Origin: Fibrobacter sp. UWB11
GTDB lineage: Bacteria; Fibrobacterota; Fibrobacteria; Fibrobacterales; Fibrobacteraceae
Assembly: GCF_900143015.1 (NCBI RefSeq)
Contig: NZ_FSRT01000001.1
Location: 1,612,001-1,676,000 of the forward strand
Direction: 5' to 3'
Length of the DNA: 64,000 nucleotides
The position numbers were made by a program, and so were the translations under genes. Position 1 is the first letter of the stretch, and the number at the start of each line of letters is the position of its first letter. The notes beneath the pieces were generated by a model that searched no databases, was not told where the DNA came from, and was given only the letters and a program-made list of their open reading frames with translations. Below are positions 1-64,000 of the stretch, piece by piece.

Positions 1-123
1 ACGGTGGAGCTTTGCTGGCTGGAAAGATACAAAAAAACGGGTTATTTGTGTAGTAATAATCTCAAAAAAAAGCGACTAAAAAGACCAAAGACCGCCATGT
101 GAGGTCGTGCCACCTCTCCCCCG
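1..123. other. Left edge, no confident gene
   Basis: No complete gene is visible. In plus frame 3 an open frame from the window edge ends in TAG at 51-53 and would encode a short tail ending KNGLFV, which may be the 3' end of a truncated plus-strand gene, but 16 codons cannot be assigned. At 102-116 a short inverted repeat (GAGGT/ACCTC) lies just past the stop of the minus-strand thioredoxin gene; it lacks an adjacent T-run on the minus strand, so it is only a weak terminator candidate. Confidence 0.2.
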
Positions 124-891
124 CTATTTATCCATGACTTCAAGAACTAGCTTTTCGAGCATTTCGAAGCTCGGAGCCCCGCTCCAGACTCGCTTGATAT
201 AGCCATTTGAATCAAGGAGCATGAGCGTCGGAACCGCATGGATGCCATAACGGCGCCAGAGTCCCTGGTCTGCATCGCGATACAGTGGATACGGAGAAGC
301 GTGTTGTTTCTTGTAGAATGCGAGAAGCGGCTTGGTCTGTTCAGACGAAATGCCGATAATTTCGAGCCCTTGGCTAGAATACTTATTGTACAGTTTTTCA
401 AGTACAGGAAGCGTTTGGCGGCAGGGGCCGCACCAAGTCGCCCAGAAGTCCAAAAGCGTTGCCTTCGGAGTTTCTTGCCTTTTTTCGGCATTCATATAGA
501 AGTTATCACCAAACTTCGCTATCTTACTCCCAATTGCAGACCCCGTGAGGCTAGAAATATCGTCCGGGCGTTCCGTAAGCGTCACCGTGAGCGGAATGCG
601 TTTTCCATCGCGGAAAATCTCTATTTTGACTTTCGAACCGACCTTCGATTTTTTCATGACATTCTGGAGTTGCGCAACGTTCTCCAAGGCCTTACCGTCA
701 ATACCTATGACCAAGTCGCCCGAGACAACGCCCGCAGCAAGGCACCCCGATTCAGGATGCACGCCCGAAACATGAAGCGCCAGGTGATTTTCAAAAGTAT
801 CCTTCTTATAAATAAGCCCAAGCCACGGCCCCGCAAAAGCAGAAACCGAAAGCAACAAGAGTATACTAATAGCACGTACAATTTTTAACAT
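124..891 (-). CDS. PDZ-domain thioredoxin-like protein (TlpA/ResA type)
   Basis: Secreted or periplasm-facing thiol-disulfide protein of 255 residues. An N-terminal hydrophobic signal segment (residues 1-20, ending SAFA) is followed by a PDZ domain (about 22-108, with GVVSGDLVIGIDG) and a thioredoxin fold (about 118-255) carrying the WCGPC redox motif at 153-157 and the cis-proline segment AVPTLML near 218-224. TlpA/ResA family proteins reduce or rearrange disulfides outside the cytoplasm; the PDZ fusion suggests docking to a partner peptide, which is inference. The ATG at 891 has a GGAG ribosome site. It is the last gene of a minus-strand group with the OM protein (9 bp upstream) and the dihydroorotate dehydrogenase. 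The redox partner is not in this window. Confidence 0.85.
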   Translation of the reverse strand: MLKIVRAISILLLLSVSAFAGPWLGLIYKKDTFENHLALHVSGVHPESGCLAAGVVSGDLVIGIDGKALENVAQLQNVMKKSKVGSKVKIEIFRDGKRIPLTVTLTERPDDISSLTGSAIGSKIAKFGDNFYMNAEKRQETPKATLLDFWATWCGPCRQTLPVLEKLYNKYSSQGLEIIGISSEQTKPLLAFYKKQHASPYPLYRDADQGLWRRYGIHAVPTLMLLDSNGYIKRVWSGAPSFEMLEKLVLEVMDK

Positions 892-900
892 GAGACACTC

Positions 901-1458
901 CTAAAACAGGTAAAAACCGATATTCAAAGCCGCTGTAAAATGGGCTTCTCGACCGAAAAAGTCATCATCGTTGTGCTCGACGAGCGCACGCCCCATTATA
1001 TAGCTAGCATCCAGTTCTATACGGCATAAGAAACTTGCATTCTTAAAAAACGTGATATCGCGACCATACCCGAACGTTAAACGTGGCGGGAAATAGCTTT
1101 TGTCGTAACGTTCAAACGAGATAAACGAAATGCCCAAGCGCAAAAAATCGTCTTCGCGCGTACCACGGAAAAAGAATCTCCAATCGGCGCCAATCTCAAA
1201 GTAGTCCCCCGAAAACAAGGCTACCGCGAACAAATCCGCCGAATGATGTTTATGAAAGCGATATTCACCACTCAACAAAAGTCCTGGATGTATGGAACTC
1301 AAATAATAAACAAGTTCCAGTTCACCACCAAAAGAAAGCGAAGCAAGAGAATCCTTTGCAGGAGCTTCTTCGTAGGATTGCTCAATAAAGAATCCAGCAA
1401 AAGACTGGACACAAGCAAGCAAAAGTGCCGCGAAGAATATTTTAACGCTTCGGACCAT
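901..1458 (-). CDS. Small outer-membrane beta-barrel-like protein
   Basis: Unrecognised protein of 185 residues. It has a signal peptide (about 1-21, cut after QSFA) and then alternating hydrophobic/aromatic strands such as LELVYYL, FEIGADWRFFF and LNIGFYLF. The chain ends in phenylalanine, the typical terminal residue of outer-membrane barrels recognised by BamA. Eight strands would fit its length. It lies 9 bp after the stop of the dihydroorotate dehydrogenase gene and 9 bp before the PDZ-thioredoxin gene, so all three are probably cotranscribed. No enzymatic motif is visible; it could be an OmpW/OmpX-like small barrel or a conserved Fibrobacter surface protein. Confidence 0.6.
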   Translation of the reverse strand: MVRSVKIFFAALLLACVQSFAGFFIEQSYEEAPAKDSLASLSFGGELELVYYLSSIHPGLLLSGEYRFHKHHSADLFAVALFSGDYFEIGADWRFFFRGTREDDFLRLGISFISFERYDKSYFPPRLTFGYGRDITFFKNASFLCRIELDASYIMGRALVEHNDDDFFGREAHFTAALNIGFYLF

Positions 1459-1467
1459 CAGCTTTCT

Positions 1468-2670
1468 TTAGCCCTTCGGATTTTTGGAATCGTAATCGGC
1501 GAGAGTCTTGAAACCGTCTTTCGAAAGCGCTTCTTGAAGTTCCTTGCGCATCGCATGAGCAGCCATCCAGCGGAAAGCCACTACAGAATAGCACTGCACC
1601 GCATCAACGCCGAGCTTGATAAGATCGTAAATTTTGTAGCCATGGTCAATACCGCCGCAAGCCATCACGCTCATCTGCGGATAATGTTCACGGATAAACT
1701 TGACATTTTTGACCATGTTTTCGTAAAGCGGACGACCCGACATGCCACCGCAATCACCATCAGCACGGAGCGGAGTCAGTTCATTATACTTGACGCGGAC
1801 CGGGAGATTTTCGATTTTCTTGGTCGGATATGTGTTACCGATGACAACGCCGTTGACTCCCGCCTTTACAAGCGCATCCATAATCGTTGCCGTGTGAGCC
1901 TCTTCCATATCCGGGCTAAGCTTGGCATAAACCGCCTTGCGATAGCTCTGGGCATCGCGATAATTCTTGATTTCAGAGAAAATCTTGTCGATGAACGACA
2001 TGTCAAGATCAAGGCGATTTTCCCCCGTATTCGGGCAGCTCACATTGATTTCGATGTAATCAGCCACGCGGTATGCAATGGAAAAACTTTCGATGATATC
2101 CTTGACCTTTTCGTTTTCATCGGTCAAGCCCGGCGTTTCAGCAACGGAAATGCCCACGCACATTCCGGCCCTGTGCGCGGCAGCAATCTGAGCATCTGTA
2201 CGACGAGTCACTGCCTCGACACCATCATTGTTGAGGCCCATGCTGTTGTGGATGGCTCGGTCATTTTCGATGAACCCAATGCGCGGTCTGTGCGTGTTTC
2301 CTTCGCGCACATGGCGAGTCGCGGTACCCACAGAAATTCCACCAAAACCCATATTTGCATAATCACAAATACGCTTAGCAGTCTTATTTGCACCAGCCGC
2401 AAGCACAATCGGAGCCCCGAAATGGAGCGGATTCGAGCCATCAGCAAACGTCACCACGCGATTCAGCGTCTTGCTCAAGTCCGGGCGACCGCCCATAAGA
2501 GGGATAATCGGGGCAAAGCGAGCCACATGCTTCATGGAATCATGGCGAAATTCTGGATTATTGTGGAAAATTCGACGAATGAGAGCCAAAATGCGGTCAC
2601 TGACGCGCATATAATATTCGTGGTTGATGCAATTATCGTTCATATTCAGTAAGATAGAAAAATCCGCCAT
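1468..2670 (-). CDS. pyrD: Dihydroorotate dehydrogenase (quinone-type, class 2 like)
   Basis: Flavoprotein of pyrimidine synthesis oxidising dihydroorotate to orotate. The family signature is clear: FGAPIVLAAGANKTAKR and GFGGISVGTATRH in the N-terminal half, the FMN/substrate segment NVSCPNTGEN, YAKLSPDME, GVVIGNTYP, the GGMSGRPLYENMVKNV block and the phosphate-binding end MACGGIDHGYKIYDLIKLGVDAVQCYS. The order matches class 2 (membrane, quinone-linked) PyrD, in which a serine serves as catalytic base, but the N-terminal helix typical of PyrD is unusual here. Start choice is uncertain: GTG 2679, ATG 2670 and ATG 2643 are all possible and none has a strong ribosome site. Divergent from the M20 peptidase gene. 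Confidence 0.85.
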   Translation of the reverse strand: MADFSILLNMNDNCINHEYYMRVSDRILALIRRIFHNNPEFRHDSMKHVARFAPIIPLMGGRPDLSKTLNRVVTFADGSNPLHFGAPIVLAAGANKTAKRICDYANMGFGGISVGTATRHVREGNTHRPRIGFIENDRAIHNSMGLNNDGVEAVTRRTDAQIAAAHRAGMCVGISVAETPGLTDENEKVKDIIESFSIAYRVADYIEINVSCPNTGENRLDLDMSFIDKIFSEIKNYRDAQSYRKAVYAKLSPDMEEAHTATIMDALVKAGVNGVVIGNTYPTKKIENLPVRVKYNELTPLRADGDCGGMSGRPLYENMVKNVKFIREHYPQMSVMACGGIDHGYKIYDLIKLGVDAVQCYSVVAFRWMAAHAMRKELQEALSKDGFKTLADYDSKNPKG

Positions 2671-2713
2671 CAAAGACACACCCGCAAGACTGATATAACG
2701 AATAAAGGACCCA

Positions 2714-2741
2714 TTGCAGAGTTTTGAAAAAAATTATAATT
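2714..2741 (+). promoter_or_regulatory. Possible sigma70-type promoter of the M20 peptidase gene
   Basis: TTGCAG at 2714-2719 and TATAAT at 2735-2740 are separated by 15 bp, shorter than the usual 17. The perfect -10 box and the AT-rich spacer lie in the divergent gap between the dihydroorotate dehydrogenase and peptidase genes. Confidence 0.4.
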
Positions 2742-2761
2742 CTATAAAAAGAGAGAAAATT

Positions 2762-4135
2762 ATGCAAAATCAAATCAAGAAAGATATTCACGAAAACATG
2801 CCACGCTATATAGACATGCTTTCAAGTTTGGTCGCCATTCCATCTATCAGTTTTGACAATTTTGACCAGAAATACGTTTTGGACTCCGCGAACGCCGTAA
2901 AGGCGATGTTTGAAAAAGCAGGACTCACGAACATCCAGTTTTTGATGCCGCCAAGCGGGCGCCCCAGCGTTTACGCCGAGAGCCTTACAAGCCCGGACAA
3001 GCCGACCATCCTTTTGTACGCACATCACGACGTGCAGCCGCCCATGAGAGAACCTCTGTGGGACACGCCGCCGTTTAAAGCCACACAAAAAGGCGACCGC
3101 CTCTTTGGACGCGGCACCGCTGACGACAAGGCCGGCATCATCGTGCATCTCGCTGCCCTTGAACAGGTCCGCCGAGAACTTGGCGAAAAAGGGCCGAACC
3201 TCAAGTTCATTATCGAAGGCGAAGAAGAATCCGGAAGCGCAGGCTTCGAAAGGATTCTCACGGAACATGCAGAACTCTTGAAGAGCGACGCAGTCATTAT
3301 CGCAGATCTCGGAAACTTCGCCAAGGGGACGCCCTCCATCACGACGACGCTCCGCGGCATGAGCGCCATAAACGTAACGCTTCGCGCAACAAAGGCCCCG
3401 CTCCATTCCGGTTCCTGGTCCGGCCCGATTCCAGACCCTGCACAAGCTCTTTGCCGCATGATCGCAAGCCTTACCGACAAGGACGGCAAGATTCTCATCC
3501 CGCATTACGAAGACGACATTGTCCCGCCGACCAAGGAAGAGCTGGAATCTTACAAGTCACTCGGCATGACCGAAGAAATTTTCCGCAACGACGGCGGCGT
3601 TCTTGAACAAGTAAAGTTGAACGTGCCCGAAGAAGAAATTCTACTTTCGTTGTGGCGCCGCCCGAGCATCATCGTAAGCACAATTGAATCCGGCTCCCGC
3701 GTGAACGCCGGAAACGTTTTGCAAGACAGCGCTTACGCCCGCATCGGCATTCGCCTTGCTCCCGGCATGGATGCTGCAAAATGCACCGACATGCTCGCCG
3801 ACTTCCTCAAATCCCAAGTTCCGAACAACATGGAAATCACCATCGACAAGGAAGACGGTGCCAATCCGTTCACGACCGACACGAATCACCCGTTCTTTAA
3901 AAAGATGAGCGAAGCCATGGCGGACGCTTACGCCTCCCCCACCAAGTTCATTGGCTGCGGCGCAAGCATCCCAGGCGCAGAACTTTTCCGCAACACGCTC
4001 GGCAACATCCCAATTTTGCTCACGGGCCTCGAAGACCCGGAATGCAATGCCCACGGCGAAAATGAAAGCCTTTACCTGCCCGATTTCGAAAGCGGCATCG
4101 TTGCAGAAGCGCTTTTCTTTGCATCCATTTCGTAA
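2762..4135 (+). CDS. M20 family metallopeptidase (dipeptidase / deacylase)
   Basis: Zinc-dependent M20 peptidase of 457 residues, cytoplasmic (no signal peptide). Seen motifs: YAHHDVQPP with the first metal His and bridging Asp, GRGTADDKAGIIVH, and the catalytic Glu pair in IEGEEESGS, followed by the lid/dimerisation region and the returning catalytic part with GCGASIPGAELF and HGENESLYL. This order fits the ArgE/DapE/CPG2 superfamily, subgroup of large dipeptidases (PepV/CNDP-like, near 460 residues). Substrate cannot be assigned. ATG 2762 is chosen because GAGAG precedes it and the homologous part begins there; an in-frame TTG at 2714 only adds an unrelated tail. The sirtuin gene follows 9 bp downstream. 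Confidence 0.85.
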   Translation: MQNQIKKDIHENMPRYIDMLSSLVAIPSISFDNFDQKYVLDSANAVKAMFEKAGLTNIQFLMPPSGRPSVYAESLTSPDKPTILLYAHHDVQPPMREPLWDTPPFKATQKGDRLFGRGTADDKAGIIVHLAALEQVRRELGEKGPNLKFIIEGEEESGSAGFERILTEHAELLKSDAVIIADLGNFAKGTPSITTTLRGMSAINVTLRATKAPLHSGSWSGPIPDPAQALCRMIASLTDKDGKILIPHYEDDIVPPTKEELESYKSLGMTEEIFRNDGGVLEQVKLNVPEEEILLSLWRRPSIIVSTIESGSRVNAGNVLQDSAYARIGIRLAPGMDAAKCTDMLADFLKSQVPNNMEITIDKEDGANPFTTDTNHPFFKKMSEAMADAYASPTKFIGCGASIPGAELFRNTLGNIPILLTGLEDPECNAHGENESLYLPDFESGIVAEALFFASIS

Positions 4136-4144
4136 GGAGGATCT

Positions 4145-4834
4145 ATGAAACGTAAAAGACTCGTCGTACTGACTGGCGCTGGAATCAGCGCCGAATCTGG
4201 ACTTCGCACGTTCCGCGGAAACGACGGCATGTGGGAACACGAAAACATCGAGGACGTCTGCACGCCGGAAGCCCTTCGCCGTGATCCGAAACGCGTCAAG
4301 GATTTTTACAACTTCTTGCGAAAGGGCCTCCCCGAGCACCAGCCGAACGCGGCGCACATCGCGCTTGCCAAGCTCGAAGAGCGCCTCGGCGACGAATTCT
4401 TGCTGGTGACGCAGAATGTCGACGACCTCCACGAACGTGGAGGAAGCAAGCGCGTTTTGCACATGCACGGCGACTTGATGAAACTCCGTTGCACCCAGCA
4501 CGAGCATGAATTTGAATTCACAGGTGAAGAAACAATGGACACCAAGTGTCCCATTTGCGATAGCCCCGTGCGCCCGGACATCGTGTTCTTTGGCGAAACG
4601 CCTTTGTACATGGACGAGATTCAGGAAGCCTTGATGAACTGCGACGAATTTGTCTACATCGGAACAAGTAGCGTCGTATATCCGGCCGCAGGATTCAAAA
4701 GTTTTGCACACTCGTATGGTGCGAAGGTCACCTGCTTAAACCTCGAAGCGCCTTATGGCGATCCGTACACGGACGTCGTCATTCAAGGGAAAGCGACCGA
4801 AGTCGTGCCCAAATGGTGCGAAGAATTCAAATAG
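4145..4834 (+). CDS. cobB: NAD-dependent protein deacylase (Sir2/CobB sirtuin)
   Basis: Sirtuin of 229 residues that would remove acyl groups from lysine using NAD+. Visible: NAD-binding GAGISAESGLRTFRG (11-25), TQNVDDLHERGG (89-100), catalytic His108 in HMHGD, zinc-site cysteines C116, C135 and C138 (His119 may be the fourth ligand), RPDIVFFGE, and GTSSVVYPAAGF. The zinc site layout is like E. coli CobB. The Tyr-x-x-Arg pair that binds succinyl/malonyl groups in class III sirtuins is altered: Tyr55 is present but the +3 residue is Leu58, with Arg at 59. A strong TAAGGAGG ribosome site and 9-bp spacing tie it to the peptidase gene. A terminator follows at 4859. Confidence 0.9.
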   Translation: MKRKRLVVLTGAGISAESGLRTFRGNDGMWEHENIEDVCTPEALRRDPKRVKDFYNFLRKGLPEHQPNAAHIALAKLEERLGDEFLLVTQNVDDLHERGGSKRVLHMHGDLMKLRCTQHEHEFEFTGEETMDTKCPICDSPVRPDIVFFGETPLYMDEIQEALMNCDEFVYIGTSSVVYPAAGFKSFAHSYGAKVTCLNLEAPYGDPYTDVVIQGKATEVVPKWCEEFK

Positions 4835-4858
4835 AATTGCGCTCGAAATGCACGAAAA

Positions 4859-4890
4859 ATGCGCGGGACAACCCGCGCACTTTTTATTTC
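4859..4890. terminator. Bidirectional Rho-independent terminator
   Basis: Perfect 8-bp GC-rich stem TGCGCGGG / CCCGCGCA (4860-4867 and 4872-4879) with an ACAA loop. A T-run follows on the plus strand, and the A-run before it gives a T-run on the minus strand. It ends both the sirtuin and the convergent FISUMP gene, overlapping the latter's last codons. Confidence 0.9.
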
Positions 4891-5825
4891 TTTTCTGGTG
4901 TTTTTGTTTCCGGAGTATCGTCCTTGATCAAGCGCACATACGATTGCGAATGTGTGCTGAACGTTACTCGCCCAGGGAAAATTTCAAAGCAGAATTTATC
5001 TTCGGCAGTCCAAAAATGGCTAAAGTAATTATTGCTGATTCCCGTATTACTTTTAACTGGAGTCGCTTCAAAACCAAGGTTATCGGTCGGAGTCACGCTG
5101 CACTTTTCCCAGCCCTTGCGGGACATGAGCACACTCGACGGATCACCACAGCCCAAACTTGCTGCCGTCTGAGTCAATATTTCAAAATCTTTTTTCTTGG
5201 GAACGCGCCAGCCCCTTACAGCACAATACTTGTTCACCGCATTCCATTCATACACACCTTCACCGGCATACCCAACGCACTTGTACTTCAAGGGTTCCTT
5301 CATCCACACTTGGTTACCAATCCTCACGGTCTTATAGACCTGACCATCGCGAGGGTCGATAAACTGCGATTCGTAAAGATTCGGAGAAAGCGAGAATCTT
5401 TTTTGCCAAATGTACTCTTGCAAGATATCGAGCATTTGCGCACAAGGTTCAAAAGAGAGTCCTAAATCCACGCAAAGACGTCTTTGGCAAGCTTCCAACA
5501 CTTCTTGCTGTTCGCCATCCGAAAAACTTTTGACTTCGTACATGCTTGATGGAATTTGCTTTAAAACAAGCAAGAACAAACGGTCCTTGGCATCAGCAAA
5601 TTCGGGAGCATTCAAATCACGCAGTTCTTTTTCCAAAGTCGATTCGTTTGCAAAAATGGAATCACCGACTTTTTGTACAAGAGCATCACACAAAGTCTTG
5701 ACATCTTTTTGCGCCACCTTGACCGGAGGGCGAACTAATTTGGCCCCGCAGAACGGGCAATTTTCCATTTTATCGATTAAAGCATCAAAATCCTTTAGAT
5801 TCTTATGACACTCTTTACAGAACAT
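4884..5825 (-). CDS. Zinc-ribbon protein with Fibrobacter major paralogous (FISUMP) domain
   Basis: Protein of 313 residues without a signal peptide. The N-terminus holds a zinc-ribbon pattern, CKEC at 3-6 and CPFC at 23-26. The middle (about 40-155) is a helical region of unknown type. The C-terminal half (about 158-300) has the Fibrobacter major paralogous domain signature: DPRDGQVYKTVRIGNQVWM, a Tyr-Glu-Trp segment, CAVRGWRVPKKKDFEIL and a late NNYFSHFWTAED block. TIGR02145-type domains are usually on exported or lipid-anchored proteins, so this apparently cytoplasmic zinc-ribbon version is unusual. Function unknown. The start is supported by GGGGAG. Own promoter probably in the 101-bp gap at 5826-5926. 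Confidence 0.75.
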   Translation of the reverse strand: MFCKECHKNLKDFDALIDKMENCPFCGAKLVRPPVKVAQKDVKTLCDALVQKVGDSIFANESTLEKELRDLNAPEFADAKDRLFLLVLKQIPSSMYEVKSFSDGEQQEVLEACQRRLCVDLGLSFEPCAQMLDILQEYIWQKRFSLSPNLYESQFIDPRDGQVYKTVRIGNQVWMKEPLKYKCVGYAGEGVYEWNAVNKYCAVRGWRVPKKKDFEILTQTAASLGCGDPSSVLMSRKGWEKCSVTPTDNLGFEATPVKSNTGISNNYFSHFWTAEDKFCFEIFPGRVTFSTHSQSYVRLIKDDTPETKTPEKK

Positions 5826-5926
5826 AACGTTCTCCCCGAAAAGATTCTCGTATTTTCAATGATAATATTAAAAAACGAAAATGAAAGGGATGTAAAACTT
5901 ATGCAAAAAACGATTGCAAGGCGGAG

Positions 5927-7105
5927 TTACTTGGCGCAAAAGCAATAAGCGAAATGGTCCGCTTCGGCAATTTTCGTCGGGAGTTCGGCGGAAAGGCATT
6001 TTTCGCGAACATCGGCTGAAGCCTGAGCGCATTTGCAGCAACGGTCCGCAAATCGGCAACCCTTCACAAAGTCCTTCGGATGCGGCACGGAGCCTGGAAT
6101 CGAAACAAGCGTACGCAGGTCGCTGTGGCTTTCGGGAATAGCAGCCAGCAATCCTTGCGTGTAAGGATGGAGTGGGTGGTTAATGACTTCGCGGACAGGA
6201 CCTTCTTCGACTATGCGGCCGGCATACATCACGGCAACACGGTGAGCGTACTGCGAAACGATGCCCATGTTGTGCGTAATAAGGAGAACTGCGGTTCCCG
6301 TTTTCTCGGCCATTTCCTTGAGGACGGCGAGAACTTGAGCCTGCACAGTCACATCCAAGGCCGTTGTCGGCTCATCGGCAATAATCAATTTGGGCTTTGG
6401 CAAAAGAGCCATCACGATGCAAACGCGCTGGAGCATGCCACCCGAAAGTTCGTGCGGGTAAGAATTCAGAACACGATCAGGATCAGTGAAACCGGCAAGA
6501 CGGAGCTGCTCGCGAATAATCGCGAGAGGATCAGACGTTTCATCTTGGATTCTATCGGCCTTCGGCCTCCAGAATGACATGCTTGTAAAACGTCGTTGCG
6601 GCAATGATGTAGATTCTTGAACAGAACTCGTCTTTTCGTTGTCACCCTGGAGCGAACGCGATAGGGTCCATGATGGCTTTTGACTGGAATATTTAAAGAC
6701 TTCGAGAAGTTGTTTTTTTATAGTGACGACGGGGTTCAGCGCTTGCATCGGTTCCTGGAAAATGCAAGCAATTTCGGAACCGCGAACGGATTGCAAGTCT
6801 TTGAGCGGGAGCTTCACCAAGTCGTGGGCATCTTGAGCCTGCGTATCATTCGCCCCCACATCAAACAAAATCTCGCCGTTCACAATTTTTGCGCTTGGCC
6901 ACGGCAACAAGCGCAAAATGCTCATCGCGGTCACGCTCTTTCCGCAACCGGACTCGCCCACCAGCGCAAAAAATTCGCCCGGGAAAATGTCGAACGAGAC
7001 GCGATCCGTCACTTGCAACGGCTGTTTGTCATCACGCGAGTTGCCGTTCTTGTCAAACCCGAACGCCACTGAAACATCTTTAACGCTTAAAACAGGATTA
7101 GACAT
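5927..7105 (-). CDS. Peptide ABC transporter ATP-binding protein (OppD/DppD-like)
   Basis: ATPase of 392 residues energising oligopeptide import. Walker A is GESGCGKSVT, the signature is ELSGGMLQRV, Walker B is KLIIADEPTTALDVT, and the H-loop is LLITHNMG. The C-terminal oligopeptide-transporter tail with cysteines (GCRFADRCCKC) is present, typical of OppD/DppD and known in some members to bind Fe-S. It is about 55 residues longer than usual OppD/DppD because residues about 145-187 are a low-homology insert built of dispersed repeats (see findings). ATG 7105 is preferred: GGGAGA lies upstream and the ABC domain starts at once. Partner of the YejE-like permease just upstream; the second permease, second ATPase domain and binding protein are not here. 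Confidence 0.85.
   Translation of the reverse strand: MSNPVLSVKDVSVAFGFDKNGNSRDDKQPLQVTDRVSFDIFPGEFFALVGESGCGKSVTAMSILRLLPWPSAKIVNGEILFDVGANDTQAQDAHDLVKLPLKDLQSVRGSEIACIFQEPMQALNPVVTIKKQLLEVFKYSSQKPSWTLSRSLQGDNEKTSSVQESTSLPQRRFTSMSFWRPKADRIQDETSDPLAIIREQLRLAGFTDPDRVLNSYPHELSGGMLQRVCIVMALLPKPKLIIADEPTTALDVTVQAQVLAVLKEMAEKTGTAVLLITHNMGIVSQYAHRVAVMYAGRIVEEGPVREVINHPLHPYTQGLLAAIPESHSDLRTLVSIPGSVPHPKDFVKGCRFADRCCKCAQASADVREKCLSAELPTKIAEADHFAYCFCAK
6546..6671. repeat. Inverted pair of dispersed GTCA-type repeats inside the ABC ATPase gene
   Basis: Two about 33-bp units face each other: 6546-6580 (TGGATTCTATCGG...CCAGAATGACA) and 6640-6671 (TGTCACCCTGGAG...ATAGGGTCCA). They are of the same type as the intergenic repeats at 20128-20274. 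The coding frame runs through them without a stop and adds about 43 residues between the helical subdomain and the signature motif. Confidence 0.75.
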
Positions 7106-7280
7106 ATCTATCTCCCGACTTCGGGTCGGTTGACGACTCCGCAATCGACTTAATAACGCTACCAGAACTTCTGAAGTCGATTGCTCCGCGCTTCCACGGT
7201 TCGTCAATACGAGCCGTTCCAGCTTGGCATGGACCATTCAGTCGTATTGCATTAAACATATCTATCCCCCGACTTCGGGT
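7097..7280. mobile_element. Palindromic insertion flanked by 25-30 bp direct repeats
   Basis: Direct repeats 7102-7126 and 7256-7280 differ at one of 25 positions. Each copy carries the end of the permease frame (codons for DRYV then TAA), the GGGxGA ribosome site and the ATG of the ATPase gene. Between them lies an insert with nested inverted repeats: GCAATCGACTT (7141-7151) against AAGTCGATTGC (7174-7184), and TTGACGA (7130-7136) against TCGTCAA (7201-7207). This looks like a small palindromic element whose insertion duplicated the target and separated two genes that once overlapped. Confidence 0.65.
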
Positions 7281-8331
7281 CCATTGCATCCCTCACGCCT
7301 TCGCCGACGAATGTCGTGAGCAAAAGCGTCACAAACAGAGCGGCGACCGTGCTCACGGAAATCCACGGAGCATAGAGGTTGTTGAGCCCCTGGCTCATGA
7401 GTTCGCCCCAGCTCGGCGTAGGCGGCTGGAGTCCAAAACCCAAGAAGTCGAGCGACGTGAGGCTTCCGATTCCACCAATCAACGTGAACGGGAAAAGCGT
7501 CACCACGGGCGTCATCGCGTTCGGCAGGATTTCCTTGAAAAAGATATGGCGATGGCCAAGCCCAAGAACCTTTGCGGACATCACGTACGTCATGCTGCGG
7601 AGCTTCAAGAATTCCGCGCGCATGTAGTAGCTGAGCGAAAGCCAGTTGAACGCCGCCATGATGAGAATCAAAAGCCAGAAACTGCGGCCGTAAATACTGC
7701 CGATGAGAATCACCACGTAAAGCATCGGAAGCGACGACCAAATCTCGATCATACGTTGCATGCCCGTATCCCAGAACTTTCCGAGATAGCCTTGGATGCC
7801 GCCAATAACAATGCCAAGGAAAGTTCCGAGCACGGTCAAGAGCAAACTAAAGCTGATGCAAATGCGGAACCCGTGAATCAAGCGCGAAAGAACATCGCGC
7901 CCATTGCTGTCCGTGCCGAGCCAGTGCTTTGCGCTTGGCGCAAATGGAGGGGTTCCCTCCTCGCTCAGATCCGCCTTCAGCGGATCGTGCGGCACTGGCG
8001 GCATAAGCGTCCACATCTCGGGGCAGCCTCCAGCACGCGGGAATCCGTCTTCTTCGTCCTGCTTACATTCTGCGACATCTGCAAAAAGCTTTGCGTAATC
8101 CTGTTCCGTCTTGTATTCGCCACCAAAGTCCGCTTCGCTGTAACGCGCAAACGCCGGGAAATAACTCTTGCCGTTATAACGCAAATAGAACGGTTCATCA
8201 TTTACCGTCCACGGACTCGTGAGCGAAAGCAAGTACGCCACCACCAAAATCACAAGCGACCAAAAGGCGCGCTTGTTCTTGCGGAAGCGCTTCAGGCGAT
8301 TCAAAGTTTCTGTCGAAAGTCTAAGTTTCAT
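7252..8331 (-). CDS. yejE: Peptide ABC transporter permease (YejE-like)
   Basis: Inner-membrane permease of 359 residues. Compared with E. coli YejE, the first transmembrane helix is followed by the same long periplasmic segment with NDEPFYLRYNGKSYFPAF and YSEADFGG, then HWLGTDSNGRDVLSRLIHGFRIS-like core entry, five more helices, the EAA-type loop AKVLGLGHRHIFFKEILPNA, LTSLDFLGFGLQPPTPSWGEL and the end GEGVRDAMDP. Yej systems import peptides (microcin C, muropeptides in some Alphaproteobacteria). The upstream neighbour is a NamZ-like muramidase, which fits muropeptide uptake, though this is inference. It originally seems to have overlapped the ATPase start by several bases before the 7097-7280 insertion. 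Confidence 0.88.
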   Translation of the reverse strand: MKLRLSTETLNRLKRFRKNKRAFWSLVILVVAYLLSLTSPWTVNDEPFYLRYNGKSYFPAFARYSEADFGGEYKTEQDYAKLFADVAECKQDEEDGFPRAGGCPEMWTLMPPVPHDPLKADLSEEGTPPFAPSAKHWLGTDSNGRDVLSRLIHGFRICISFSLLLTVLGTFLGIVIGGIQGYLGKFWDTGMQRMIEIWSSLPMLYVVILIGSIYGRSFWLLILIMAAFNWLSLSYYMRAEFLKLRSMTYVMSAKVLGLGHRHIFFKEILPNAMTPVVTLFPFTLIGGIGSLTSLDFLGFGLQPPTPSWGELMSQGLNNLYAPWISVSTVAALFVTLLLTTFVGEGVRDAMDPKSGDRYV

Positions 8332-8384
8332 AGATTAAACAAGGTTCGGCACATTTTTTGCGGCAGTCCCGACAGCGGCAAGCA

Positions 8385-9482
8385 TTAAATACTCGACTCG
8401 ATAAATTCCTTGCGGAACGTTCCGTTTCCAAGCAAAATATCAATCGGCAGCTTGTGGAATTCGTACTCGTACGGAGGCTGCTTCCACGCAAAATCCTTCG
8501 GGTATTCGTTGAAAATATACTGCAACAACTTCACCGCCATTTCAAAACTGCGGAACGAATTGCGGTCAGTCACGTGAATCTGCGCACCGCCACAAATCTG
8601 CCCCGCGCCCTTGTGGAACGTCGGCTGGAAGTAGTTTTCGCGGAAATACACGCCCGGGAGCTTGAGCCCGTTCATGTACTTGCAAAGCTTAACCGCATCA
8701 ATAAACGGAGCGCCAAAGATTTCAAACGGGCGCGTTGTGCCGCGACCTTCGCTCACGTTGGTCGCTTCGAACAAACACATGCCCGGATACACAATTGCAG
8801 TATCGAGCGTAGGCATGTTCGGGCTCGGCAAAATCCACGGGAGTCCCGTTTCGTCAAACCACATGCGCTTATCGTAACCATCCATATGCATCACGTAAAG
8901 TTCGCACTTCGGGAATCGTTCGGCCTTGAACTGTTCGGCAAGTTCGCCAATCGTTTTTGCATGGCGAGTGCGGATGCTATGCAAGCCTACAAAGCTCGTG
9001 TAATTGAGGTCGAGCACCGGGCCTTCTTCGTCTACGCAGTTGATCGGATTCGGACGGTCCACCACGACCACCGGGATTCCCGCCTTTTCGCAGGCCTTCA
9101 TGCAAAGGAAGAGCGTCCAGATGAACGTGTAATAACGCGCGCCCACATCCTGCAAATCGACAAGCATCGCATCCACGTGCGAAAGCATTTCTGCGGTCGG
9201 TTCGCGATGTTCACCATAAAGGCTGTAAACCGGAATATGCAATTCCGGGTCTTCGTAGCCTTCCCATTCAATCATGTTGTCTTGCGTATGCCCCTTGATG
9301 CCGTGCTGCGGGCCAAACAAAGCCGAAAGCTTAAAGAGCTTGCCGTCCAAATCCTTGAGCAAGTCAAGCGTATAACTCAAATCGGCACAGACCGAAGCCG
9401 GATGGAGAACCGCACCCAGGCGCTTACCACGAAGCGCTGCCGGAAAACTTTTTTCAAAATGAGAAAGAGCTAACGTAACCAT
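8385..9482 (-). CDS. DUF1343 exo-beta-N-acetylmuramidase (NamZ-like)
   Basis: Protein of 365 residues with all signature blocks of the DUF1343/NamZ family: LFGPQHGIKG, PVYSLYGEHREPT, LVDLQDVGARYYTFIWT, VVVDRPNPI, LPSPNMPTLDTA and YPGMCLFEATNVSEGRGTTRPFE. NamZ enzymes release terminal N-acetylmuramic acid from peptidoglycan fragments; characterised members are exported or surface-bound, while here no signal peptide is seen from ATG 9482, so a cytoplasmic recycling role is possible. A TTG at 9527 in frame would overlap the upstream gene and is less likely. Placed between the radical SAM gene (25 bp) and the YejE-like permease (53 bp), in one operon. Confidence 0.85.
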   Translation of the reverse strand: MVTLALSHFEKSFPAALRGKRLGAVLHPASVCADLSYTLDLLKDLDGKLFKLSALFGPQHGIKGHTQDNMIEWEGYEDPELHIPVYSLYGEHREPTAEMLSHVDAMLVDLQDVGARYYTFIWTLFLCMKACEKAGIPVVVVDRPNPINCVDEEGPVLDLNYTSFVGLHSIRTRHAKTIGELAEQFKAERFPKCELYVMHMDGYDKRMWFDETGLPWILPSPNMPTLDTAIVYPGMCLFEATNVSEGRGTTRPFEIFGAPFIDAVKLCKYMNGLKLPGVYFRENYFQPTFHKGAGQICGGAQIHVTDRNSFRSFEMAVKLLQYIFNEYPKDFAWKQPPYEYEFHKLPIDILLGNGTFRKEFIESSI

Positions 9483-9487
9483 GTTTT

Positions 9488-9510
9488 TAAAGGTAGTAAA
9501 ACCACCTTTA
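9488..9510 (-). promoter_or_regulatory. Stem-loop between the rSAM and namZ-like genes
   Basis: Near-perfect inverted repeat AAAGGTAGT / ACCACCTTT with a 3-base loop spans the stop of the radical SAM gene and ends just before the ATG at 9482. On the minus-strand mRNA it would hide the only AAAGGTGG ribosome-site-like sequence, so it may tune translation of the muramidase or act as a weak processing site. Not followed by a T-run, so not a typical terminator. Confidence 0.4.
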
Positions 9511-10584
9511 AACGCCAGCCGCTTCAAGCCGTTTCACATGGCAATATGCAAGTTCTTTTGTCCGCTCGTCACGCAAATGCAGGCTGGAGCCCTCGCAATA
9601 GCGCCAATACTTGCAAGTTTTGCATTCGCCAATTCTAGCCCATTTGCGGTCACGCATCACCTGATAGCGGTTCTGCCATACATCCCACAAGTCATCCTTG
9701 TAGATATTCCCTTGAATGTAATCCCCACGCAAGCTCGGGCATGCCGAAATGCTTCCATCGCACAGCACCGACGCAATATTGACGCCCGCCCAGCAAAAGA
9801 ACGGATTATCGCGAACGGCCTTTTCGTAACTGCCGAGAAAGCCTTCGCAATCGTAGTTCACATTCATGAGATTTTGCTTTTTGGCTTCACGGATAAATTC
9901 AAAGACTTGACGAAATTCCTGATTCGTAAGTTGGAATAGCGGATTGTCTTTTGCACGACCTTTTGCAAAGACATTCGAAACGCGCCAACGCTTGACGCCC
10001 AGATTTAAAAGCAAGTTATAAATTTTGGGCAATTCCTTAAGGTTCTTGCGATTCACGCAAGTCATCACGTCAAACGTAATGCCGTCCGTATGCGCAGCCA
10101 TGTTGATGGCACGAACCGCACGTTCGAAGCTATGCGCATTGCCGCGGAAATGATTATGATTTTCTTCAAGGCCATCAAGGCTAATCGTCAACGCGCGCAA
10201 TCCGGCATTCATGAGTTTCGTATAACGTTCCGGATTTAAAGCAAGTCCATTCGTCACCATTCCCCAAGGATATCCGCGCGACTTGATTTCTTTGCCGATT
10301 TCTTCGAGATCGGCACGCATCAATGGTTCACCGCCAGTAATCACCACAATAAAATTGTTAGGATCGACATGAGGAGCAACACCATCCAAGACGCGCATAA
10401 AATCTTCGCGTGGCATGTCCGGAATCGCTTCAGCAACGCAGTCGCTCCCGCAATGCAGGCAATGTAAATTGCAACGCAGCGTACATTCCCAAAAAAGGTA
10501 TGTCAGCGGATGAGCCTTGATTTGGCTATGACGATAAAGGCGATGCGCTTCAAGCGCAAGAAACTTCTTAAAACCGAGATGCAT
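9508..10584 (-). CDS. Radical SAM/SPASM enzyme of an rSAM/lipoprotein system
   Basis: Radical SAM protein of 358 residues. The SAM-cluster motif is C38-x3-C42-x2-C45 inside CTLRCNLHCLHC, preceded by an extra Cys34, followed by the GGEP motif in VITGGEPLMRADL. A C-terminal SPASM-type region has about seven cysteines (FFCWAG, VLCDG, SACPS, CKTCKYWRYC, AYC), which would bind auxiliary Fe-S clusters. SPASM enzymes usually modify ribosomal peptides or protein side chains. The gene immediately upstream (17 bp) encodes a lipoprotein with YGV motifs, the arrangement described for the TIGR04133 rSAM and TIGR04134 lipoprotein families of Bacteroidota and relatives. The lipoprotein is thus the likely substrate; the modification is unknown. 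Confidence 0.85.
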   Translation of the reverse strand: MHLGFKKFLALEAHRLYRHSQIKAHPLTYLFWECTLRCNLHCLHCGSDCVAEAIPDMPREDFMRVLDGVAPHVDPNNFIVVITGGEPLMRADLEEIGKEIKSRGYPWGMVTNGLALNPERYTKLMNAGLRALTISLDGLEENHNHFRGNAHSFERAVRAINMAAHTDGITFDVMTCVNRKNLKELPKIYNLLLNLGVKRWRVSNVFAKGRAKDNPLFQLTNQEFRQVFEFIREAKKQNLMNVNYDCEGFLGSYEKAVRDNPFFCWAGVNIASVLCDGSISACPSLRGDYIQGNIYKDDLWDVWQNRYQVMRDRKWARIGECKTCKYWRYCEGSSLHLRDERTKELAYCHVKRLEAAGV

Positions 10585-10601
10585 ACGGAATCAATTCCGA
10601 A

Positions 10602-11270
10602 TTATTTATCTTTTCCGCAAGAGCCGTCAAACGCGCAAGGAGGGCCATAAAGAACAACAGTCTCATCAATTATAAGGGTATTATAATGAGCCTGAAATTC
10701 AGCTTCGTTGTAAACCTTGCCATCACTGCATGTATAAACTTTATCTTTTATATAAACAACACCATATTTGGCCGTAACCACGGGCTTGTAAACTACACCA
10801 TATTTTGCAGTAACTTCAGTCGGATCGCTCGTTGCAGGAACATCTTCGGCATCAGCCGTAGATTCAACGCACGTCACCCCATCGGTACATTCATAAACTT
10901 TGTCGTCTTTATGAGCCGTGCAAGTTTCCTTATCCATATAAACACCGTACAAAGGCACGACTTCTATTCCGCCACTGGAGCTTTCGGCAATCGGAGAGGA
11001 ACTTGAGGATTCTACGGAACTCGATGATTCAGCAGAGGAACTCAACTGTGCTTCCGAAGAACTAGACTGAACATCCGAAGAACTTGAAGACTGAGTTTCG
11101 GCAACCGAGCTTGAACTTGCATTTTCTACAGACGAGCTCAAATTTTGGCCATTGGTTGTACTTGAACTAGAATCCTGGATGACAGGAGCCACAGGCGATG
11201 CGGTGTTATCGCAAGCATTCCAAAAGAACGCCGTCAAAGCAAGTAGAAATTTTCTCCAGTGTTTATACAT
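10602..11270 (-). CDS. Putative lipoprotein substrate of the rSAM enzyme, with YGV repeats
   Basis: Protein of 222 residues. A short signal peptide ends at Cys20 in FFWNACD; Trp at -3 is a poor lipobox, but the CD start is like the TIGR04134 lipoproteins found beside radical SAM enzymes. A Ser-rich spacer runs from about 34 to 100. The C-terminal part holds four Tyr-Gly motifs: LYGV at Y108, AKYGV at Y157, AKYGV at Y169 and LYGPP at Y208. The middle two form an exact 7-residue tandem (AKYGVVY), 12 residues apart. Six cysteines (117, 128, 134, 181, 212, 218) occur in Cys-Thr/Ser-Asp-Gly segments. ATG 11270 has a perfect AGGAGG; first gene of the operon, with a good promoter at 11309. Confidence 0.75.
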   Translation of the reverse strand: MYKHWRKFLLALTAFFWNACDNTASPVAPVIQDSSSSTTNGQNLSSSVENASSSSVAETQSSSSSDVQSSSSEAQLSSSAESSSSVESSSSSPIAESSSGGIEVVPLYGVYMDKETCTAHKDDKVYECTDGVTCVESTADAEDVPATSDPTEVTAKYGVVYKPVVTAKYGVVYIKDKVYTCSDGKVYNEAEFQAHYNTLIIDETVVLYGPPCAFDGSCGKDK

Positions 11271-11308
11271 TTTGCAGCCTCCTTCAAAAGCCATTCAACC
11301 ACATCATT

Positions 11309-11337
11309 AATATAAACAAACAAGCATGCGTTTTCAA
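11309..11337 (-). promoter_or_regulatory. Sigma70-type promoter of the rSAM/lipoprotein operon
   Basis: On the minus strand, TTGAAA (11332-11337) and TATATT (11309-11314) are spaced by exactly 17 bp, 38 bp upstream of the lipoprotein ATG. The same box pair with the same spacing precedes the M6 protease gene. Confidence 0.75.
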
Positions 11338-11426
11338 TTGTGGATAGACCTCTTCAGAACGTTTTTTTTGTCAAAAAATGCCCCAAAAAGCAAAAAATTT
11401 CCACGGATGTATTATATAGGCCTTTT

Positions 11427-12878
11427 TTACTTGAATTCCGGAGCAATCGTCAATACAAGGCTCAAGCCATGCCAACTGTGGAAAGCAAACTGCACGCGGA
11501 ACAGATACATATCCGGTTTGCGAACGCGGACACCAAATCCCCACGAATTGTAAAGATTGTCCTTTGACCAACCATTTATCTTATCACTAATCATAGCGTA
11601 TTCGTTAAACACGACGCCATCGACAAGTCGGTCCACCGGCCAACGGTATTCTGCAGAAAGCCCAAGCACGAACGGACTCATCCATGCATCCGTATAGCCG
11701 CGCAACGGGAATCTCGCATTCAAAGTCGGGAATGCCGAATACGGAGCGCCGCCCTTTTCCATTTCCCACATTCCCTGGAAGCGGAACTGGAAAGCAAGCA
11801 CACGATGTTCAAAAAGTGTTTCGACCAAATTTTCAGGGCGCCACACACGTAGCACTTCATTCAAAGAAAAGTCCGTATAGAATTTTCTCGTCTTGCGGCC
11901 CTCTTTTGCCGAAAGCACATACTGGTCCGCCCGTCCAATGAAGAAATATATCTGGTAAAAGGCATCGACACTCACATAGTCATGGTTCTTGCCGCCATCT
12001 TTAATTGCTTCAGAACGGTCCAAATCAGCCAAAGTCAAATCTTTAGCATTGATTCCTCCATACTTGCCCGTCAGCACATACGAGGCCTTTATACTTAGAC
12101 GCTGTCCCCGTGACGGAGCAAATGGGAAATCCAGGTTATCAAACACCAAGTTCACATAGAACGGTATTTCAAAGTGACTTTGATACAGACCGCGATCCAC
12201 AATCGGGTATTTCGGGTCATCCAGCACAGAATCCTTCGTATCCGTAAAATCGGCTTTATGGTAAATAAACTCCGAACCTATACTCAAGTTCAAGTTTCTA
12301 GATTCCGTAATCGGGAACCCCAGTTGACCGCTAAAATTATACGTCGTGTCAGCCTGCTTAAACGATTCCTTGGAACCCGGTAAAATAAAACCATTGTCAC
12401 GATCCATGTAAAGGTTAAAACTCATGACACCATACAGTTTTTTACCGAAAAGCGACTGTTTCGAGTAGCGCAGTTTCACATCCAAATCGCTATTCGCATA
12501 ATAATGGCCTTCAAATACCCCATAATCCCCTTGCTGGAAAAGATTCCTGTGGCGGTAGCACATACCGATCATCGTGGAACTCCCCGGCTTGAGGTTAAAC
12601 ACCGGATAAATCAAGATATTACGATTTTCACCGAACGTAATGAGGTCCACCGCCTTGTCAGCAACACCATTATCGATTGCATAGTGCAAAGGGGCCGCCA
12701 ACGGATAGACCAACATTCCAAAAACAGGCTGGATAACATGGATAAAGGGCCACGAAACAACATCAAGGAACGACATGGAACTTGAAGAAGTATCTTGCAC
12801 GGCTTCGCGCGCCTTCTTCGCATGCGCTGGAAAACACAGCACACCTACAAGCACCAGTAATGTCACCAAACGTTTCAT
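11427..12878 (-). CDS. Omp85/surface-antigen-like outer-membrane barrel protein
   Basis: Protein of 483 residues with a signal peptide (about 1-20, ending FPAHA). After a segment of about 100 residues with hydrophobic helices it shows alternating strands over the rest of the chain and the motif FPFAPSRGQRLSIKASY, close to the conserved barrel signature of the bacterial surface antigen (D15/Omp85) family; RFPLRGYTDAW resembles the RGY segment of the same barrels. No POTRA domain is evident, so it is not BamA itself; patatin-less or lipid-transport Omp85 relatives are possible. It is divergent from the RND exporter, with only 29-32 bp between the two starts, so the pair may be co-regulated. Ribosome site AAAGGG. 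Confidence 0.6.
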   Translation of the reverse strand: MKRLVTLLVLVGVLCFPAHAKKAREAVQDTSSSSMSFLDVVSWPFIHVIQPVFGMLVYPLAAPLHYAIDNGVADKAVDLITFGENRNILIYPVFNLKPGSSTMIGMCYRHRNLFQQGDYGVFEGHYYANSDLDVKLRYSKQSLFGKKLYGVMSFNLYMDRDNGFILPGSKESFKQADTTYNFSGQLGFPITESRNLNLSIGSEFIYHKADFTDTKDSVLDDPKYPIVDRGLYQSHFEIPFYVNLVFDNLDFPFAPSRGQRLSIKASYVLTGKYGGINAKDLTLADLDRSEAIKDGGKNHDYVSVDAFYQIYFFIGRADQYVLSAKEGRKTRKFYTDFSLNEVLRVWRPENLVETLFEHRVLAFQFRFQGMWEMEKGGAPYSAFPTLNARFPLRGYTDAWMSPFVLGLSAEYRWPVDRLVDGVVFNEYAMISDKINGWSKDNLYNSWGFGVRVRKPDMYLFRVQFAFHSWHGLSLVLTIAPEFK

Positions 12879-12910
12879 TTTCCCTTTAATATATAGTTAT
12901 ATTAAGGATG

Positions 12911-15328
12911 ATGTTTTCACTCTTTGCAAAAATTATCAAAAAATTAGCAACCTATCCTAAGATAATCCTTACGATTTTCCTCACGATAGGACTTTTAAGC
13001 ATTTACCCTATCTCGCATTTACGTTGGGACTTGCAATTGCAAGATACCATTACAAGTGCGCGTGAACCCAGCAACGTCCAAAAAATTGAGGACGAATTCG
13101 GCGGGCTCGGGAGCCTCATCGTCATTCTGCAATCCGAGGATTCAGTTGCGAATTACCACATCGCAAAAGACCTCGCGCAAAAAATGCAGCAAAACCCTTC
13201 GGTGCATTTTGCAGATTTCGAGACCGATATTGATTTTTACAAGAAGAACAAGTTCTTGTACGCGAGCGAAAACGATATCGATATCATGGTGCACCGCATT
13301 GAAGAACTCAAGCATAGCTACATCATGAAGAACAATCCGCTGTTCATAGACCTCAAAAGCGCGATAGATTCCATCACGCAAACGACATCGGAACAGCGCG
13401 AACAACTCTTGAGCGACCTCGAAAAGAAATATTTCGACAAGCTCGCCGTAAGCCATTCCAACAAGACCGGAACCATCCGCATTGTAGAGATCTATCCGAC
13501 CCATTCTATTTCGGATTTGCAGGCAAACCGTAACTTGCTTTCTGACGTCAAGACGCAACTAGAAAAAGAAAGCAAGCCAAGCGATTTACGTGTCCATTTT
13601 GCGGGAAAAGTTTACGAATCCATCCAGACCGGAAGACGCCTCTTGCCCGAAGCGAAGATGGTGGGCATCGTCACCGCAGTCCTAATTATTTTACTTCTCA
13701 TCTTGCATTTCTTTAGGCAGCCGCAACTTATTTTTATTTCGGCATTGCCGATTGCAACGCCTATCGTTACGACGCTCGCATGCTCCTACATTTTTTACGG
13801 ACGCATCAACCTGTTTACACTTTTGCTTGCGATTGTTCTCCCAGGGCAGGCTTTGCAAATCATCAACCACGTTCTTAACCGTTACTTCTTGGAACGCGAA
13901 CAGAACTTGAGCCCGCAACTTTGCATCGAAAGCGCACTTCTTGGCATTGGGCCTTCGACCGCTGTTTCCAGTTTTGCATTTGCCGCCTTGTTTGCATGTC
14001 TCATCTTGATTCCTCTGCCGGGGCTTCAAGAACTTGGCGTTCTCGGTTCCACAGGGTGCATCTTGAACTGGGCCATCACATTGCTTTTCTCTACCGCCCT
14101 CTTGCAAGTGACTCAACGCAAAAAACCTTTCTCGATTAGGCATGCGCAAATTCATTCGGAATACAGAATTTCGATGCTTTCCAATCGTGTAAACTGGATC
14201 ATTTTTTCGATTATCATTACAGCAAGCCTTGTCGGGCTTTACATCGGCGGAACTAGAATCCATATCCGTAACGATTTTTCGGCAACAGAAATCAATTATA
14301 AAGATCCTGTCATCGATTCATTGATTGCAGAAACGGGATTCTTGAACAAGACCCCCATCATCATCATGCTTCCGGACAAATCCGAGAGCGAATTGCTATT
14401 AGAACAATTTAACAAGCTCAAGGAAAATGGATCCATTTCAACAGTCAATTCCATATTTACGCTGGCACAGTTTTCCCCAAACTTGCAACAACGCAAAATG
14501 GAAAAACTTCGCCAACTGCACAACACAGTAACCAAGGAATTCCGCGAAGCGCTTTCCAAGAGCGAACTGGAAAATCTTGAAAAAGTGGAACAGGCGCTCG
14601 AATTCGACGAAGGTGACGAATTTGAACCGCCCGAATACATCGCCAAGAAATTCCGCGATAAGCAAGGAACCCAAGGCAGGTTTGCCTTCGTTTTCACGGA
14701 CATTCAAGAAAACTACGGCAGCGAAATTACAAAGCTATACAATGAGCTTCACCAAATTAAGGGTATTCAAAACGGGACATACCTCATTGCAGGAATCCCC
14801 ATCACCCGCGCCATATTCTTAGACCGAATCACGAACCATATTCGCAGGCCATTACAAGCAGGCGGAGTACTCGTGTTCCTGTTCATGCTCGTTTATTACA
14901 ACCGCTTTAGCCGCGCCTTGTTTACCGCACTCCCGTCTGTATTTGCTGCAAGCTGGTTCTTGGCTGCCCTCAACGCGTTTGACGTGCAAATTTCGGCATA
15001 CAGCGCACTCACCTTCCCTATCTTGATTGGCGCAAGCATCGATGGATCCCTCCAGTTCTTCACCGCTTATTACGAGAAGCAAAAAGGGACCGCGCTCACG
15101 ATTCTTAGGGACAAGTTCTTTACGATTTTCCTCTCGCAGATGGCAGCCTTCATCGGTACTTACGGCATGCTCGTTTCTTCCCATCCGGGGCTTCGCAGCA
15201 TGGGTTACGTCTCGTTGACAGGCCTTATCTGCATATTCATCTCCCAATTCACCATTTTCCCCCTCATCGCTGGATCGCTCGACCAATACCGTCTGAGACA
15301 GAAGAAAAAAAAGGAAGCTAAAAAATGA
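12911..15328 (+). CDS. RND/MMPL superfamily transporter
   Basis: Large inner-membrane protein of about 805 residues with two repeats of one leading helix, an extracytoplasmic domain and a five-helix bundle. Helices cluster near residues 15-35, 235-400, 430-450 and 640-800. The second periplasmic segment has an acidic helical stretch (ELENLEKVEQALEFDEGDEFEPPEY). Such MMPL/sterol-sensing-like exporters move lipids, hopanoids or other hydrophobic molecules to the outer envelope; the substrate here is unknown. The divergent neighbour is an outer-membrane barrel, which could be its partner. Two adjacent ATGs exist (12908, 12911); AAGG sits immediately before the first, so the second is better spaced. 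The aminotransferase overlaps its stop by 4 bp. Confidence 0.8.
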   Translation: MFSLFAKIIKKLATYPKIILTIFLTIGLLSIYPISHLRWDLQLQDTITSAREPSNVQKIEDEFGGLGSLIVILQSEDSVANYHIAKDLAQKMQQNPSVHFADFETDIDFYKKNKFLYASENDIDIMVHRIEELKHSYIMKNNPLFIDLKSAIDSITQTTSEQREQLLSDLEKKYFDKLAVSHSNKTGTIRIVEIYPTHSISDLQANRNLLSDVKTQLEKESKPSDLRVHFAGKVYESIQTGRRLLPEAKMVGIVTAVLIILLLILHFFRQPQLIFISALPIATPIVTTLACSYIFYGRINLFTLLLAIVLPGQALQIINHVLNRYFLEREQNLSPQLCIESALLGIGPSTAVSSFAFAALFACLILIPLPGLQELGVLGSTGCILNWAITLLFSTALLQVTQRKKPFSIRHAQIHSEYRISMLSNRVNWIIFSIIITASLVGLYIGGTRIHIRNDFSATEINYKDPVIDSLIAETGFLNKTPIIIMLPDKSESELLLEQFNKLKENGSISTVNSIFTLAQFSPNLQQRKMEKLRQLHNTVTKEFREALSKSELENLEKVEQALEFDEGDEFEPPEYIAKKFRDKQGTQGRFAFVFTDIQENYGSEITKLYNELHQIKGIQNGTYLIAGIPITRAIFLDRITNHIRRPLQAGGVLVFLFMLVYYNRFSRALFTALPSVFAASWFLAALNAFDVQISAYSALTFPILIGASIDGSLQFFTAYYEKQKGTALTILRDKFFTIFLSQMAAFIGTYGMLVSSHPGLRSMGYVSLTGLICIFISQFTIFPLIAGSLDQYRLRQKKKKEAKK

Positions 15329-16515
15329 AATCGCTTTCCGATAGAACACAAAATATCGCAGCATCGCTCACCGTCGCCATCGACACGATGGCAAAACAGA
15401 TGATCGCAGACGGCAAGGACGTCGTAAGTTTAGGCGCAGGCGAACCCGATTTTGGAACTCCGACCCCCATTCAAGATGCAGCAATCGAAGCTATCCGCGC
15501 AGGCAAGACACGCTATACCGCACCCGTCGGGATTTTGGACGTGCGCAAGGCCGTTGCAAAGAAATTGGAAGAAGAAAACGGTCTCCATTACGATGCATCG
15601 CAAATCATCATGACTAGCGGTGCAAAGCACGCCGTGTTCAATGCACTCGCCGCCTTGATTAATCCGGGCGACGAAGTAATCATCCCCGCTCCGTACTGGG
15701 TTACCTATCCGGAACTTGTGAAATGGCTCGGCGGTACGCCAGTGTTTGTTGAAGCAGGCATCGAAAAGAATTTCAAGATTGACGCCGAAGATTTGCGCAA
15801 GGCTTGCACGCCGCGCACGAAGGCGATTCTTTTGAACAACCCGTGCAACCCGACTGGCGCTGTTTACAGCAAGAGCGAACTCGAAGCGCTCGCCAAAGAA
15901 ATTGTCGCACAGGACATTTACTGCATCTCGGACGAAGTTTATGAATACTTTGTCTACGATACGGAATTTACGAGCGCCGCAGTTTTCCCGGGAATGGCAG
16001 AACGCACCATCGTGATTAACGGCTTTTCGAAATCACATTGCATGACCGGCTGGCGAATCGGTTACGATGCCGCCCCCGCTCCGATTGCAAAGATTATCGG
16101 CAAAATCCAGGGACAGGCCACGCACCATCCGAGCAATGTTGCACAGTATGCAGCACTCGGTGCGCTAAACATGGACAAGAGCAATGTGCACGCCATGCAG
16201 GCAGCTTTCCGCAAACGCAGAGCCTACATGCTCGAACGTACATCGTTCCTCTCGACCAAGCCGCGCGCACCCGAAGGTGCATTCTACCTATTTGCCCCCG
16301 TGAGCGATTACTACGGCAAAAAGACACCGGATGGCAAGGTGATTGCAGGCTCGATTGATTTTTGCAGCGCACTTTTGGAAAGCAAGGGCCTTGCAATTGT
16401 ACCAGGCGCCGCTTTTGGCGACGACACTTGCGTTCGATTCTCGTACGCCGCAAGCGACGAAAATCTCGCAAAAGCTTGCGACCGTTTTGAAGCGTTCGTG
16501 AAAGAATTACAATAA
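15325..16515 (+). CDS. Pyridoxal-phosphate aspartate aminotransferase (class I, AspB type)
   Basis: Cytosolic aminotransferase of 396 residues. Characteristic segments: SLGAGEPDFGTP, YTAPVGILDVRKAV, ITSGAKHAVFNAL-like PLP loop (TSGAKHAVF), PYWVTYPELV, NNPCNPTGAVY, DEVYEYFVYD, the PLP lysine in NGFSKSHCMTGWRIGY (about residue 237) and the late Arg in CVRFSYA that binds substrate carboxylate. This is the AspB/AspC-Ib subgroup transferring amino groups between aspartate and 2-oxoglutarate; some members also act on prephenate or other acids. Its ATG overlaps the RND gene stop as ATGA, which suggests translational coupling rather than functional relation. An FHA-ABC gene follows 12 bp downstream. 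Confidence 0.9.
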   Translation: MKSLSDRTQNIAASLTVAIDTMAKQMIADGKDVVSLGAGEPDFGTPTPIQDAAIEAIRAGKTRYTAPVGILDVRKAVAKKLEEENGLHYDASQIIMTSGAKHAVFNALAALINPGDEVIIPAPYWVTYPELVKWLGGTPVFVEAGIEKNFKIDAEDLRKACTPRTKAILLNNPCNPTGAVYSKSELEALAKEIVAQDIYCISDEVYEYFVYDTEFTSAAVFPGMAERTIVINGFSKSHCMTGWRIGYDAAPAPIAKIIGKIQGQATHHPSNVAQYAALGALNMDKSNVHAMQAAFRKRRAYMLERTSFLSTKPRAPEGAFYLFAPVSDYYGKKTPDGKVIAGSIDFCSALLESKGLAIVPGAAFGDDTCVRFSYAASDENLAKACDRFEAFVKELQ

Positions 16516-16527
16516 CGGGAAAACGCG

Positions 16528-18615
16528 ATGTTTCCATTCCGTCTCGTCAATCCAGACCCTTCGAAACCATTTACCATCGGGCGCAAATCGGATAACCTTT
16601 TGCAATTCGATAACCTGATGGTTTCGAGGTATCATGCGGTTCTGAACTTTACCGACGGCAAATGGAATTTGCAGAATTTATCCCAAAACAGCATTACCAT
16701 GCTGAACGGGAAAGATGTAAAAACCGCCGCCATTAACGATGGCGACGTGATTCTCATCGGACCGAGGCAGTTGCGAGCGACGCTCCGCGGAAGTGACCTT
16801 ACGCTTCTCGTGATGGAGCGAGAAACCGAAAGCAACATGCAAACGATTCCTCTTTCGGCCGAATGGAGAGAAGTCGAAATACCGGGAATCGGCAAAGCCC
16901 GCGCTTCTAGCTACGCCCGCGAAAAACATGCCGAAATCAAATTTGCAAAAGCAATTGTAGACGAAAGCGGCAAACGCACGCGCACGATTACAATTGCAAA
17001 CGGCGATGCATGCCGCTTTGAATCAGCCGTAATTGTTTTTCGCAACAACAACTTGCTCATCGAGGCTTCAGCAACAGGCTTTGATGTTTTCGCGCAAAAC
17101 GTGAATGTCTTTGCCGGCAAAAAGCAATTACTAAAAGGGATTGATTTCGAACTCCCCGCAGGCGAGATTCTTGCGATTATCGGGCGTTCCGGACAAGGCA
17201 AGTCTTCACTTTTAAAGATGATTCAAGGCATCAACAGTTGCGACAAGCAAAGCATTGTGCGCATCGGCGGTGTCGATTACCGCAAAAGCGAGATTCGCAG
17301 ACGCATTGCAATTCTGCCGCAAGACCCGCCGCTCCGCCCGGAGCTGACCGTCGAGGAAACTATTCTCGACGGTGCTAGGTCGTCGATGGACGTTCGGAAC
17401 TTCAAGCAAGATGCACGCGCGAGGCTAGAAAAGTTCTGCGAACTTTTCGGGCTGAGCAACCGCCGGCAGAACCTCGTGAAAACGCTCAGCGGCGGCGAAA
17501 TGCGCCGCGTAGCCCTCGCGCGCGAGCTCATGGGAAGCCCAGGCCTCGTTATCCTCGACGAACCGCTGTCGGGTCTTGATCCGTACAATTCAAGAATCCT
17601 TTGCACGCACTTGAAGCAGCTCGCGTTCCTCGGCCATACGATAATCCTCACCACGCACAGCTACGAGGCCTTGCAGATTGCAAATAAAGTTCTCGTACTG
17701 CACCAAGGCGAAGAAGCGTTCTACGGAACCATTCAGGCCGCATACACGCATTTCAACACGACCGACCCGCAAGCGCTCCTCACAAGCATCACGCAAAGCA
17801 AATCCGCCGAGTGGCGTGCATCTCAAGCCGCGTCGCGAGCTACCGAAAATTCGAGCAACGTCAAAAAGAAAGAATCCAAGTACTTCTTTGAACGCACCAA
17901 GCTCCCCCGCAATTTTGCTTACACCGTGTACATCACCGCCAAGCAGTGGTTCCGCGACAAGGGCCGCATTGCAGCGCTTTTTGTGCAACCTGCGATTATC
18001 GGATTTTTGCTTTCGCAGATATTCTCCGACCAATCCTCCCTTTGGACTGTCGCTTTTGCAATTATCCTTTGTGCCAACTGGTTTGCGCTCTCTCTTTCCA
18101 TCCGCGAAATCGTGCAGGAGAAAGACATTCTCCGCGACAAGTTCCGCCGTGGCGTTTCGGCAATCTCGACACTAACAGCAAAATGCACGCTTCCTGTATT
18201 TTTTACGCTGATACAGACAGCCATTGTCTATGCGTTTATCAGTACCCGCATTACCCCCACCCCAAATATTGCGCTTATCGCTAGCATTTTCGCCTGCATC
18301 GCCATCCCCGCAACCACCGTCGGGCTATTCACGAGTACACTCGCCAAGAACACGAGCCAAGCGAACGCCTTCTTGCCGCTACTCATCATCCCGCAAGTTG
18401 CCCTCGCCGGAGCCCTCGTGCCACTCGACCAAATGCAGCCCATTGGCCGCGCGCTTTCCAGCGTCATCTGGTCACGTTACAACCAAGCGTCGCTCCTCAA
18501 CATTTTACTAGAACGAAAAGACGACATTTTTAATGCGATTTTTGCCATCGCCATCGCTCTTAGTTTCTATATTGTAACTGCAATTTTACTACACAAATTA
18601 AAGAAGCCAAGATGA
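16528..18615 (+). CDS. FHA-domain ABC transporter (ATPase fused to ABC-2 type permease)
   Basis: Protein of 695 residues joining three parts. An N-terminal FHA domain (about 1-95: FTIGRKSDNLLQ, SRYHAVL, NLSQNSITMLNG) binds phosphothreonine peptides. An ATPase domain (about 185-410) has Walker A GRSGQGKSS, the signature LSGGEMRRVALAREL, Walker B LVILDEPLSGLD and a switch His in LTTHSYEAL. Six membrane helices (about 470-690) form an ABC-2 exporter half. The layout is like eukaryotic ABCG half-transporters and bacterial FHA-ABC proteins. The next gene, overlapping by 4 bp (ATGA), encodes a transmembrane Ser/Thr kinase, the obvious source of the phosphothreonine signal. Exported molecule unknown. 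Confidence 0.88.
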   Translation: MFPFRLVNPDPSKPFTIGRKSDNLLQFDNLMVSRYHAVLNFTDGKWNLQNLSQNSITMLNGKDVKTAAINDGDVILIGPRQLRATLRGSDLTLLVMERETESNMQTIPLSAEWREVEIPGIGKARASSYAREKHAEIKFAKAIVDESGKRTRTITIANGDACRFESAVIVFRNNNLLIEASATGFDVFAQNVNVFAGKKQLLKGIDFELPAGEILAIIGRSGQGKSSLLKMIQGINSCDKQSIVRIGGVDYRKSEIRRRIAILPQDPPLRPELTVEETILDGARSSMDVRNFKQDARARLEKFCELFGLSNRRQNLVKTLSGGEMRRVALARELMGSPGLVILDEPLSGLDPYNSRILCTHLKQLAFLGHTIILTTHSYEALQIANKVLVLHQGEEAFYGTIQAAYTHFNTTDPQALLTSITQSKSAEWRASQAASRATENSSNVKKKESKYFFERTKLPRNFAYTVYITAKQWFRDKGRIAALFVQPAIIGFLLSQIFSDQSSLWTVAFAIILCANWFALSLSIREIVQEKDILRDKFRRGVSAISTLTAKCTLPVFFTLIQTAIVYAFISTRITPTPNIALIASIFACIAIPATTVGLFTSTLAKNTSQANAFLPLLIIPQVALAGALVPLDQMQPIGRALSSVIWSRYNQASLLNILLERKDDIFNAIFAIAIALSFYIVTAILLHKLKKPR

Positions 18616-20120
18616 TACGTCCAGAACAACCGCTAAATTTTCCGTACCCCTTTAACGAAAACTACGAACTATTGGGAACGCTCGGCAAAGGTGGAATGGG
18701 CTATGTCTACAAGGCTCTCGATAAAAGGCTAAACCGCGAAGTAGCCTTCAAGATTCTCGACTCGACCTCCGATGTCGAAGCTATCAAGCGTTTCTATCTC
18801 GAAGCGCAGGCCATGAAGGAACTCGACCACCAGAACATTGTTCACGTGTTCGACTTTGGTCAGCAGGGCAACCAGCTCTTTATTTCGATGACTTACGTGC
18901 AAGGTATTTCGCTTGCCGAAATTTTGCAAAACAAGAGCAAACTTTCGTTTGAGGCCATTGAAGTCATCATCAAGCAAATTGCACGCGGTCTCCTTTACGC
19001 GCACAGCAAGGGCATCGTCCACCGCGACGTGAAACCCTCGAACATTATGCTCACGCGCGATAACCGCGTCTACATCATGGACTTTGGCATTTCGTACATC
19101 CAGGAGATGGAAAAGGAACGTCTCACCCGCACCGGCATGACGATGGGCACGCCCGAATATATGTCGCCAGAACAGTGCCACGGTGACGAAGTCACGCTCC
19201 AGTCCGACATTTACAGCATGGGCGTAATCCTTTACGAAATGACTTGCGGACGCTTGCCGTTCGAAGGCAGTCGCCCTGTGGAAATTGCGCTCAAGCATGT
19301 GCAGGAACCGCCTCCAGCTCCAGAACTTTTCCGCGAAGACATCCCGGAAGGTCTTTCAGAACTTATCCTCAAGTGCTTAAAGAAAAAGCTCAACGAACGC
19401 TTCCACGACATGCAGGAATTTTTGGACGAATGTGACCAAGTATTCCCGCAGCACGATACGCCTCACCAGAACGCCTCCATTGCTCGCAAAACGGGATCGC
19501 AGCGTCGCGTTGCCCCCTCCATTGTAGAATCGGCAATAAACTTCGGACGCAACCTGGCTCCGCACAAACTTATCATCGTGGCTTTCTCGGTACTCTTCCC
19601 GATTATCGTTATTTTGCTCATGTTGCTTATGTTCACGCACAAGCCCATGAACACACTGCACGAACTCGAATGGAGCGAAATTCTAGGCAATCACGAGACT
19701 AGAGCAATCGAGCCTGAAAATTCGAAAGGCTACCCGCTATCGAACCTGACCGATGGAGACCTTTCCACCGCATGGCTCAATAAAATGCCATTAAAGCCAT
19801 TGAATCCTGTACTTGCCATGTACTTTGACAAGAACACTCTCATTACGAATATCGGCATTGCCATTGGCTACCAAAAGTCCATCGACGACGCCTTCGGTGA
19901 CCGTTTCCGCATTTTCAAAAAGCCCCGCACAATCACCGTTGAAACAAAGGATGGCTTTAAGCAGCGCCTCCATCTCGAAAACATCAAGGGAATGCAATAC
20001 CCGAACATTCAAACAGTCGAAACAACCGAACTCCGGTTCTACCTCGACGATGTTTACGAAGCAGATAACGACGACTATGCAATTTCGGAAATCCGCCTAT
20101 TAGGCATGGAAGTGAAATAA
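18612..20120 (+). CDS. Transmembrane Ser/Thr protein kinase with C-terminal discoidin-like glycan-binding domain
   Basis: Protein of 502 residues. The cytoplasmic kinase domain (about 18-275) is complete: GKGGMG loop (25-30), Lys47, Glu64, HRDVKPSN with Asp139, DFG (157-159), and GTPEYMSPEQ. One membrane helix follows (about 318-340). The outer part (about 350-502) begins YPLSNLTDGDLSTAW and contains GIAIGYQKS and YAISEIRLLG, the pattern of the discoidin-like NADase-type glycan-binding domain. This would let the kinase sense a surface sugar or cell-wall ligand and signal to the co-translated FHA transporter. The ligand and phosphorylation of the FHA partner are inferences. The start overlaps the previous stop as ATGA. 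Confidence 0.85.
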   Translation: MIRPEQPLNFPYPFNENYELLGTLGKGGMGYVYKALDKRLNREVAFKILDSTSDVEAIKRFYLEAQAMKELDHQNIVHVFDFGQQGNQLFISMTYVQGISLAEILQNKSKLSFEAIEVIIKQIARGLLYAHSKGIVHRDVKPSNIMLTRDNRVYIMDFGISYIQEMEKERLTRTGMTMGTPEYMSPEQCHGDEVTLQSDIYSMGVILYEMTCGRLPFEGSRPVEIALKHVQEPPPAPELFREDIPEGLSELILKCLKKKLNERFHDMQEFLDECDQVFPQHDTPHQNASIARKTGSQRRVAPSIVESAINFGRNLAPHKLIIVAFSVLFPIIVILLMLLMFTHKPMNTLHELEWSEILGNHETRAIEPENSKGYPLSNLTDGDLSTAWLNKMPLKPLNPVLAMYFDKNTLITNIGIAIGYQKSIDDAFGDRFRIFKKPRTITVETKDGFKQRLHLENIKGMQYPNIQTVETTELRFYLDDVYEADNDDYAISEIRLLGMEVK

Positions 20121-20127
20121 ATTCTCC

Positions 20128-20274
20128 GTCATCCTGAGCAACGCGAAGGATCCAGTAAAATTCTAATATTGCAAATCAAAACTTAACTGGATTCTTCAGG
20201 CTTCGCCCTCAGAATGACGTAATAAAGACCAACAGTGTCATCCTGAGCGAAACGAAGTGGAGTCGAAGGATCTA
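20128..20274. repeat. Intergenic cluster of three GTCATCCTGAG-type palindromic repeats
   Basis: Unit 1 at 20128-20156 (GTCATCCTGAGC...GGATCCAGT), unit 2 inverted at 20186-20218 (ACTGGATTCTTCAG...CAGAATGAC), unit 3 direct at 20237-20274 (GTCATCCTGAGCG...GAAGGATCT). Units 1 and 2 face each other like a BIME. The in-frame ATG at 20274 belongs to unit 3, so the YraN start is further down. The rest of the 174-bp gap shows no gene. Confidence 0.8.
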
Positions 20275-20294
20275 TGAAATTAAAAGGGGAGCAA

Positions 20295-20702
20295 ATGATT
20301 TCGAAGAAATCACAGAACAAATCCAAGGGTAATTTTATCGAGACTCAAGCAGTCGCATTCTTGATGCGCGAAGGCTATGAAGTCGTGGCCCGCAATTATG
20401 CTTACCACGGCGGAGAGCTCGATATTGTAGCCCGTGATGGCTCCACCCTCGTATTTGTCGAAGTCAAATCCGTATGGAACAATCAACAGGGAAATCCCGC
20501 AGCCCGCGTGAATGTGCTCAAGCAAAAGAAAATTTGGCACACGGCCTGCCATTTTTTGGCAACGCAAAAAGAGATTGCACCCAAAGGATTTGATGAGCCA
20601 TGCCGCTTTGATGTTCTGAGCGCCCGCGCTTACCAACAACCGCTCCAATTTGCCCATTACAAGAACGCGTTCGAAGGTTCACAAGTCATTCCGACTGTTT
20701 AA
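20295..20702 (+). CDS. YraN/UPF0102 family nuclease-like protein
   Basis: Small cytoplasmic protein of 135 residues of the UPF0102 family, related to Holliday-junction-resolvase-like endonucleases. Seen: the family entry GNFIETQAVAFLMREGY, RNYAYHGGELDIVARDGSTLVFVEVKS (the GE-x-D-I-V and F-V-E-V-K nuclease core with Glu, Asp, Glu and Lys) and the RFDVLSA end. The usual QGNPAARVNVLKQKKI block lies between. ATG 20295 is chosen because AGGGGAG lies 7 bases upstream; the earlier ATG at 20274 is inside a dispersed repeat. The biological role of the family is unsettled (DNA repair or competence proposed). Confidence 0.85.
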   Translation: MISKKSQNKSKGNFIETQAVAFLMREGYEVVARNYAYHGGELDIVARDGSTLVFVEVKSVWNNQQGNPAARVNVLKQKKIWHTACHFLATQKEIAPKGFDEPCRFDVLSARAYQQPLQFAHYKNAFEGSQVIPTV

Positions 20703-20850
20703 AACGCAGCTTTCGCACAGACTTTGTAAACACTAAGAAACATAACAACCTATTTTCAGATTATTCTCATTTGTATCGCAAAACACTACTTTTTGCACCC
20801 CCTAATTTTCTAAAATTAAGGTGTTAAACATTTCACCTGCGAAGTTTATT
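20703..20850. other. Intergenic gap upstream of the TPR/transglutaminase gene
   Basis: AT-rich sequence of 148 bp without an evident gene. TTGTAT at 20770 and a TAAAAT-like box at 20811-20816 may belong to the promoter of the downstream lipoprotein gene, but the spacing is not convincing. No terminator hairpin was found after the YraN stop. Confidence 0.3.
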
Positions 20851-23800
20851 ATGCGTTATTCGTTTGTAAATAAAAAGAGTTCCCTCGCCCGCTTGACTGT
20901 TGCATTCGGGCTTTTTTTCCTGTTTTCTTGCGCCGGTAACACACCCGATGTAAACACCACGCCCACGAACGAAGTTTCGGGCAACACCGATGGTTCCTAT
21001 TACGATGATGAATCCTCGGAAACGGATTACACATCCGAAGAACCAGTCGCCCCGAGAGCAACCGGCGGCACCATCGAAACAAGCGGCTATACATTCACCG
21101 CACCCGACAATGGTTGGACAATCATCGGTGGCGAGGATAACGCCCCCTATGAATTCTATAACCCGCAAACAGGCCGCCGCGCTGTTCTCGTCGAAGTAAC
21201 ACTCCCCGAGGGCGAACCGTTGCGACTCATGGACCGCGCCCAAATCGAAATGCAGTCCTTTGAATCGAGCGGCAAAAAAGCATCGCTTGCCGAGACTTAT
21301 CCCGAAGAAGCATTCGGCACCACCGGCGCATTCTTCGATGTTGCAGGCAAGCGCTACGACACGCCTTACGAAGCTGTCGGTCTCGTCATCGGTGCCGGTA
21401 ACAAAGTCTTTACGCTCACGCTCTCCGCCAACGATGTTCAGCTTACGGCAGGCGCCCTCAAGCAAGAATGGAAAGAATTCTTCGCAACATTCAAACTCAA
21501 GGACGTTGTAAAGGAAGCAGTCTCGGAACTTTCTGACGAACGCATCACGCAATACTCTAGCGCAGACCTCGGCTATTCCTGGAGCACCAAGGATACGCTT
21601 TGGCACAACTGGACCGGAGTCGCCAAGCAGAACGAAGACCCCGATTTAGTGCTCAGCAACAAGAAAGAAGATATTTCCTTGTTCGTGTATGGAGCCATCG
21701 TCCCAAGCGAAGAAGTCAGCCAGCAAGACATGTTCAAGGTTCTCCTCAGCCGCCTCGGACTTTCAATGAACGATCCGTCCATTGAAGTTCAGCGAGTCAA
21801 GGTCGGTGACCGCTACGCTCAGGAATTTACCCTCACCCGCGTTGTCAACAACTTCGACTTCTACTACACCGGTCGATTCTTCTACGACAATGGCCGCGGC
21901 ATCCTCATCGCGACATGGACTCAAGGCATCAATAAAAAGAAATACGTCTCGGTGATGAAGAACGCTGTCGAAGGCCTCAAGGTTGGCGCCATGCCGAAAA
22001 TGGCAAGCGATGATGAAGCCCGTAAAAAACAGAACAAGTTTAATGCAGCAGTCATGAGCCAAGTGGGTATTCTCCGTTTGCTCGAAGACCAGCCGTTTGT
22101 GGCCCTCAGCTACTTTGAACGCGCCAACAAGATGGATCCGGAAGAACCGCTCTACCTCATCAACTGCGGATTTGTGTACCAAATGAAGGAACTCTACGGT
22201 CCGGGCATCAGCTACTTTACAAGCCAAATTGACCTTGTGCGCAAGAATGGCAAATTGCTCTCGATTCTCGGCGAAATGTACGAAGCACTGTTCGACTATG
22301 GTCACGCTCGCGAATGTGCCGAAGGCGCCCTCCGCTACACCCCCAACAATCCAGAATACGTCATCAACCTGAGTGATGCACTTTGGGGCCTCGGACAACG
22401 TCATCAGTCCCTCATCGTCGTGCAGCGCCTCTTTGACACACAGCCCAGTTCCCGTCTCGGAGTCTATCTCGCCAAGACCTACATGGGACTTGACCAATAC
22501 GCCGAAGCAGTTGATATTTTGTACGGAGTCCGCGGACGTTTTGGCATGAGCAAGGATTTGGGCGAAACACTCATGGACGCTCTCATGTTCCTCGGCCGCT
22601 ACGAAGAAGCTCGCGCCATCAGCGAAGAAACGCTCGCCAAGGCAAAGAACGACTATAAAATTTGGACAATGCACGGCAAAATCCTCTTCTATAGCCGTAA
22701 CTACCGCGAAGCAGAAAAGGCTCTCACCAAGGCTCTCTCCCTCCGCCCGGATAACGAAGATGCCAAGAGTTTCCTTTCTGCAACCAAGGCTTATCTCGGC
22801 AAGGCAGACAACCGCACGCTTCAAAAGCCGATTACCCCAGTCGAAGATCGCACCGCTGACTTGAAGACGCTTCTCCGCCCGCAGGCAAAGCAGACCGCTG
22901 TCGAAGGCGACTTCCCAGCTGTAATCCATTACCAAAAAGAAGCCCTCAAGGCAGAAAAAGGCGCCAATTGGGTTCGCAGCGAAGAAATGCTCCTCGAAGT
23001 CTTGGACCAGCGCGGTGCAGCCATCTATCGTGAATTCACGTTCGACTTCTTGCCGGGCTTTGACCGCATTTACCTGAACGCACTCGAAGTTTACGACAGC
23101 AATTGGAAACTCAAGCAGAAGGCTACACTCAACGGAGCCTACATCACCTACGCGACAGAAATCGGCGGTGGCAATGAATCACAAACCGCACACTTCCCGC
23201 TTTCTGAAATTGCTCCGGGTGACTTCATTTACATGCAATTCAGCCGCACGAATCTCCAGAACAAGGGCATGATTCCGTACACCAACTACGAAAGTAGCCG
23301 CGAAGTGCCTGTCGGAGAATCCGTCTTCCGTATTTACGCCGACACAACACGCTTTGTCACTGAAGAATACGGTCCGCTCGAAAAGACCGCCATTAAGGGT
23401 GGCATTGAATGGAAGATTGAAAATCCCGTGATTGTCCGCAAGGAACTTTACATGCCCGTGTACCGTGACTTTGGCGCAGGCCTCATGCTCACGGGTAAGC
23501 AAGAATGGCGCGACGTTGGCGACGATTACCAGAACCTCATCAGCCACCAGTTCAAGCAGGCCGTCAAGGTTCGCGAGCAAGCGTTCGAAGTGCGCGGCAA
23601 CAAGATTGGCGATGAAGCCGTCAAGGCTATTATCAACTTTGTCCGTCACGACATCCGTTACCGCGATGTGCGTTTCGGCGGTCACAGCCTTATTCCGCAA
23701 ACTGCAGAAGTAACCCTCAAGGAACACCGCGGCGACTGCAAGGACATGGCACTCTTGCTCAAGGACATGCTCGAAGCCATCGGCGTCAAGAGCTACCTGA

Positions 23801-24660
23801 CGGCAATCCACCTCACCGAAGAAGGATTCTCGCACTTGCCGACCATCCAGCAGTTCAACCACATGATTCTCTACATCCCGAAGCAGGGTAAGATTAGCGA
23901 ACGCTGGGTCGATGCTACCGACAAGACCGGAAACGATCGCCCTGTACCGCTTGACATGGAAGGCAAAGTCGCCCTCGTCATCGATGGAGACCAGAGCCAC
24001 GTTGTAACCACCCCGATTCTCGAAGACAATCAGGAACATCAAATTGCAATCCAGCACGACCTCTTTATCGGCGAAGACGGCAAATGCGAATTCCGCGATT
24101 CCGTGCAGCTCCAAGGCAAATTCGCAAGCGCCATCCGTAACAAGTTCTTTGGTCGCGATGTGAAGGACCAGGAAAAGCTCTTGGAACAGTTCCTCGCCGC
24201 AGGCGTACCTGATGTAAGCATCGGCAACATCCGCATCGAAAACCTTGAACAGTTCAACAAGCCGCTGATTATCGTGAACACATACTTATCCAAGGGTTAC
24301 TTCGGTCAAGGCGGTTCCGAACTCAAGGGACGCTTCCCGAACGTGTGGGAAAGAAGCCTCTTTAAGCTCCCGAAAGTTGCAAAGCGCCATCACCCCATCC
24401 GTATGCCGCACGAAACTATTTTCAGCTTTAAGTTGAACATCAAGACAGCAAGCGGCCACTCGGTGACCATCACCGAAGCAAAACCGCTCAACCATACTCC
24501 AGACTACGTAAGTTTTGAAAAACAGCCGAAGTCCAAGGCTTCTAGCGGAATCAAGTGGACTACGTTCGCGCTCTACGCCGATCCGACCGAATACGAAAAG
24601 ATTCGCGAAGAATGGAATTACCTCTTGAGCGAAACGAGCCCGATGATTACAGTGAAGTAG
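20851..24660 (+). CDS. Large lipoprotein with TPR repeats and DUF3857/transglutaminase-like domains
   Basis: Protein of 1269 residues. The signal peptide ends in lipobox LFSC (Cys about 27), followed by an acidic low-complexity spacer. Residues about 60-400 hold two similar beta-rich regions with no recognised family. TPR-like helices (about 410-660) include LYLINCGFVYQMKELY and KIWTMHGKILFYSRNYREAEKAL. From about 700 a DUF3857-type domain leads into a transglutaminase core with Cys in HRGDCKDMALLLKDML, His in FNHMILYIP and Asp in WVDATDK, a complete triad. It may act as a cysteine protease-like or crosslinking enzyme in the envelope; substrate unknown. A GTG at 20821 is in frame, but ATG 20851 directly starts the signal peptide. 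Confidence 0.8.
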   Translation: MRYSFVNKKSSLARLTVAFGLFFLFSCAGNTPDVNTTPTNEVSGNTDGSYYDDESSETDYTSEEPVAPRATGGTIETSGYTFTAPDNGWTIIGGEDNAPYEFYNPQTGRRAVLVEVTLPEGEPLRLMDRAQIEMQSFESSGKKASLAETYPEEAFGTTGAFFDVAGKRYDTPYEAVGLVIGAGNKVFTLTLSANDVQLTAGALKQEWKEFFATFKLKDVVKEAVSELSDERITQYSSADLGYSWSTKDTLWHNWTGVAKQNEDPDLVLSNKKEDISLFVYGAIVPSEEVSQQDMFKVLLSRLGLSMNDPSIEVQRVKVGDRYAQEFTLTRVVNNFDFYYTGRFFYDNGRGILIATWTQGINKKKYVSVMKNAVEGLKVGAMPKMASDDEARKKQNKFNAAVMSQVGILRLLEDQPFVALSYFERANKMDPEEPLYLINCGFVYQMKELYGPGISYFTSQIDLVRKNGKLLSILGEMYEALFDYGHARECAEGALRYTPNNPEYVINLSDALWGLGQRHQSLIVVQRLFDTQPSSRLGVYLAKTYMGLDQYAEAVDILYGVRGRFGMSKDLGETLMDALMFLGRYEEARAISEETLAKAKNDYKIWTMHGKILFYSRNYREAEKALTKALSLRPDNEDAKSFLSATKAYLGKADNRTLQKPITPVEDRTADLKTLLRPQAKQTAVEGDFPAVIHYQKEALKAEKGANWVRSEEMLLEVLDQRGAAIYREFTFDFLPGFDRIYLNALEVYDSNWKLKQKATLNGAYITYATEIGGGNESQTAHFPLSEIAPGDFIYMQFSRTNLQNKGMIPYTNYESSREVPVGESVFRIYADTTRFVTEEYGPLEKTAIKGGIEWKIENPVIVRKELYMPVYRDFGAGLMLTGKQEWRDVGDDYQNLISHQFKQAVKVREQAFEVRGNKIGDEAVKAIINFVRHDIRYRDVRFGGHSLIPQTAEVTLKEHRGDCKDMALLLKDMLEAIGVKSYLTAIHLTEEGFSHLPTIQQFNHMILYIPKQGKISERWVDATDKTGNDRPVPLDMEGKVALVIDGDQSHVVTTPILEDNQEHQIAIQHDLFIGEDGKCEFRDSVQLQGKFASAIRNKFFGRDVKDQEKLLEQFLAAGVPDVSIGNIRIENLEQFNKPLIIVNTYLSKGYFGQGGSELKGRFPNVWERSLFKLPKVAKRHHPIRMPHETIFSFKLNIKTASGHSVTITEAKPLNHTPDYVSFEKQPKSKASSGIKWTTFALYADPTEYEKIREEWNYLLSETSPMITVK

Positions 24661-24668
24661 GAGTCACA

Positions 24669-25331
24669 ATGCGCGCATTAATACTCTCTGACATTCATGG
24701 TTCAGCCTTGGCTGCAAGGCAAGCATTAACGTTCTTTGATAAGTTCAACTGCGACAAGATTATCTTGCTTGGCGACACGCTTTATCACGGGCCTAGAAAC
24801 CCGCTCCCGGCAGGCCACGGCCCCATGCAAGTCGTCGAAGCACTCGCGCCTTATAAAGACCGCATAATTGCCGTCCGCGGGAACTGCGATGCCGATGTAG
24901 ATTTGATGATGCTCGATTTTTCTATCGAAAACGAATACAAAGTCATCGAGGACAATGGTTTCCATTTATTCCTGAGCCACGGGCACATCTTTATGCCGGA
25001 ATGTTTCCCGAAAGATGCGCTGAACGCCATCGAATCTACGGGTGCGGCGCAATCCTCAGCGCAGTCGACAATGCAGTCTAAAGCCGAGGCAAATAAAAAG
25101 CCGCAAATCGATGCCTACCTGTTCGGCCATACGCACGTCTGGAAACTCGAAAAGAACTTCCGCGATGTTCTCATGGTCAATCCCGGTTCTACAAGCCTCC
25201 CCAAAGGCGGGAATCCACCGACCTTCGGATTCTATGAATGTACGCCAGCAACAGCAAACGAGCCTGCACATGCGAAATTCAGCATACACACGCTGCAGGA
25301 CGGCTCGGAAATTAAGTCCGTGACTTTATAG
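24669..25331 (+). CDS. yfcE: YfcE-type metallophosphodiesterase
   Basis: Calcineurin-like phosphodiesterase of 220 residues. Metal ligands are all visible: SDIHGS, LLGDTLYHGPRNPLP, VRGNCDADVD, LFLSHGH and LFGHTH, followed by VNPGSTSLPKGGNPPTFG. This matches E. coli YfcE, a Mn-dependent phosphodiesterase with unknown natural substrate. About 20 residues rich in Ala, Ser and Gln (from STGAAQSSAQS) are inserted just before the last metal-binding HTH motif. Start ATG 24669 follows GGAGTCAC, 8 bp after the transglutaminase stop, so the two are likely cotranscribed. Confidence 0.85.
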   Translation: MRALILSDIHGSALAARQALTFFDKFNCDKIILLGDTLYHGPRNPLPAGHGPMQVVEALAPYKDRIIAVRGNCDADVDLMMLDFSIENEYKVIEDNGFHLFLSHGHIFMPECFPKDALNAIESTGAAQSSAQSTMQSKAEANKKPQIDAYLFGHTHVWKLEKNFRDVLMVNPGSTSLPKGGNPPTFGFYECTPATANEPAHAKFSIHTLQDGSEIKSVTL

Positions 25332-25337
25332 AAATAC

Positions 25338-25565
25338 GAAACGGAGATGCCCGATCAAGTCGGGCATGACAACAAAAAGGAAATGTTTTTTACTGTCATG
25401 CCGGCCATAGTGCCGGCATCGCCTTTTATACCGTGTAAGATGATCCCGGAATAAAAGCAACCAAGGCGAACGCTGCGAAAATGCACGCATTTTCATAGCT
25501 GAGCCGAAGGGCTTTATACTTGTACAAATCCGGGGTGACAATGCGGGCATAACTATGCAGGGGGT
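25338..25565. repeat. Intergenic mosaic of GTCATGCCGG-type palindromes
   Basis: The 273-bp gap is largely made of dispersed palindromes. Hairpin ATGCCCGA/TCGGGCAT lies at 25347-25367 and perfect 8-bp hairpin ATGCCGGC/GCCGGCAT at 25398-25419, in opposite orientation. A longer unit from 25440 (GATCCCGGA) to about 25545 (ATCCGGGGTGACAA) follows. The same type occurs at 61350-61435. No gene is visible; the hairpins may also end the yfcE transcript. Confidence 0.7.
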
Positions 25566-25604
25566 ATGGCGCACCACCTGCTATTTTTTTCTTACATTTG
25601 AGCC

Positions 25605-26852
25605 ATGGTTTTAAACGTAATTTGGCTCGTCTTTTTCTTTGGTGCATTTATCGCATGCATCGTCCAATGGCTCGCATTCGGTGACTCCGGCATTTTCAAT
25701 AAAGCTATTCTCGGGGCATTCGACATGTCTAAAACGGCTTTCGAAATCGCCCTCGGCCTCACGGGCATTTTGAGCCTTTGGCTCGGCATCCTCAAAATCG
25801 GAGAAAAAGCAGGCGCAGTCCAGATTCTCGCCAAGATTGTCCAACCGCTCTTTTCGAGACTTTTTCCGCAAATTCCAAAAGGACATCCGGTTGTAGGCAC
25901 CATGCTCATGAACATCAGCGCGAACATGCTCGGCCTCGATAACGCAGCAACTCCGATGGGTCTCCAAGCCATGAAGCAGTTGCAAGAGCTCAACCCGAAC
26001 GAAGACAAGACCGTCGCAAGCGATTCGCAAATCATGTTCCTTGTTTTAAACGCAAGTGGACTTACGCTAATTCCTGTTAGCATAATGACTTACCGTGCCC
26101 AGCTCGGCGCCGCAAACCCAAGCGATGTCTTTTTGCCGCTTTTGCTTTCCACATTCTTCAGCACCATCGCAGGTATTTTCGCACTCAGCTTTTTCCAGAA
26201 AATCAAGCTCAAGGATCCCGTAACCGTCGCATGGCTCGGCGGCATCAGTGCATGCGTCATCGCCATCATGTTCTACTTTAGTCATCTCACCGCAGAAGCT
26301 ATCGGCACAACGAGTCTCTTTATTAGCGGAATTGTTCTATTCGGCATTATCGTTGCATTCCTCGGCCTCGCCTGCTATAAGAAAGTCCAGGCATACGAGG
26401 CTTTCGTGGAAGGCGCAAAAGAAGGTTTCAATACAGCCGTAATGATTATTCCGAACCTTGTTGCAATTCTCGTCGGTGTTGCAGTATTCCGCGCAAGCGG
26501 AGCCATGGATCTTGTAATGAATGGTATTTCAGCATTACTCGGCCTTATCGGAGTCGGAAACGACGTTGTACCCGCCCTCCCCACCGCCCTCATGAAGCCC
26601 CTCAGCGGTAGCGGTGCCCGCGGCATGATGATCGATGCCATGAAGAACCTCGGCCCGGACAGCTTTGCAGGCCGTCTCAGTTGCATGTTCCAGGGAGCTG
26701 CCGACACGACATTCTACATCATAGCAGTCTATTTTGGTTCCGTGGGCGTGAAAAAGACCCGCCACGCCGTCACATGTGCCCTCATTGCAGATGCTGTCGG
26801 AGTCATTGCGGCAATCATTATTGCCTACATATTCTTCCCACCAATCCACTAG
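25605..26852 (+). CDS. Fused SpmA-SpmB-like membrane protein (nucleoside recognition domains)
   Basis: Polytopic inner-membrane protein of 415 residues. The N-terminal half (about 1-200) matches SpmA (FDMSKTAFEIALGLTGILSLWLGILKIGEKAG and ANMLGLDNAATPMGLQAM), and the C-terminal half (about 235-415) matches SpmB (VEGAKEGFNTAVMIIPNLVAILV, LMKPLSGSGARGMM, and GAADTTFYIIAVYFGSVGVKKTRHA). These are separate spore-maturation genes in Bacillus; the fused form is common in non-sporulating Gram-negatives, where its role is unknown and a transport function is assumed from the nucleoside-recognition (Gate) domains. The ribosome site before ATG 25605 is weak. Single gene with no operon partner. Confidence 0.85.
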   Translation: MVLNVIWLVFFFGAFIACIVQWLAFGDSGIFNKAILGAFDMSKTAFEIALGLTGILSLWLGILKIGEKAGAVQILAKIVQPLFSRLFPQIPKGHPVVGTMLMNISANMLGLDNAATPMGLQAMKQLQELNPNEDKTVASDSQIMFLVLNASGLTLIPVSIMTYRAQLGAANPSDVFLPLLLSTFFSTIAGIFALSFFQKIKLKDPVTVAWLGGISACVIAIMFYFSHLTAEAIGTTSLFISGIVLFGIIVAFLGLACYKKVQAYEAFVEGAKEGFNTAVMIIPNLVAILVGVAVFRASGAMDLVMNGISALLGLIGVGNDVVPALPTALMKPLSGSGARGMMIDAMKNLGPDSFAGRLSCMFQGAADTTFYIIAVYFGSVGVKKTRHAVTCALIADAVGVIAAIIIAYIFFPPIH

Positions 26853-26964
26853 TATTTGTAATCAAAATCAAGCGTTCTAAAATGGAATACATCCAAAACA
26901 TATAAAAAAAATATTTTTTCCCTTTTATGAAATTTTTATTTACATTTAGAGCACTAATTCGGTG

Positions 26965-26970
26965 TATAAT
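26965..26970 (+). promoter_or_regulatory. Strong -10 box upstream of the EAL gene
   Basis: TATAAT at 26965-26970 sits 23 bp before the ATG at 26993. No good -35 lies at 17 bp; TTTACA at 26938-26943 is 21 bp away. The leader would be short, with AAGGGGCGGA as ribosome site. Confidence 0.5.
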
Positions 26971-26992
26971 GTGTGGACATTAAGGGGCGGAA

Positions 26993-28687
26993 ATGGACTA
27001 CGTCATTTTCAGTAGCGTATATAAAGATTTTAGGGATGCTATTCTTGATAATGTGCCTGATATTTCAGCATTGATTAAGCGCGTTTCCAGCGCGATTCCT
27101 CCAGTTTGCAATATTCTAAACATTGGTTTCATCAAAATTAAACTTATAGCCCCAAGCTCCATTATATCCAAAGAAGGATTAAACGAAGAAAGAATTGTTT
27201 ACGAAGATACCACCGGTTACGAGCAGTTCCCCTTAATCCAGACTTATCGAACGGGTGAAAATGGAATGGCCACCATCGAAGTCCGCGCCAAGAAAAACCA
27301 CAAATTTACAACACCAGAACTCCAAGCTGCAAAACTCGTCTGCGACGACCTTTTCATCATGTTTGGCAGAGCTCGCCTTATGGGAGCAATCCACTATGCA
27401 AGCCAAACAGACACCATGACAGGCGCCCCCAACACGGCAAAACTTGTACACCACAGCATTGAGCTTAAATCCAAAAACAAGCTGCAGAATTTCAGCGGCA
27501 TTTTTATCAATCTCAAGAACTACAAGTACATCAACCAGTCCAAATCCCCCGCTATTGGAGATAAGGGTATTACCATCTTTACGCATACAGTCATGGCAAT
27601 GTGCCACGATGACGAAATGATTGCAAGACTGGGCGGCGACAACTTTTTTGTTCTTGTCAAAAAAGAGAACAGAGACGAATTCATCAAGAAATTGACCTCG
27701 GTGAACATAAACGTTCCGATACCGCAATCACAACCTATCCCGCTTACGCTACAAAGCCGCATGGGCATTTACGATATCCAGCCCAATGATTCGATGAACG
27801 AAATCATGCATTGCAGTTCCGTTGCGCTAAACGAGTCCAGAGTCCATCCCGGAAACGACATCGTCTTTTTCACAAGAAACATGCTCGACAAAGCCTACCA
27901 CGAAAAGGAAATTTCTTCGCTTTTCCGCGAGGCTCTGCGCCGCAAGGAATTTATCGTCTATTACCAGCCCAAAGTGTCCGTCAAGGATCAAAAGCTTTGC
28001 GGTTGCGAAGCGCTTGTGCGCTGGAATCGCAATGGCAAAATAATCGCTCCCGTTGAATTTTTGCCGATTCTCGAAAAAGAAGCATCCATCTGCCAGCTCG
28101 ACTTTTACGTATTCCGCAAAGTATGCGAAGACATCCGCTCCTGGATTGATGCAGGCATGGAACCCGTCCGCGTTTCTTCGAATTTCTCAAGGCACCATCT
28201 GCGCAACCCGCACCTTATGGAAAATATCTTGAACATCATGAAGGAATTCAAGATCGATAGCAAGTACATCGAAATTGAACTGACGGAAGCCTCCGATTTT
28301 GAAGATAAGGTTTCCATGCAGAAATTCGTAAATGGACTACGCGAGAACAACATTAACGTTTCTATCGATGACTTCGGTACAGGGTACTCCACATTCTCCG
28401 CCATCAAGGACTTGAACGTCAACGTCATCAAGCTCGACAAGTCGCTCCTCGACCACATTGGAGACGAAACACACCACGATGAAGTTGTCATCAAGAACAT
28501 GGTGAACATGATCAACGAACTGAACCTCGAAGTCGTAGCCGAAGGTGTCGAAAACAGCAAGCAGCTAGATTTTCTACAAGACGCAAAATGCTCTACGATT
28601 CAGGGATTCCTTTTCGACAAGCCTCTCTCTAAGGAAGAATTCGAAAAGAGACTTTTGAACAAAATCACTTACACGCACATTTCCTAG
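26993..28687 (+). CDS. Cyclic-di-GMP phosphodiesterase with degenerate GGDEF and intact EAL domain
   Basis: Cytoplasmic signalling protein of 564 residues. The N-terminal part (about 1-130) is GAF-like. The GGDEF domain (about 140-300) carries RLGGDNFFVLV, so the active-site Glu is Asn and cyclase activity is doubtful. The EAL domain (about 315-560) has the needed residues: EALVRW, the VSSNFS segment, IEIELTE, IDDFGTGYS, KLDKSLL, VAEGVE and QGF. It should hydrolyse c-di-GMP, with the GGDEF part perhaps as a GTP-sensing regulator. ATG 26993 has a good ribosome site. Its stop shares the bases CTAG with the stop of the convergent gene at 28684. Confidence 0.9.
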   Translation: MDYVIFSSVYKDFRDAILDNVPDISALIKRVSSAIPPVCNILNIGFIKIKLIAPSSIISKEGLNEERIVYEDTTGYEQFPLIQTYRTGENGMATIEVRAKKNHKFTTPELQAAKLVCDDLFIMFGRARLMGAIHYASQTDTMTGAPNTAKLVHHSIELKSKNKLQNFSGIFINLKNYKYINQSKSPAIGDKGITIFTHTVMAMCHDDEMIARLGGDNFFVLVKKENRDEFIKKLTSVNINVPIPQSQPIPLTLQSRMGIYDIQPNDSMNEIMHCSSVALNESRVHPGNDIVFFTRNMLDKAYHEKEISSLFREALRRKEFIVYYQPKVSVKDQKLCGCEALVRWNRNGKIIAPVEFLPILEKEASICQLDFYVFRKVCEDIRSWIDAGMEPVRVSSNFSRHHLRNPHLMENILNIMKEFKIDSKYIEIELTEASDFEDKVSMQKFVNGLRENNINVSIDDFGTGYSTFSAIKDLNVNVIKLDKSLLDHIGDETHHDEVVIKNMVNMINELNLEVVAEGVENSKQLDFLQDAKCSTIQGFLFDKPLSKEEFEKRLLNKITYTHIS

Positions 28688-29127
28688 AAGAACATCCAGA
28701 CGGCCATCCACAAAACGATAAGCCCGAATTCTATTTCTCTAGAAATTCTTGCCATAAAGCAACAACCGAGAGCAATTTCGGCAATGGCGGCAAGGCGTAT
28801 CCACGGGGCTTCGGCCCCCGCTTGACAAAGCGAGACATTCCCTACAAGTTCCACCCAAAGCCAGAATGTTTGAGCAAGCACCATAAAGCGCCTGCGGTTT
28901 TCGCGAAGTCCGGTCGTAAACACACACAACGCAAGTGCTAGCATACGGAACGGATAATTTTCAAGTACAGGGTTAAACAGATTCCCAACAAAGACCGTAT
29001 AAAGGCAACTTGTCAGGACAATCAAGAACATCACGAGCGTAATGCGGAACATTCCCTTCATTTTCCAAAGGAACGCCGCAAAAATCAGGCACAAGAGGCA
29101 TGCCACTGCATTTGCAAACATGCTCAT
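28684..29127 (-). CDS. Small polytopic membrane protein, unknown
   Basis: Protein of 147 residues, mostly hydrophobic, with about four to five membrane helices (1-23, 25-48, 57-75, 83-100 and 115-147). No family was recognised. It overlaps the stop... start junction of the upstream NrfD-like gene by 4 bp (ATGA at 29124), so it is cotranslated with it and may be a subunit of the same membrane assembly. Internally, 28805-28832 contains two short perfect hairpins, one with a TTCG loop. The convergent EAL gene shares its stop palindrome. Confidence 0.6.
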   Translation of the reverse strand: MSMFANAVACLLCLIFAAFLWKMKGMFRITLVMFLIVLTSCLYTVFVGNLFNPVLENYPFRMLALALCVFTTGLRENRRRFMVLAQTFWLWVELVGNVSLCQAGAEAPWIRLAAIAEIALGCCFMARISREIEFGLIVLWMAVWMFF

Positions 29128-30368
29128 TTTCGATTTCCCCTACGCCTTTTTACGCCAAGATGCACAAAGGGTTGCAAACAGACTAACAAGCAGCTCACGT
29201 ACGCCCCAAACGGGCCAGCAAGAGTAATCCAGTCCGAAGAAAAATAGCCATACGTTACTGCAGCAAGGACTCCACACAGCACAGGCAAACGAACCACCTT
29301 GAATTCCGGAGCCGAAAATGGAGAGTAATACTTTTTCTCTTCCACATCGGGCACTTCGCCATCCGAGTTGCCGCTTTCTTCGCCCATCAGGATTTCATCG
29401 TTTTCAAAGAACCGCGAAAGCAAAAAACGCACGCCAAAGAACAAAGCGACAAACAGCGTACCCCCTGCAAACATAAGACTTGCATTGGCAAAATTCGCGT
29501 TGGCGAAAAAATGATAATCGTTGTGGTTCACCACGAAATCGCACTTTAGCAAAATACCGAACAAAATACTCAAGACAACTAGCAGGCGTCCCCAGAGGTT
29601 TTCGCGAACAACCTCAAAGAACAGCAACTGCGGGATAGCGCAGGCAAATATAAACGAAGCAAAACTGCCCCCGCCCTTCAATAAAATCAACCAAAGGAAC
29701 AACAGCGACATAAACCAGCTACAGAGCATCAGAAATCGCCCAATCATACGGTTGTAGTAATTCTCGAACGAAAGCAGTATAATCGAATTGGCAAGCCCCA
29801 TATAGAATACACACGCAACAACGTTCACTGGGAAAAACGAGCCCTGCCATACGGAATTTTCAAACTGCGCAAAGCCAAGCGCAAAAGACGAAACCACCCA
29901 AAACACCGTCGGAAGGATAATCCATGCAAGCGGCCGCCTAATCTTTGCGAGTTCCTTGCAGAGCGCCAAATCTTCAGCCGAATCCGCCGCCACAAGATGC
30001 GTCACAAAAAACAAAAGCGAGATAAAGCCTACAATACCAATGCTATACACTCCGCTATCGATCATGATTGAGTTCGAATAAAGCATCGCAAGCGCAATAG
30101 CGACAACAAGGCTGCACAGGGAGCTCAGTTCCAACAAAAGCGACGTACGCCGGTGGATTTTCACCTTCATGATGAGCAAGAATGCCGAAAGGAGAACACC
30201 CGCCTGGGACATTCCCATCCAAAAGATGAAGAGTGTCTTGGGGAATTTCCAGTTACCGCCATTATGCAAAAGCAAATCAACCGAACCATCCCAGAACGTG
30301 CCGCCTACAGAAAGCAGGAGCAGCAAGCATAGCGCGATAAAAACAATTGTAACGACTTTGTTGTTCAT
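29124..30368 (-). CDS. NrfD/PsrC-like integral membrane protein (divergent)
   Basis: Protein of 414 residues with about ten membrane helices. Two stretches resemble the NrfD/PsrC/ActC quinone-interacting family: FWMGMSQAGVLLSAFLLIMK (compare the conserved FWIGxxHAGTLISA block) and VWQGSFFPVNVVACVFYMGLANSIILL (compare WHSTIFPPYFVAGAIFSGxAMV). The conserved His of HAGT is replaced by Gln. An acidic loop lies near residues 325-345. No Fe-S or molybdopterin partner gene is nearby; only the small membrane protein at 28684 is coupled to it. The assignment is by pattern and remains tentative; it may be a degenerate quinol module with a new use. Confidence 0.5.
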   Translation of the reverse strand: MNNKVVTIVFIALCLLLLLSVGGTFWDGSVDLLLHNGGNWKFPKTLFIFWMGMSQAGVLLSAFLLIMKVKIHRRTSLLLELSSLCSLVVAIALAMLYSNSIMIDSGVYSIGIVGFISLLFFVTHLVAADSAEDLALCKELAKIRRPLAWIILPTVFWVVSSFALGFAQFENSVWQGSFFPVNVVACVFYMGLANSIILLSFENYYNRMIGRFLMLCSWFMSLLFLWLILLKGGGSFASFIFACAIPQLLFFEVVRENLWGRLLVVLSILFGILLKCDFVVNHNDYHFFANANFANASLMFAGGTLFVALFFGVRFLLSRFFENDEILMGEESGNSDGEVPDVEEKKYYSPFSAPEFKVVRLPVLCGVLAAVTYGYFSSDWITLAGPFGAYVSCLLVCLQPFVHLGVKRRRGNRK

Positions 30369-30459
30369 TGTTAGTTACACCAAGAACGAACCTCCCCCTC
30401 TACAATATATTTTTTTATTTTTGATGTCGTTTTTCGCATTTTCAAAAAAGCGACTTTTC
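30369..30459. promoter_or_regulatory. Divergent promoter region with hairpin upstream of mntP
   Basis: A 91-bp AT-rich gap between divergent genes. A 9-bp stem with one G-T pair (30426-30434 with 30446-30454) ends 5 bp before the mntP ATG. It is too short and lacks the conserved loops of a yybP-ykoY manganese riboswitch. Confidence 0.35.
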
Positions 30460-35362
<4,903 letters not shown>

Positions 35363-35373
35363 ATTCATCTCCC

Positions 35374-36636
35374 CTACTTCAATGGTTCCTGCTTTGGAAG
35401 GTTTTCATCGCATTCACTCATGTCAACAGCAGGCAAATAATATCCATAAGAATATTCGCAACGGTAGCACTTGCGTCCACTCTTTCCATAGCGATTCAAC
35501 GTTTCTTTCGTACAAGCAAAGCCGACACCACTTTCGGCGGCACTAGCCTTAGTCCATCCAACAGAGCCGTCGTACATGCGCCCCCACTTGTAATAATCAT
35601 CCGTACAATATGTTCCTTTAGTCAAATGGCCCGGAAGTGTATCGCCCACAGAAGAGTTCAGAACAATCATGTCCAAATCATAGCATCCATTTCTAGGAAG
35701 GGTCCACCCTAATGTATCGCAATACAGGAACTGCGTCTTGTTAGATTCGGTAGCCTTGATTTCATGATAGTTTTCCGCAGAGCAGTTTCCGAGATTATAC
35801 TTCTTCTGCCAGATGTTATTCAAGTATTCCTTAACTTTGTATGCATCGGTTTTATAGCCGAATCCAGGCACGAAATCATCGAACTTATCGCAACTTGAAT
35901 TATGATTAAAATAATACGCATAGCTCCAATAAGTCGAGAACAGCGAATCCGTCAAAACATCTTCTTTCAACAATTCGTCAAGTCCACCAGATTTCCACAC
36001 ATAAGTCTCGTTAAGGACATTCACGCCCAACAAGTAGTAATTGTAGTCCCGCAACGTCGAAAGATTCATCTTGCTAAAGTCTTCGTGCAAAGAATCGAGC
36101 AGGAACAAATCCGAAATTTCTTTTTGCAGCAAAGCCATCGACGAATCAAACGAAAGTCCACGATCAATATAGCGCTTTAAACGTTTCGCCTGCATATGCG
36201 TCAAAAGGTTCACGCTTATCGAATCGCCTTTACGAACATCCGCATAAGCTTCTAGAACCTTCCAGTTGGTCATCGGTTCTGTTTCATTCGCATCATAGCA
36301 ATTGGAATAGAAATTGCCATTCACTTCAAGGTAAACATAGGGCTGTGTAAGTTTGACATTCTCAAGGGAAAAATGCCCCGAATAATCATCCACAAAACCA
36401 TGGTACGCCACACCTGTTTGCGAAAGCGTGCTATCGACTTCACGCAAAACAACCTCAGTCATCGAATAACCACGCGTTCGATCAACATAGCCAACTATAG
36501 TCCGGGTATCCTCTTTTGCGCTTTCCACTTGCGGAACATTCGACGGAGAATCGTCACTGCAAGAGCTCAAAAAATTGCCCAAGCCAAGGATCATTGCAAT
36601 GATCGGGATATACTTAATTCTGCAAAAAATATTCAT
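35374..36636 (-). CDS. Lipoprotein paralogous to the FISUMP neighbour, lacking the FISUMP domain
   Basis: Lipoprotein of 420 residues with lipobox LSSC near residue 26. An Ig/carboxypeptidase-regulatory-like beta region follows (about 45-110: TIVGYVDRTRGYSMTEVVLREVD, HFSLENVKLTQPYVYLEVNG), then a helical stretch (VNLLTHMQAKRLKRYIDRG) and a Cys-rich C-terminal half with aromatic repeats (CDTLGWTLPRNGCYDL). It lies 5-11 bp upstream of the FISUMP lipoprotein gene and shares its N-terminal plan, so they form a two-gene operon. It may have lost, or never gained, the FISUMP domain. No enzymatic motif. Confidence 0.7.
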   Translation of the reverse strand: MNIFCRIKYIPIIAMILGLGNFLSSCSDDSPSNVPQVESAKEDTRTIVGYVDRTRGYSMTEVVLREVDSTLSQTGVAYHGFVDDYSGHFSLENVKLTQPYVYLEVNGNFYSNCYDANETEPMTNWKVLEAYADVRKGDSISVNLLTHMQAKRLKRYIDRGLSFDSSMALLQKEISDLFLLDSLHEDFSKMNLSTLRDYNYYLLGVNVLNETYVWKSGGLDELLKEDVLTDSLFSTYWSYAYYFNHNSSCDKFDDFVPGFGYKTDAYKVKEYLNNIWQKKYNLGNCSAENYHEIKATESNKTQFLYCDTLGWTLPRNGCYDLDMIVLNSSVGDTLPGHLTKGTYCTDDYYKWGRMYDGSVGWTKASAAESGVGFACTKETLNRYGKSGRKCYRCEYSYGYYLPAVDMSECDENLPKQEPLK

Positions 36637-36682
36637 TTAATTCACTCTCTTCCAATGATGTATAAAATAGAAATTTCAATAA

Positions 36683-36716
36683 CCAAAAAAGCCCCCTCGT
36701 AAGAGGGAGCCCTTTA
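36683..36716 (-). terminator. Rho-independent terminator of the M6 protease gene
   Basis: On the minus strand, CTCCCTC-TTAC-GAGGGGG followed by CTTTTTTGG. It lies 30 bp after the stop at 36746. An identical copy is at 40163-40198 after the scaffold-like gene. Confidence 0.9.
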
Positions 36717-36745
36717 TTCACAAACTGAATTTATGCGTTAGCGAA

Positions 36746-39700
36746 TTAGCGAACTGCAATGCGCTTCGTTGCAAGAACCTTACGGCCTTCAGCGAGACGA
36801 ACGATTACAGCACCCTTGCCCGCAAACCTAGACATATCGAGGCTCATAGAAGCGCCGGAGAACGTTTCAGAGAGGAGCATGTCGCCACGAACACTGAACA
36901 CCTTAACAGACTTAGCACCGTTAGAGGTTGTTGCAATGCTCAAGGTGTTGTTGAAGAATGCAATGTTAGCCTTAGTTTCGACAGCTGCTGCAATAGCAGT
37001 CGTGCCATTGTCGCGGCCAAGAGCCTTATTAACAACAGTGGCATCGCACGGAACAACAGACCACCACCAAGTTTGGTTGGCTTCTTCGTTAATCCACTGC
37101 GGAACGCCTTCACGAACGCGATCCGGATTCATGGTATAGCACTTGCCGGCTGCCATGTTCCTCAAGCCAGAATTGTAGCAGTTCTTATCGTAATCACCCT
37201 TGCCGTTCACGAACTTGATGCACTTGGAAACGACAATTTCGCTAGAGCTTGATTGAACAGAACTGGAGGATTTTGCGCTAGAGCTGGATTGAACAGAACT
37301 GGAGGATTTCGCGCTGGAACTGGATCGAACAGAGCTGGAGGATTTCGCGCTGGAGCTGGATTGAACAGAGCTAGAGGATTTTGCGCTAGAGCTAGAAACA
37401 ACAACTTCACCGCAAGACGTTTCGACCCACCACCAAGTTTGGTTGGCATCATCGTTAATCCACTGCGGAACGCCTTCACGAACGCGACCCGGATTCATGG
37501 TATAGCACTTGCCGGCTGCCATGTTCCTCAAGCCAGAATTGTAGCAGTTCTTGTCGTAATCACCCTTGCCGTTCTTGAATGCGATGCACTTGGAAACGAC
37601 AATTTCGCTAGAGCTGGATTGAACAGAACTGGAGGATTTCGCGCTGGAACTGGATCGAACAGAGCTGGAGGATTTTGCGCTGGAGCTGGATTGAACAGAG
37701 CTGGAGGAAGCAACACTGGAGCTAGATTTGACAGAGCTAGAGGATGCAACACTGGAGCTAGAAGCGATAGAGCTGGAGGATTTCGCGCTGGAGCTGGAAA
37801 CAACCACTTCACCGCAAGACGTTTCGACCCACCACCAAGTTTGGTTGACATCATCGTTGATCCACTGCGGAACGCCTTCACGAACGCGATCCGGATTCAT
37901 GGTATAGCACTTGCCGGCTGCCATGTTCCTCAAGCCAGAATTGTAGCAGTTCTTGTCGTAGTCACCCTTGCCGTTCACGAACTTGATGCACTTGGAAACG
38001 ACAACTTCGCTGGAACTAGAAGCAACGGAGCTAGAGGAAGCAACACTGGAGCTAGATTTGACAGAGCTAGAGGATGCAACACTGGAGCTAGAAGCGATAG
38101 AGCTGGAAGATACAACACTGGAGCTAGAAGCAACAGAGCTGGAGGATTTCGCACTGGAGCTGGAAACCTCTTCATAGCAAGGAGTTTCAAACCACCAGCT
38201 TCCATCAGAAGCATCCGTAACAAAATAGCCAAATAAAACACTACGAGGATGATTCGGGTTCAAAACATAGCACTTTCCCTCTTTCATGTTATCCAAACCG
38301 GACTTATAACAGTATTTTTCAACGTCGCCAACATTCCCCTTAAACTCAATACATCTTTCAACAAGATTTGGATTGTCAGAGCTGGAAGAAGACTCGATAA
38401 ATGGTTCATTCTTGTCGACATTAAACGTAACATATTCGTGATTTTCGGACTCTTTGATGCCAGAAAGAGCAATATTCGCATTATACCCATCATAAAAGAC
38501 AAACTTATTGAATTCCGTTACATTATCCCATCCCGGGAACGGATCACTATCTGAGCCATATCCGCTTGTTCTGGGAACAGCTTCAATAATATCAGCACGC
38601 AAATGGTTGCCATCAGCATTAATTCCATTATTATTCCAAACTCTCGCATCATAATCGATATGCCAAATCAACATCCCCGAATTCGGCAATTGAGCATCCC
38701 AACCTTTCATTGAACGATATTCAAGCAAATACATTTCATCTGGATTATTCGGATTAGTAACGCTATATGCTTGATTGTCATCTATTTTATCCAAGCGCAA
38801 CGAACCGCTCTCTTTGATTTCCTCAGGAGTCAGCCAGCCCATCGACATTTTTTCGAATGCGGTATAAAGCACAGGCGCACAATTCGTCACGTGGTCCACA
38901 TTACTAGGGCAAAGATTATCGCCATTCGCCATAACGCTCCAATAGCCAACACTTTCTCGATTACTCGTCTTATTCACATCATACATATCATTCAGGCCAA
39001 GAAGATGACTAAACTCGTGGATAAAAACGCCGATTCCCTCCAAAGCAGTCGTTGTGTTATCGTAAGCATACGCATGACTAGAAATTTCGTTTGAGCAAGA
39101 ATAGTTGCCGATATTAGATCCACTTCCCATGTGAGGCCAAACAGCATCCGATATGCCCGAACCAGCCGAACTCGGACCTGCAAAAATCACAGATGTATAC
39201 ACACCATACAACGACATATCAATTCCACCCCGATCGAGCAAATTCATAGCTTCCCGTATAGGAGTCGGATCAATTTGTCCATAAGATGCGCGTGTTTTAG
39301 AAAGCGTCACTGGACCATAAACATCAAAAATCGGGCGGAATTTTCCATTCGAGTTCTTTATAAAGTAATCTCTAACACTTCCGGTATTATGATACTTATT
39401 ATACCCTTCCTTATTCAGATACTCAGTAAATTGAGCCTTGGGGTCAGCGCTTGAAAACTTCACATCTTGATATTGCGCCAGAATGACTAGCACATGGACT
39501 TCACCGCTCTTATTGTAGTTGGGTAACCGCTGTATCGTAGATTTGGCAAATTTCGGTTTTTCATATCCAAAATTTTCTGCAATTTGAGCATTTTCACGCA
39601 ACTTCTGGTAAATCAGATTTTGATTAAGACCTGCAAGGTATCGAATCTCGGTTTCGTTGCGTTCGCCCACATTTCGAGCGTACACTCCCGAAGATTTACC

Positions 39701-39916
39701 ATTCTCATCTGCATAGGCATAAAAACCTAGAGCATCCTTTTGCAAGATGTAGCCATCAGCAGTTTCATAGAAATTAAACCGCTCATCGCCAACTTGACGA
39801 ACCACAAGAATTGATCCATCAGGCTGTTTCATCGGAAAAGTGGCGTTGCTTGCAGGAATTGCAAAACTTTGCGCAGCCAAGAACAACAATAGTAACATAA
39901 TCTGAATAATTTTCAT
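36746..39916 (-). CDS. Secreted M6 family metalloprotease with four Cys/Trp modules and C-terminal sorting domain
   Basis: Exported protein of 1056 residues; signal peptide about 1-19 (LAAQSFA). The protease region (about 25-490) has the zinc motif HEFSHLLGLNDMYD (HExxHxxGxxD, first His 300), typical of M6/immune-inhibitor-A peptidases, and a Met-turn-like VMANGD. Four Cys/Trp modules follow (about 516-577, diverged, then 642-703, 776-836 and 898-958), each of the form C...FVNGKGDYDKNCYNSGL...GKCYTMNP...QWIN...WWWVE..C, joined by Ser-rich linkers (SSSSAK, SSSSVQ). The last about 75 residues (LSIATTSNGAKSVKVFSVRG ... KRIAVR) resemble a type IX secretion sorting or Fibrobacter basic terminal domain. 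Strong ribosome site GGAGGGAG; promoter at 39978. Confidence 0.85.
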   Translation of the reverse strand: MKIIQIMLLLLFLAAQSFAIPASNATFPMKQPDGSILVVRQVGDERFNFYETADGYILQKDALGFYAYADENGKSSGVYARNVGERNETEIRYLAGLNQNLIYQKLRENAQIAENFGYEKPKFAKSTIQRLPNYNKSGEVHVLVILAQYQDVKFSSADPKAQFTEYLNKEGYNKYHNTGSVRDYFIKNSNGKFRPIFDVYGPVTLSKTRASYGQIDPTPIREAMNLLDRGGIDMSLYGVYTSVIFAGPSSAGSGISDAVWPHMGSGSNIGNYSCSNEISSHAYAYDNTTTALEGIGVFIHEFSHLLGLNDMYDVNKTSNRESVGYWSVMANGDNLCPSNVDHVTNCAPVLYTAFEKMSMGWLTPEEIKESGSLRLDKIDDNQAYSVTNPNNPDEMYLLEYRSMKGWDAQLPNSGMLIWHIDYDARVWNNNGINADGNHLRADIIEAVPRTSGYGSDSDPFPGWDNVTEFNKFVFYDGYNANIALSGIKESENHEYVTFNVDKNEPFIESSSSSDNPNLVERCIEFKGNVGDVEKYCYKSGLDNMKEGKCYVLNPNHPRSVLFGYFVTDASDGSWWFETPCYEEVSSSSAKSSSSVASSSSVVSSSSIASSSSVASSSSVKSSSSVASSSSVASSSSEVVVSKCIKFVNGKGDYDKNCYNSGLRNMAAGKCYTMNPDRVREGVPQWINDDVNQTWWWVETSCGEVVVSSSSAKSSSSIASSSSVASSSSVKSSSSVASSSSVQSSSSAKSSSSVRSSSSAKSSSSVQSSSSEIVVSKCIAFKNGKGDYDKNCYNSGLRNMAAGKCYTMNPGRVREGVPQWINDDANQTWWWVETSCGEVVVSSSSAKSSSSVQSSSSAKSSSSVRSSSSAKSSSSVQSSSSAKSSSSVQSSSSEIVVSKCIKFVNGKGDYDKNCYNSGLRNMAAGKCYTMNPDRVREGVPQWINEEANQTWWWSVVPCDATVVNKALGRDNGTTAIAAAVETKANIAFFNNTLSIATTSNGAKSVKVFSVRGDMLLSETFSGASMSLDMSRFAGKGAVIVRLAEGRKVLATKRIAVR
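37240..37390. repeat. Ser-linker tandem repeats in the M6 protease gene
   Basis: Repeats of about 36 bp encode SSSSAKSSSSVQ and variants; further blocks lie at 37605-37795 and 38010-38165. Copies at the three sites are near-identical at DNA level, together with the adjoining module sequence, which favours recombination between them. Confidence 0.8.
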
Positions 39917-39977
39917 TTTCTCCCTCCGTTTTATTTGAAATTATTACAGCGATACTTTATTCTATTTGTTGCAGACA

Positions 39978-40006
39978 AATATAATTACGTTTTTTAATTA
40001 TTTCAA
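39978..40006 (-). promoter_or_regulatory. Sigma70-type promoter of the M6 protease gene
   Basis: Minus strand TTGAAA (40001-40006) and TATATT (39978-39983) with a 17-bp spacer, 62 bp upstream of the ATG at 39916. Confidence 0.75.
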
Positions 40007-40061
40007 GGCCATTTAAACGTTTTTGCCTGTTTGTCACCAATTAATTAATCAAAAGCGTTTA

Positions 40062-40100
40062 CCCCCCCCCAAAAAAAAGGTTTCCTCTTTCGAGGAAGCA
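40062..40100 (-). terminator. Second terminator with a C9/A8 homopolymer tract
   Basis: On the minus strand the stem TTCCTC-GAAA-GAGGAA (from 40083-40098) is followed by ACC, eight T and nine G. This is a plausible Rho-independent terminator lying between the scaffold-like gene and the M6 promoter. The T8G9 tract is prone to slippage. Confidence 0.6.
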
Positions 40101-40104
40101 CATT

Positions 40105-40162
40105 TCACGAAAAATATTCATTTAATCTACTCACTTCTATGTAGTATAAAATAGAAAAATAG
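40105..40162 (-). other. Duplicated intergenic remnant resembling the start of the 35374-36636 lipoprotein gene
   Basis: AAATATTCATTTAAT and GTATAAAATAGAAA here match 36627-36641 and 36661-36674 in the same order and spacing from the duplicated terminator. On the minus strand it holds an ATG with MNIF-like codons that run into the terminator at 40100. It looks like a truncated copy of the gene start that follows the M6 gene, left by a block duplication. Confidence 0.55.
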
Positions 40163-40198
40163 ACATACAAAAAAGCCCCCTCGTAAGAGGGAGCCCTT
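40163..40198 (-). terminator. Rho-independent terminator of the five-module gene
   Basis: Same hairpin as at 36683-36716 (CTCCCTC-TTAC-GAGGGGG then T6 on the minus strand), placed 32 bp after the stop at 40230. Confidence 0.9.
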
Positions 40199-40229
40199 TA
40201 TTCACAAACTGAATTTATGCGTTAGCGAA

Positions 40230-42614
40230 TTAGCGAACTGCAATGCGCTTCGTTGCGAGAACCTTACGGCCTTCAGCGAGACGAACGATTACAGCACCCT
40301 TGCCCGCAAACTTAGACATATCCAAGCTCATAGAAGCGCCGGAGAATGTTTCAGAGAGGAGCATGTCGCCACGGACACTGAACACCTTAACAGTCTTAGC
40401 ACCGTTAGAGGTCGTTGCAATGCTCAAGGTGTTGTTCATGAATGCAATGTTGGACTTAGCTTCAACAGCTGCTGCGATTGCAGTCGTGCCATTGTCGCGA
40501 CCGAGAACCTTTTCAATCGGCTTGATCTTGTCGTCGATGAGAATAATCGGTTCGTCATCGCAAGGAACTTCCGTCCACCACCAATCCTGAGTGGCAACAT
40601 TGTTGATCCACTGCTGCTTGTACTGACCATCAGCAATACGATCCGGATTCAGAGCGTAGCACTTGCCTTCTGCCATTTCGAGAAGACCGTCGTTGTAGCA
40701 GTTGATGTCGTAGTTGCCAGAGCCGTTCACGAATTCGATGCACTTGGAAACGACAACTTCGCTAGAGCTAGAAATCGGTTCAACAGAGCTGGAAGATTCT
40801 TCGCTGGAGCTGGATTCTTCAACAGAGCTGGAGGATTCTTCGCTGGAGCTGGAGAGTTCTTCGCTAGAGCTAGAAACTTCTTCAGAGCTGGAGGATTCCA
40901 CACTAGAGCTGGATTCTTCAACAGAGCTAGAAGATTCTACGACGGAGCTGGAGGATTCCGGTTCGTCGGAGCAAGCAGTTTCAACCCACCACCAGGAGTC
41001 AACGGCTCTGTTATTGATCCAGAGATCGTTAACCTGACCGCGTTCCGGGTTGAGCATGTAGCACTTGCCTTCTGCCATGTCGTTAAGACCAGCGTTGAAG
41101 CACTTGCCATTGTAGTTGCCAGAGCCGTTTACGAATTCAACGCACTTGGAAACAACGACAATTTCGCTGGAGCTGGATTCTTCAACAGAGCTGGAAGATT
41201 CTTCGCTAGAGCTGGAGACTTCTTCGGAGCTGGAAGAAACTTCTTCGCTGGAGCTGGAGACTTCTTCAGAGCTAGAAGAAACTTCTTCGCTGGAGCTGGA
41301 GATTTCTTCGGAGCTGGAAGAAACTTCTTCGCTGGAGCTGGAGATTTCTTCAGAGCTAGAAGAAACTTCTTCGCTGGAGCTGGAGACTTCTTCAGAGCTG
41401 GAAGAAACTTCTTCGCTAGAGCTGGAGACGATGATTTCAGCGGTGCACGGAGTTGTAATCCACCAATATTTATTATAACCACTCTTTTTCTTCGTCACAT
41501 CAGTGCTATAACCCTCATATCCTCTACCATGCGTAGATTTTACTTCCGGGTTGATGGTATAGCACGTGTTCTTAGCCATATTCTTCAAGCCAGACTTATA
41601 GCAGTTATCTGCAACATTGTTTTTATTGATGGTTTTGCCATTATAATCGATGCAGAGTTCAACGATTTCTACCTGAACGCTAGAGCTGGAGACATCTTCA
41701 GAGCTGGAAGATTCTTCGCTGGAGCTGGAGACTTCTTCAGAGCTAGAAGATTCCACGCTAGAGCTGGATTCTTCGACAGAGCTAGAAGATTCTTCAACGG
41801 AGCTGGAGGATTCTTCGCTAGAGCTAGAAAGTTCTTCAGAGCTGGAAGATTCTACACTGGAGCTAGAGACTTCTTCAGAGCTAGAAGATTCCACGCTAGA
41901 GCTGGATTCTTCAACAGAGCTAGAAGATTCTGCGACGGAACTGGAGGATGCCGGTTCGTCTGCGCAAGGAGTTTCAACCCACCACCAGGCGTCAACGGCT
42001 CTGTTATTGATCCAGAGGTCGTTAACCTGACCGCGTTCCGGGTTGATCTTGTAGCACTTGCCTTCAGCCATGTCGTTAAGACCGGCATTGAAGCACTTGC
42101 CATTGTAGTTGCCCGAGCCGTTTACGAATTCAACGCACTTGGAAACAACGACAATTTCGCTGGAGCTGGAAACCGGTTCAGCAGAGCTAGAAGAAACAAC
42201 TTCGCTAGAGCTGGATGCCGGTTCTTCGGAACTGGAAGAAGCAACTTCGCTGGAGCTGGATGCCGGTTCTTCAGAGCTAGAAGAAACGACTTCGCTGGAG
42301 CTAGATGCCGGAGCAACACTGGAGCTGGATTCTTCGACAGAGCTAGAAGATGCCGGAGCTTCAATGCAATCCGTTTCGACCCACCACCATGTCTGGGATG
42401 CAAAGTTGTTAATCCACTGCGGATTTTCAAGCTTGCGATCCGGATTCATAGTATAGCACTTGCCTTTCACCATGTCGTCAAGGCCGGCATTATAGCAATT
42501 ATCGCCATAATGACCAGTGCCATTCACGAACGGAATGCAAGGGGCGCCGTCTTGAGCAAAAGCCATAGCAGAGGCTACGCCCAAGAGCAATGATGTACTC
42601 TTAATGTTTTTCAT
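40230..42614 (-). CDS. Secreted five-module Cys/Trp protein with Ser/Glu linkers and sorting domain, no catalytic domain
   Basis: Exported protein of 794 residues; signal peptide about 1-20 (ASAMAFA). It consists only of five Cys/Trp modules (about 26-86, 159-218, 320-388, 492-552 and 623-690), Ser/Glu-rich linkers (SSSSEEV, SSSSVEE) and a C-terminal sorting-like domain (about 720-794, ending KRIAVR) nearly identical to that of the M6 protease. Module consensus: C-x-x-F-V-N-G-x-G-x-Y, C-[FY]-N-x-G-L-x-x-M, G-K-C-Y-x-x-N-P, W-I-N, W-W-W and a closing Cys. Module 3 is divergent and longer. The architecture suggests a surface adhesin, scaffold or carbohydrate-binding protein; binding is inference. 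Neighbours: M6 protease and GH8 endoglucanase. Confidence 0.8.
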   Translation of the reverse strand: MKNIKSTSLLLGVASAMAFAQDGAPCIPFVNGTGHYGDNCYNAGLDDMVKGKCYTMNPDRKLENPQWINNFASQTWWWVETDCIEAPASSSSVEESSSSVAPASSSSEVVSSSSEEPASSSSEVASSSSEEPASSSSEVVSSSSAEPVSSSSEIVVVSKCVEFVNGSGNYNGKCFNAGLNDMAEGKCYKINPERGQVNDLWINNRAVDAWWWVETPCADEPASSSSVAESSSSVEESSSSVESSSSEEVSSSSVESSSSEELSSSSEESSSSVEESSSSVEESSSSVESSSSEEVSSSSEESSSSEDVSSSSVQVEIVELCIDYNGKTINKNNVADNCYKSGLKNMAKNTCYTINPEVKSTHGRGYEGYSTDVTKKKSGYNKYWWITTPCTAEIIVSSSSEEVSSSSEEVSSSSEEVSSSSEEISSSSEEVSSSSEEISSSSEEVSSSSEEVSSSSEEVSSSSEEVSSSSEESSSSVEESSSSEIVVVSKCVEFVNGSGNYNGKCFNAGLNDMAEGKCYMLNPERGQVNDLWINNRAVDSWWWVETACSDEPESSSSVVESSSSVEESSSSVESSSSEEVSSSSEELSSSSEESSSSVEESSSSEESSSSVEPISSSSEVVVSKCIEFVNGSGNYDINCYNDGLLEMAEGKCYALNPDRIADGQYKQQWINNVATQDWWWTEVPCDDEPIILIDDKIKPIEKVLGRDNGTTAIAAAVEAKSNIAFMNNTLSIATTSNGAKTVKVFSVRGDMLLSETFSGASMSLDMSKFAGKGAVIVRLAEGRKVLATKRIAVR
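41160..41430. repeat. 42-bp tandem repeats encoding Ser/Glu linker
   Basis: About six copies of a 42-bp unit (two 21-bp halves) encode SSSSEEV/SSSSEEI in series between modules 3 and 4. Copies differ mainly at third codon positions. Shorter versions lie at 40765-40940, 41680-41960 and 42160-42350. Confidence 0.85.
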
Positions 42615-42902
42615 TTATTTGCCTTTTTTAGTTTATTTTAAGGTTGAATAAATGTAGTAAATCATTTATACATAATAACAAAAATCATACAACAATTATA
42701 TCATATAGATACAAAACCGCCAAATTTGCAAAATTTCGGCATTTTCAGCACCGCTGTAATTTTATTTTTACAGCTTGAAAAGTCTACAATTTCGTTTAGA
42801 TGTAAAAACAAGTTCACATAAACCCAAACAAATATTTACAAACAAAGATTATTCAAAAAAGTTCATTCAAAACAGACAAAGCGTATAAAAATTCAAACAA
42901 AA
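42615..42902. promoter_or_regulatory. Long AT-rich leader region of the five-module gene
   Basis: No gene is visible in this AT-rich stretch. A promoter candidate on the minus strand is TTGTTG (42690-42695) and TGTATA (42667-42672) with a 17-bp spacer, about 52 bp from the ATG at 42614. Further upstream 42770-42900 is A-rich on the plus strand with no clear structure. Confidence 0.5.
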
Positions 42903-42904
42903 GC

Positions 42905-42944
42905 AAAAAAAAGTCCGAGAACTGACTGTTCCCGGACTTTTTCC
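42905..42944. terminator. Bidirectional terminator downstream of the GH8 gene
   Basis: Stem AAAAAGTCCGAGAAC / GTTCCCGGACTTTTT with one bulge and a TGACT loop, A-run on one side and T-run on the other. It lies 25 bp after the stop of the endoglucanase gene at 42969. Confidence 0.9.
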
Positions 42945-42968
42945 TATTCACAATTTAGATTAAATGAC

Positions 42969-44423
42969 TTAGTCTAACTTAATCTTCTTAAGGACTGCGG
43001 AATTAGCGTTCTTGACACGCACAACATAGAGACCGCTCGGAACGCCATTCAAGGAGATGGCGACAGTGCCCCTTGCGTCCTTATCGAACGACTTCAAAAC
43101 GCTACCTGTCACAGAAATCAGGTCAACATGAACTTTTCCGTCAGTTTCAAGCTGGAGCGTTCTGCCCGAAAGCGTCATCTTCGGAGCGTTAGTCACCGCT
43201 GTAGGCAAGGCAATCGTGCCATTGCTAGAGCTAGATTCCACAGAGCTGGAGCTAGCCGGAACAGAGCTCGAAGAAACCGGGCCCGCAGGTGTTGCAGCGG
43301 CAAGATTCGGCATGTTGCCCGAAACGAGCAAACCGTTCAAAAGTTTGAGAGACTGGTTGAAGTAATTTTCATCACCAAGAGCGACGGCTTCTTTCCAGTA
43401 TTCGTCAAGCTTAGACTGGTATTTAGCATCCGAAATCAAGGCCGTCATAAGAGAAGTCACAAACGTGCTGTTGTGATCACTGCCGAGACCGCCAGACGAA
43501 CGATTAACCGATCCACTCATGCGCGAAGCAGACACTGTAGAAACAAATTCAGCCATTTTCTTGTCGAGAGCAAGAGCTCGCTGGTCACCATGCCAGCAAA
43601 CGGCCTTGGCGTTACGCCACGGAGCGCGGGAAGCATCGTAGCTGTATTGGTCATCTTCGCTCTTGCCATTTTTGTCAGTCCAGTCATCGATAAGGCCGGT
43701 CGTAACTTCTGCAGAGCTAGCTTCATACAACTTCATGTTGGCATCGTAAGCAGTCTTGTTCCAGAAATCGGCATTTTCAGTATCGACCAAAGCAAAAAGC
43801 GGCATGTAAGCCGGGTCAAAATAGCCCGGATTCTTGCGGTTGTAACCGGCATCGCCCCACTTGTCGCCCGGCAAATGCAAACCGTTCGATTCGAATTCGA
43901 ACTTTTTCATGGACTGAATGAGTTTCTTGGCATCTTCCTTGTACTTTTCATCGCCAAACTGATAGTAAGCCATCACGAGAGCGGCTGCAGCATCGATATC
44001 GCCATCGAGAGCGGCACCTTTATCGTAAGCCTGGTTGAGATTACCGACCTTCCACACCATCAGGCCGTTTTCGTTCATCATCTTTTTGTAGAAGTTCCAA
44101 ATTTTATCGAATTGCGACTGATAGCTCGTAGTGTTGTCGCTAAAGTAGACCATCAAAAGCATGCCGTAACCGACACCTTCCGAGAAGTATTCGTTGGAAC
44201 CCGGGTTAGAACGCACACCGGCCACATCGCCTTCTTCGTTGTACATGGTCTTGAGCCAATAAGCAAACTGGGACTTCAATTCTTCGGAAGCCTTAGCCTT
44301 GTCGCTCAAAAGCGTTGCGTTTCCACCATAATCGGACATCTGCGGAAACGGGAAGTTCACCTTAGCCTGAGCAAGACCAAAAGCAAAGAGGCCTGCAAGA
44401 CCCAATTTTGCCAAACAATTCAT
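42969..44423 (-). CDS. GH8 family endoglucanase with C-terminal sorting domain
   Basis: Secreted glycoside hydrolase of 484 residues; signal peptide about 1-20 (LFAFGLAQA). The GH8 fold (about 22-365) shows the proton-donor Glu82 in SEGVGYGMLLMV, the DGDIDAAAALVMAYYQFGD block with substrate-binding Asp, and APWRNAKAVCWHGDQRAL near the second half. GH8 enzymes are inverting endo-beta-1,4-glucanases (also xylanases or chitosanases). A short Ser-rich linker precedes a C-terminal sorting-like domain (VHVDLISVTGSVLKSFD ... GLYVVRVKN...KKIKLD). ATG 44423 has GGAG; a TTG at 44429 is in frame but less likely. Its promoter and terminator make it monocistronic. A role in cellulose breakdown fits the genus. 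Confidence 0.9.
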   Translation of the reverse strand: MNCLAKLGLAGLFAFGLAQAKVNFPFPQMSDYGGNATLLSDKAKASEELKSQFAYWLKTMYNEEGDVAGVRSNPGSNEYFSEGVGYGMLLMVYFSDNTTSYQSQFDKIWNFYKKMMNENGLMVWKVGNLNQAYDKGAALDGDIDAAAALVMAYYQFGDEKYKEDAKKLIQSMKKFEFESNGLHLPGDKWGDAGYNRKNPGYFDPAYMPLFALVDTENADFWNKTAYDANMKLYEASSAEVTTGLIDDWTDKNGKSEDDQYSYDASRAPWRNAKAVCWHGDQRALALDKKMAEFVSTVSASRMSGSVNRSSGGLGSDHNSTFVTSLMTALISDAKYQSKLDEYWKEAVALGDENYFNQSLKLLNGLLVSGNMPNLAAATPAGPVSSSSVPASSSSVESSSSNGTIALPTAVTNAPKMTLSGRTLQLETDGKVHVDLISVTGSVLKSFDKDARGTVAISLNGVPSGLYVVRVKNANSAVLKKIKLD

Positions 44424-44435
44424 ACACAACTCCTA

Positions 44436-44449
44436 TGCCCAATGGGCCG
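44436..44449. promoter_or_regulatory. GCCCAATGGGC palindrome in the GH8 leader
   Basis: Short palindrome TGCCCAATGGGC(C) between the promoter and the ribosome site of the endoglucanase gene; could be an operator or small mRNA hairpin. Only one copy is seen in the window. Confidence 0.3.
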
Positions 44450-44456
44450 TTAAATC

Positions 44457-44484
44457 CATATAAAAATAAATTTTTAACAGCCAA
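44457..44484 (-). promoter_or_regulatory. Promoter of the GH8 gene
   Basis: Minus strand TTGGCT (44479-44484) and TATATG (44457-44462), spacer 16 bp, 34 bp upstream of the ATG. Confidence 0.55.
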
Positions 44485-44509
44485 ATTTATATTATTTAAC
44501 ACATACGTT

Positions 44510-46129
44510 TTAACGATTTGTGCGGTCCATCACGACAAAAAACGGGTCATGATACGCCACGTGCCAATTTTCGGCAGAATCAAGCGTGGCAATCAATTTA
44601 TCCCAGCGGGCATAATAGCGGAGCGGTAGCACAACGCGGTCCATGTTCTGCAATTCTGCTTCATGGAGGAATACACGCGGAGATTCTGCATACCGCAGGT
44701 AATTTTCGAAAAATTCCGCTGTTTTGAGGATAAAACGACCATCGATATACGTAGAATCGGATGGATTCACAAAAGCCAAATAGCCCCCGGCGCGGTCATC
44801 ATTGAAAAGTCTCCCCGAATGCGGATGCGATTTCATCCATTCTGCAGCAGCGACTGGAACGCGCTGGTACGCCACCATGGAATCATAAGCCAATAGCGAT
44901 TTCACCCAAAGCCCAAAGAGGAACGCAATGAGGAGCATAGGAAGTAGCGCATAGAGAGCCGACCGCTTACCTTCGGCAGAACTCAAACGAGCGAAGAATC
45001 GCGTTTTCAAGGCGACCGCAAAAAAAACAGGCAAAAAGAGCACAAAATTGCGTTCGGCAATAAGCGCAAGAACAGCCGTTACAACAAGGCAAAAAGGCTG
45101 CAAGCGGCAATCCAGTATGGCCTCGGTCCGTTCCGTCCTTTGCCAAACCAACCGCCCCGAAGAATAGGGTGATTTTCGAGAATACCACTGGACACACGCC
45201 AACGCAAGCCCCGCAAGAATAAGAACAATCATCAGCGCTGATTGCAATACATTCTCCCCCGCCATCAAAAGCGTTATGGGAGAGCGATTTTCAGCAATTT
45301 CACTTGCAAAAACGGCAGCAGAAGGAGAAAGCCCTACCAAACGATCAAACAATCCCACCGGATAAATGAACAAGTGCGGACCATCTCGATGCAAGAAGGG
45401 CATTACAAGCATAATCGCGACAAAAGCGAGTTGCCCCCAATACCTTTTATAATCCAATTTTTTCCAGCTCCAAACAACCATATTCCACACTTCAAACTCG
45501 AACGCGAACACCGTAAATGCAAAAAGCAACCCAAGAATATACAATCCCTGAAATCTGCACCAGAACCATTGAATGGCAAGAATCAACAAAGCCGATGCAA
45601 TTAACCTTGCTTTATAAATTCGAACGCTATACTGATGTTCCTCCCCAAGACCTTTATGGCGAAGGTAGTGACTTTTCCCAGCTGTAATAAAAAGCCACGG
45701 CAAAACGTTCCAGTAAATGCCGAGGAAAATCAAGCTGAAAAGTACCGGTCGGATTTCAAATTGATAACGGAAAATAAAGAGGATTACCGCAAAAATTGCA
45801 AAGCAAATAATAGATTGCTTCACCCCTACGGGGTTCGCAATGACGTTGTCTTGACGAGTTCGTACCGAAGGCCACAAGAACAGTGCAAAAACGAGGCCCC
45901 ACAGAATCGCCTTAAACGCAACGAGCAACCTCGCACCACCGAGGTTGTACACAAAAGCAACTATTTGCTGAAAATACTCGTGCACATTCACGACAGGCTC
46001 ACGAACCGGAGTCCATGTAGTCACCCATTCGCGTGCACAAGCCAAATGCCACCAGATATCGGTATCTGTCAGCGGAAACACTGCAAAAAGCGCAACCGCT
46101 ATAGACACCAATACCAAAAGCAACATCAT
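44510..46129 (-). CDS. Polytopic GT-C-like membrane protein, with in-frame repeat insertion
   Basis: Protein of 539 residues with about ten membrane helices. The start (FPLTDTDIWWHLACAREW) has an acidic first loop like GT-C glycosyltransferases, and the soluble C-terminal part (AAEWMKSHPHSGRLFNDDRAGGYLAF, STYIDGRF, PFFVVMDR) matches the tail pattern of a common group of uncharacterised bacterial GT-C-like proteins. These use lipid-phosphate sugars to glycosylate surface molecules. Residues about 89-106 (RTRQDNVIANPVGVKQS) come from a dispersed repeat at 45812-45845. It is the last gene of the long minus-strand locus, 7 bp after the TIGR02171-type gene. Enzyme activity is inference. Confidence 0.55.
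   Translation of the reverse strand: MMLLLVLVSIAVALFAVFPLTDTDIWWHLACAREWVTTWTPVREPVVNVHEYFQQIVAFVYNLGGARLLVAFKAILWGLVFALFLWPSVRTRQDNVIANPVGVKQSIICFAIFAVILFIFRYQFEIRPVLFSLIFLGIYWNVLPWLFITAGKSHYLRHKGLGEEHQYSVRIYKARLIASALLILAIQWFWCRFQGLYILGLLFAFTVFAFEFEVWNMVVWSWKKLDYKRYWGQLAFVAIMLVMPFLHRDGPHLFIYPVGLFDRLVGLSPSAAVFASEIAENRSPITLLMAGENVLQSALMIVLILAGLALACVQWYSRKSPYSSGRLVWQRTERTEAILDCRLQPFCLVVTAVLALIAERNFVLFLPVFFAVALKTRFFARLSSAEGKRSALYALLPMLLIAFLFGLWVKSLLAYDSMVAYQRVPVAAAEWMKSHPHSGRLFNDDRAGGYLAFVNPSDSTYIDGRFILKTAEFFENYLRYAESPRVFLHEAELQNMDRVVLPLRYYARWDKLIATLDSAENWHVAYHDPFFVVMDRTNR
45812..45845. repeat. Dispersed GTCATTGCGA-type repeat inside the GT-C-like gene
   Basis: On the minus strand it reads CGTCATTGCGAACC...GAAGCAATCT with an internal CCCC/GGGG palindrome, the GTCATTGCGA...GAAGCAATC repeat type common between genes in many bacteria. 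Here it is translated in frame. Confidence 0.75.
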
Positions 46130-46136
46130 CTAGCGC

Positions 46137-49076
46137 CTACTTCGAAGATTTCCCCGAATCAATCGACTTGACAAATTCATTCAAACGTTTCGAGAACTGT
46201 ATTGCACCATCTTTGTTCAAATGGTCATAGTCGTTTGCCATCGAAGAGGGGTAATCATGGTCGCCAAACTTATTCTCGTCAAAGACAAAGAAATTCGACT
46301 TGGCCTCTGCAAATTCATTGATTTCATCAAGGATTTTCTTAGCATGGCTACGGAGCATGCCATGACGTGAATAAGCACCCGTCTTCTTATATTCCGGGCT
46401 CACCGGGAAAACGACACCGATTACAACGATATTGCGTTCCTTGGCAATGCGTACAAGGTCCTTCAGCTTATCAATATCACCCGTGAAAATTCCCAAGCAT
46501 TGATCCAAGCTATGTTTGGCCAAGCACATGTTATAGTTCGTGTCTACAACATCATTCATGCAAACACTCATCGTATATTTCGAAAGGCACGTATTTTGGT
46601 CTTCATCCACAAGGCAATTGGACAAATTCTTATTGAACAAGCAGTTACTCCACGTAGAATCCGGGTCAATAACGACATGTCCGTTTTCATCGGCCCAGCC
46701 TCTATTATCCGAAGCCGCATACCAGCCGCGTTCCTTAATAACCGACTGCGCCTCATCTACGGCATTTTCCATGACGAGATCCACAAACGCATTATCGACT
46801 CCGTCCGGATAAAATTCATGTTTTTCGTCATATACAAAGCCTAGGGCATCGCCCCTGCACAAATTAATATCCATGCGTTTATCAATATTATACCACAAAT
46901 CAATATCAAGACCCACAGCAACATACTTTACCTTGGATGCATGATTCACAACATAATTTTCAAAAAGGTAATGGATACAATGCATGTCGCACGGAACGAC
47001 ACCCATATTCATCGCCGAAACGCTCATTTGTGATGGATCAAAGCCTGCCCACATGTGCGAATTGCCAAGCCCGATAAATTCTACGGAATCCTTGAGTTTC
47101 CAGAACATCGGCATTTTGTGAGAAAGCAAATAGTTTGTTTGGTTCCCTGCCGAAACGTAGACACCGACGCTATCGGCATCCCAATTCGACGATTCCGAAG
47201 AATTACCCGTAGAAACCCAGAAACACGGATGCCAAATTTCTTCACCCTCGACAAGTACCGTCACCGAGCTATCCTTGGTATTCACCAAAGCAATTTTTTT
47301 GTGAGCGCCATCAGCATTAGCAAGCGTTACGACGGCAACATTTTCGTCATTCAGCACCCATTCACTATGGTCAAACGTATAACCCGACGGAGCCGCAACT
47401 GAAGAAACAAGCTTACCATTATTATCGGCAATAAGCAAGCGTTCGTGAGTACGGTACTTTTCACCAACAAACGTGCGACCCGTTTCTCCGCCAAAATCAA
47501 GGAACAACGTACGCTTGCTCTTTTTATTCAAAGAAGCATTGCAAGCTTGTTCGCCATTATACCACAAAGTATCTTTTGCATCCGATTTTGCAATCGAGCC
47601 CTTAGCAGCCACACGAGCGCGGAGCACGCGAGCACCTGTCACCGTCAACGATTCGTCATCACTAATACCGCCATGGTAAGCGCCATCAAACAATTTTTGC
47701 GGTTCGCCAAATTTTCCATTGGCAAACTTCACCTGCCATGTCGAAGCCGATTTAAATACGGATTCATCTTTGTTGTTACCGGCATCAGTTACATAGACAA
47801 TCACCGTATCGCCATTTTCGAGAACGCGCCAGCGCGGAATCGCAGCCGATTTTACATCAAGCTTAACAAGATTGGAACCTTCGGCATTTAAGTCACGGAC
47901 ATAAACGCTAGAGGCACCGCTCAGGCCTTCCTCTCTCGTGCAGAAAGCAACGCGTTTTCCGTCCGGAGAAATGTCCGGGTGATAAACATCAATTGTATCC
48001 TTGATTTCTACAATTGTCGGCGAGACTCTTCTAAAATCAACAAACACCAAATTCTTGGTATTGTAGTTCCTAAACGCAAGTTTGGACTTTGAAGTTCCAA
48101 AAAGCGGCGTGATATTCTGGGAGCTAGCGACAAGGGAAAGATTAGAAGCAACCGCAGAACCCGATGCATCGAGCCAAACCGGATTTTCGATTTTTCCATA
48201 AGCCAAGCGGAATCCCAAATAATCCGAGGCGCTCGTTCCCGTCACGGTATAGACGTCGCCACGAGCATACAAGTTTATATCCGAAATTGCGGTTCTGTAA
48301 TTTCCGCCCTTAATAACGCGTTCGCCAAGATTACCGCCATCGGCACCGCCCACGTAATTGGTAATTGACGTATCGCGGAAATTTCCAAGCCAGTCGTTCA
48401 CCCATTCGGTCACGTTACCGAGCATATCGCACAAGCCGTTTTCATCTTTTTTCGTGCAAACTTCGTGCGCCTTAGAACCTGAATTTTCGACATTCCAGCT
48501 CTTATAAACATTGAACGACAAACCGGCAGCAAAACTCCATTCTGCTTCAGTCGGCAAACGGAACGCTTCAACATCCGGCTTAAACACAAAGCCATTCAAG
48601 AGGTTGCAATGGCCATTTTTGTCAAATTCTGCAGAGGAATACGTATAAGCAGTATCCATTCCAGCGGCTTTGCTTTTGGCATTTGCAAAAAGAACGGCAT
48701 CGTAATAGGTCACGTTGACCGCAGGCAAAGATTCCTTTTCGCAATCCAACTTGACACCGCCTTTTTTGTCCATCAGCGCATTAAATTCGCCACAAGTAAC
48801 TTCATGCTTGCCTAACTGGAAATCATAAGTGAACTTGACATCCATTTGCGGGCGTTCATTCGCCTTTGCGGACTTGGAATTTGTCCCCAATTCGGCAACT
48901 TTGCCCGAAGAACGGATTAATGCAAAATCTTCTTGCAACGTAACATCCGAACAATTTTCCTGCGAGCTGCAAACGAGCGATGAGCCCATTTCGGTCTGCG
49001 TAGGAGAATCGTCCGAACAAGAAAGTAAGAAAGAACCAACTAAAAAAGATGTACCGACAAAGACTGCTTTTTTCAT
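46137..49076 (-). CDS. TIGR02171-type Fibrobacter paralogous lipoprotein (copy 4 of 4)
   Basis: Lipoprotein of 979 residues, lipobox LLSC (Cys about 20). Part 1 (about 45-300) is an FGE/SUMF1-like fold: HEVTCGEFN, VTYYDAVLFANAKS, FRLPTEAEWSFAAG, MLGNVTEWVNDW, RVIKGGNYR, DYLGFRLAYG; the active cysteines of FGE are missing. Part 2 (about 320-640) is TolB-like propeller sequence (HPDISPDGKRVAFCT) and holds the block YNGEQACNASL, TLFLDFGGETG, THERLLIAD and YTFDHSEW. Part 3 (about 665-979) has GLGNSHMWAG, GLDIDLWY and late DYDHLNKDGA, suggestive of an SGNH-type hydrolase. A run of extra cysteines (SNCLF, SNCLV, NTCLS, QCLG) is unique to this copy. ATG 49076 preferred over TTG 49091. Confidence 0.8.
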   Translation of the reverse strand: MKKAVFVGTSFLVGSFLLSCSDDSPTQTEMGSSLVCSSQENCSDVTLQEDFALIRSSGKVAELGTNSKSAKANERPQMDVKFTYDFQLGKHEVTCGEFNALMDKKGGVKLDCEKESLPAVNVTYYDAVLFANAKSKAAGMDTAYTYSSAEFDKNGHCNLLNGFVFKPDVEAFRLPTEAEWSFAAGLSFNVYKSWNVENSGSKAHEVCTKKDENGLCDMLGNVTEWVNDWLGNFRDTSITNYVGGADGGNLGERVIKGGNYRTAISDINLYARGDVYTVTGTSASDYLGFRLAYGKIENPVWLDASGSAVASNLSLVASSQNITPLFGTSKSKLAFRNYNTKNLVFVDFRRVSPTIVEIKDTIDVYHPDISPDGKRVAFCTREEGLSGASSVYVRDLNAEGSNLVKLDVKSAAIPRWRVLENGDTVIVYVTDAGNNKDESVFKSASTWQVKFANGKFGEPQKLFDGAYHGGISDDESLTVTGARVLRARVAAKGSIAKSDAKDTLWYNGEQACNASLNKKSKRTLFLDFGGETGRTFVGEKYRTHERLLIADNNGKLVSSVAAPSGYTFDHSEWVLNDENVAVVTLANADGAHKKIALVNTKDSSVTVLVEGEEIWHPCFWVSTGNSSESSNWDADSVGVYVSAGNQTNYLLSHKMPMFWKLKDSVEFIGLGNSHMWAGFDPSQMSVSAMNMGVVPCDMHCIHYLFENYVVNHASKVKYVAVGLDIDLWYNIDKRMDINLCRGDALGFVYDEKHEFYPDGVDNAFVDLVMENAVDEAQSVIKERGWYAASDNRGWADENGHVVIDPDSTWSNCLFNKNLSNCLVDEDQNTCLSKYTMSVCMNDVVDTNYNMCLAKHSLDQCLGIFTGDIDKLKDLVRIAKERNIVVIGVVFPVSPEYKKTGAYSRHGMLRSHAKKILDEINEFAEAKSNFFVFDENKFGDHDYPSSMANDYDHLNKDGAIQFSKRLNEFVKSIDSGKSSK

Positions 49077-49112
49077 TCCTAAAAAATACAAATTTATATA
49101 GGCAAAAGCAAA

Positions 49113-51857
49113 TTATTTCATCGTCCGTAAAAGCGAATCCAAGCGTAATGTTACCTTACTTGCGCCCTGAATACTAAGATGGTCCGTATTCAAAGCACAT
49201 TCATCGCCATAGTCATGATATCCGTTTTTATTTTCATCCAACAAGCGGAAATGCGGATATTCGCTTTGGTACCTGTTCAGAGAATCCAAAACAGCCATCG
49301 CTTTAGAACGGCGCGGACCATAACGGCCCCAAGCACCGGTTTCACGATACCCAGGATTCTGCGGGAACACAACGCCGACAACCTTAACACCCAAAGGGGC
49401 CGTCTTGATTATAAAGTTTTTGATGCGTTCCAAATTCCACTTAATCTTCGCATCGCCCGTAGCGCCACCCCAGCTAGAATCGAATTCTACCGTAGCAGGG
49501 CCCCAGGCAACGCCGTTATCACTGAAAAATCCTCGAGTCGGTTCATAAATCGTTCTTGCAATTTCTGAATACTGGGACGATTCTTCCACAGCATCCAAGA
49601 ACCAATCCGGAATACCCGACACCCAAAAACCGTGGTTTGCATCATACACAAAGCCCGGCGTATTCGCCATCAAAATTTCCGTATATTCCGACGAATTGTG
49701 CCAAAGATCCAAATCAATAGAAACTACAATAAATTTCAGTTTCGACAAATGATTCAGCCCATAATTTTCGGCAACATACAGGGATGCGTTCATGTCGTTA
49801 CCCGAATGCCCCGTATTCAGTGCAAAACCCGAAGTAAGAGCCGTTACCATAAGGCTGTTTTCGGTTCTAGAGCTCCCTACACACAAGATTTCAATATCAT
49901 CTTTATACTTCCAGAGCATCGACATTTTATAGCCAAGCGATACGTGCGCCCAGTCCTGTCCATCCTTAAAGTAGACTCCGGCGCTATCAAGGTCGATGAC
50001 GATATCGTCCCCCACATTCATTCCTTTTTTCACCCATAAACTCGGGTGCCACAATTCATCACCTTCCACAAGGTCAATGACACTATCATCCAGCAAATTA
50101 ACCATAACGATTTTCGGATGGGCACCATTCACATTCGTAAGCGTTGCAACAGCAATGTTGCCTATTCCAGAAGCCCATTCGCTATGATCAAATGTAAAGC
50201 CGCTCGGAGCCCCCACAGAGTGAACCAAGTTTCCGCTCGAATCGGCAACCAACAAACGTTCATGCGTTATGTAACTTGTACCCGCAAAAGTTTGCCCCGT
50301 GACTCCGCCAAAATCAAGGAATAAAGTCCGCTTACTGCTATCCTTGGCAAGCGAAGCATTGCAAGCCTGTTCACCGCCATACCAGACTACATTCGTTCCA
50401 ATCGCAGGTGATTGCCCATTCAGTGCAATATGCGCACGCAAAAGTCGAGCGCCCGTGACAGCAAGCATATTATCTTCGCTGATTCCGCCATGGAAAGCGC
50501 CATCCATTAACTTTTCCGGCATGCCGAACTGACCATTTGCAAATTTCACTTGCCATGTCGAATTTGTCATAAACACAGCATCATCCTTATTGTTCCCGAC
50601 ATCCGTTACATAAACAATGACAGTATCACCATTGGGAAGAACGCGCCAGCGAGGAATTGCCGCACTCGGCACATTCAATTTCACCAGATTCGAACCTTTT
50701 GCATTCAAATCGCGGACATAAACTTCTGATGTTCCTGCAATACCTTCAATTTTTGTACAGAACGCCACACGTTTACCATCTGGCGAAATTTCGGGATGGT
50801 ACATTTCAAGCGTATCTTCAATTTCGATTACAGAAGGGACCGCGCTAGAAAAATCGATATAGGCCAAATTTCCAGTAACATCATTGCGGAATGCAAGTTT
50901 CGCCTTGGATGTACCAATCAAGGAACGCAAAAGCGAAGCATTTGCAAGCGCGGTAATTCTACTCGAGGCCGCATTACCATTAGAGCCCATCCAAACAGGA
51001 TTCGGAATTTCACCGAAAGCAAGACGGAAACCGACGTAATCAGCTCGAGTCGCCGAAGTCACGGTATAAACATCGCCGCGATTGTACGAATTAATGGTTT
51101 TCACAGAATTACGGAAGCAACCGCCTTTGACAACTCGAAGTCCCAAGGTGCCGCCATCAGGAGCGCCAACATAATTCGTCAAAACAGTATCACGGAAATT
51201 TCCATTCCAATCATTCACCCACTCCATTGCATTTCCAATCATATCACAAACTCTTGCCGTATTATTCGTTCGGGAACAGACTTCATGGAGTTGGTAATCC
51301 GAATTTTCAGCAACCCAGCCTTCCGCCGTATTCCAGTTTGCGCCTGCGACAAGCACCCATTCAGCTTCGGTCGGCAAACGATAAGCTTTCTTTTCGGGGT
51401 GGAAAACAAAGCCTTCCAAATTGGTGCAATGATTTTCTGCATCGAATTGCGCATTGGCATAAGTGTAGGCCGTATCGAATCCTTCGGACTTGCTACGTTC
51501 ATTTGCAAAAAGCACCGCATCATAGTAAGTCAAATCCGTCGCAGGATTTTTTCCATAAAGGCATTTCAAGGTAAGGCCAATTGCGGGCTTCATCAAAGCA
51601 TTAAATTCATCGCAACGAACTTCATAACGGCCTATCGAAAAATCGTAGTCCAATTCGACCCTCATTTGCGGGCGTTCATTCGATTTTGCGGATGCATCAT
51701 TCGTTCCCAAGCGAACAGCACCCTTACTTGAAATGCGCAACATTCCAGATAGGGAATCTACCGCAATATTTACATCTGGCCCATCTTGCCAAGATGCATG
51801 ATTGGATTCAGTACATGCGCATAAAAACGCAATTAAAAGAATAAGAAAACATCTCAT
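49113..51857 (-). CDS. TIGR02171-type Fibrobacter paralogous lipoprotein (copy 3 of 4)
   Basis: Lipoprotein of 914 residues, lipobox FLCAC (Cys 15). Same three parts as its neighbours: FGE/SUMF1-like (about 35-285, YEVRCDEFN, YRLPTEAEWVLVAGA, MIGNAMEWVNDW, VVKGGCFRN with a single Cys, DYVGFRLAFG), propeller (about 310-610, YHPEISPDGKRVAFCTK, YGGEQACNASL, THERLLVADSSG) and SGNH-like C-terminus (about 635-914, CVGSSRTENSL, VSIDLDLWHN, NTDHLSIQGA). The putative nucleophile serine lies in GSSR and the His in DHL. 36 bp separate it from copy 4 and 23 bp from copy 2. Strong ribosome site GGGGAG. Location: outer or inner membrane lipoprotein facing the periplasm or outside. Confidence 0.8.
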   Translation of the reverse strand: MRCFLILLIAFLCACTESNHASWQDGPDVNIAVDSLSGMLRISSKGAVRLGTNDASAKSNERPQMRVELDYDFSIGRYEVRCDEFNALMKPAIGLTLKCLYGKNPATDLTYYDAVLFANERSKSEGFDTAYTYANAQFDAENHCTNLEGFVFHPEKKAYRLPTEAEWVLVAGANWNTAEGWVAENSDYQLHEVCSRTNNTARVCDMIGNAMEWVNDWNGNFRDTVLTNYVGAPDGGTLGLRVVKGGCFRNSVKTINSYNRGDVYTVTSATRADYVGFRLAFGEIPNPVWMGSNGNAASSRITALANASLLRSLIGTSKAKLAFRNDVTGNLAYIDFSSAVPSVIEIEDTLEMYHPEISPDGKRVAFCTKIEGIAGTSEVYVRDLNAKGSNLVKLNVPSAAIPRWRVLPNGDTVIVYVTDVGNNKDDAVFMTNSTWQVKFANGQFGMPEKLMDGAFHGGISEDNMLAVTGARLLRAHIALNGQSPAIGTNVVWYGGEQACNASLAKDSSKRTLFLDFGGVTGQTFAGTSYITHERLLVADSSGNLVHSVGAPSGFTFDHSEWASGIGNIAVATLTNVNGAHPKIVMVNLLDDSVIDLVEGDELWHPSLWVKKGMNVGDDIVIDLDSAGVYFKDGQDWAHVSLGYKMSMLWKYKDDIEILCVGSSRTENSLMVTALTSGFALNTGHSGNDMNASLYVAENYGLNHLSKLKFIVVSIDLDLWHNSSEYTEILMANTPGFVYDANHGFWVSGIPDWFLDAVEESSQYSEIARTIYEPTRGFFSDNGVAWGPATVEFDSSWGGATGDAKIKWNLERIKNFIIKTAPLGVKVVGVVFPQNPGYRETGAWGRYGPRRSKAMAVLDSLNRYQSEYPHFRLLDENKNGYHDYGDECALNTDHLSIQGASKVTLRLDSLLRTMK

Positions 51858-51880
51858 ACTTGCTCCCCTTGCTAAAATAT

Positions 51881-54613
51881 TTACTTATCTAATTTTAATT
51901 CAGACAATAATGAATCTAGCCTTCTTGTAAATTGTTTTGCGCCCAACGTACTCAAATGATCGACGTTATACGCCATTTCGTTCGTGTAATCGTGCGCGCC
52001 AAATTTATTTTCATCAAACAAAATGACATCCATTGCCTTTACAGAATCAATAATGTCCATGGCATAGCTGCGTTTGGGGCCATAAACGCCAAACGACCCA
52101 GTTTCGGCGTAGCCCGGATGTTGCGGATATACAGTCACAACAACCTTTATTCCCAATGTACGTGCAACCTTGATGACATACTTAAAGTACAGGTAATTTT
52201 CTTCAAAGACCGGTGAATTCTTTGGAGAATCCGTAGAATCCTTCAGGAATACAGGGAATCCCCAACTATTATCCGGCAGCAAGAAGTCTTCTAGCGTATA
52301 GGGATGTTGGAGTGCCGTTTCAGGACGCGGAGTCACCTTCACGGCATCGACAAAATGTTCCGGCAAACCGTTGACCCAGAATTCATGATTTTCATCGTAC
52401 TTGAATCCAGGCACTTTATTGTAAATAACATTGATCCAAGTCGAAAAACCATCATACCACAAGAAGTCTGGAGACATTTCAAGAACGAGAACTTTTAAAT
52501 TCTTGAGATGGTTCAATACATAATGGATAAACAGGTAAGACATTCCTGTCATCTGCCCTGCAGAATAAGCCATATTCAACATGTGATGCGACTTGATGCT
52601 TTTGTCATGCAAGGCAAACATTGTACGCGAAGAACCAAGAGCAACAGCGGTAATGCTATCACGTTCTTCCCAGAAGCGCTGCATTTTCACGCGAAGTTCC
52701 AAGGCACTGTAATAAGCGCTCGACAAATAATAAACGCCGGCACTATCTGTATCAAGTTCTTCGCTGCTGTAATTGTTTTTGGAATGCCACAAGCACGGAT
52801 GCCAAAGTTCTTCGCCCTCGACAAGCGTTTTCACAGAATTGTCCGACAAGTTAATCAACACAATCTTTTCATGAGCGCCACTCGCATTTGCAAGTGTCGC
52901 GACAACATAGTTTGTACCGCCCAAGACCCATTCCGTATGATCAAACGTATAGCCTTTCGGGGCAGCAACACTCTGAATAAGGTTGCCCTTTACATCGGCA
53001 ACGAGGAGACGTTCATGAGTGCGATAAGACTGCCCCACAAATTCTGCTCCAGTCTTGCCGCCAAAATCGAGAAACACGGTTCTATCGCTACCATCGTTAG
53101 CAAGAGACACATTGCAAGCCTGTTCACCGCCATACCAAACCGTATCAATTCCATTGAACACAGTCTTTCCTCTCGGGGCAACACGCGCACGCAAAAGCCT
53201 AGCACCAGAAACCGCAATTTGCTTTGTCAAACTCACGCCACCGTGATAGGCTCCATCAAACAGCTTTTGGGGCTTTCCGAATTTTCCATTATTGAACGGG
53301 ACCTTCCAAGTGCTCATTGTTGCAAAAGTGGCATCATCCTTATTATTTGCAGCACTCGACACATAAACGATTGCCGTATCGCCATTTTCTAAAAGAGTCC
53401 AACGCGGAATGGCCGCATTTTCAACTTCCAACTTGACCAAGTCAGAACCTTTAGCATCAAGGTTTCGCACATATACACTCGACGGTCCATTCATGCCTTC
53501 GACGCCCGTGCTGTAAGCAACGCGTTTTCCATCCGGTGAAACATCCGGGTGGTAAGCTTTCTGCGTATCGTCAATTTCGACAACAGAAATAACACCACTT
53601 CCAAAATCAATAAAGGACAAGTTACTTGCAAGGTCATTACGGAACACAAGTTTCGATTCAAATGTTCCCGTAATTCGCTTCATTTCAAAAATAGCCACTT
53701 GCGATTTTACAACGGATTCCTTAACAGAGCCGTTTTCATCGAGCCAAGTCGGATTGGGAATTGCTCCCAAAGCAAGCCTAAAGCCGAGATAATCGCCCTT
53801 TGTCGAAGATATGACCGTATAGACATCGCCACGACTATGCAAGTTCGTTGTAGAAGGTTCGTTTCTATAGCTTCCGCCTTTTACAACACGTTCACCAAGG
53901 CTACCTTCATCGGCTCCACCGACAAAATTCGTTACAGGTTCCTTCTTAAAATACGTGAGCCAGTCATTGACCCATTCCAGGACATTCCCCGCCATGTCAT
54001 AAACGCCAATTTCATTTGCAGGAGATGTACCCACGTCGTGGAACTTGTATTCAGAATTGATGCTATTCCAACCCTTTTCAGGATTCCAGCCTTGACTTGC
54101 CACATAAACCCATTCGGCTTCGGTCGGCAAGCGGTATCCCTTTACATTTTCATGGAATACAAGACCCGTTAAGTTGTCACAACTCCCCGACGCGTCAAAA
54201 GATGCACTGGTGTACGTATAAACGGTATCGAGTAAATCCTGCTTACTTTTGGCATTCGCATAAAGTACAGCATCGTAGAACGTCACATTCGTTATAGGGC
54301 TGTTATCGCCATACAAGCCTTCGCACTTGGCAGCAGCATCCTTACGCAAGGCATTATATTCACCGCAAGTGACCTCATGTTCGCCAATGTAAAAGTCATA
54401 CGTAAAAAATGATTCCATCTGAGGCATATCGCTCTGACGGGCTCCACTCACATCGGTACCCAAGAAGGTGGATTGCCCATGAGCATCGACAAAGACAAAA
54501 CCTTTGATTGGCACAATATTTTTTTCAGGTTCATCGTTCACGGGAGAACCACTGTTATCGCTACATGCGCTTAACAGTGCAAAAATGAACATGAAAAAAC
54601 TAAAGTACCTCAT
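51881..54613 (-). CDS. TIGR02171-type Fibrobacter paralogous lipoprotein (copy 2 of 4)
   Basis: Lipoprotein of 910 residues, lipobox LLSAC (Cys 17). FGE/SUMF1-like part (about 40-285: EHEVTCGEYNAL, YRLPTEAEWVYVASQ, DMAGNVLEWVNDW, VVKGGSYRNEP, DYLGFRLALG), propeller (about 305-610: HPDVSPDGKRVAYST, YGGEQACNVSL, FLDFGGKTGAEFVGQ, THERLLVAD) and SGNH-like domain (about 640-910: ALGSSRTMFAL, VLEMSPDFLWYD, NVDHLSTLGA). Its ATG overlaps the stop of copy 1 by 4 bp (ATGA), so the two are translationally coupled and probably needed in similar amounts. The GSSR motif and neighbours are best preserved in this copy and copy 1. Confidence 0.8.
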   Translation of the reverse strand: MRYFSFFMFIFALLSACSDNSGSPVNDEPEKNIVPIKGFVFVDAHGQSTFLGTDVSGARQSDMPQMESFFTYDFYIGEHEVTCGEYNALRKDAAAKCEGLYGDNSPITNVTFYDAVLYANAKSKQDLLDTVYTYTSASFDASGSCDNLTGLVFHENVKGYRLPTEAEWVYVASQGWNPEKGWNSINSEYKFHDVGTSPANEIGVYDMAGNVLEWVNDWLTYFKKEPVTNFVGGADEGSLGERVVKGGSYRNEPSTTNLHSRGDVYTVISSTKGDYLGFRLALGAIPNPTWLDENGSVKESVVKSQVAIFEMKRITGTFESKLVFRNDLASNLSFIDFGSGVISVVEIDDTQKAYHPDVSPDGKRVAYSTGVEGMNGPSSVYVRNLDAKGSDLVKLEVENAAIPRWTLLENGDTAIVYVSSAANNKDDATFATMSTWKVPFNNGKFGKPQKLFDGAYHGGVSLTKQIAVSGARLLRARVAPRGKTVFNGIDTVWYGGEQACNVSLANDGSDRTVFLDFGGKTGAEFVGQSYRTHERLLVADVKGNLIQSVAAPKGYTFDHTEWVLGGTNYVVATLANASGAHEKIVLINLSDNSVKTLVEGEELWHPCLWHSKNNYSSEELDTDSAGVYYLSSAYYSALELRVKMQRFWEERDSITAVALGSSRTMFALHDKSIKSHHMLNMAYSAGQMTGMSYLFIHYVLNHLKNLKVLVLEMSPDFLWYDGFSTWINVIYNKVPGFKYDENHEFWVNGLPEHFVDAVKVTPRPETALQHPYTLEDFLLPDNSWGFPVFLKDSTDSPKNSPVFEENYLYFKYVIKVARTLGIKVVVTVYPQHPGYAETGSFGVYGPKRSYAMDIIDSVKAMDVILFDENKFGAHDYTNEMAYNVDHLSTLGAKQFTRRLDSLLSELKLDK

Positions 54614-57456
54614 TTTTTACTCTCCCAGGACAACAACAGGTTATTCAGCCGAGAAGTCAACATGACACTACCGCCATAGCACAAATGGTCTTCATCTACG
54701 GCCATTAAGTTCGTGTAATCATGTTCACCCATTTTATTTTCATCCATCACAACAAAATTCGGGTATTCTTTATTCAGCGATTCGAGTTCGCTAATCAACT
54801 TTTTCGCAGAACTGCGGCGCAAGCCATAACGTCCAAACGCACCCGTTTTCGCATAGCCCGGGCTCTGCGGGAAAATAAGGCCCACAACACGGATATTTTT
54901 CTTTGCAGCAGCCTTGATAATGGATACAAGAGCGGCCTTGCTATCGTCAATCAAATTCCTATGTTCATCGAGATAGCTGCTATCCTGTTCAATTTCAGGT
55001 TCATCACGCCACGAATGGCAAATCGCATTCGCATAGCGGCCACGATCTTTCATGTAATGGCTTTCATCCGACGAGCCCACAGCACTTTCGGTATATTCCA
55101 ACAAGCCTTCCGGATAGCCATCGCTCCAGTAATCATGATTTGCATCATAGATGTAGCCAGGATAATTCAAGAAATCCGTATAGAAAAAGTTATCGCCATC
55201 AGGGCCATCTACTTTATGCCAAAAATCAATATCAAGCGAAACAACAATATACTTGAGATTCTTCATGTGCTTCAAAATATAGCGGTCCAAGAAATCTCGG
55301 GACATGTAAATGGAATTGGGCGTTTGTCCAAAATTCACGGCAAAGAATCGCTTGTCAAACAGCGAAGGCGTTACGCCAAACATCGGTCGCGACGAGCCCA
55401 AGATAACCACGTTCGCAGAATCGCGATACTTCCAAAGAAGGTTCATCTTGTAGCGCATGATAACAGATTCCCACTTGTCCGAAGGGCGCAAATAAACGCC
55501 TGCACTATCAGGATCAAGTTTACTCTTTTCGGGAACATAAACCTTTTGGCTCCAGACACTCGGGTGCCAAAGTTCATCGCCCTCCACCAAATCAGTCACG
55601 GTTCCATCGCCCACATTTATAAGGACCACTTTTGCATGGGCACCATTGGCATTCGTAAGCGTTGCGACGATAAAGCCGCCATTAGGCTCCGGACTTGTAT
55701 AATTCAAAACCCATTCCGCATGGTCAAAGCTATAGCCAACCGGAGCCGCAATCGTCTTAATCAGTTTACCTGTGCTATCGGCAATCAGCAAACGTTCATG
55801 CGTTCCGTAGCTTTCCCCCACAAAATCGGCACCGGTCTTACCGCCAAAATCGAGGAACGAGACGCGTTTGGTACCATCATTGGCAAGCGACACATTGCAA
55901 GCCTGTTCCCCGTTATACCACACCGTATCGCGACCATTCGCAAGCGATCCATTTGCACCAGCAATACGCGCACGCAGCAACCGCGCGCCCGTCACGGCAA
56001 GTTTATTATCGCCAGAAATCCCGCCATGGTACGCACCATCAAAAAGTTTTTGCGGAGTTCCGAAACGACCATTGGCATACTTCACCTGCCAAGTACTCTT
56101 CGACTTGAACGAGGATTCATCCTTATTGTTTCCGGCATCGGACACATAGACAATCACCGTATCGCCATTTTCAAGCACTCGCCAACGCGGGATAGAAACA
56201 TTCCCTTTCACATTGACTTTCAAAGGCTTTGCATAAACAGTCGAAAGCGCACGGATATAAGCCTCGGATTTTCCCGAGACACCTTCCATTCCCGTGCAGA
56301 ACACGACAAGCCTTCCATCCGGAGAAATATCGGGATGGTAAGAATCAATCGTATCAGAAATTTCAGTAACCGAAAGCGTTCCGTTGACATAATCGACAAA
56401 CGCCAAGTTGCCAGACACATCGTTACGGAACACGAGCTTTGTACGGTACGTTCCCAGATTATCCTTGATAAGCGTAGCACTTGCCATCGGGATGATTCGG
56501 CTATCACGCGCCTTGCCGTCGCGCCCCATCCACACCGCATTCGCAATTTTTCCAAACGCAATACGGAACCCCAAATACTCCGACTTTGCAGCCGACGTCA
56601 CGATATAGACATCACCGCGATTGTAGAGTTTTATTGCCGACGGTTCATTGCGGTAGCTCCCGCCCTTAATAACACGTTCGCCAAGAACGCCGCCATCAGG
56701 GCCACCCACGTAATTCGTAATCGTCGTATCCTTGAAATAGCCAAGCCAATCAGAAACCCATTCCTTTACGTTTCCGCCCATATCGCAGAAATCTCCACGA
56801 AGGCGTGGGTACGAGCATACTTTTTGCGGTTCAAACCCAGAATTCTGGGCATTCCATTCACCGGAGGGGTTCCAGTCACGATCGGCAGCCATCAACCATT
56901 CCGCTTCGGTCGGCAAACGGTAAGCATCCACTTCGGGGTGAAAAACAAGCCCTTCCATTGAGATGCAATTCCCGTTGGCATCAAAAGCAGTCGAGGAGTA
57001 AGTGTAAGCGGTATCGTAGCCTTCGCGCTTGCTACGTTCGTTCGAAAACAGCACAGCATCGTAATAGGTCACTTTTGTCACAGGCAACAAATCTGAATTT
57101 TCGCCATTGCAACGTTCATCAAAAGTAGTCCCCATAATAGACTTGAACTCGGCACAAGTAACCTCGTGCATGCCCATGGAAAAATCATAATTCAAAGCAG
57201 CACGCAACTGCGGGCGTTCACTCGCCTTTGCTGCCGAAGCATACGTGCCCAAATACGAAAGCGTTCCGCCGCTCGAATTTCTGACCTTCGAGGCTTTGAT
57301 AACAATCAATCCGTCATGGACATTATCATTTTCTACAGGAGCATTGAGCCAAACGTGATCACCATAAAAAGTGTCACAACCAGCAAGAACGAGCAAAAAC
57401 GGTACTAAAAAAAGTACCTTTTCAAGGAAAAAAGGATGTGCAAAATACTTAGACAT
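54610..57456 (-). CDS. TIGR02171-type Fibrobacter paralogous lipoprotein (copy 1 of 4)
   Basis: Lipoprotein of 948 residues with a longer N-terminus, lipobox VLAGC (Cys about 28). FGE/SUMF1-like part (about 70-320: MHEVTCAEFKSIMG, VTYYDAVLFSNERSK, YRLPTEAEWLMAAD, MGGNVKEWVSDW, RVIKGGSYRNEP, EYLGFRIAFG), propeller (about 345-660: YHPDISPDGRLVVFCTG, YNGEQACNVSL, FLDFGGKTGADFVGE, THERLLIADSTG) and SGNH-like domain (about 690-948: ILGSSRPMFGVTP, VSLDIDFWHK, DEDHLCYGGS). A good AAGGAGA ribosome site precedes ATG 57456; a near-copy of this leader lies 54 bp further upstream. First of four tandem paralogs, so likely the founder of the array or its promoter-proximal member. Confidence 0.8.
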   Translation of the reverse strand: MSKYFAHPFFLEKVLFLVPFLLVLAGCDTFYGDHVWLNAPVENDNVHDGLIVIKASKVRNSSGGTLSYLGTYASAAKASERPQLRAALNYDFSMGMHEVTCAEFKSIMGTTFDERCNGENSDLLPVTKVTYYDAVLFSNERSKREGYDTAYTYSSTAFDANGNCISMEGLVFHPEVDAYRLPTEAEWLMAADRDWNPSGEWNAQNSGFEPQKVCSYPRLRGDFCDMGGNVKEWVSDWLGYFKDTTITNYVGGPDGGVLGERVIKGGSYRNEPSAIKLYNRGDVYIVTSAAKSEYLGFRIAFGKIANAVWMGRDGKARDSRIIPMASATLIKDNLGTYRTKLVFRNDVSGNLAFVDYVNGTLSVTEISDTIDSYHPDISPDGRLVVFCTGMEGVSGKSEAYIRALSTVYAKPLKVNVKGNVSIPRWRVLENGDTVIVYVSDAGNNKDESSFKSKSTWQVKYANGRFGTPQKLFDGAYHGGISGDNKLAVTGARLLRARIAGANGSLANGRDTVWYNGEQACNVSLANDGTKRVSFLDFGGKTGADFVGESYGTHERLLIADSTGKLIKTIAAPVGYSFDHAEWVLNYTSPEPNGGFIVATLTNANGAHAKVVLINVGDGTVTDLVEGDELWHPSVWSQKVYVPEKSKLDPDSAGVYLRPSDKWESVIMRYKMNLLWKYRDSANVVILGSSRPMFGVTPSLFDKRFFAVNFGQTPNSIYMSRDFLDRYILKHMKNLKYIVVSLDIDFWHKVDGPDGDNFFYTDFLNYPGYIYDANHDYWSDGYPEGLLEYTESAVGSSDESHYMKDRGRYANAICHSWRDEPEIEQDSSYLDEHRNLIDDSKAALVSIIKAAAKKNIRVVGLIFPQSPGYAKTGAFGRYGLRRSSAKKLISELESLNKEYPNFVVMDENKMGEHDYTNLMAVDEDHLCYGGSVMLTSRLNNLLLSWESKK

Positions 57457-57552
57457 TTTCTCCTTAAAAATAGCTTTTTAGGCTAACCCAAACCACTCGT
57501 TCTCTAGCCGTTTTCCCCTTAAAAACAGCCTTTCATCAATTAAAATAAGTAA
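57457..57552 (-). promoter_or_regulatory. Leader region with duplicated ribosome-site sequence
   Basis: The minus strand holds GCTATTTTTAAGGAGAAAA directly before the ATG and a near copy GCTGTTTTTAAGGGGAAAA at 57511-57529 with no start codon after it. The duplicate may be a relic of a lost start or a standby ribosome site. No convincing promoter or terminator is seen, so the tandem array may be read through from upstream genes. Confidence 0.4.
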
Positions 57553-58275
57553 TCAAAATGGATTTGGCAATCTATTTTTCGCTATAGTTTGATTTGCATC
57601 AATTCCCGGATATTCGGGGAAAAATTCTTCTGCCATGCGGTACCACGTGAGCGCGCGCGGAATGTCTGTTTCGAGGTAGAGATTGCCGATATCAAAAGCC
57701 GCAAGACCTACGAACTGTCGCGCTTCGAGCGGTTTAAATTCAAGACCGGTCCATCGCCCATCCTTGTATTTTTCGCGATATTCCGCATCTGTGTACGAAT
57801 ACCCTCGGAGATTCGGCTCCAAATTCACCAAACTATCCGCAAAATGATAGCGTAAAAAAACATGCCCCGGGAGGAGAATGGCGTCGAGATGCAAGCCGCG
57901 CGATTCCGCCACCATGAGCGCAAGCCACGAAAGCCCCATGCAACCGGATTTTTGATTTTCGAGAACGCGAAGCGGGAGCACAGACTCTTTTGCAATAGCA
58001 GCCTCGCCTGCCCCTGCAAATTCGATATTCCAGAATTCCCATAGCAATTTTTTGAGGGAACCCAACGTATCGCGGGAAGCGGCAACACTGCTATCAAAAA
58101 ATGCAAGGCCCTTACTCCAATCACTGACGGAATCCAAGCAAGAAGGCGCACGCTCTTCGAAAACGCACGCCATTTCGCGATAGCTCATTTTATCGAAACG
58201 TCCGCTCCAAAGCAGAAGCGAAAGCGCAATCACGAACGCCGCAAGGAACAAAGGCCAGAAGAAACGCGCGAGCAT
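57553..58275 (-). CDS. Transglutaminase-like (SirB1/Transglut_core2 type) membrane-anchored protein
   Basis: Protein of 240 residues with one N-terminal membrane helix (about 3-24). The core has Cys in KSGCMGLSWLALMVAESRG, His in LLPGHVFLRY and an Asn/Glu segment LVNLEPN, in the order and spacing of the SirB1/Transglut_core2 family (GxCxGlxxL and PGHxxxR). A TPR-like helix pair (AAFDIGNLYLETDIPRALTWY) ends the chain. Whether it cleaves, crosslinks or only binds peptides is not known. It lies 16 bp after the AlgX-like gene and upstream of the TIGR02171-type array on the same strand, so a shared envelope role is likely. Confidence 0.7.
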   Translation of the reverse strand: MLARFFWPLFLAAFVIALSLLLWSGRFDKMSYREMACVFEERAPSCLDSVSDWSKGLAFFDSSVAASRDTLGSLKKLLWEFWNIEFAGAGEAAIAKESVLPLRVLENQKSGCMGLSWLALMVAESRGLHLDAILLPGHVFLRYHFADSLVNLEPNLRGYSYTDAEYREKYKDGRWTGLEFKPLEARQFVGLAAFDIGNLYLETDIPRALTWYRMAEEFFPEYPGIDANQTIAKNRLPNPF

Positions 58276-58291
58276 AAATGCGCCGAAGACG

Positions 58292-60247
58292 CTACAGTCC
58301 GTCCCATTCCATCGGGCTTTGCCAGAAGTCGCGAGCAGTCATCATGTAAATCACAAGACGCTTGCTTAGCATGTCCTTCTTCATTTTCTTTAAGCGGGCA
58401 CGGACACCAGGGCCGCCGCCCCAGCTCGTAAGCACTTGCACATCGAGCCCTGTTGCATACGCAAGCAAGGAACCCGGGCCACCGCTCTTCTGGTCCACAG
58501 ATTCAAACACGCCCGTGAACGAATCGCCCATCAAAAGAATCGGTGCATTTTTGCCGCCCTTGTACGGCTTGTCGCCCTTGTAGATTTTCATTCCAGCAAG
58601 AGTGTCAGCCGGATATTTAGACTTTTCCTTATCGGCCAAGTGAGCGACCAAATCGCCTTCGCGGAGCACGACCGTATCCTTCATCACAAGGCTACCCGGT
58701 TGCGGGTTCGCATCAGCATACCAGCTGTACTGCGTCACGCGAGTTGCAAGCAGTTCCATCGCGGCAAGCATACCCGGCAACGCCCAATGCGTATCGTAAC
58801 GCTGGTAGCTGTAATGAGGCGGTTCATCGCCCATGCGTGCAACCATCAATAACGGGTAAAGGTCCAACACATCAATGCCAGCAGCAAGCATTTCGCGGAT
58901 AAATTCACGACCGTTCACATTCACGCACAAATCTGCAGGAGTCCCCTGCACAAGTTTGTCCGCATAAATTTCTTCTTTTACAGGAATCGGCACGACCAAG
59001 AGCTGAACGTTCATCGAATCCAGATACTGCTTGAGTTCAACCATTCGCGGGAGCGGGTTGTGAAGGCTATCCTGACCGCTAATTTTATCCGCAACGAGGT
59101 AGTTTGCATTACGGCGGAACCAAAGCATGCCGTTGTCAGACCAGGCATTCTGTTCCTTCGGGAGTTTTGCAAGTTTTTTCTTTAACGCTTCGCGGAACTT
59201 CTTGGTTGCAGGCGTTGCAGGGCAACTATTTTCAAGCGATGCAAGCGTTTCCAAACGGGCATAGGAACTCGTATCAAGCGTAAGGTTTACAGGTACAACT
59301 TCACCTGCAGCAGCCAAAGAATCTGCAACAACGGCAGCACGCAACTGTTCATCCGTCAAGCGGAATGCAGGCACTTCAAAAGCAACCCACATCGGGCTAC
59401 CCATCGGGTTACCGCGCATCACGGCAAATGGACGATTTGCACGGGAATTTTCCCAAATAGCGCCTGGAGTATGTTGTTCCAAATCGGTATTCAAAGTCGG
59501 GTACCAATACGATGAAAGCGTGCGAGCCCAGTTCATCGCTTCTTCGCTATTCATTTCGGCAGTCATGTAATAATTCAAGACCTCAGCCGATTCGCCACCC
59601 GAAACAAACTTGAGTTTTCCGTAGAACGGAGCGCGGCCAGTCCAAACAGCAGGCATCACTTCGACCCACCATTCGATTTTGCCCTGATTATCACCCGTTC
59701 CGGGCACACCCCACAAACGGCTCACCGTCTGGAAAGCACGGAACACATCGGGCTCATCCCATTTAACCGCTTCGACTTCGTTCAAGGACTTTGCAAGCGA
59801 GTCATCCCCCGTTTGCGCATAGAGAATCTTTGCAAACGGTTCCCATGCAATCGGAGCTACACCCGCGACAGCCTCAGGCTCGTATTCCGAAATTGAATCG
59901 AGCATAGGGAACGGATAATCAGCAAGTTTTGCATTCGCGTTCTTGCCCGTGTAATTTTCAGGTTTTTCATCCATACCCGCCATGCGGATAGGGTTCGAAA
60001 AATACGCCGCGAAATCAAGAGCCGCAAGTGTCGGCTTTTCGACGACGCGTACCTGTTTATCCCTGTCGAGCACACGCATTTCGAATACGGTTACTGGAGC
60101 CGCATAAGTCGGAATGTGTACTGCCGGGGCTACAGATTCAGCAGCCTGCACAGAAGGATTGACAGACGGTGCAGCACAAGAGGCCGCAAGGAGCATGCCG
60201 GCCGAAAGCCCAGCAAAGCAAAGAACGGATGTAGATATTTTTTTCAT
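58292..60247 (-). CDS. AlgX/AlgJ-like SGNH-domain lipoprotein (putative polysaccharide O-acetylation)
   Basis: Protein of 651 residues; signal peptide with lipobox-like LAASC (Cys about 24). The N-terminal half is not recognised. The C-terminal half (about 350-651) resembles the ALGX/ALGJ SGNH-hydrolase-like domain: WFRRNANYLVADK, LVVPIPVKEEIYADKL, the DxHW motif at Asp485-His487 (YDTHWALPG) and, after it, Ser576 in LLMGDSFTG. Asp-His before Ser is the permuted order known in AlgJ/AlgX, which acetylate alginate in the periplasm. No MBOAT-type AlgI is in the window, so the acyl donor is unknown. Start ATG 60247 or GTG 60253; no strong ribosome site. First gene of the 44.5-60.2 kb run. Confidence 0.7.
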   Translation of the reverse strand: MKKISTSVLCFAGLSAGMLLAASCAAPSVNPSVQAAESVAPAVHIPTYAAPVTVFEMRVLDRDKQVRVVEKPTLAALDFAAYFSNPIRMAGMDEKPENYTGKNANAKLADYPFPMLDSISEYEPEAVAGVAPIAWEPFAKILYAQTGDDSLAKSLNEVEAVKWDEPDVFRAFQTVSRLWGVPGTGDNQGKIEWWVEVMPAVWTGRAPFYGKLKFVSGGESAEVLNYYMTAEMNSEEAMNWARTLSSYWYPTLNTDLEQHTPGAIWENSRANRPFAVMRGNPMGSPMWVAFEVPAFRLTDEQLRAAVVADSLAAAGEVVPVNLTLDTSSYARLETLASLENSCPATPATKKFREALKKKLAKLPKEQNAWSDNGMLWFRRNANYLVADKISGQDSLHNPLPRMVELKQYLDSMNVQLLVVPIPVKEEIYADKLVQGTPADLCVNVNGREFIREMLAAGIDVLDLYPLLMVARMGDEPPHYSYQRYDTHWALPGMLAAMELLATRVTQYSWYADANPQPGSLVMKDTVVLREGDLVAHLADKEKSKYPADTLAGMKIYKGDKPYKGGKNAPILLMGDSFTGVFESVDQKSGGPGSLLAYATGLDVQVLTSWGGGPGVRARLKKMKKDMLSKRLVIYMMTARDFWQSPMEWDGL

Positions 60248-60275
60248 TTTCACGTAAGGAATTATAATAAATGTT

Positions 60276-60340
60276 TAGCTATTAGTTATTGGATGTTAGT
60301 CAATAGTTACTTGTTACTAGTTACTAGTCGTTAGTTATTT
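60276..60340. repeat. Degenerate TAGTTACTAGT tandem repeat
   Basis: Several imperfect copies of a 7-8 bp unit (TTAGTTAT, TAGTTACT, ACTAGT) lie between the divergent AlgX-like and TM2 genes. A similar array follows the TM2 gene at 60656-60690. Function unknown. Confidence 0.65.
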
Positions 60341-60414
60341 GTTGATTTTCTGCTATTGGCTAATTGATCTTTTTGCAACGCAAATGGATTGACTTCGAAA
60401 AAAATTTTGCGGTC

Positions 60415-60444
60415 TTGTAATCCCCATATTTTCTAAATTATATA
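60415..60444 (+). promoter_or_regulatory. Possible promoter of the TM2 gene
   Basis: TTGTAA (60415-60420) and TTATAT (60438-60443), spacer 17 bp, 24 bp before the start codon at 60468. Confidence 0.5.
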
Positions 60445-60467
60445 TCATAAAAAAACAAGGAGTCTTT

Positions 60468-60659
60468 ATGCCGTCTACAGGTGAACACAATAAGTGGATT
60501 GCTCTCGCCCTCTGTATTCTGCTCGGATACCTGGGCATGCACCGTTTTTACGAAGGTAAAATTTGGACCGGAATCTTGTGGCTTTGCACCGCAGGACTAT
60601 TTGGCGTTGGAGTCATTGTCGATGCCATTTTGATTGTTTTGAAACCGGAACATTACTAA
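60468..60659 (+). CDS. TM2 domain protein
   Basis: Protein of 63 residues made of a single TM2 domain: WIALALCILLGYLGMHRFYEGK forms the first helix with the family motif G-x-x-G-x-H-R-F-Y, a short GK/I-W-T turn, and VGVIVDAILIV the second helix ending near Lys-Pro-Glu. TM2 proteins are small inner-membrane proteins of unknown function. Ribosome site AAGGAG 8 bases before ATG. It stands between two repeat arrays and may be cotranscribed with rdgB, 38 bp downstream. Confidence 0.85.
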   Translation: MPSTGEHNKWIALALCILLGYLGMHRFYEGKIWTGILWLCTAGLFGVGVIVDAILIVLKPEHY

Positions 60660-60690
60660 TTAGTTATTAGTCAATAGTCAGTAGTTATTA
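60656..60690. repeat. TAGTTATTAG-type tandem repeat between TM2 and rdgB
   Basis: TAATTAGTTATTAGTCAATAG... with four imperfect units, like the array at 60276-60340. It starts in the stop codon of the TM2 gene. Confidence 0.65.
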
Positions 60691-60697
60691 GATTAAT

Positions 60698-61324
60698 ATG
60701 AAACGTTTATTTGTTATCGCGACCGGTAGTGCCGGAAAAATTAGAGACTTCGCCCACATTTTGGGAACCGACCATTACGAATTCAAGACATTAAAAGATA
60801 TCGGTTTCGACGAAGACATTATCGAAGACGGCAATACCTTTGCCGAGAACGCCATCATCAAGTCGAACACAACGGCTCAATGGCTCGCCAAGCGCAACAT
60901 CGAAGCAACAGTTCTCGCCGACGACTCTGGTCTTGAAGTTTTCGCACTGAACGGCGAACCGGGCATTTACAGCGCCCGCTACTGCGGAAAGCACGGCGAT
61001 GACGAAGCCAACAACGTCAAGTTGATGCAAAAGCTCGAAGGCATCGAAGACCGCAAGGCCCGCTACTTCTGCGCGCTCTCGTACCAGACCGTCACGAAGA
61101 ACGAGAATGGTGAATTTGTCATCAGCAAGCCGATTATTTTCGAAGGCGAATGCCGCGGCGAAATCAACCATGCACCCGTTGGCGACATGGGCTTTGGCTA
61201 CGATCCGCTTTTTGTCCCGGATGGTGAAACCAGAACGTTCGCGCAGATGGAACTTGAAGAAAAGAAAGTCATCAGCCATCGCGGTAATGCAATTAGAGCA
61301 TTGAAGAAAGCCCTCGGGAAATAA
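60698..61324 (+). CDS. rdgB: XTP/dITP diphosphatase (RdgB/HAM1)
   Basis: House-cleaning nucleotide phosphatase of 208 residues that hydrolyses ITP, XTP and deaminated dNTPs to monophosphates. Signature blocks: VIATGSAGKIRDF (T/S-x-N/G-K type start), DDSGLEVFALNGEPGIYSARY, YFCALSYQ, GECRGEI, GDMGFGYDPLFVPDG, FAQMELEEKKVISHRGNAI. All catalytic positions look intact (Lys in GK, Glu, Asp in ADDSGL). In family members the first motif is T-x-N-x-G/K; here the Asn is Ser-Ala-Gly, a common variant. No strong ribosome site (short AT-rich leader with repeats). Confidence 0.9.
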   Translation: MKRLFVIATGSAGKIRDFAHILGTDHYEFKTLKDIGFDEDIIEDGNTFAENAIIKSNTTAQWLAKRNIEATVLADDSGLEVFALNGEPGIYSARYCGKHGDDEANNVKLMQKLEGIEDRKARYFCALSYQTVTKNENGEFVISKPIIFEGECRGEINHAPVGDMGFGYDPLFVPDGETRTFAQMELEEKKVISHRGNAIRALKKALGK

Positions 61325-61349
61325 AAAGCATAATCCACATTTTTTCAAT

Positions 61350-61436
61350 TGTCATGCCGGACTCCGTTCTCTTTGACCACTTAGAACTTTAGTTCTTACG
61401 TGGTCATGATCCGCGTATGGGGACGGCATCGCCATT
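61350..61436. repeat. GTCATGCCGG-type nested palindrome after rdgB
   Basis: Outer arms ATGCCG (61353-61358) and CGGCAT (61423-61428) enclose an inner hairpin GACCAC-AGAACT / AGTTCT-GTGGTC at 61375-61405. This dispersed palindrome is of the same family as those at 25338-25565. It may help end the rdgB transcript. The rest of the 181-bp gap is AT-rich, probably with the promoter of the dus gene. Confidence 0.7.
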
Positions 61437-61505
61437 CTTAGTTGAAAAAAGATTAATACATTTACTATTGCATTTGTAAAAAACAAGGTCCGCAAAAATC
61501 GCGCC

Positions 61506-62528
61506 ATGCTAAAAGTTCTATTCGCACCGCTACAAGGTTACACGACGGGCATTTATCGAAAAGCCCACGCTGAAATCTTTGGCGGTGTTGATGCTTATTA
61601 CGCTCCATTCTTGCGAATCGAGAACGGAAAGCCGCGCGAAAAGGACTTGCGAGATTTAAATTCGTTTGATGGGAATGCGCGCGAGATTCCGCAGATTATT
61701 GCAAACAGCGTAAGCGAATTTAAAATTCTCGCAGACGTACTAATCGCCAAAGGCTACACGGAAATCGACTTCAACATGGGATGCCCCTTCCCGATGCAAG
61801 TCAATCGCCATCGTGGTGCAGGTATTTTAAGCGATGTGCAAGCAGTCCAACAAATCATGGACGAAATTGCGAAATTATCTAGCACCACAAACGAAACAGC
61901 ACAGGCAAATGCAAAAAAAACTGCGCCGATAAAAATTTCCGTGAAGATGCGTCTCGGGCAAGAATCCCCTAGCGAAGCATTTGCGCTCCTCCCTATTCTA
62001 AACGAAGCTCCGCTTACACAAATTACGCTCCACCCGCGACTCGGCAAGCAGCAATACAAAGGCGCAATTGATTTCAAATCATTTGAAAAATTTTATGAGG
62101 AATGCCGCCATCCGCTCGTTTACAACGGCGACATCACAACAATTTCGCAAATTTACGAAATGGAGCGCCGCTACCCCAAACTCGCAGGTGTGATGATTGG
62201 CCGCGGGTTGCTCGCACGCCCTAGCCTAGCTGCTGAATACAAAGTACAACGCGAAAATGCCGATGTTCAGGATGTTCAAGATGTTCAAGATGTTCGCAAA
62301 AATTGTGCCATAAGTGAAACAGATTTCACAAACAAACTTTTTCAAATGCATCAAGCGATTTTCGACAACGCTTGCAAAACGTATCAAGGCGATAGCCAAA
62401 TTCTCTCGCACGTTCAAAGTTTTTGGGAATATCTCGAGCCCAGCATTTCCAAGAAGATATTCAAGAAAATCAAAAAAGCAGGCAAACTCAGCGAATATCA
62501 ACAAGCAATTATCGAGATGAGGGGATGA
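61506..62528 (+). CDS. tRNA-dihydrouridine synthase (Dus family)
   Basis: FMN enzyme of 340 residues reducing uridines in tRNA. Visible: APLQGYTTGIYR start, the catalytic Cys in IDFNMGCPFPMQVNRHRGAGIL, KISVKMRLGQ, ITLHPRLGKQQYKGAID, LVYNGDI and GVMIGRGLLARPSL, in normal order with a C-terminal helical domain. Between about 253 and 266 is a short microsatellite DVQDVQDVQDVR (62262-62297, four 9-bp copies) not part of the family. The exact subgroup (DusA, B or C) cannot be told by eye. The radical SAM gene overlaps its stop by 4 bp (ATGA at 62525). Confidence 0.85.
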   Translation: MLKVLFAPLQGYTTGIYRKAHAEIFGGVDAYYAPFLRIENGKPREKDLRDLNSFDGNAREIPQIIANSVSEFKILADVLIAKGYTEIDFNMGCPFPMQVNRHRGAGILSDVQAVQQIMDEIAKLSSTTNETAQANAKKTAPIKISVKMRLGQESPSEAFALLPILNEAPLTQITLHPRLGKQQYKGAIDFKSFEKFYEECRHPLVYNGDITTISQIYEMERRYPKLAGVMIGRGLLARPSLAAEYKVQRENADVQDVQDVQDVRKNCAISETDFTNKLFQMHQAIFDNACKTYQGDSQILSHVQSFWEYLEPSISKKIFKKIKKAGKLSEYQQAIIEMRG

Positions 62529-63478
62529 TTGTGAACAGCGTCTACATCGAAATCACGAACGTTTGCAATCTGAATTGCAGCTTTTGCCCATGCGGAACCA
62601 CCGCAAGTAACGCGAATACTGCAGACAACAGATTTGCGGCAAACAATTCGTCGATTTCCGCAAATCGCGCGTTCATGAACTCCAAGATGTTCGAGGATTG
62701 CATCGCTACCGCTCAAGAAATCGGAGCCACCAACGTATACTTTCACGTTCTCGGGGAGCCCACGCTCCACCCCGGCTTTGCGCATTACGTCAAGAAGTTA
62801 GAACAAACGCCATTAAAGCTAACGCTCACGACAAACGGAACCACCATTGAGCGCACTGGCCGCCAAATTCTCACAAGCCCCGCTGTTCGCCAAGTCAACT
62901 TTTCAACACACGCCTACGCCGAGCTCCCCCGCGAAAGTGCTGAGCGTTATTTGCAAAACGTCCTAGATTTCTGTAGTCTCGCGATTGTCGAGCGCCCCGA
63001 CCTCTACATCAATTTACGCTTGTGGAACGTCGGCGCAGACGAAGTCACGCCGTGGAACAGCTACATGCTAAAGCGCATCCACAAGACATTCGGTGTCGAA
63101 GTCACACCAGGGCATTTCTGCAGCCGCCACAAAAGTTTCAATATCACCGGTCGCCTCTACCTGCACGAAGACACAAGATTTGAATGGCCTAAGCCAGACG
63201 AAAGAACAAGCAAGGTCCCTGAGCCTGCCGAAGGGCCTCATCATCCTGTTGGCACATGTCGCGCGCTCGATACGCATGTGGCAATTCTTCATAACGGCCG
63301 TGTGGTCGCCTGTTGCCTCGATCATAGCGGACAAATTACACTCGGCCACATTGGTGAACAAAGCCTTGCCGAAATTTTAGAAGGTCCGCTAGCTCACAAC
63401 ATCCGCGAAGGATTTGCGCAGCACGAACTACGCCATCCCTTCTGTCAAAATTGCAATTTCTGCAAACGGTTTAAATAA
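62525..63478 (+). CDS. Radical SAM/SPASM-type protein
   Basis: Protein of 317 residues. CNLNCSFC near residue 12 gives the radical SAM cluster (Cys-x3-Cys-x2-Cys), followed by HVLGEPTLHPGF (the GEP motif) and LTTNGTTI. Residues about 195-317 hold a SPASM-like C-terminal region (GTCRALDTHVAILHNGRVVACCLDHSG, GHIGEQSLAEILEGPLAHNIREGF, FCQNCNFCKRF) with cysteines for an auxiliary cluster. Not obviously the same group as the rSAM enzyme at 9508. Its start codon overlaps the dus stop (ATGA), so a tRNA-related or general cofactor role is possible. Substrate unknown. Ribosome site GAGGGG is inside the dus gene. Confidence 0.8.
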   Translation: MIVNSVYIEITNVCNLNCSFCPCGTTASNANTADNRFAANNSSISANRAFMNSKMFEDCIATAQEIGATNVYFHVLGEPTLHPGFAHYVKKLEQTPLKLTLTTNGTTIERTGRQILTSPAVRQVNFSTHAYAELPRESAERYLQNVLDFCSLAIVERPDLYINLRLWNVGADEVTPWNSYMLKRIHKTFGVEVTPGHFCSRHKSFNITGRLYLHEDTRFEWPKPDERTSKVPEPAEGPHHPVGTCRALDTHVAILHNGRVVACCLDHSGQITLGHIGEQSLAEILEGPLAHNIREGFAQHELRHPFCQNCNFCKRFK

Positions 63479-63490
63479 GCGGCATCAAAA

Positions 63491-63985
63491 TCAATAGCAG
63501 GTTTTGTCCGTCCTTGTCGCCCATTTTTTGAAAGCAACAAGAGCCTCGTTTCGCATAAAATGATCGCACTTGATAGCACGTTTTTCGTACGGCAAATCGA
63601 GTTGATCATAAATAAAGGAATCATCAAAGTCAATAGCGGCGGCATCGGCCTTGGTATTTGCGTAGCAGATTCGCTTGACACGCGCCCAGTAAAGCGCGCT
63701 TAGGCACATCGGGCAAGGTTCACAACTTGTATAAACCGTACAGCCTTCCAAGCTGAACGTTCCAAGTTTTGCGCAAGCATTGCGAATTGCAGTCACCTCG
63801 GCATGAGCCGTCGGATCGTTATTCGGAACCACATGGTTTGTACCCGTCGCCACAACTTCACCATCCTTGACAATTACGGCTCCAAACGGGCCACCACCTT
63901 CGTCAACGTTATCTACAGACAATTGAATCGCCATTTGCATAAAACGTTTGTCTTCATCCGTAATATTCTTCAATTCTTCTTGCAT
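63491..63985 (-). CDS. guaD: Guanine deaminase (CDA-fold, GuaD type)
   Basis: Zinc deaminase of 164 residues converting guanine to xanthine. It follows Bacillus subtilis GuaD closely: GGGPFGAVIVKDGEVV, the zinc motif HAEVTAIRNACAKLG with catalytic Glu, TSCEPCPMCLSALYWAR with the second and third zinc cysteines, and DAAAIDFDDSFIYDQLD near the end, including the domain-swapped C-terminal segment. Nearby nucleotide enzymes such as CMP deaminases share the zinc motifs, but the FDDSFIY block favours GuaD. AAGGAG ribosome site before ATG 63985, at the right edge of the window; convergent with the radical SAM gene 13 bp away. Confidence 0.9.
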   Translation of the reverse strand: MQEELKNITDEDKRFMQMAIQLSVDNVDEGGGPFGAVIVKDGEVVATGTNHVVPNNDPTAHAEVTAIRNACAKLGTFSLEGCTVYTSCEPCPMCLSALYWARVKRICYANTKADAAAIDFDDSFIYDQLDLPYEKRAIKCDHFMRNEALVAFKKWATRTDKTCY

Positions 63986-64000
63986 AAAAACTCCTTTACC

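Follow-up and report, generated by a model that had tools for sequence, protein, structure and literature searches.

An SGNH-type fold predicted for the C-terminal domain of the TIGR02171 lipoproteins of Fibrobacter

The last ~300 residues of the TIGR02171 proteins of Fibrobacter are predicted with high confidence to adopt an SGNH-type fold. The proteins as a whole are very probably envelope-anchored lipoproteins of three modules, in which the C-terminal SGNH-fold domain would carry out Ser-His(-Asp) acyl-enzyme chemistry on O-acylated glycans. An earlier note, made from the DNA sequence, had suggested an ester hydrolase or acyltransferase, and at the level of the fold the modelling described below puts that suggestion on a sound footing. 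With a named Ser and His in an SGNH fold, TIGR02171, a family of unknown function, becomes a testable set of putative envelope esterases or acyltransferases, carried by Fibrobacter, key cellulose degraders of the rumen. The open-access literature searched contained no paper naming TIGR02171, and the literature search returned no biochemical data on it. Likewise, the passages searched of the Fibrobacter envelope-proteome and S85 genome papers held no statement on the family.

The TIGR02171 array

The window, i.e. the whole 64,000-nucleotide stretch of Fibrobacter sp. UWB11 DNA that was analysed, contains four minus-strand open reading frames in tandem at 46137-57456. Gaps of ~20 bp separate the genes at two junctions, and the 54610 and 51881 genes overlap by 4 bp. 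All four belong to the NCBIfam family TIGR02171 (Fb_sc_TIGR02171), with scores of 1155.6-1423.3 bits against a curated cut-off of 544.35 bits, and a lipobox was found in every one of the four proteins.

46137..49091, minus strand: paralog 1, TIGR02171 lipoprotein, 984 aa as listed (1155.6 bits; lipobox LLSC; GNSH variant)
49113..51857, minus strand: paralog 2, TIGR02171 lipoprotein, 914 aa (1357.8 bits; lipobox LCAC)
51881..54613, minus strand: paralog 3, TIGR02171 lipoprotein, 910 aa (1423.3 bits; lipobox LSAC)
54610..57456, minus strand: paralog 4, TIGR02171 lipoprotein, 948 aa (1178.5 bits; lipobox LAGC)

The listed start of paralog 1, a TTG at 49091, probably makes the protein five codons too long; an ATG at 49076 (MKKAVF...) opens a signal peptide. 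The UWB11 genome has eight TIGR02171 copies, four in the array and four elsewhere. A copy over the cut-off was present in 36 of the 61 genomes searched. Most relatives have several copies, and homologs occur across the phylum. Another Fibrobacter-specific paralogous family is represented in the window by a protein with a Fib_succ_major domain (33251-35368, minus strand).

Domain organization

Residues 30-910 of paralog 3 were modelled with a pLDDT of 89 and a pTM of 0.79. The order of the modules in this model is an FGE/C-type-lectin fold, a TolB-like propeller and the SGNH domain, the first two of which are located as follows.

53771..54481, minus strand: FGE-sulfatase/C-type-lectin-fold domain without the FGE cysteines, residues 45-281 of paralog 3 (Pfam, model, fold search)
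52778..53716, minus strand: TolB-like beta-propeller, residues ~300-612 of paralog 3 (model; fold search, TolB, Z ~22)

The Pfam FGE-sulfatase match lies at residues ~45-300 in all four window proteins. When the four whole proteins were searched, Pfam returned this family and a weak PD40 match only; no Pfam family covers the C-terminal third of TIGR02171. In the paralog 3 model, the best match of the N-terminal domain, at Z 27.6, was variable protein 1 of Treponema denticola. None of the four window proteins has a Cys at the two FGE catalytic positions, which follow the GGS motif, and 119 of the 127 motifs in the family contain no Cys at all. A catalytic FGE reading of this domain was therefore rejected and formylglycine formation is not expected; the domain is likely to serve in binding or docking. 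The TolB-like propeller would act as a scaffold.

Mean identity among the eight UWB11 paralogs was 49% in the FGE-like domain, 56.1% in the propeller and 33.7% in the SGNH domain. The SGNH domain is thus the most diverged module, as would be expected if the substrates of the paralogs differ.

Fold of the C-terminal domain

The earlier note had placed SGNH-hydrolase signatures in this region and had proposed predicting the structure of the last ~280 residues and searching for similar folds. Both were done, and the outcome was an SGNH fold. AlphaFold2, given the last 302 residues of paralog 4 and 82 aligned rows of window and fetched sequences, returned a model with a mean pLDDT of 96.2 and a pTM of 0.94. 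The model is an alpha/beta/alpha structure with a parallel sheet, in which GSS ends strand 1 and DEDHL precedes the C-terminal helix. The domains and predicted catalytic motifs of the four paralogs are given below.

54613..55518, minus strand: C-terminal SGNH-fold domain of paralog 4, residues 647-948 (AlphaFold2 model and fold search)
55387..55398, minus strand: block I GSSR of paralog 4, predicted nucleophile Ser689 (conservation, model, fold alignment)
54685..54696, minus strand: block V D921-E-D-H924 of paralog 4, predicted acid/base pair (conservation, model, fold alignment)
51884..52753, minus strand: C-terminal SGNH-fold domain of paralog 3, residues 621-910, with Ser662 and N883-V-D-H886 (conservation, model)
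49116..49985, minus strand: putative C-terminal SGNH-type domain of paralog 2, with GSSR 661-664 and N-T-D-H893 (motifs, conservation)
46140..47186, minus strand: putative C-terminal SGNH-type domain of paralog 1, with a Cys-rich insertion, GNSH 676-679 and D-Y-D-H957 (motifs)

The best 30 PDB matches in a Foldseek search with this model were of SGNH type, the exceptions being CgnD, a protein of crocagin biosynthesis, and engineered FI6 scaffolds. Below the best 30 were a few low-probability entries of other folds, and the TM-scores on the query were only 0.4-0.5. VIA-align gave Z scores of 14.5 for platelet-activating factor (PAF) acetylhydrolase, 13-13.7 for sialate O-acetylesterases, 12.5 for Escherichia coli TAP and 12-12.4 for PatB. 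DltD, with a Z score of ~13 and 238-251 residues aligned (13.0 for the match of 238 residues), had one of the largest coverages of all structural matches. Carbohydrate acetylesterases were also found among the matches (7ddy, 7toh and 6xpg). Searching PDB sequences, with either the domain alone or the 82-row profile as query, found nothing relevant.

Equivalences to known catalytic triads were read from the end offsets of these alignments, with the ends assumed to be ungapped; in model numbering, the residues concerned are Ser43, Asp275 and His278. On TAP (1ivn, model 34..300 on 1..179) these residues correspond to positions 10, 154 and 157, the known catalytic triad of that enzyme. On PAF acetylhydrolase (1wab), Asp275 and His278 correspond to 192 and 195. 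On CjPatB from Campylobacter (8tlb), Ser43 corresponds to 138, the catalytic Ser of that enzyme (PMC12148441), and His278 to 309, one residue off His310. Judged by these offsets, the Ser and His would both fall on the known triads of TAP and CjPatB.

Conservation of the predicted catalytic residues

The motifs on which the earlier note had relied were borne out. Gly-x-Ser-[RH] occurs in all four paralogs, as GSSR in three and GNSH in paralog 1, and Asp-His-Leu with a following Gly takes the form DHL-x3-G near the C-terminus of all four. The LDIDLW-type strand said to lie between these motifs was found in three of the proteins (LDIDLW, IDLDLW and LDIDFW); paralog 3 has MSPDFLW instead. The model agrees with the assignment of GxS and DHL to SGNH blocks I and V: GxS closes strand 1, and DHL lies in the loop that leads into the last helix.

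Conservation was assessed in a 148-row set of Fibrobacter-type copies, to which the window contributed its four genes and 77 loci in a public genome collection the other 144 domains. The Gly and the Ser of GxS were each present in 148 of 148 rows, as was an Asn 18 residues after GxS (148/148), and the His of DHL was present in all 147 rows reaching it. Given this conservation across 148 copies, the GxS and DHL motifs are not due to chance. The residue at -3 of the block V His is Asp in 74 of the 148 copies and Asn in 68, and an Asp stands at either -3 or -1 in 143 of 147. A distant set comprised 31 stretches that represent other genera, families and classes within the phylum. In this set, the Ser was kept in 29 of the 29 stretches covering it and the His in 30 of 31, and block V was mostly the canonical DxxH, with Asp at -3. 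Comparison of the two sets suggests DxxH as the ancestral form, from which many Fibrobacter copies shifted the acid to -1.

In one of the UWB11 paralogs outside the array (C2:140244-142967), GSSR is replaced by GSSM, D by LSPG and D-x-D-H by N-P-N-H. The N-P-N-H form, without any Asp, was found in this paralog and its relative, and the protein may be inactive or a dyad enzyme. Paralog 1 carries an insertion of ~47 residues in its SGNH domain (residues ~800-850), which contains six Cys, most of them part of CL pairs. These Cys are mostly kept by orthologs at loci L047, L048, L049, L050 and L074, and fewer of them at L053.

Oxyanion hole and superfamily membership

The SGNH blocks I, II, III and V are defined by Ser, Gly, Asn and His respectively (PMC9487903). 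The block II Gly, expected at Asn+5 by analogy with the sequence pattern of TAP, is present in 28 of the 148 Fibrobacter-type copies and 13 of the 31 distant homologs and is thus not conserved. The block III Asn is absent; the region holds an Asp in 143 of 148 Fibrobacter copies and mainly Gly elsewhere in the phylum. Since neither residue is conserved, the oxyanion hole of the TIGR02171 domain is non-canonical. Candidates for a role in it are Asn708, which is invariant, and Asp744, which is conserved (paralog 4 numbering). The Arg after the Ser was also considered as a universal oxyanion residue and was rejected, as it is not kept outside Fibrobacter.

Departures of this kind are known within the superfamily. 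AlgX/AlgJ, PatB1, XOAT1 and SASA esterases are SGNH members with departing oxyanion holes, and in AlgX/AlgJ, PatB1 and XOAT1 the block III Asn is lost or unused, yet these proteins are counted in the superfamily (PMC9487903). Because these members depart too, membership of the TIGR02171 domain in the SGNH group stands at the level of the fold. Among the proteins with scores listed, none matched a Pfam family of the SGNH superfamily over its curated cut-off. Sub-threshold matches over many members were to DltD (best 1.1e-5), DUF1574 (3.6e-6), SGNH, Lipase_GDSL_2 and ALGX, all five of which are SGNH-superfamily families (PMC9487903). The DltD model (PF04914) matched 6 of 82 relatives, its best hit being below the gathering cut-off, and no window protein up to an E value of 10.

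Genomic context and proposed function

Beyond the computed fold and conservation, we infer catalysis, substrate and location. TIGR02171 proteins probably act on the acyl groups of sugars, or of other polymers of the envelope or of plants, by removing or transferring them. The nucleophile would be the Ser of GxS (Ser689 in paralog 4), which the His of DHL (His924), together with the Asp at -3 or -1, would activate for attack on the acyl ester; the acyl-enzyme would be resolved either by water, as in an esterase, or by a sugar hydroxyl, as in an acyltransferase. The substrates would likely be O-acylated glycans found at the cell surface, whether those of the cell itself or plant hemicellulose. 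The following genes flank the array.

58292..60253, minus strand: AlgX-like SGNH lipoprotein (Pfam ALGX, 1.5e-16, above cut-off), conserved neighbour
57553..58275, minus strand: transglutaminase-like protein (Transglut_core2), conserved neighbour
44510..46129, minus strand: membrane protein with ~9 predicted TM segments and no Pfam family, conserved neighbour
42969..44429, minus strand: GH8 glycosidase, neighbour, with a Por_Secre_tail match just below cut-off

In the 77 fetched loci, the ALGX and transglutaminase-like genes occurred together in 25, the multi-TM protein in 31 and the GH8 gene in 13; these counts are lower bounds, many loci being cut, and are not independent, as several loci come from one genome. 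The AlgX-type lipoprotein regularly accompanies the array, with up to 99% identity over the flank in other Fibrobacter loci. The 9-TM protein recurs beside TIGR02171 genes, and no Pfam family was found in it or in the three homologs tested. Its N-terminal stretch DTDIWWHL resembles GT-C glycosyltransferases.

A narrower version of the proposed function, a serious though tentative candidate, is that the proteins are acyltransferases acting on the cell's own envelope or surface glycan, passing an acyl group from a membrane donor to a polysaccharide in the manner of AlgX, PatB and DltD. The recurrence of the array with AlgX-like, transglutaminase-like and multi-TM proteins argues for it, as do the wide coverage of DltD among the structural matches and the block III Asn that is also lost or unused in the acyltransferases AlgX/AlgJ, PatB1 and XOAT1. 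However, no MBOAT gene adjoins the array or the AlgX-type lipoprotein gene, and the test for partnership by adjacency found none; the two MBOATs found in the genome are ~60 and ~100 kb away. Furthermore, four of the eight UWB11 paralogs are solitary, without the array-type neighbours. One of the two MBOATs has two GDSL partners. Away from the array, at L204:3546-8918, an MBOAT and two GDSL-type genes stand in a row, likely a complete O-acylation system of the usual kind. It is conceivable, but on balance unlikely, that a new SGNH family (with its non-canonical oxyanion hole, lectin-like and propeller modules and surface lipoprotein form), the AlgX-like protein and the multi-TM protein together make up a Fibrobacter-specific envelope O-acylation machine without an adjacent MBOAT.

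It is possible, if rather doubtful, that the proteins are instead surface esterases that open plant hemicellulose to the cell's glycosidases by stripping it of acetyl or similar groups. Fibrobacter is a fibre-degrading genus, GH8 lies near the array in the 13 loci mentioned, carbohydrate acetylesterases are among the structural matches, and a large number of diverged copies would fit a wide variety of acyl decorations. Against this, the TIGR02171 proteins have neither a CBM nor a T9SS tail in Pfam, and their homologs extend across the phylum. Moreover, the carbohydrate esterases given in the genome paper on strain S85 are of families CE1, 2, 6, 8, 12 and 15, several with CBM and BTD (PMC3079729).

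That the SGNH-fold domain is a pseudoenzyme, kept for binding or structure, is improbable. The lack of the canonical oxyanion residues, and of an Asp in the paralog with GSSM and N-P-N-H, might suit such a role. But the Ser and His are invariant over 148 copies and preserved across most of the phylum, even though identity elsewhere in the domain drops to 25-40%, and this would be unexpected for a dead site. A different Rossmann-like fold with chance motifs would account for the lack of Pfam and PDB sequence matches over threshold, but is barely credible in view of the high-confidence model, the almost exclusively SGNH fold matches and the end offsets that fit known triads.

Comparison with known systems

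The preferred reading, an envelope-anchored lipoprotein with a catalytic SGNH-fold domain, can be set beside several known systems. In its N-terminal domain, TIGR02171 shares a fold with T. denticola variable protein 1, FGE and PorK/GldK (Z 27.6, ~22 and ~22 respectively); unlike FGE, it lacks the catalytic cysteines. The closest solved structures to the SGNH domain are PAF acetylhydrolase Ib alpha and sialate O-acetylesterase, both of GDSL type, with Z scores of 13-14.5 and matching block V offsets, although identity is 10-17%. DUF1574 (PF07611), an SGNH family of unknown function, gave sub-threshold matches that were co-linear over blocks I-III and V, the best at 3.6e-6. DltD, a D-alanyl transferase, has an SGNH fold like that of the TIGR02171 domain, was the best Pfam match among Fibrobacter members and has its GSS block I at the same place. 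In contrast to DltD, the TIGR02171 domain forms one polypeptide, a lipoprotein, with FGE-like and propeller domains, and no DltB-type MBOAT stands beside its gene. AlgX/AlgJ, PatB1 (DHHW) and XOAT1 (PC-Esterase) share with it a block III Asn that is replaced or unused (PMC9487903). AlgX and PatB1, however, are circularly permuted (H-S-G-N), whereas in the TIGR02171 domain the Ser comes first and the His last.
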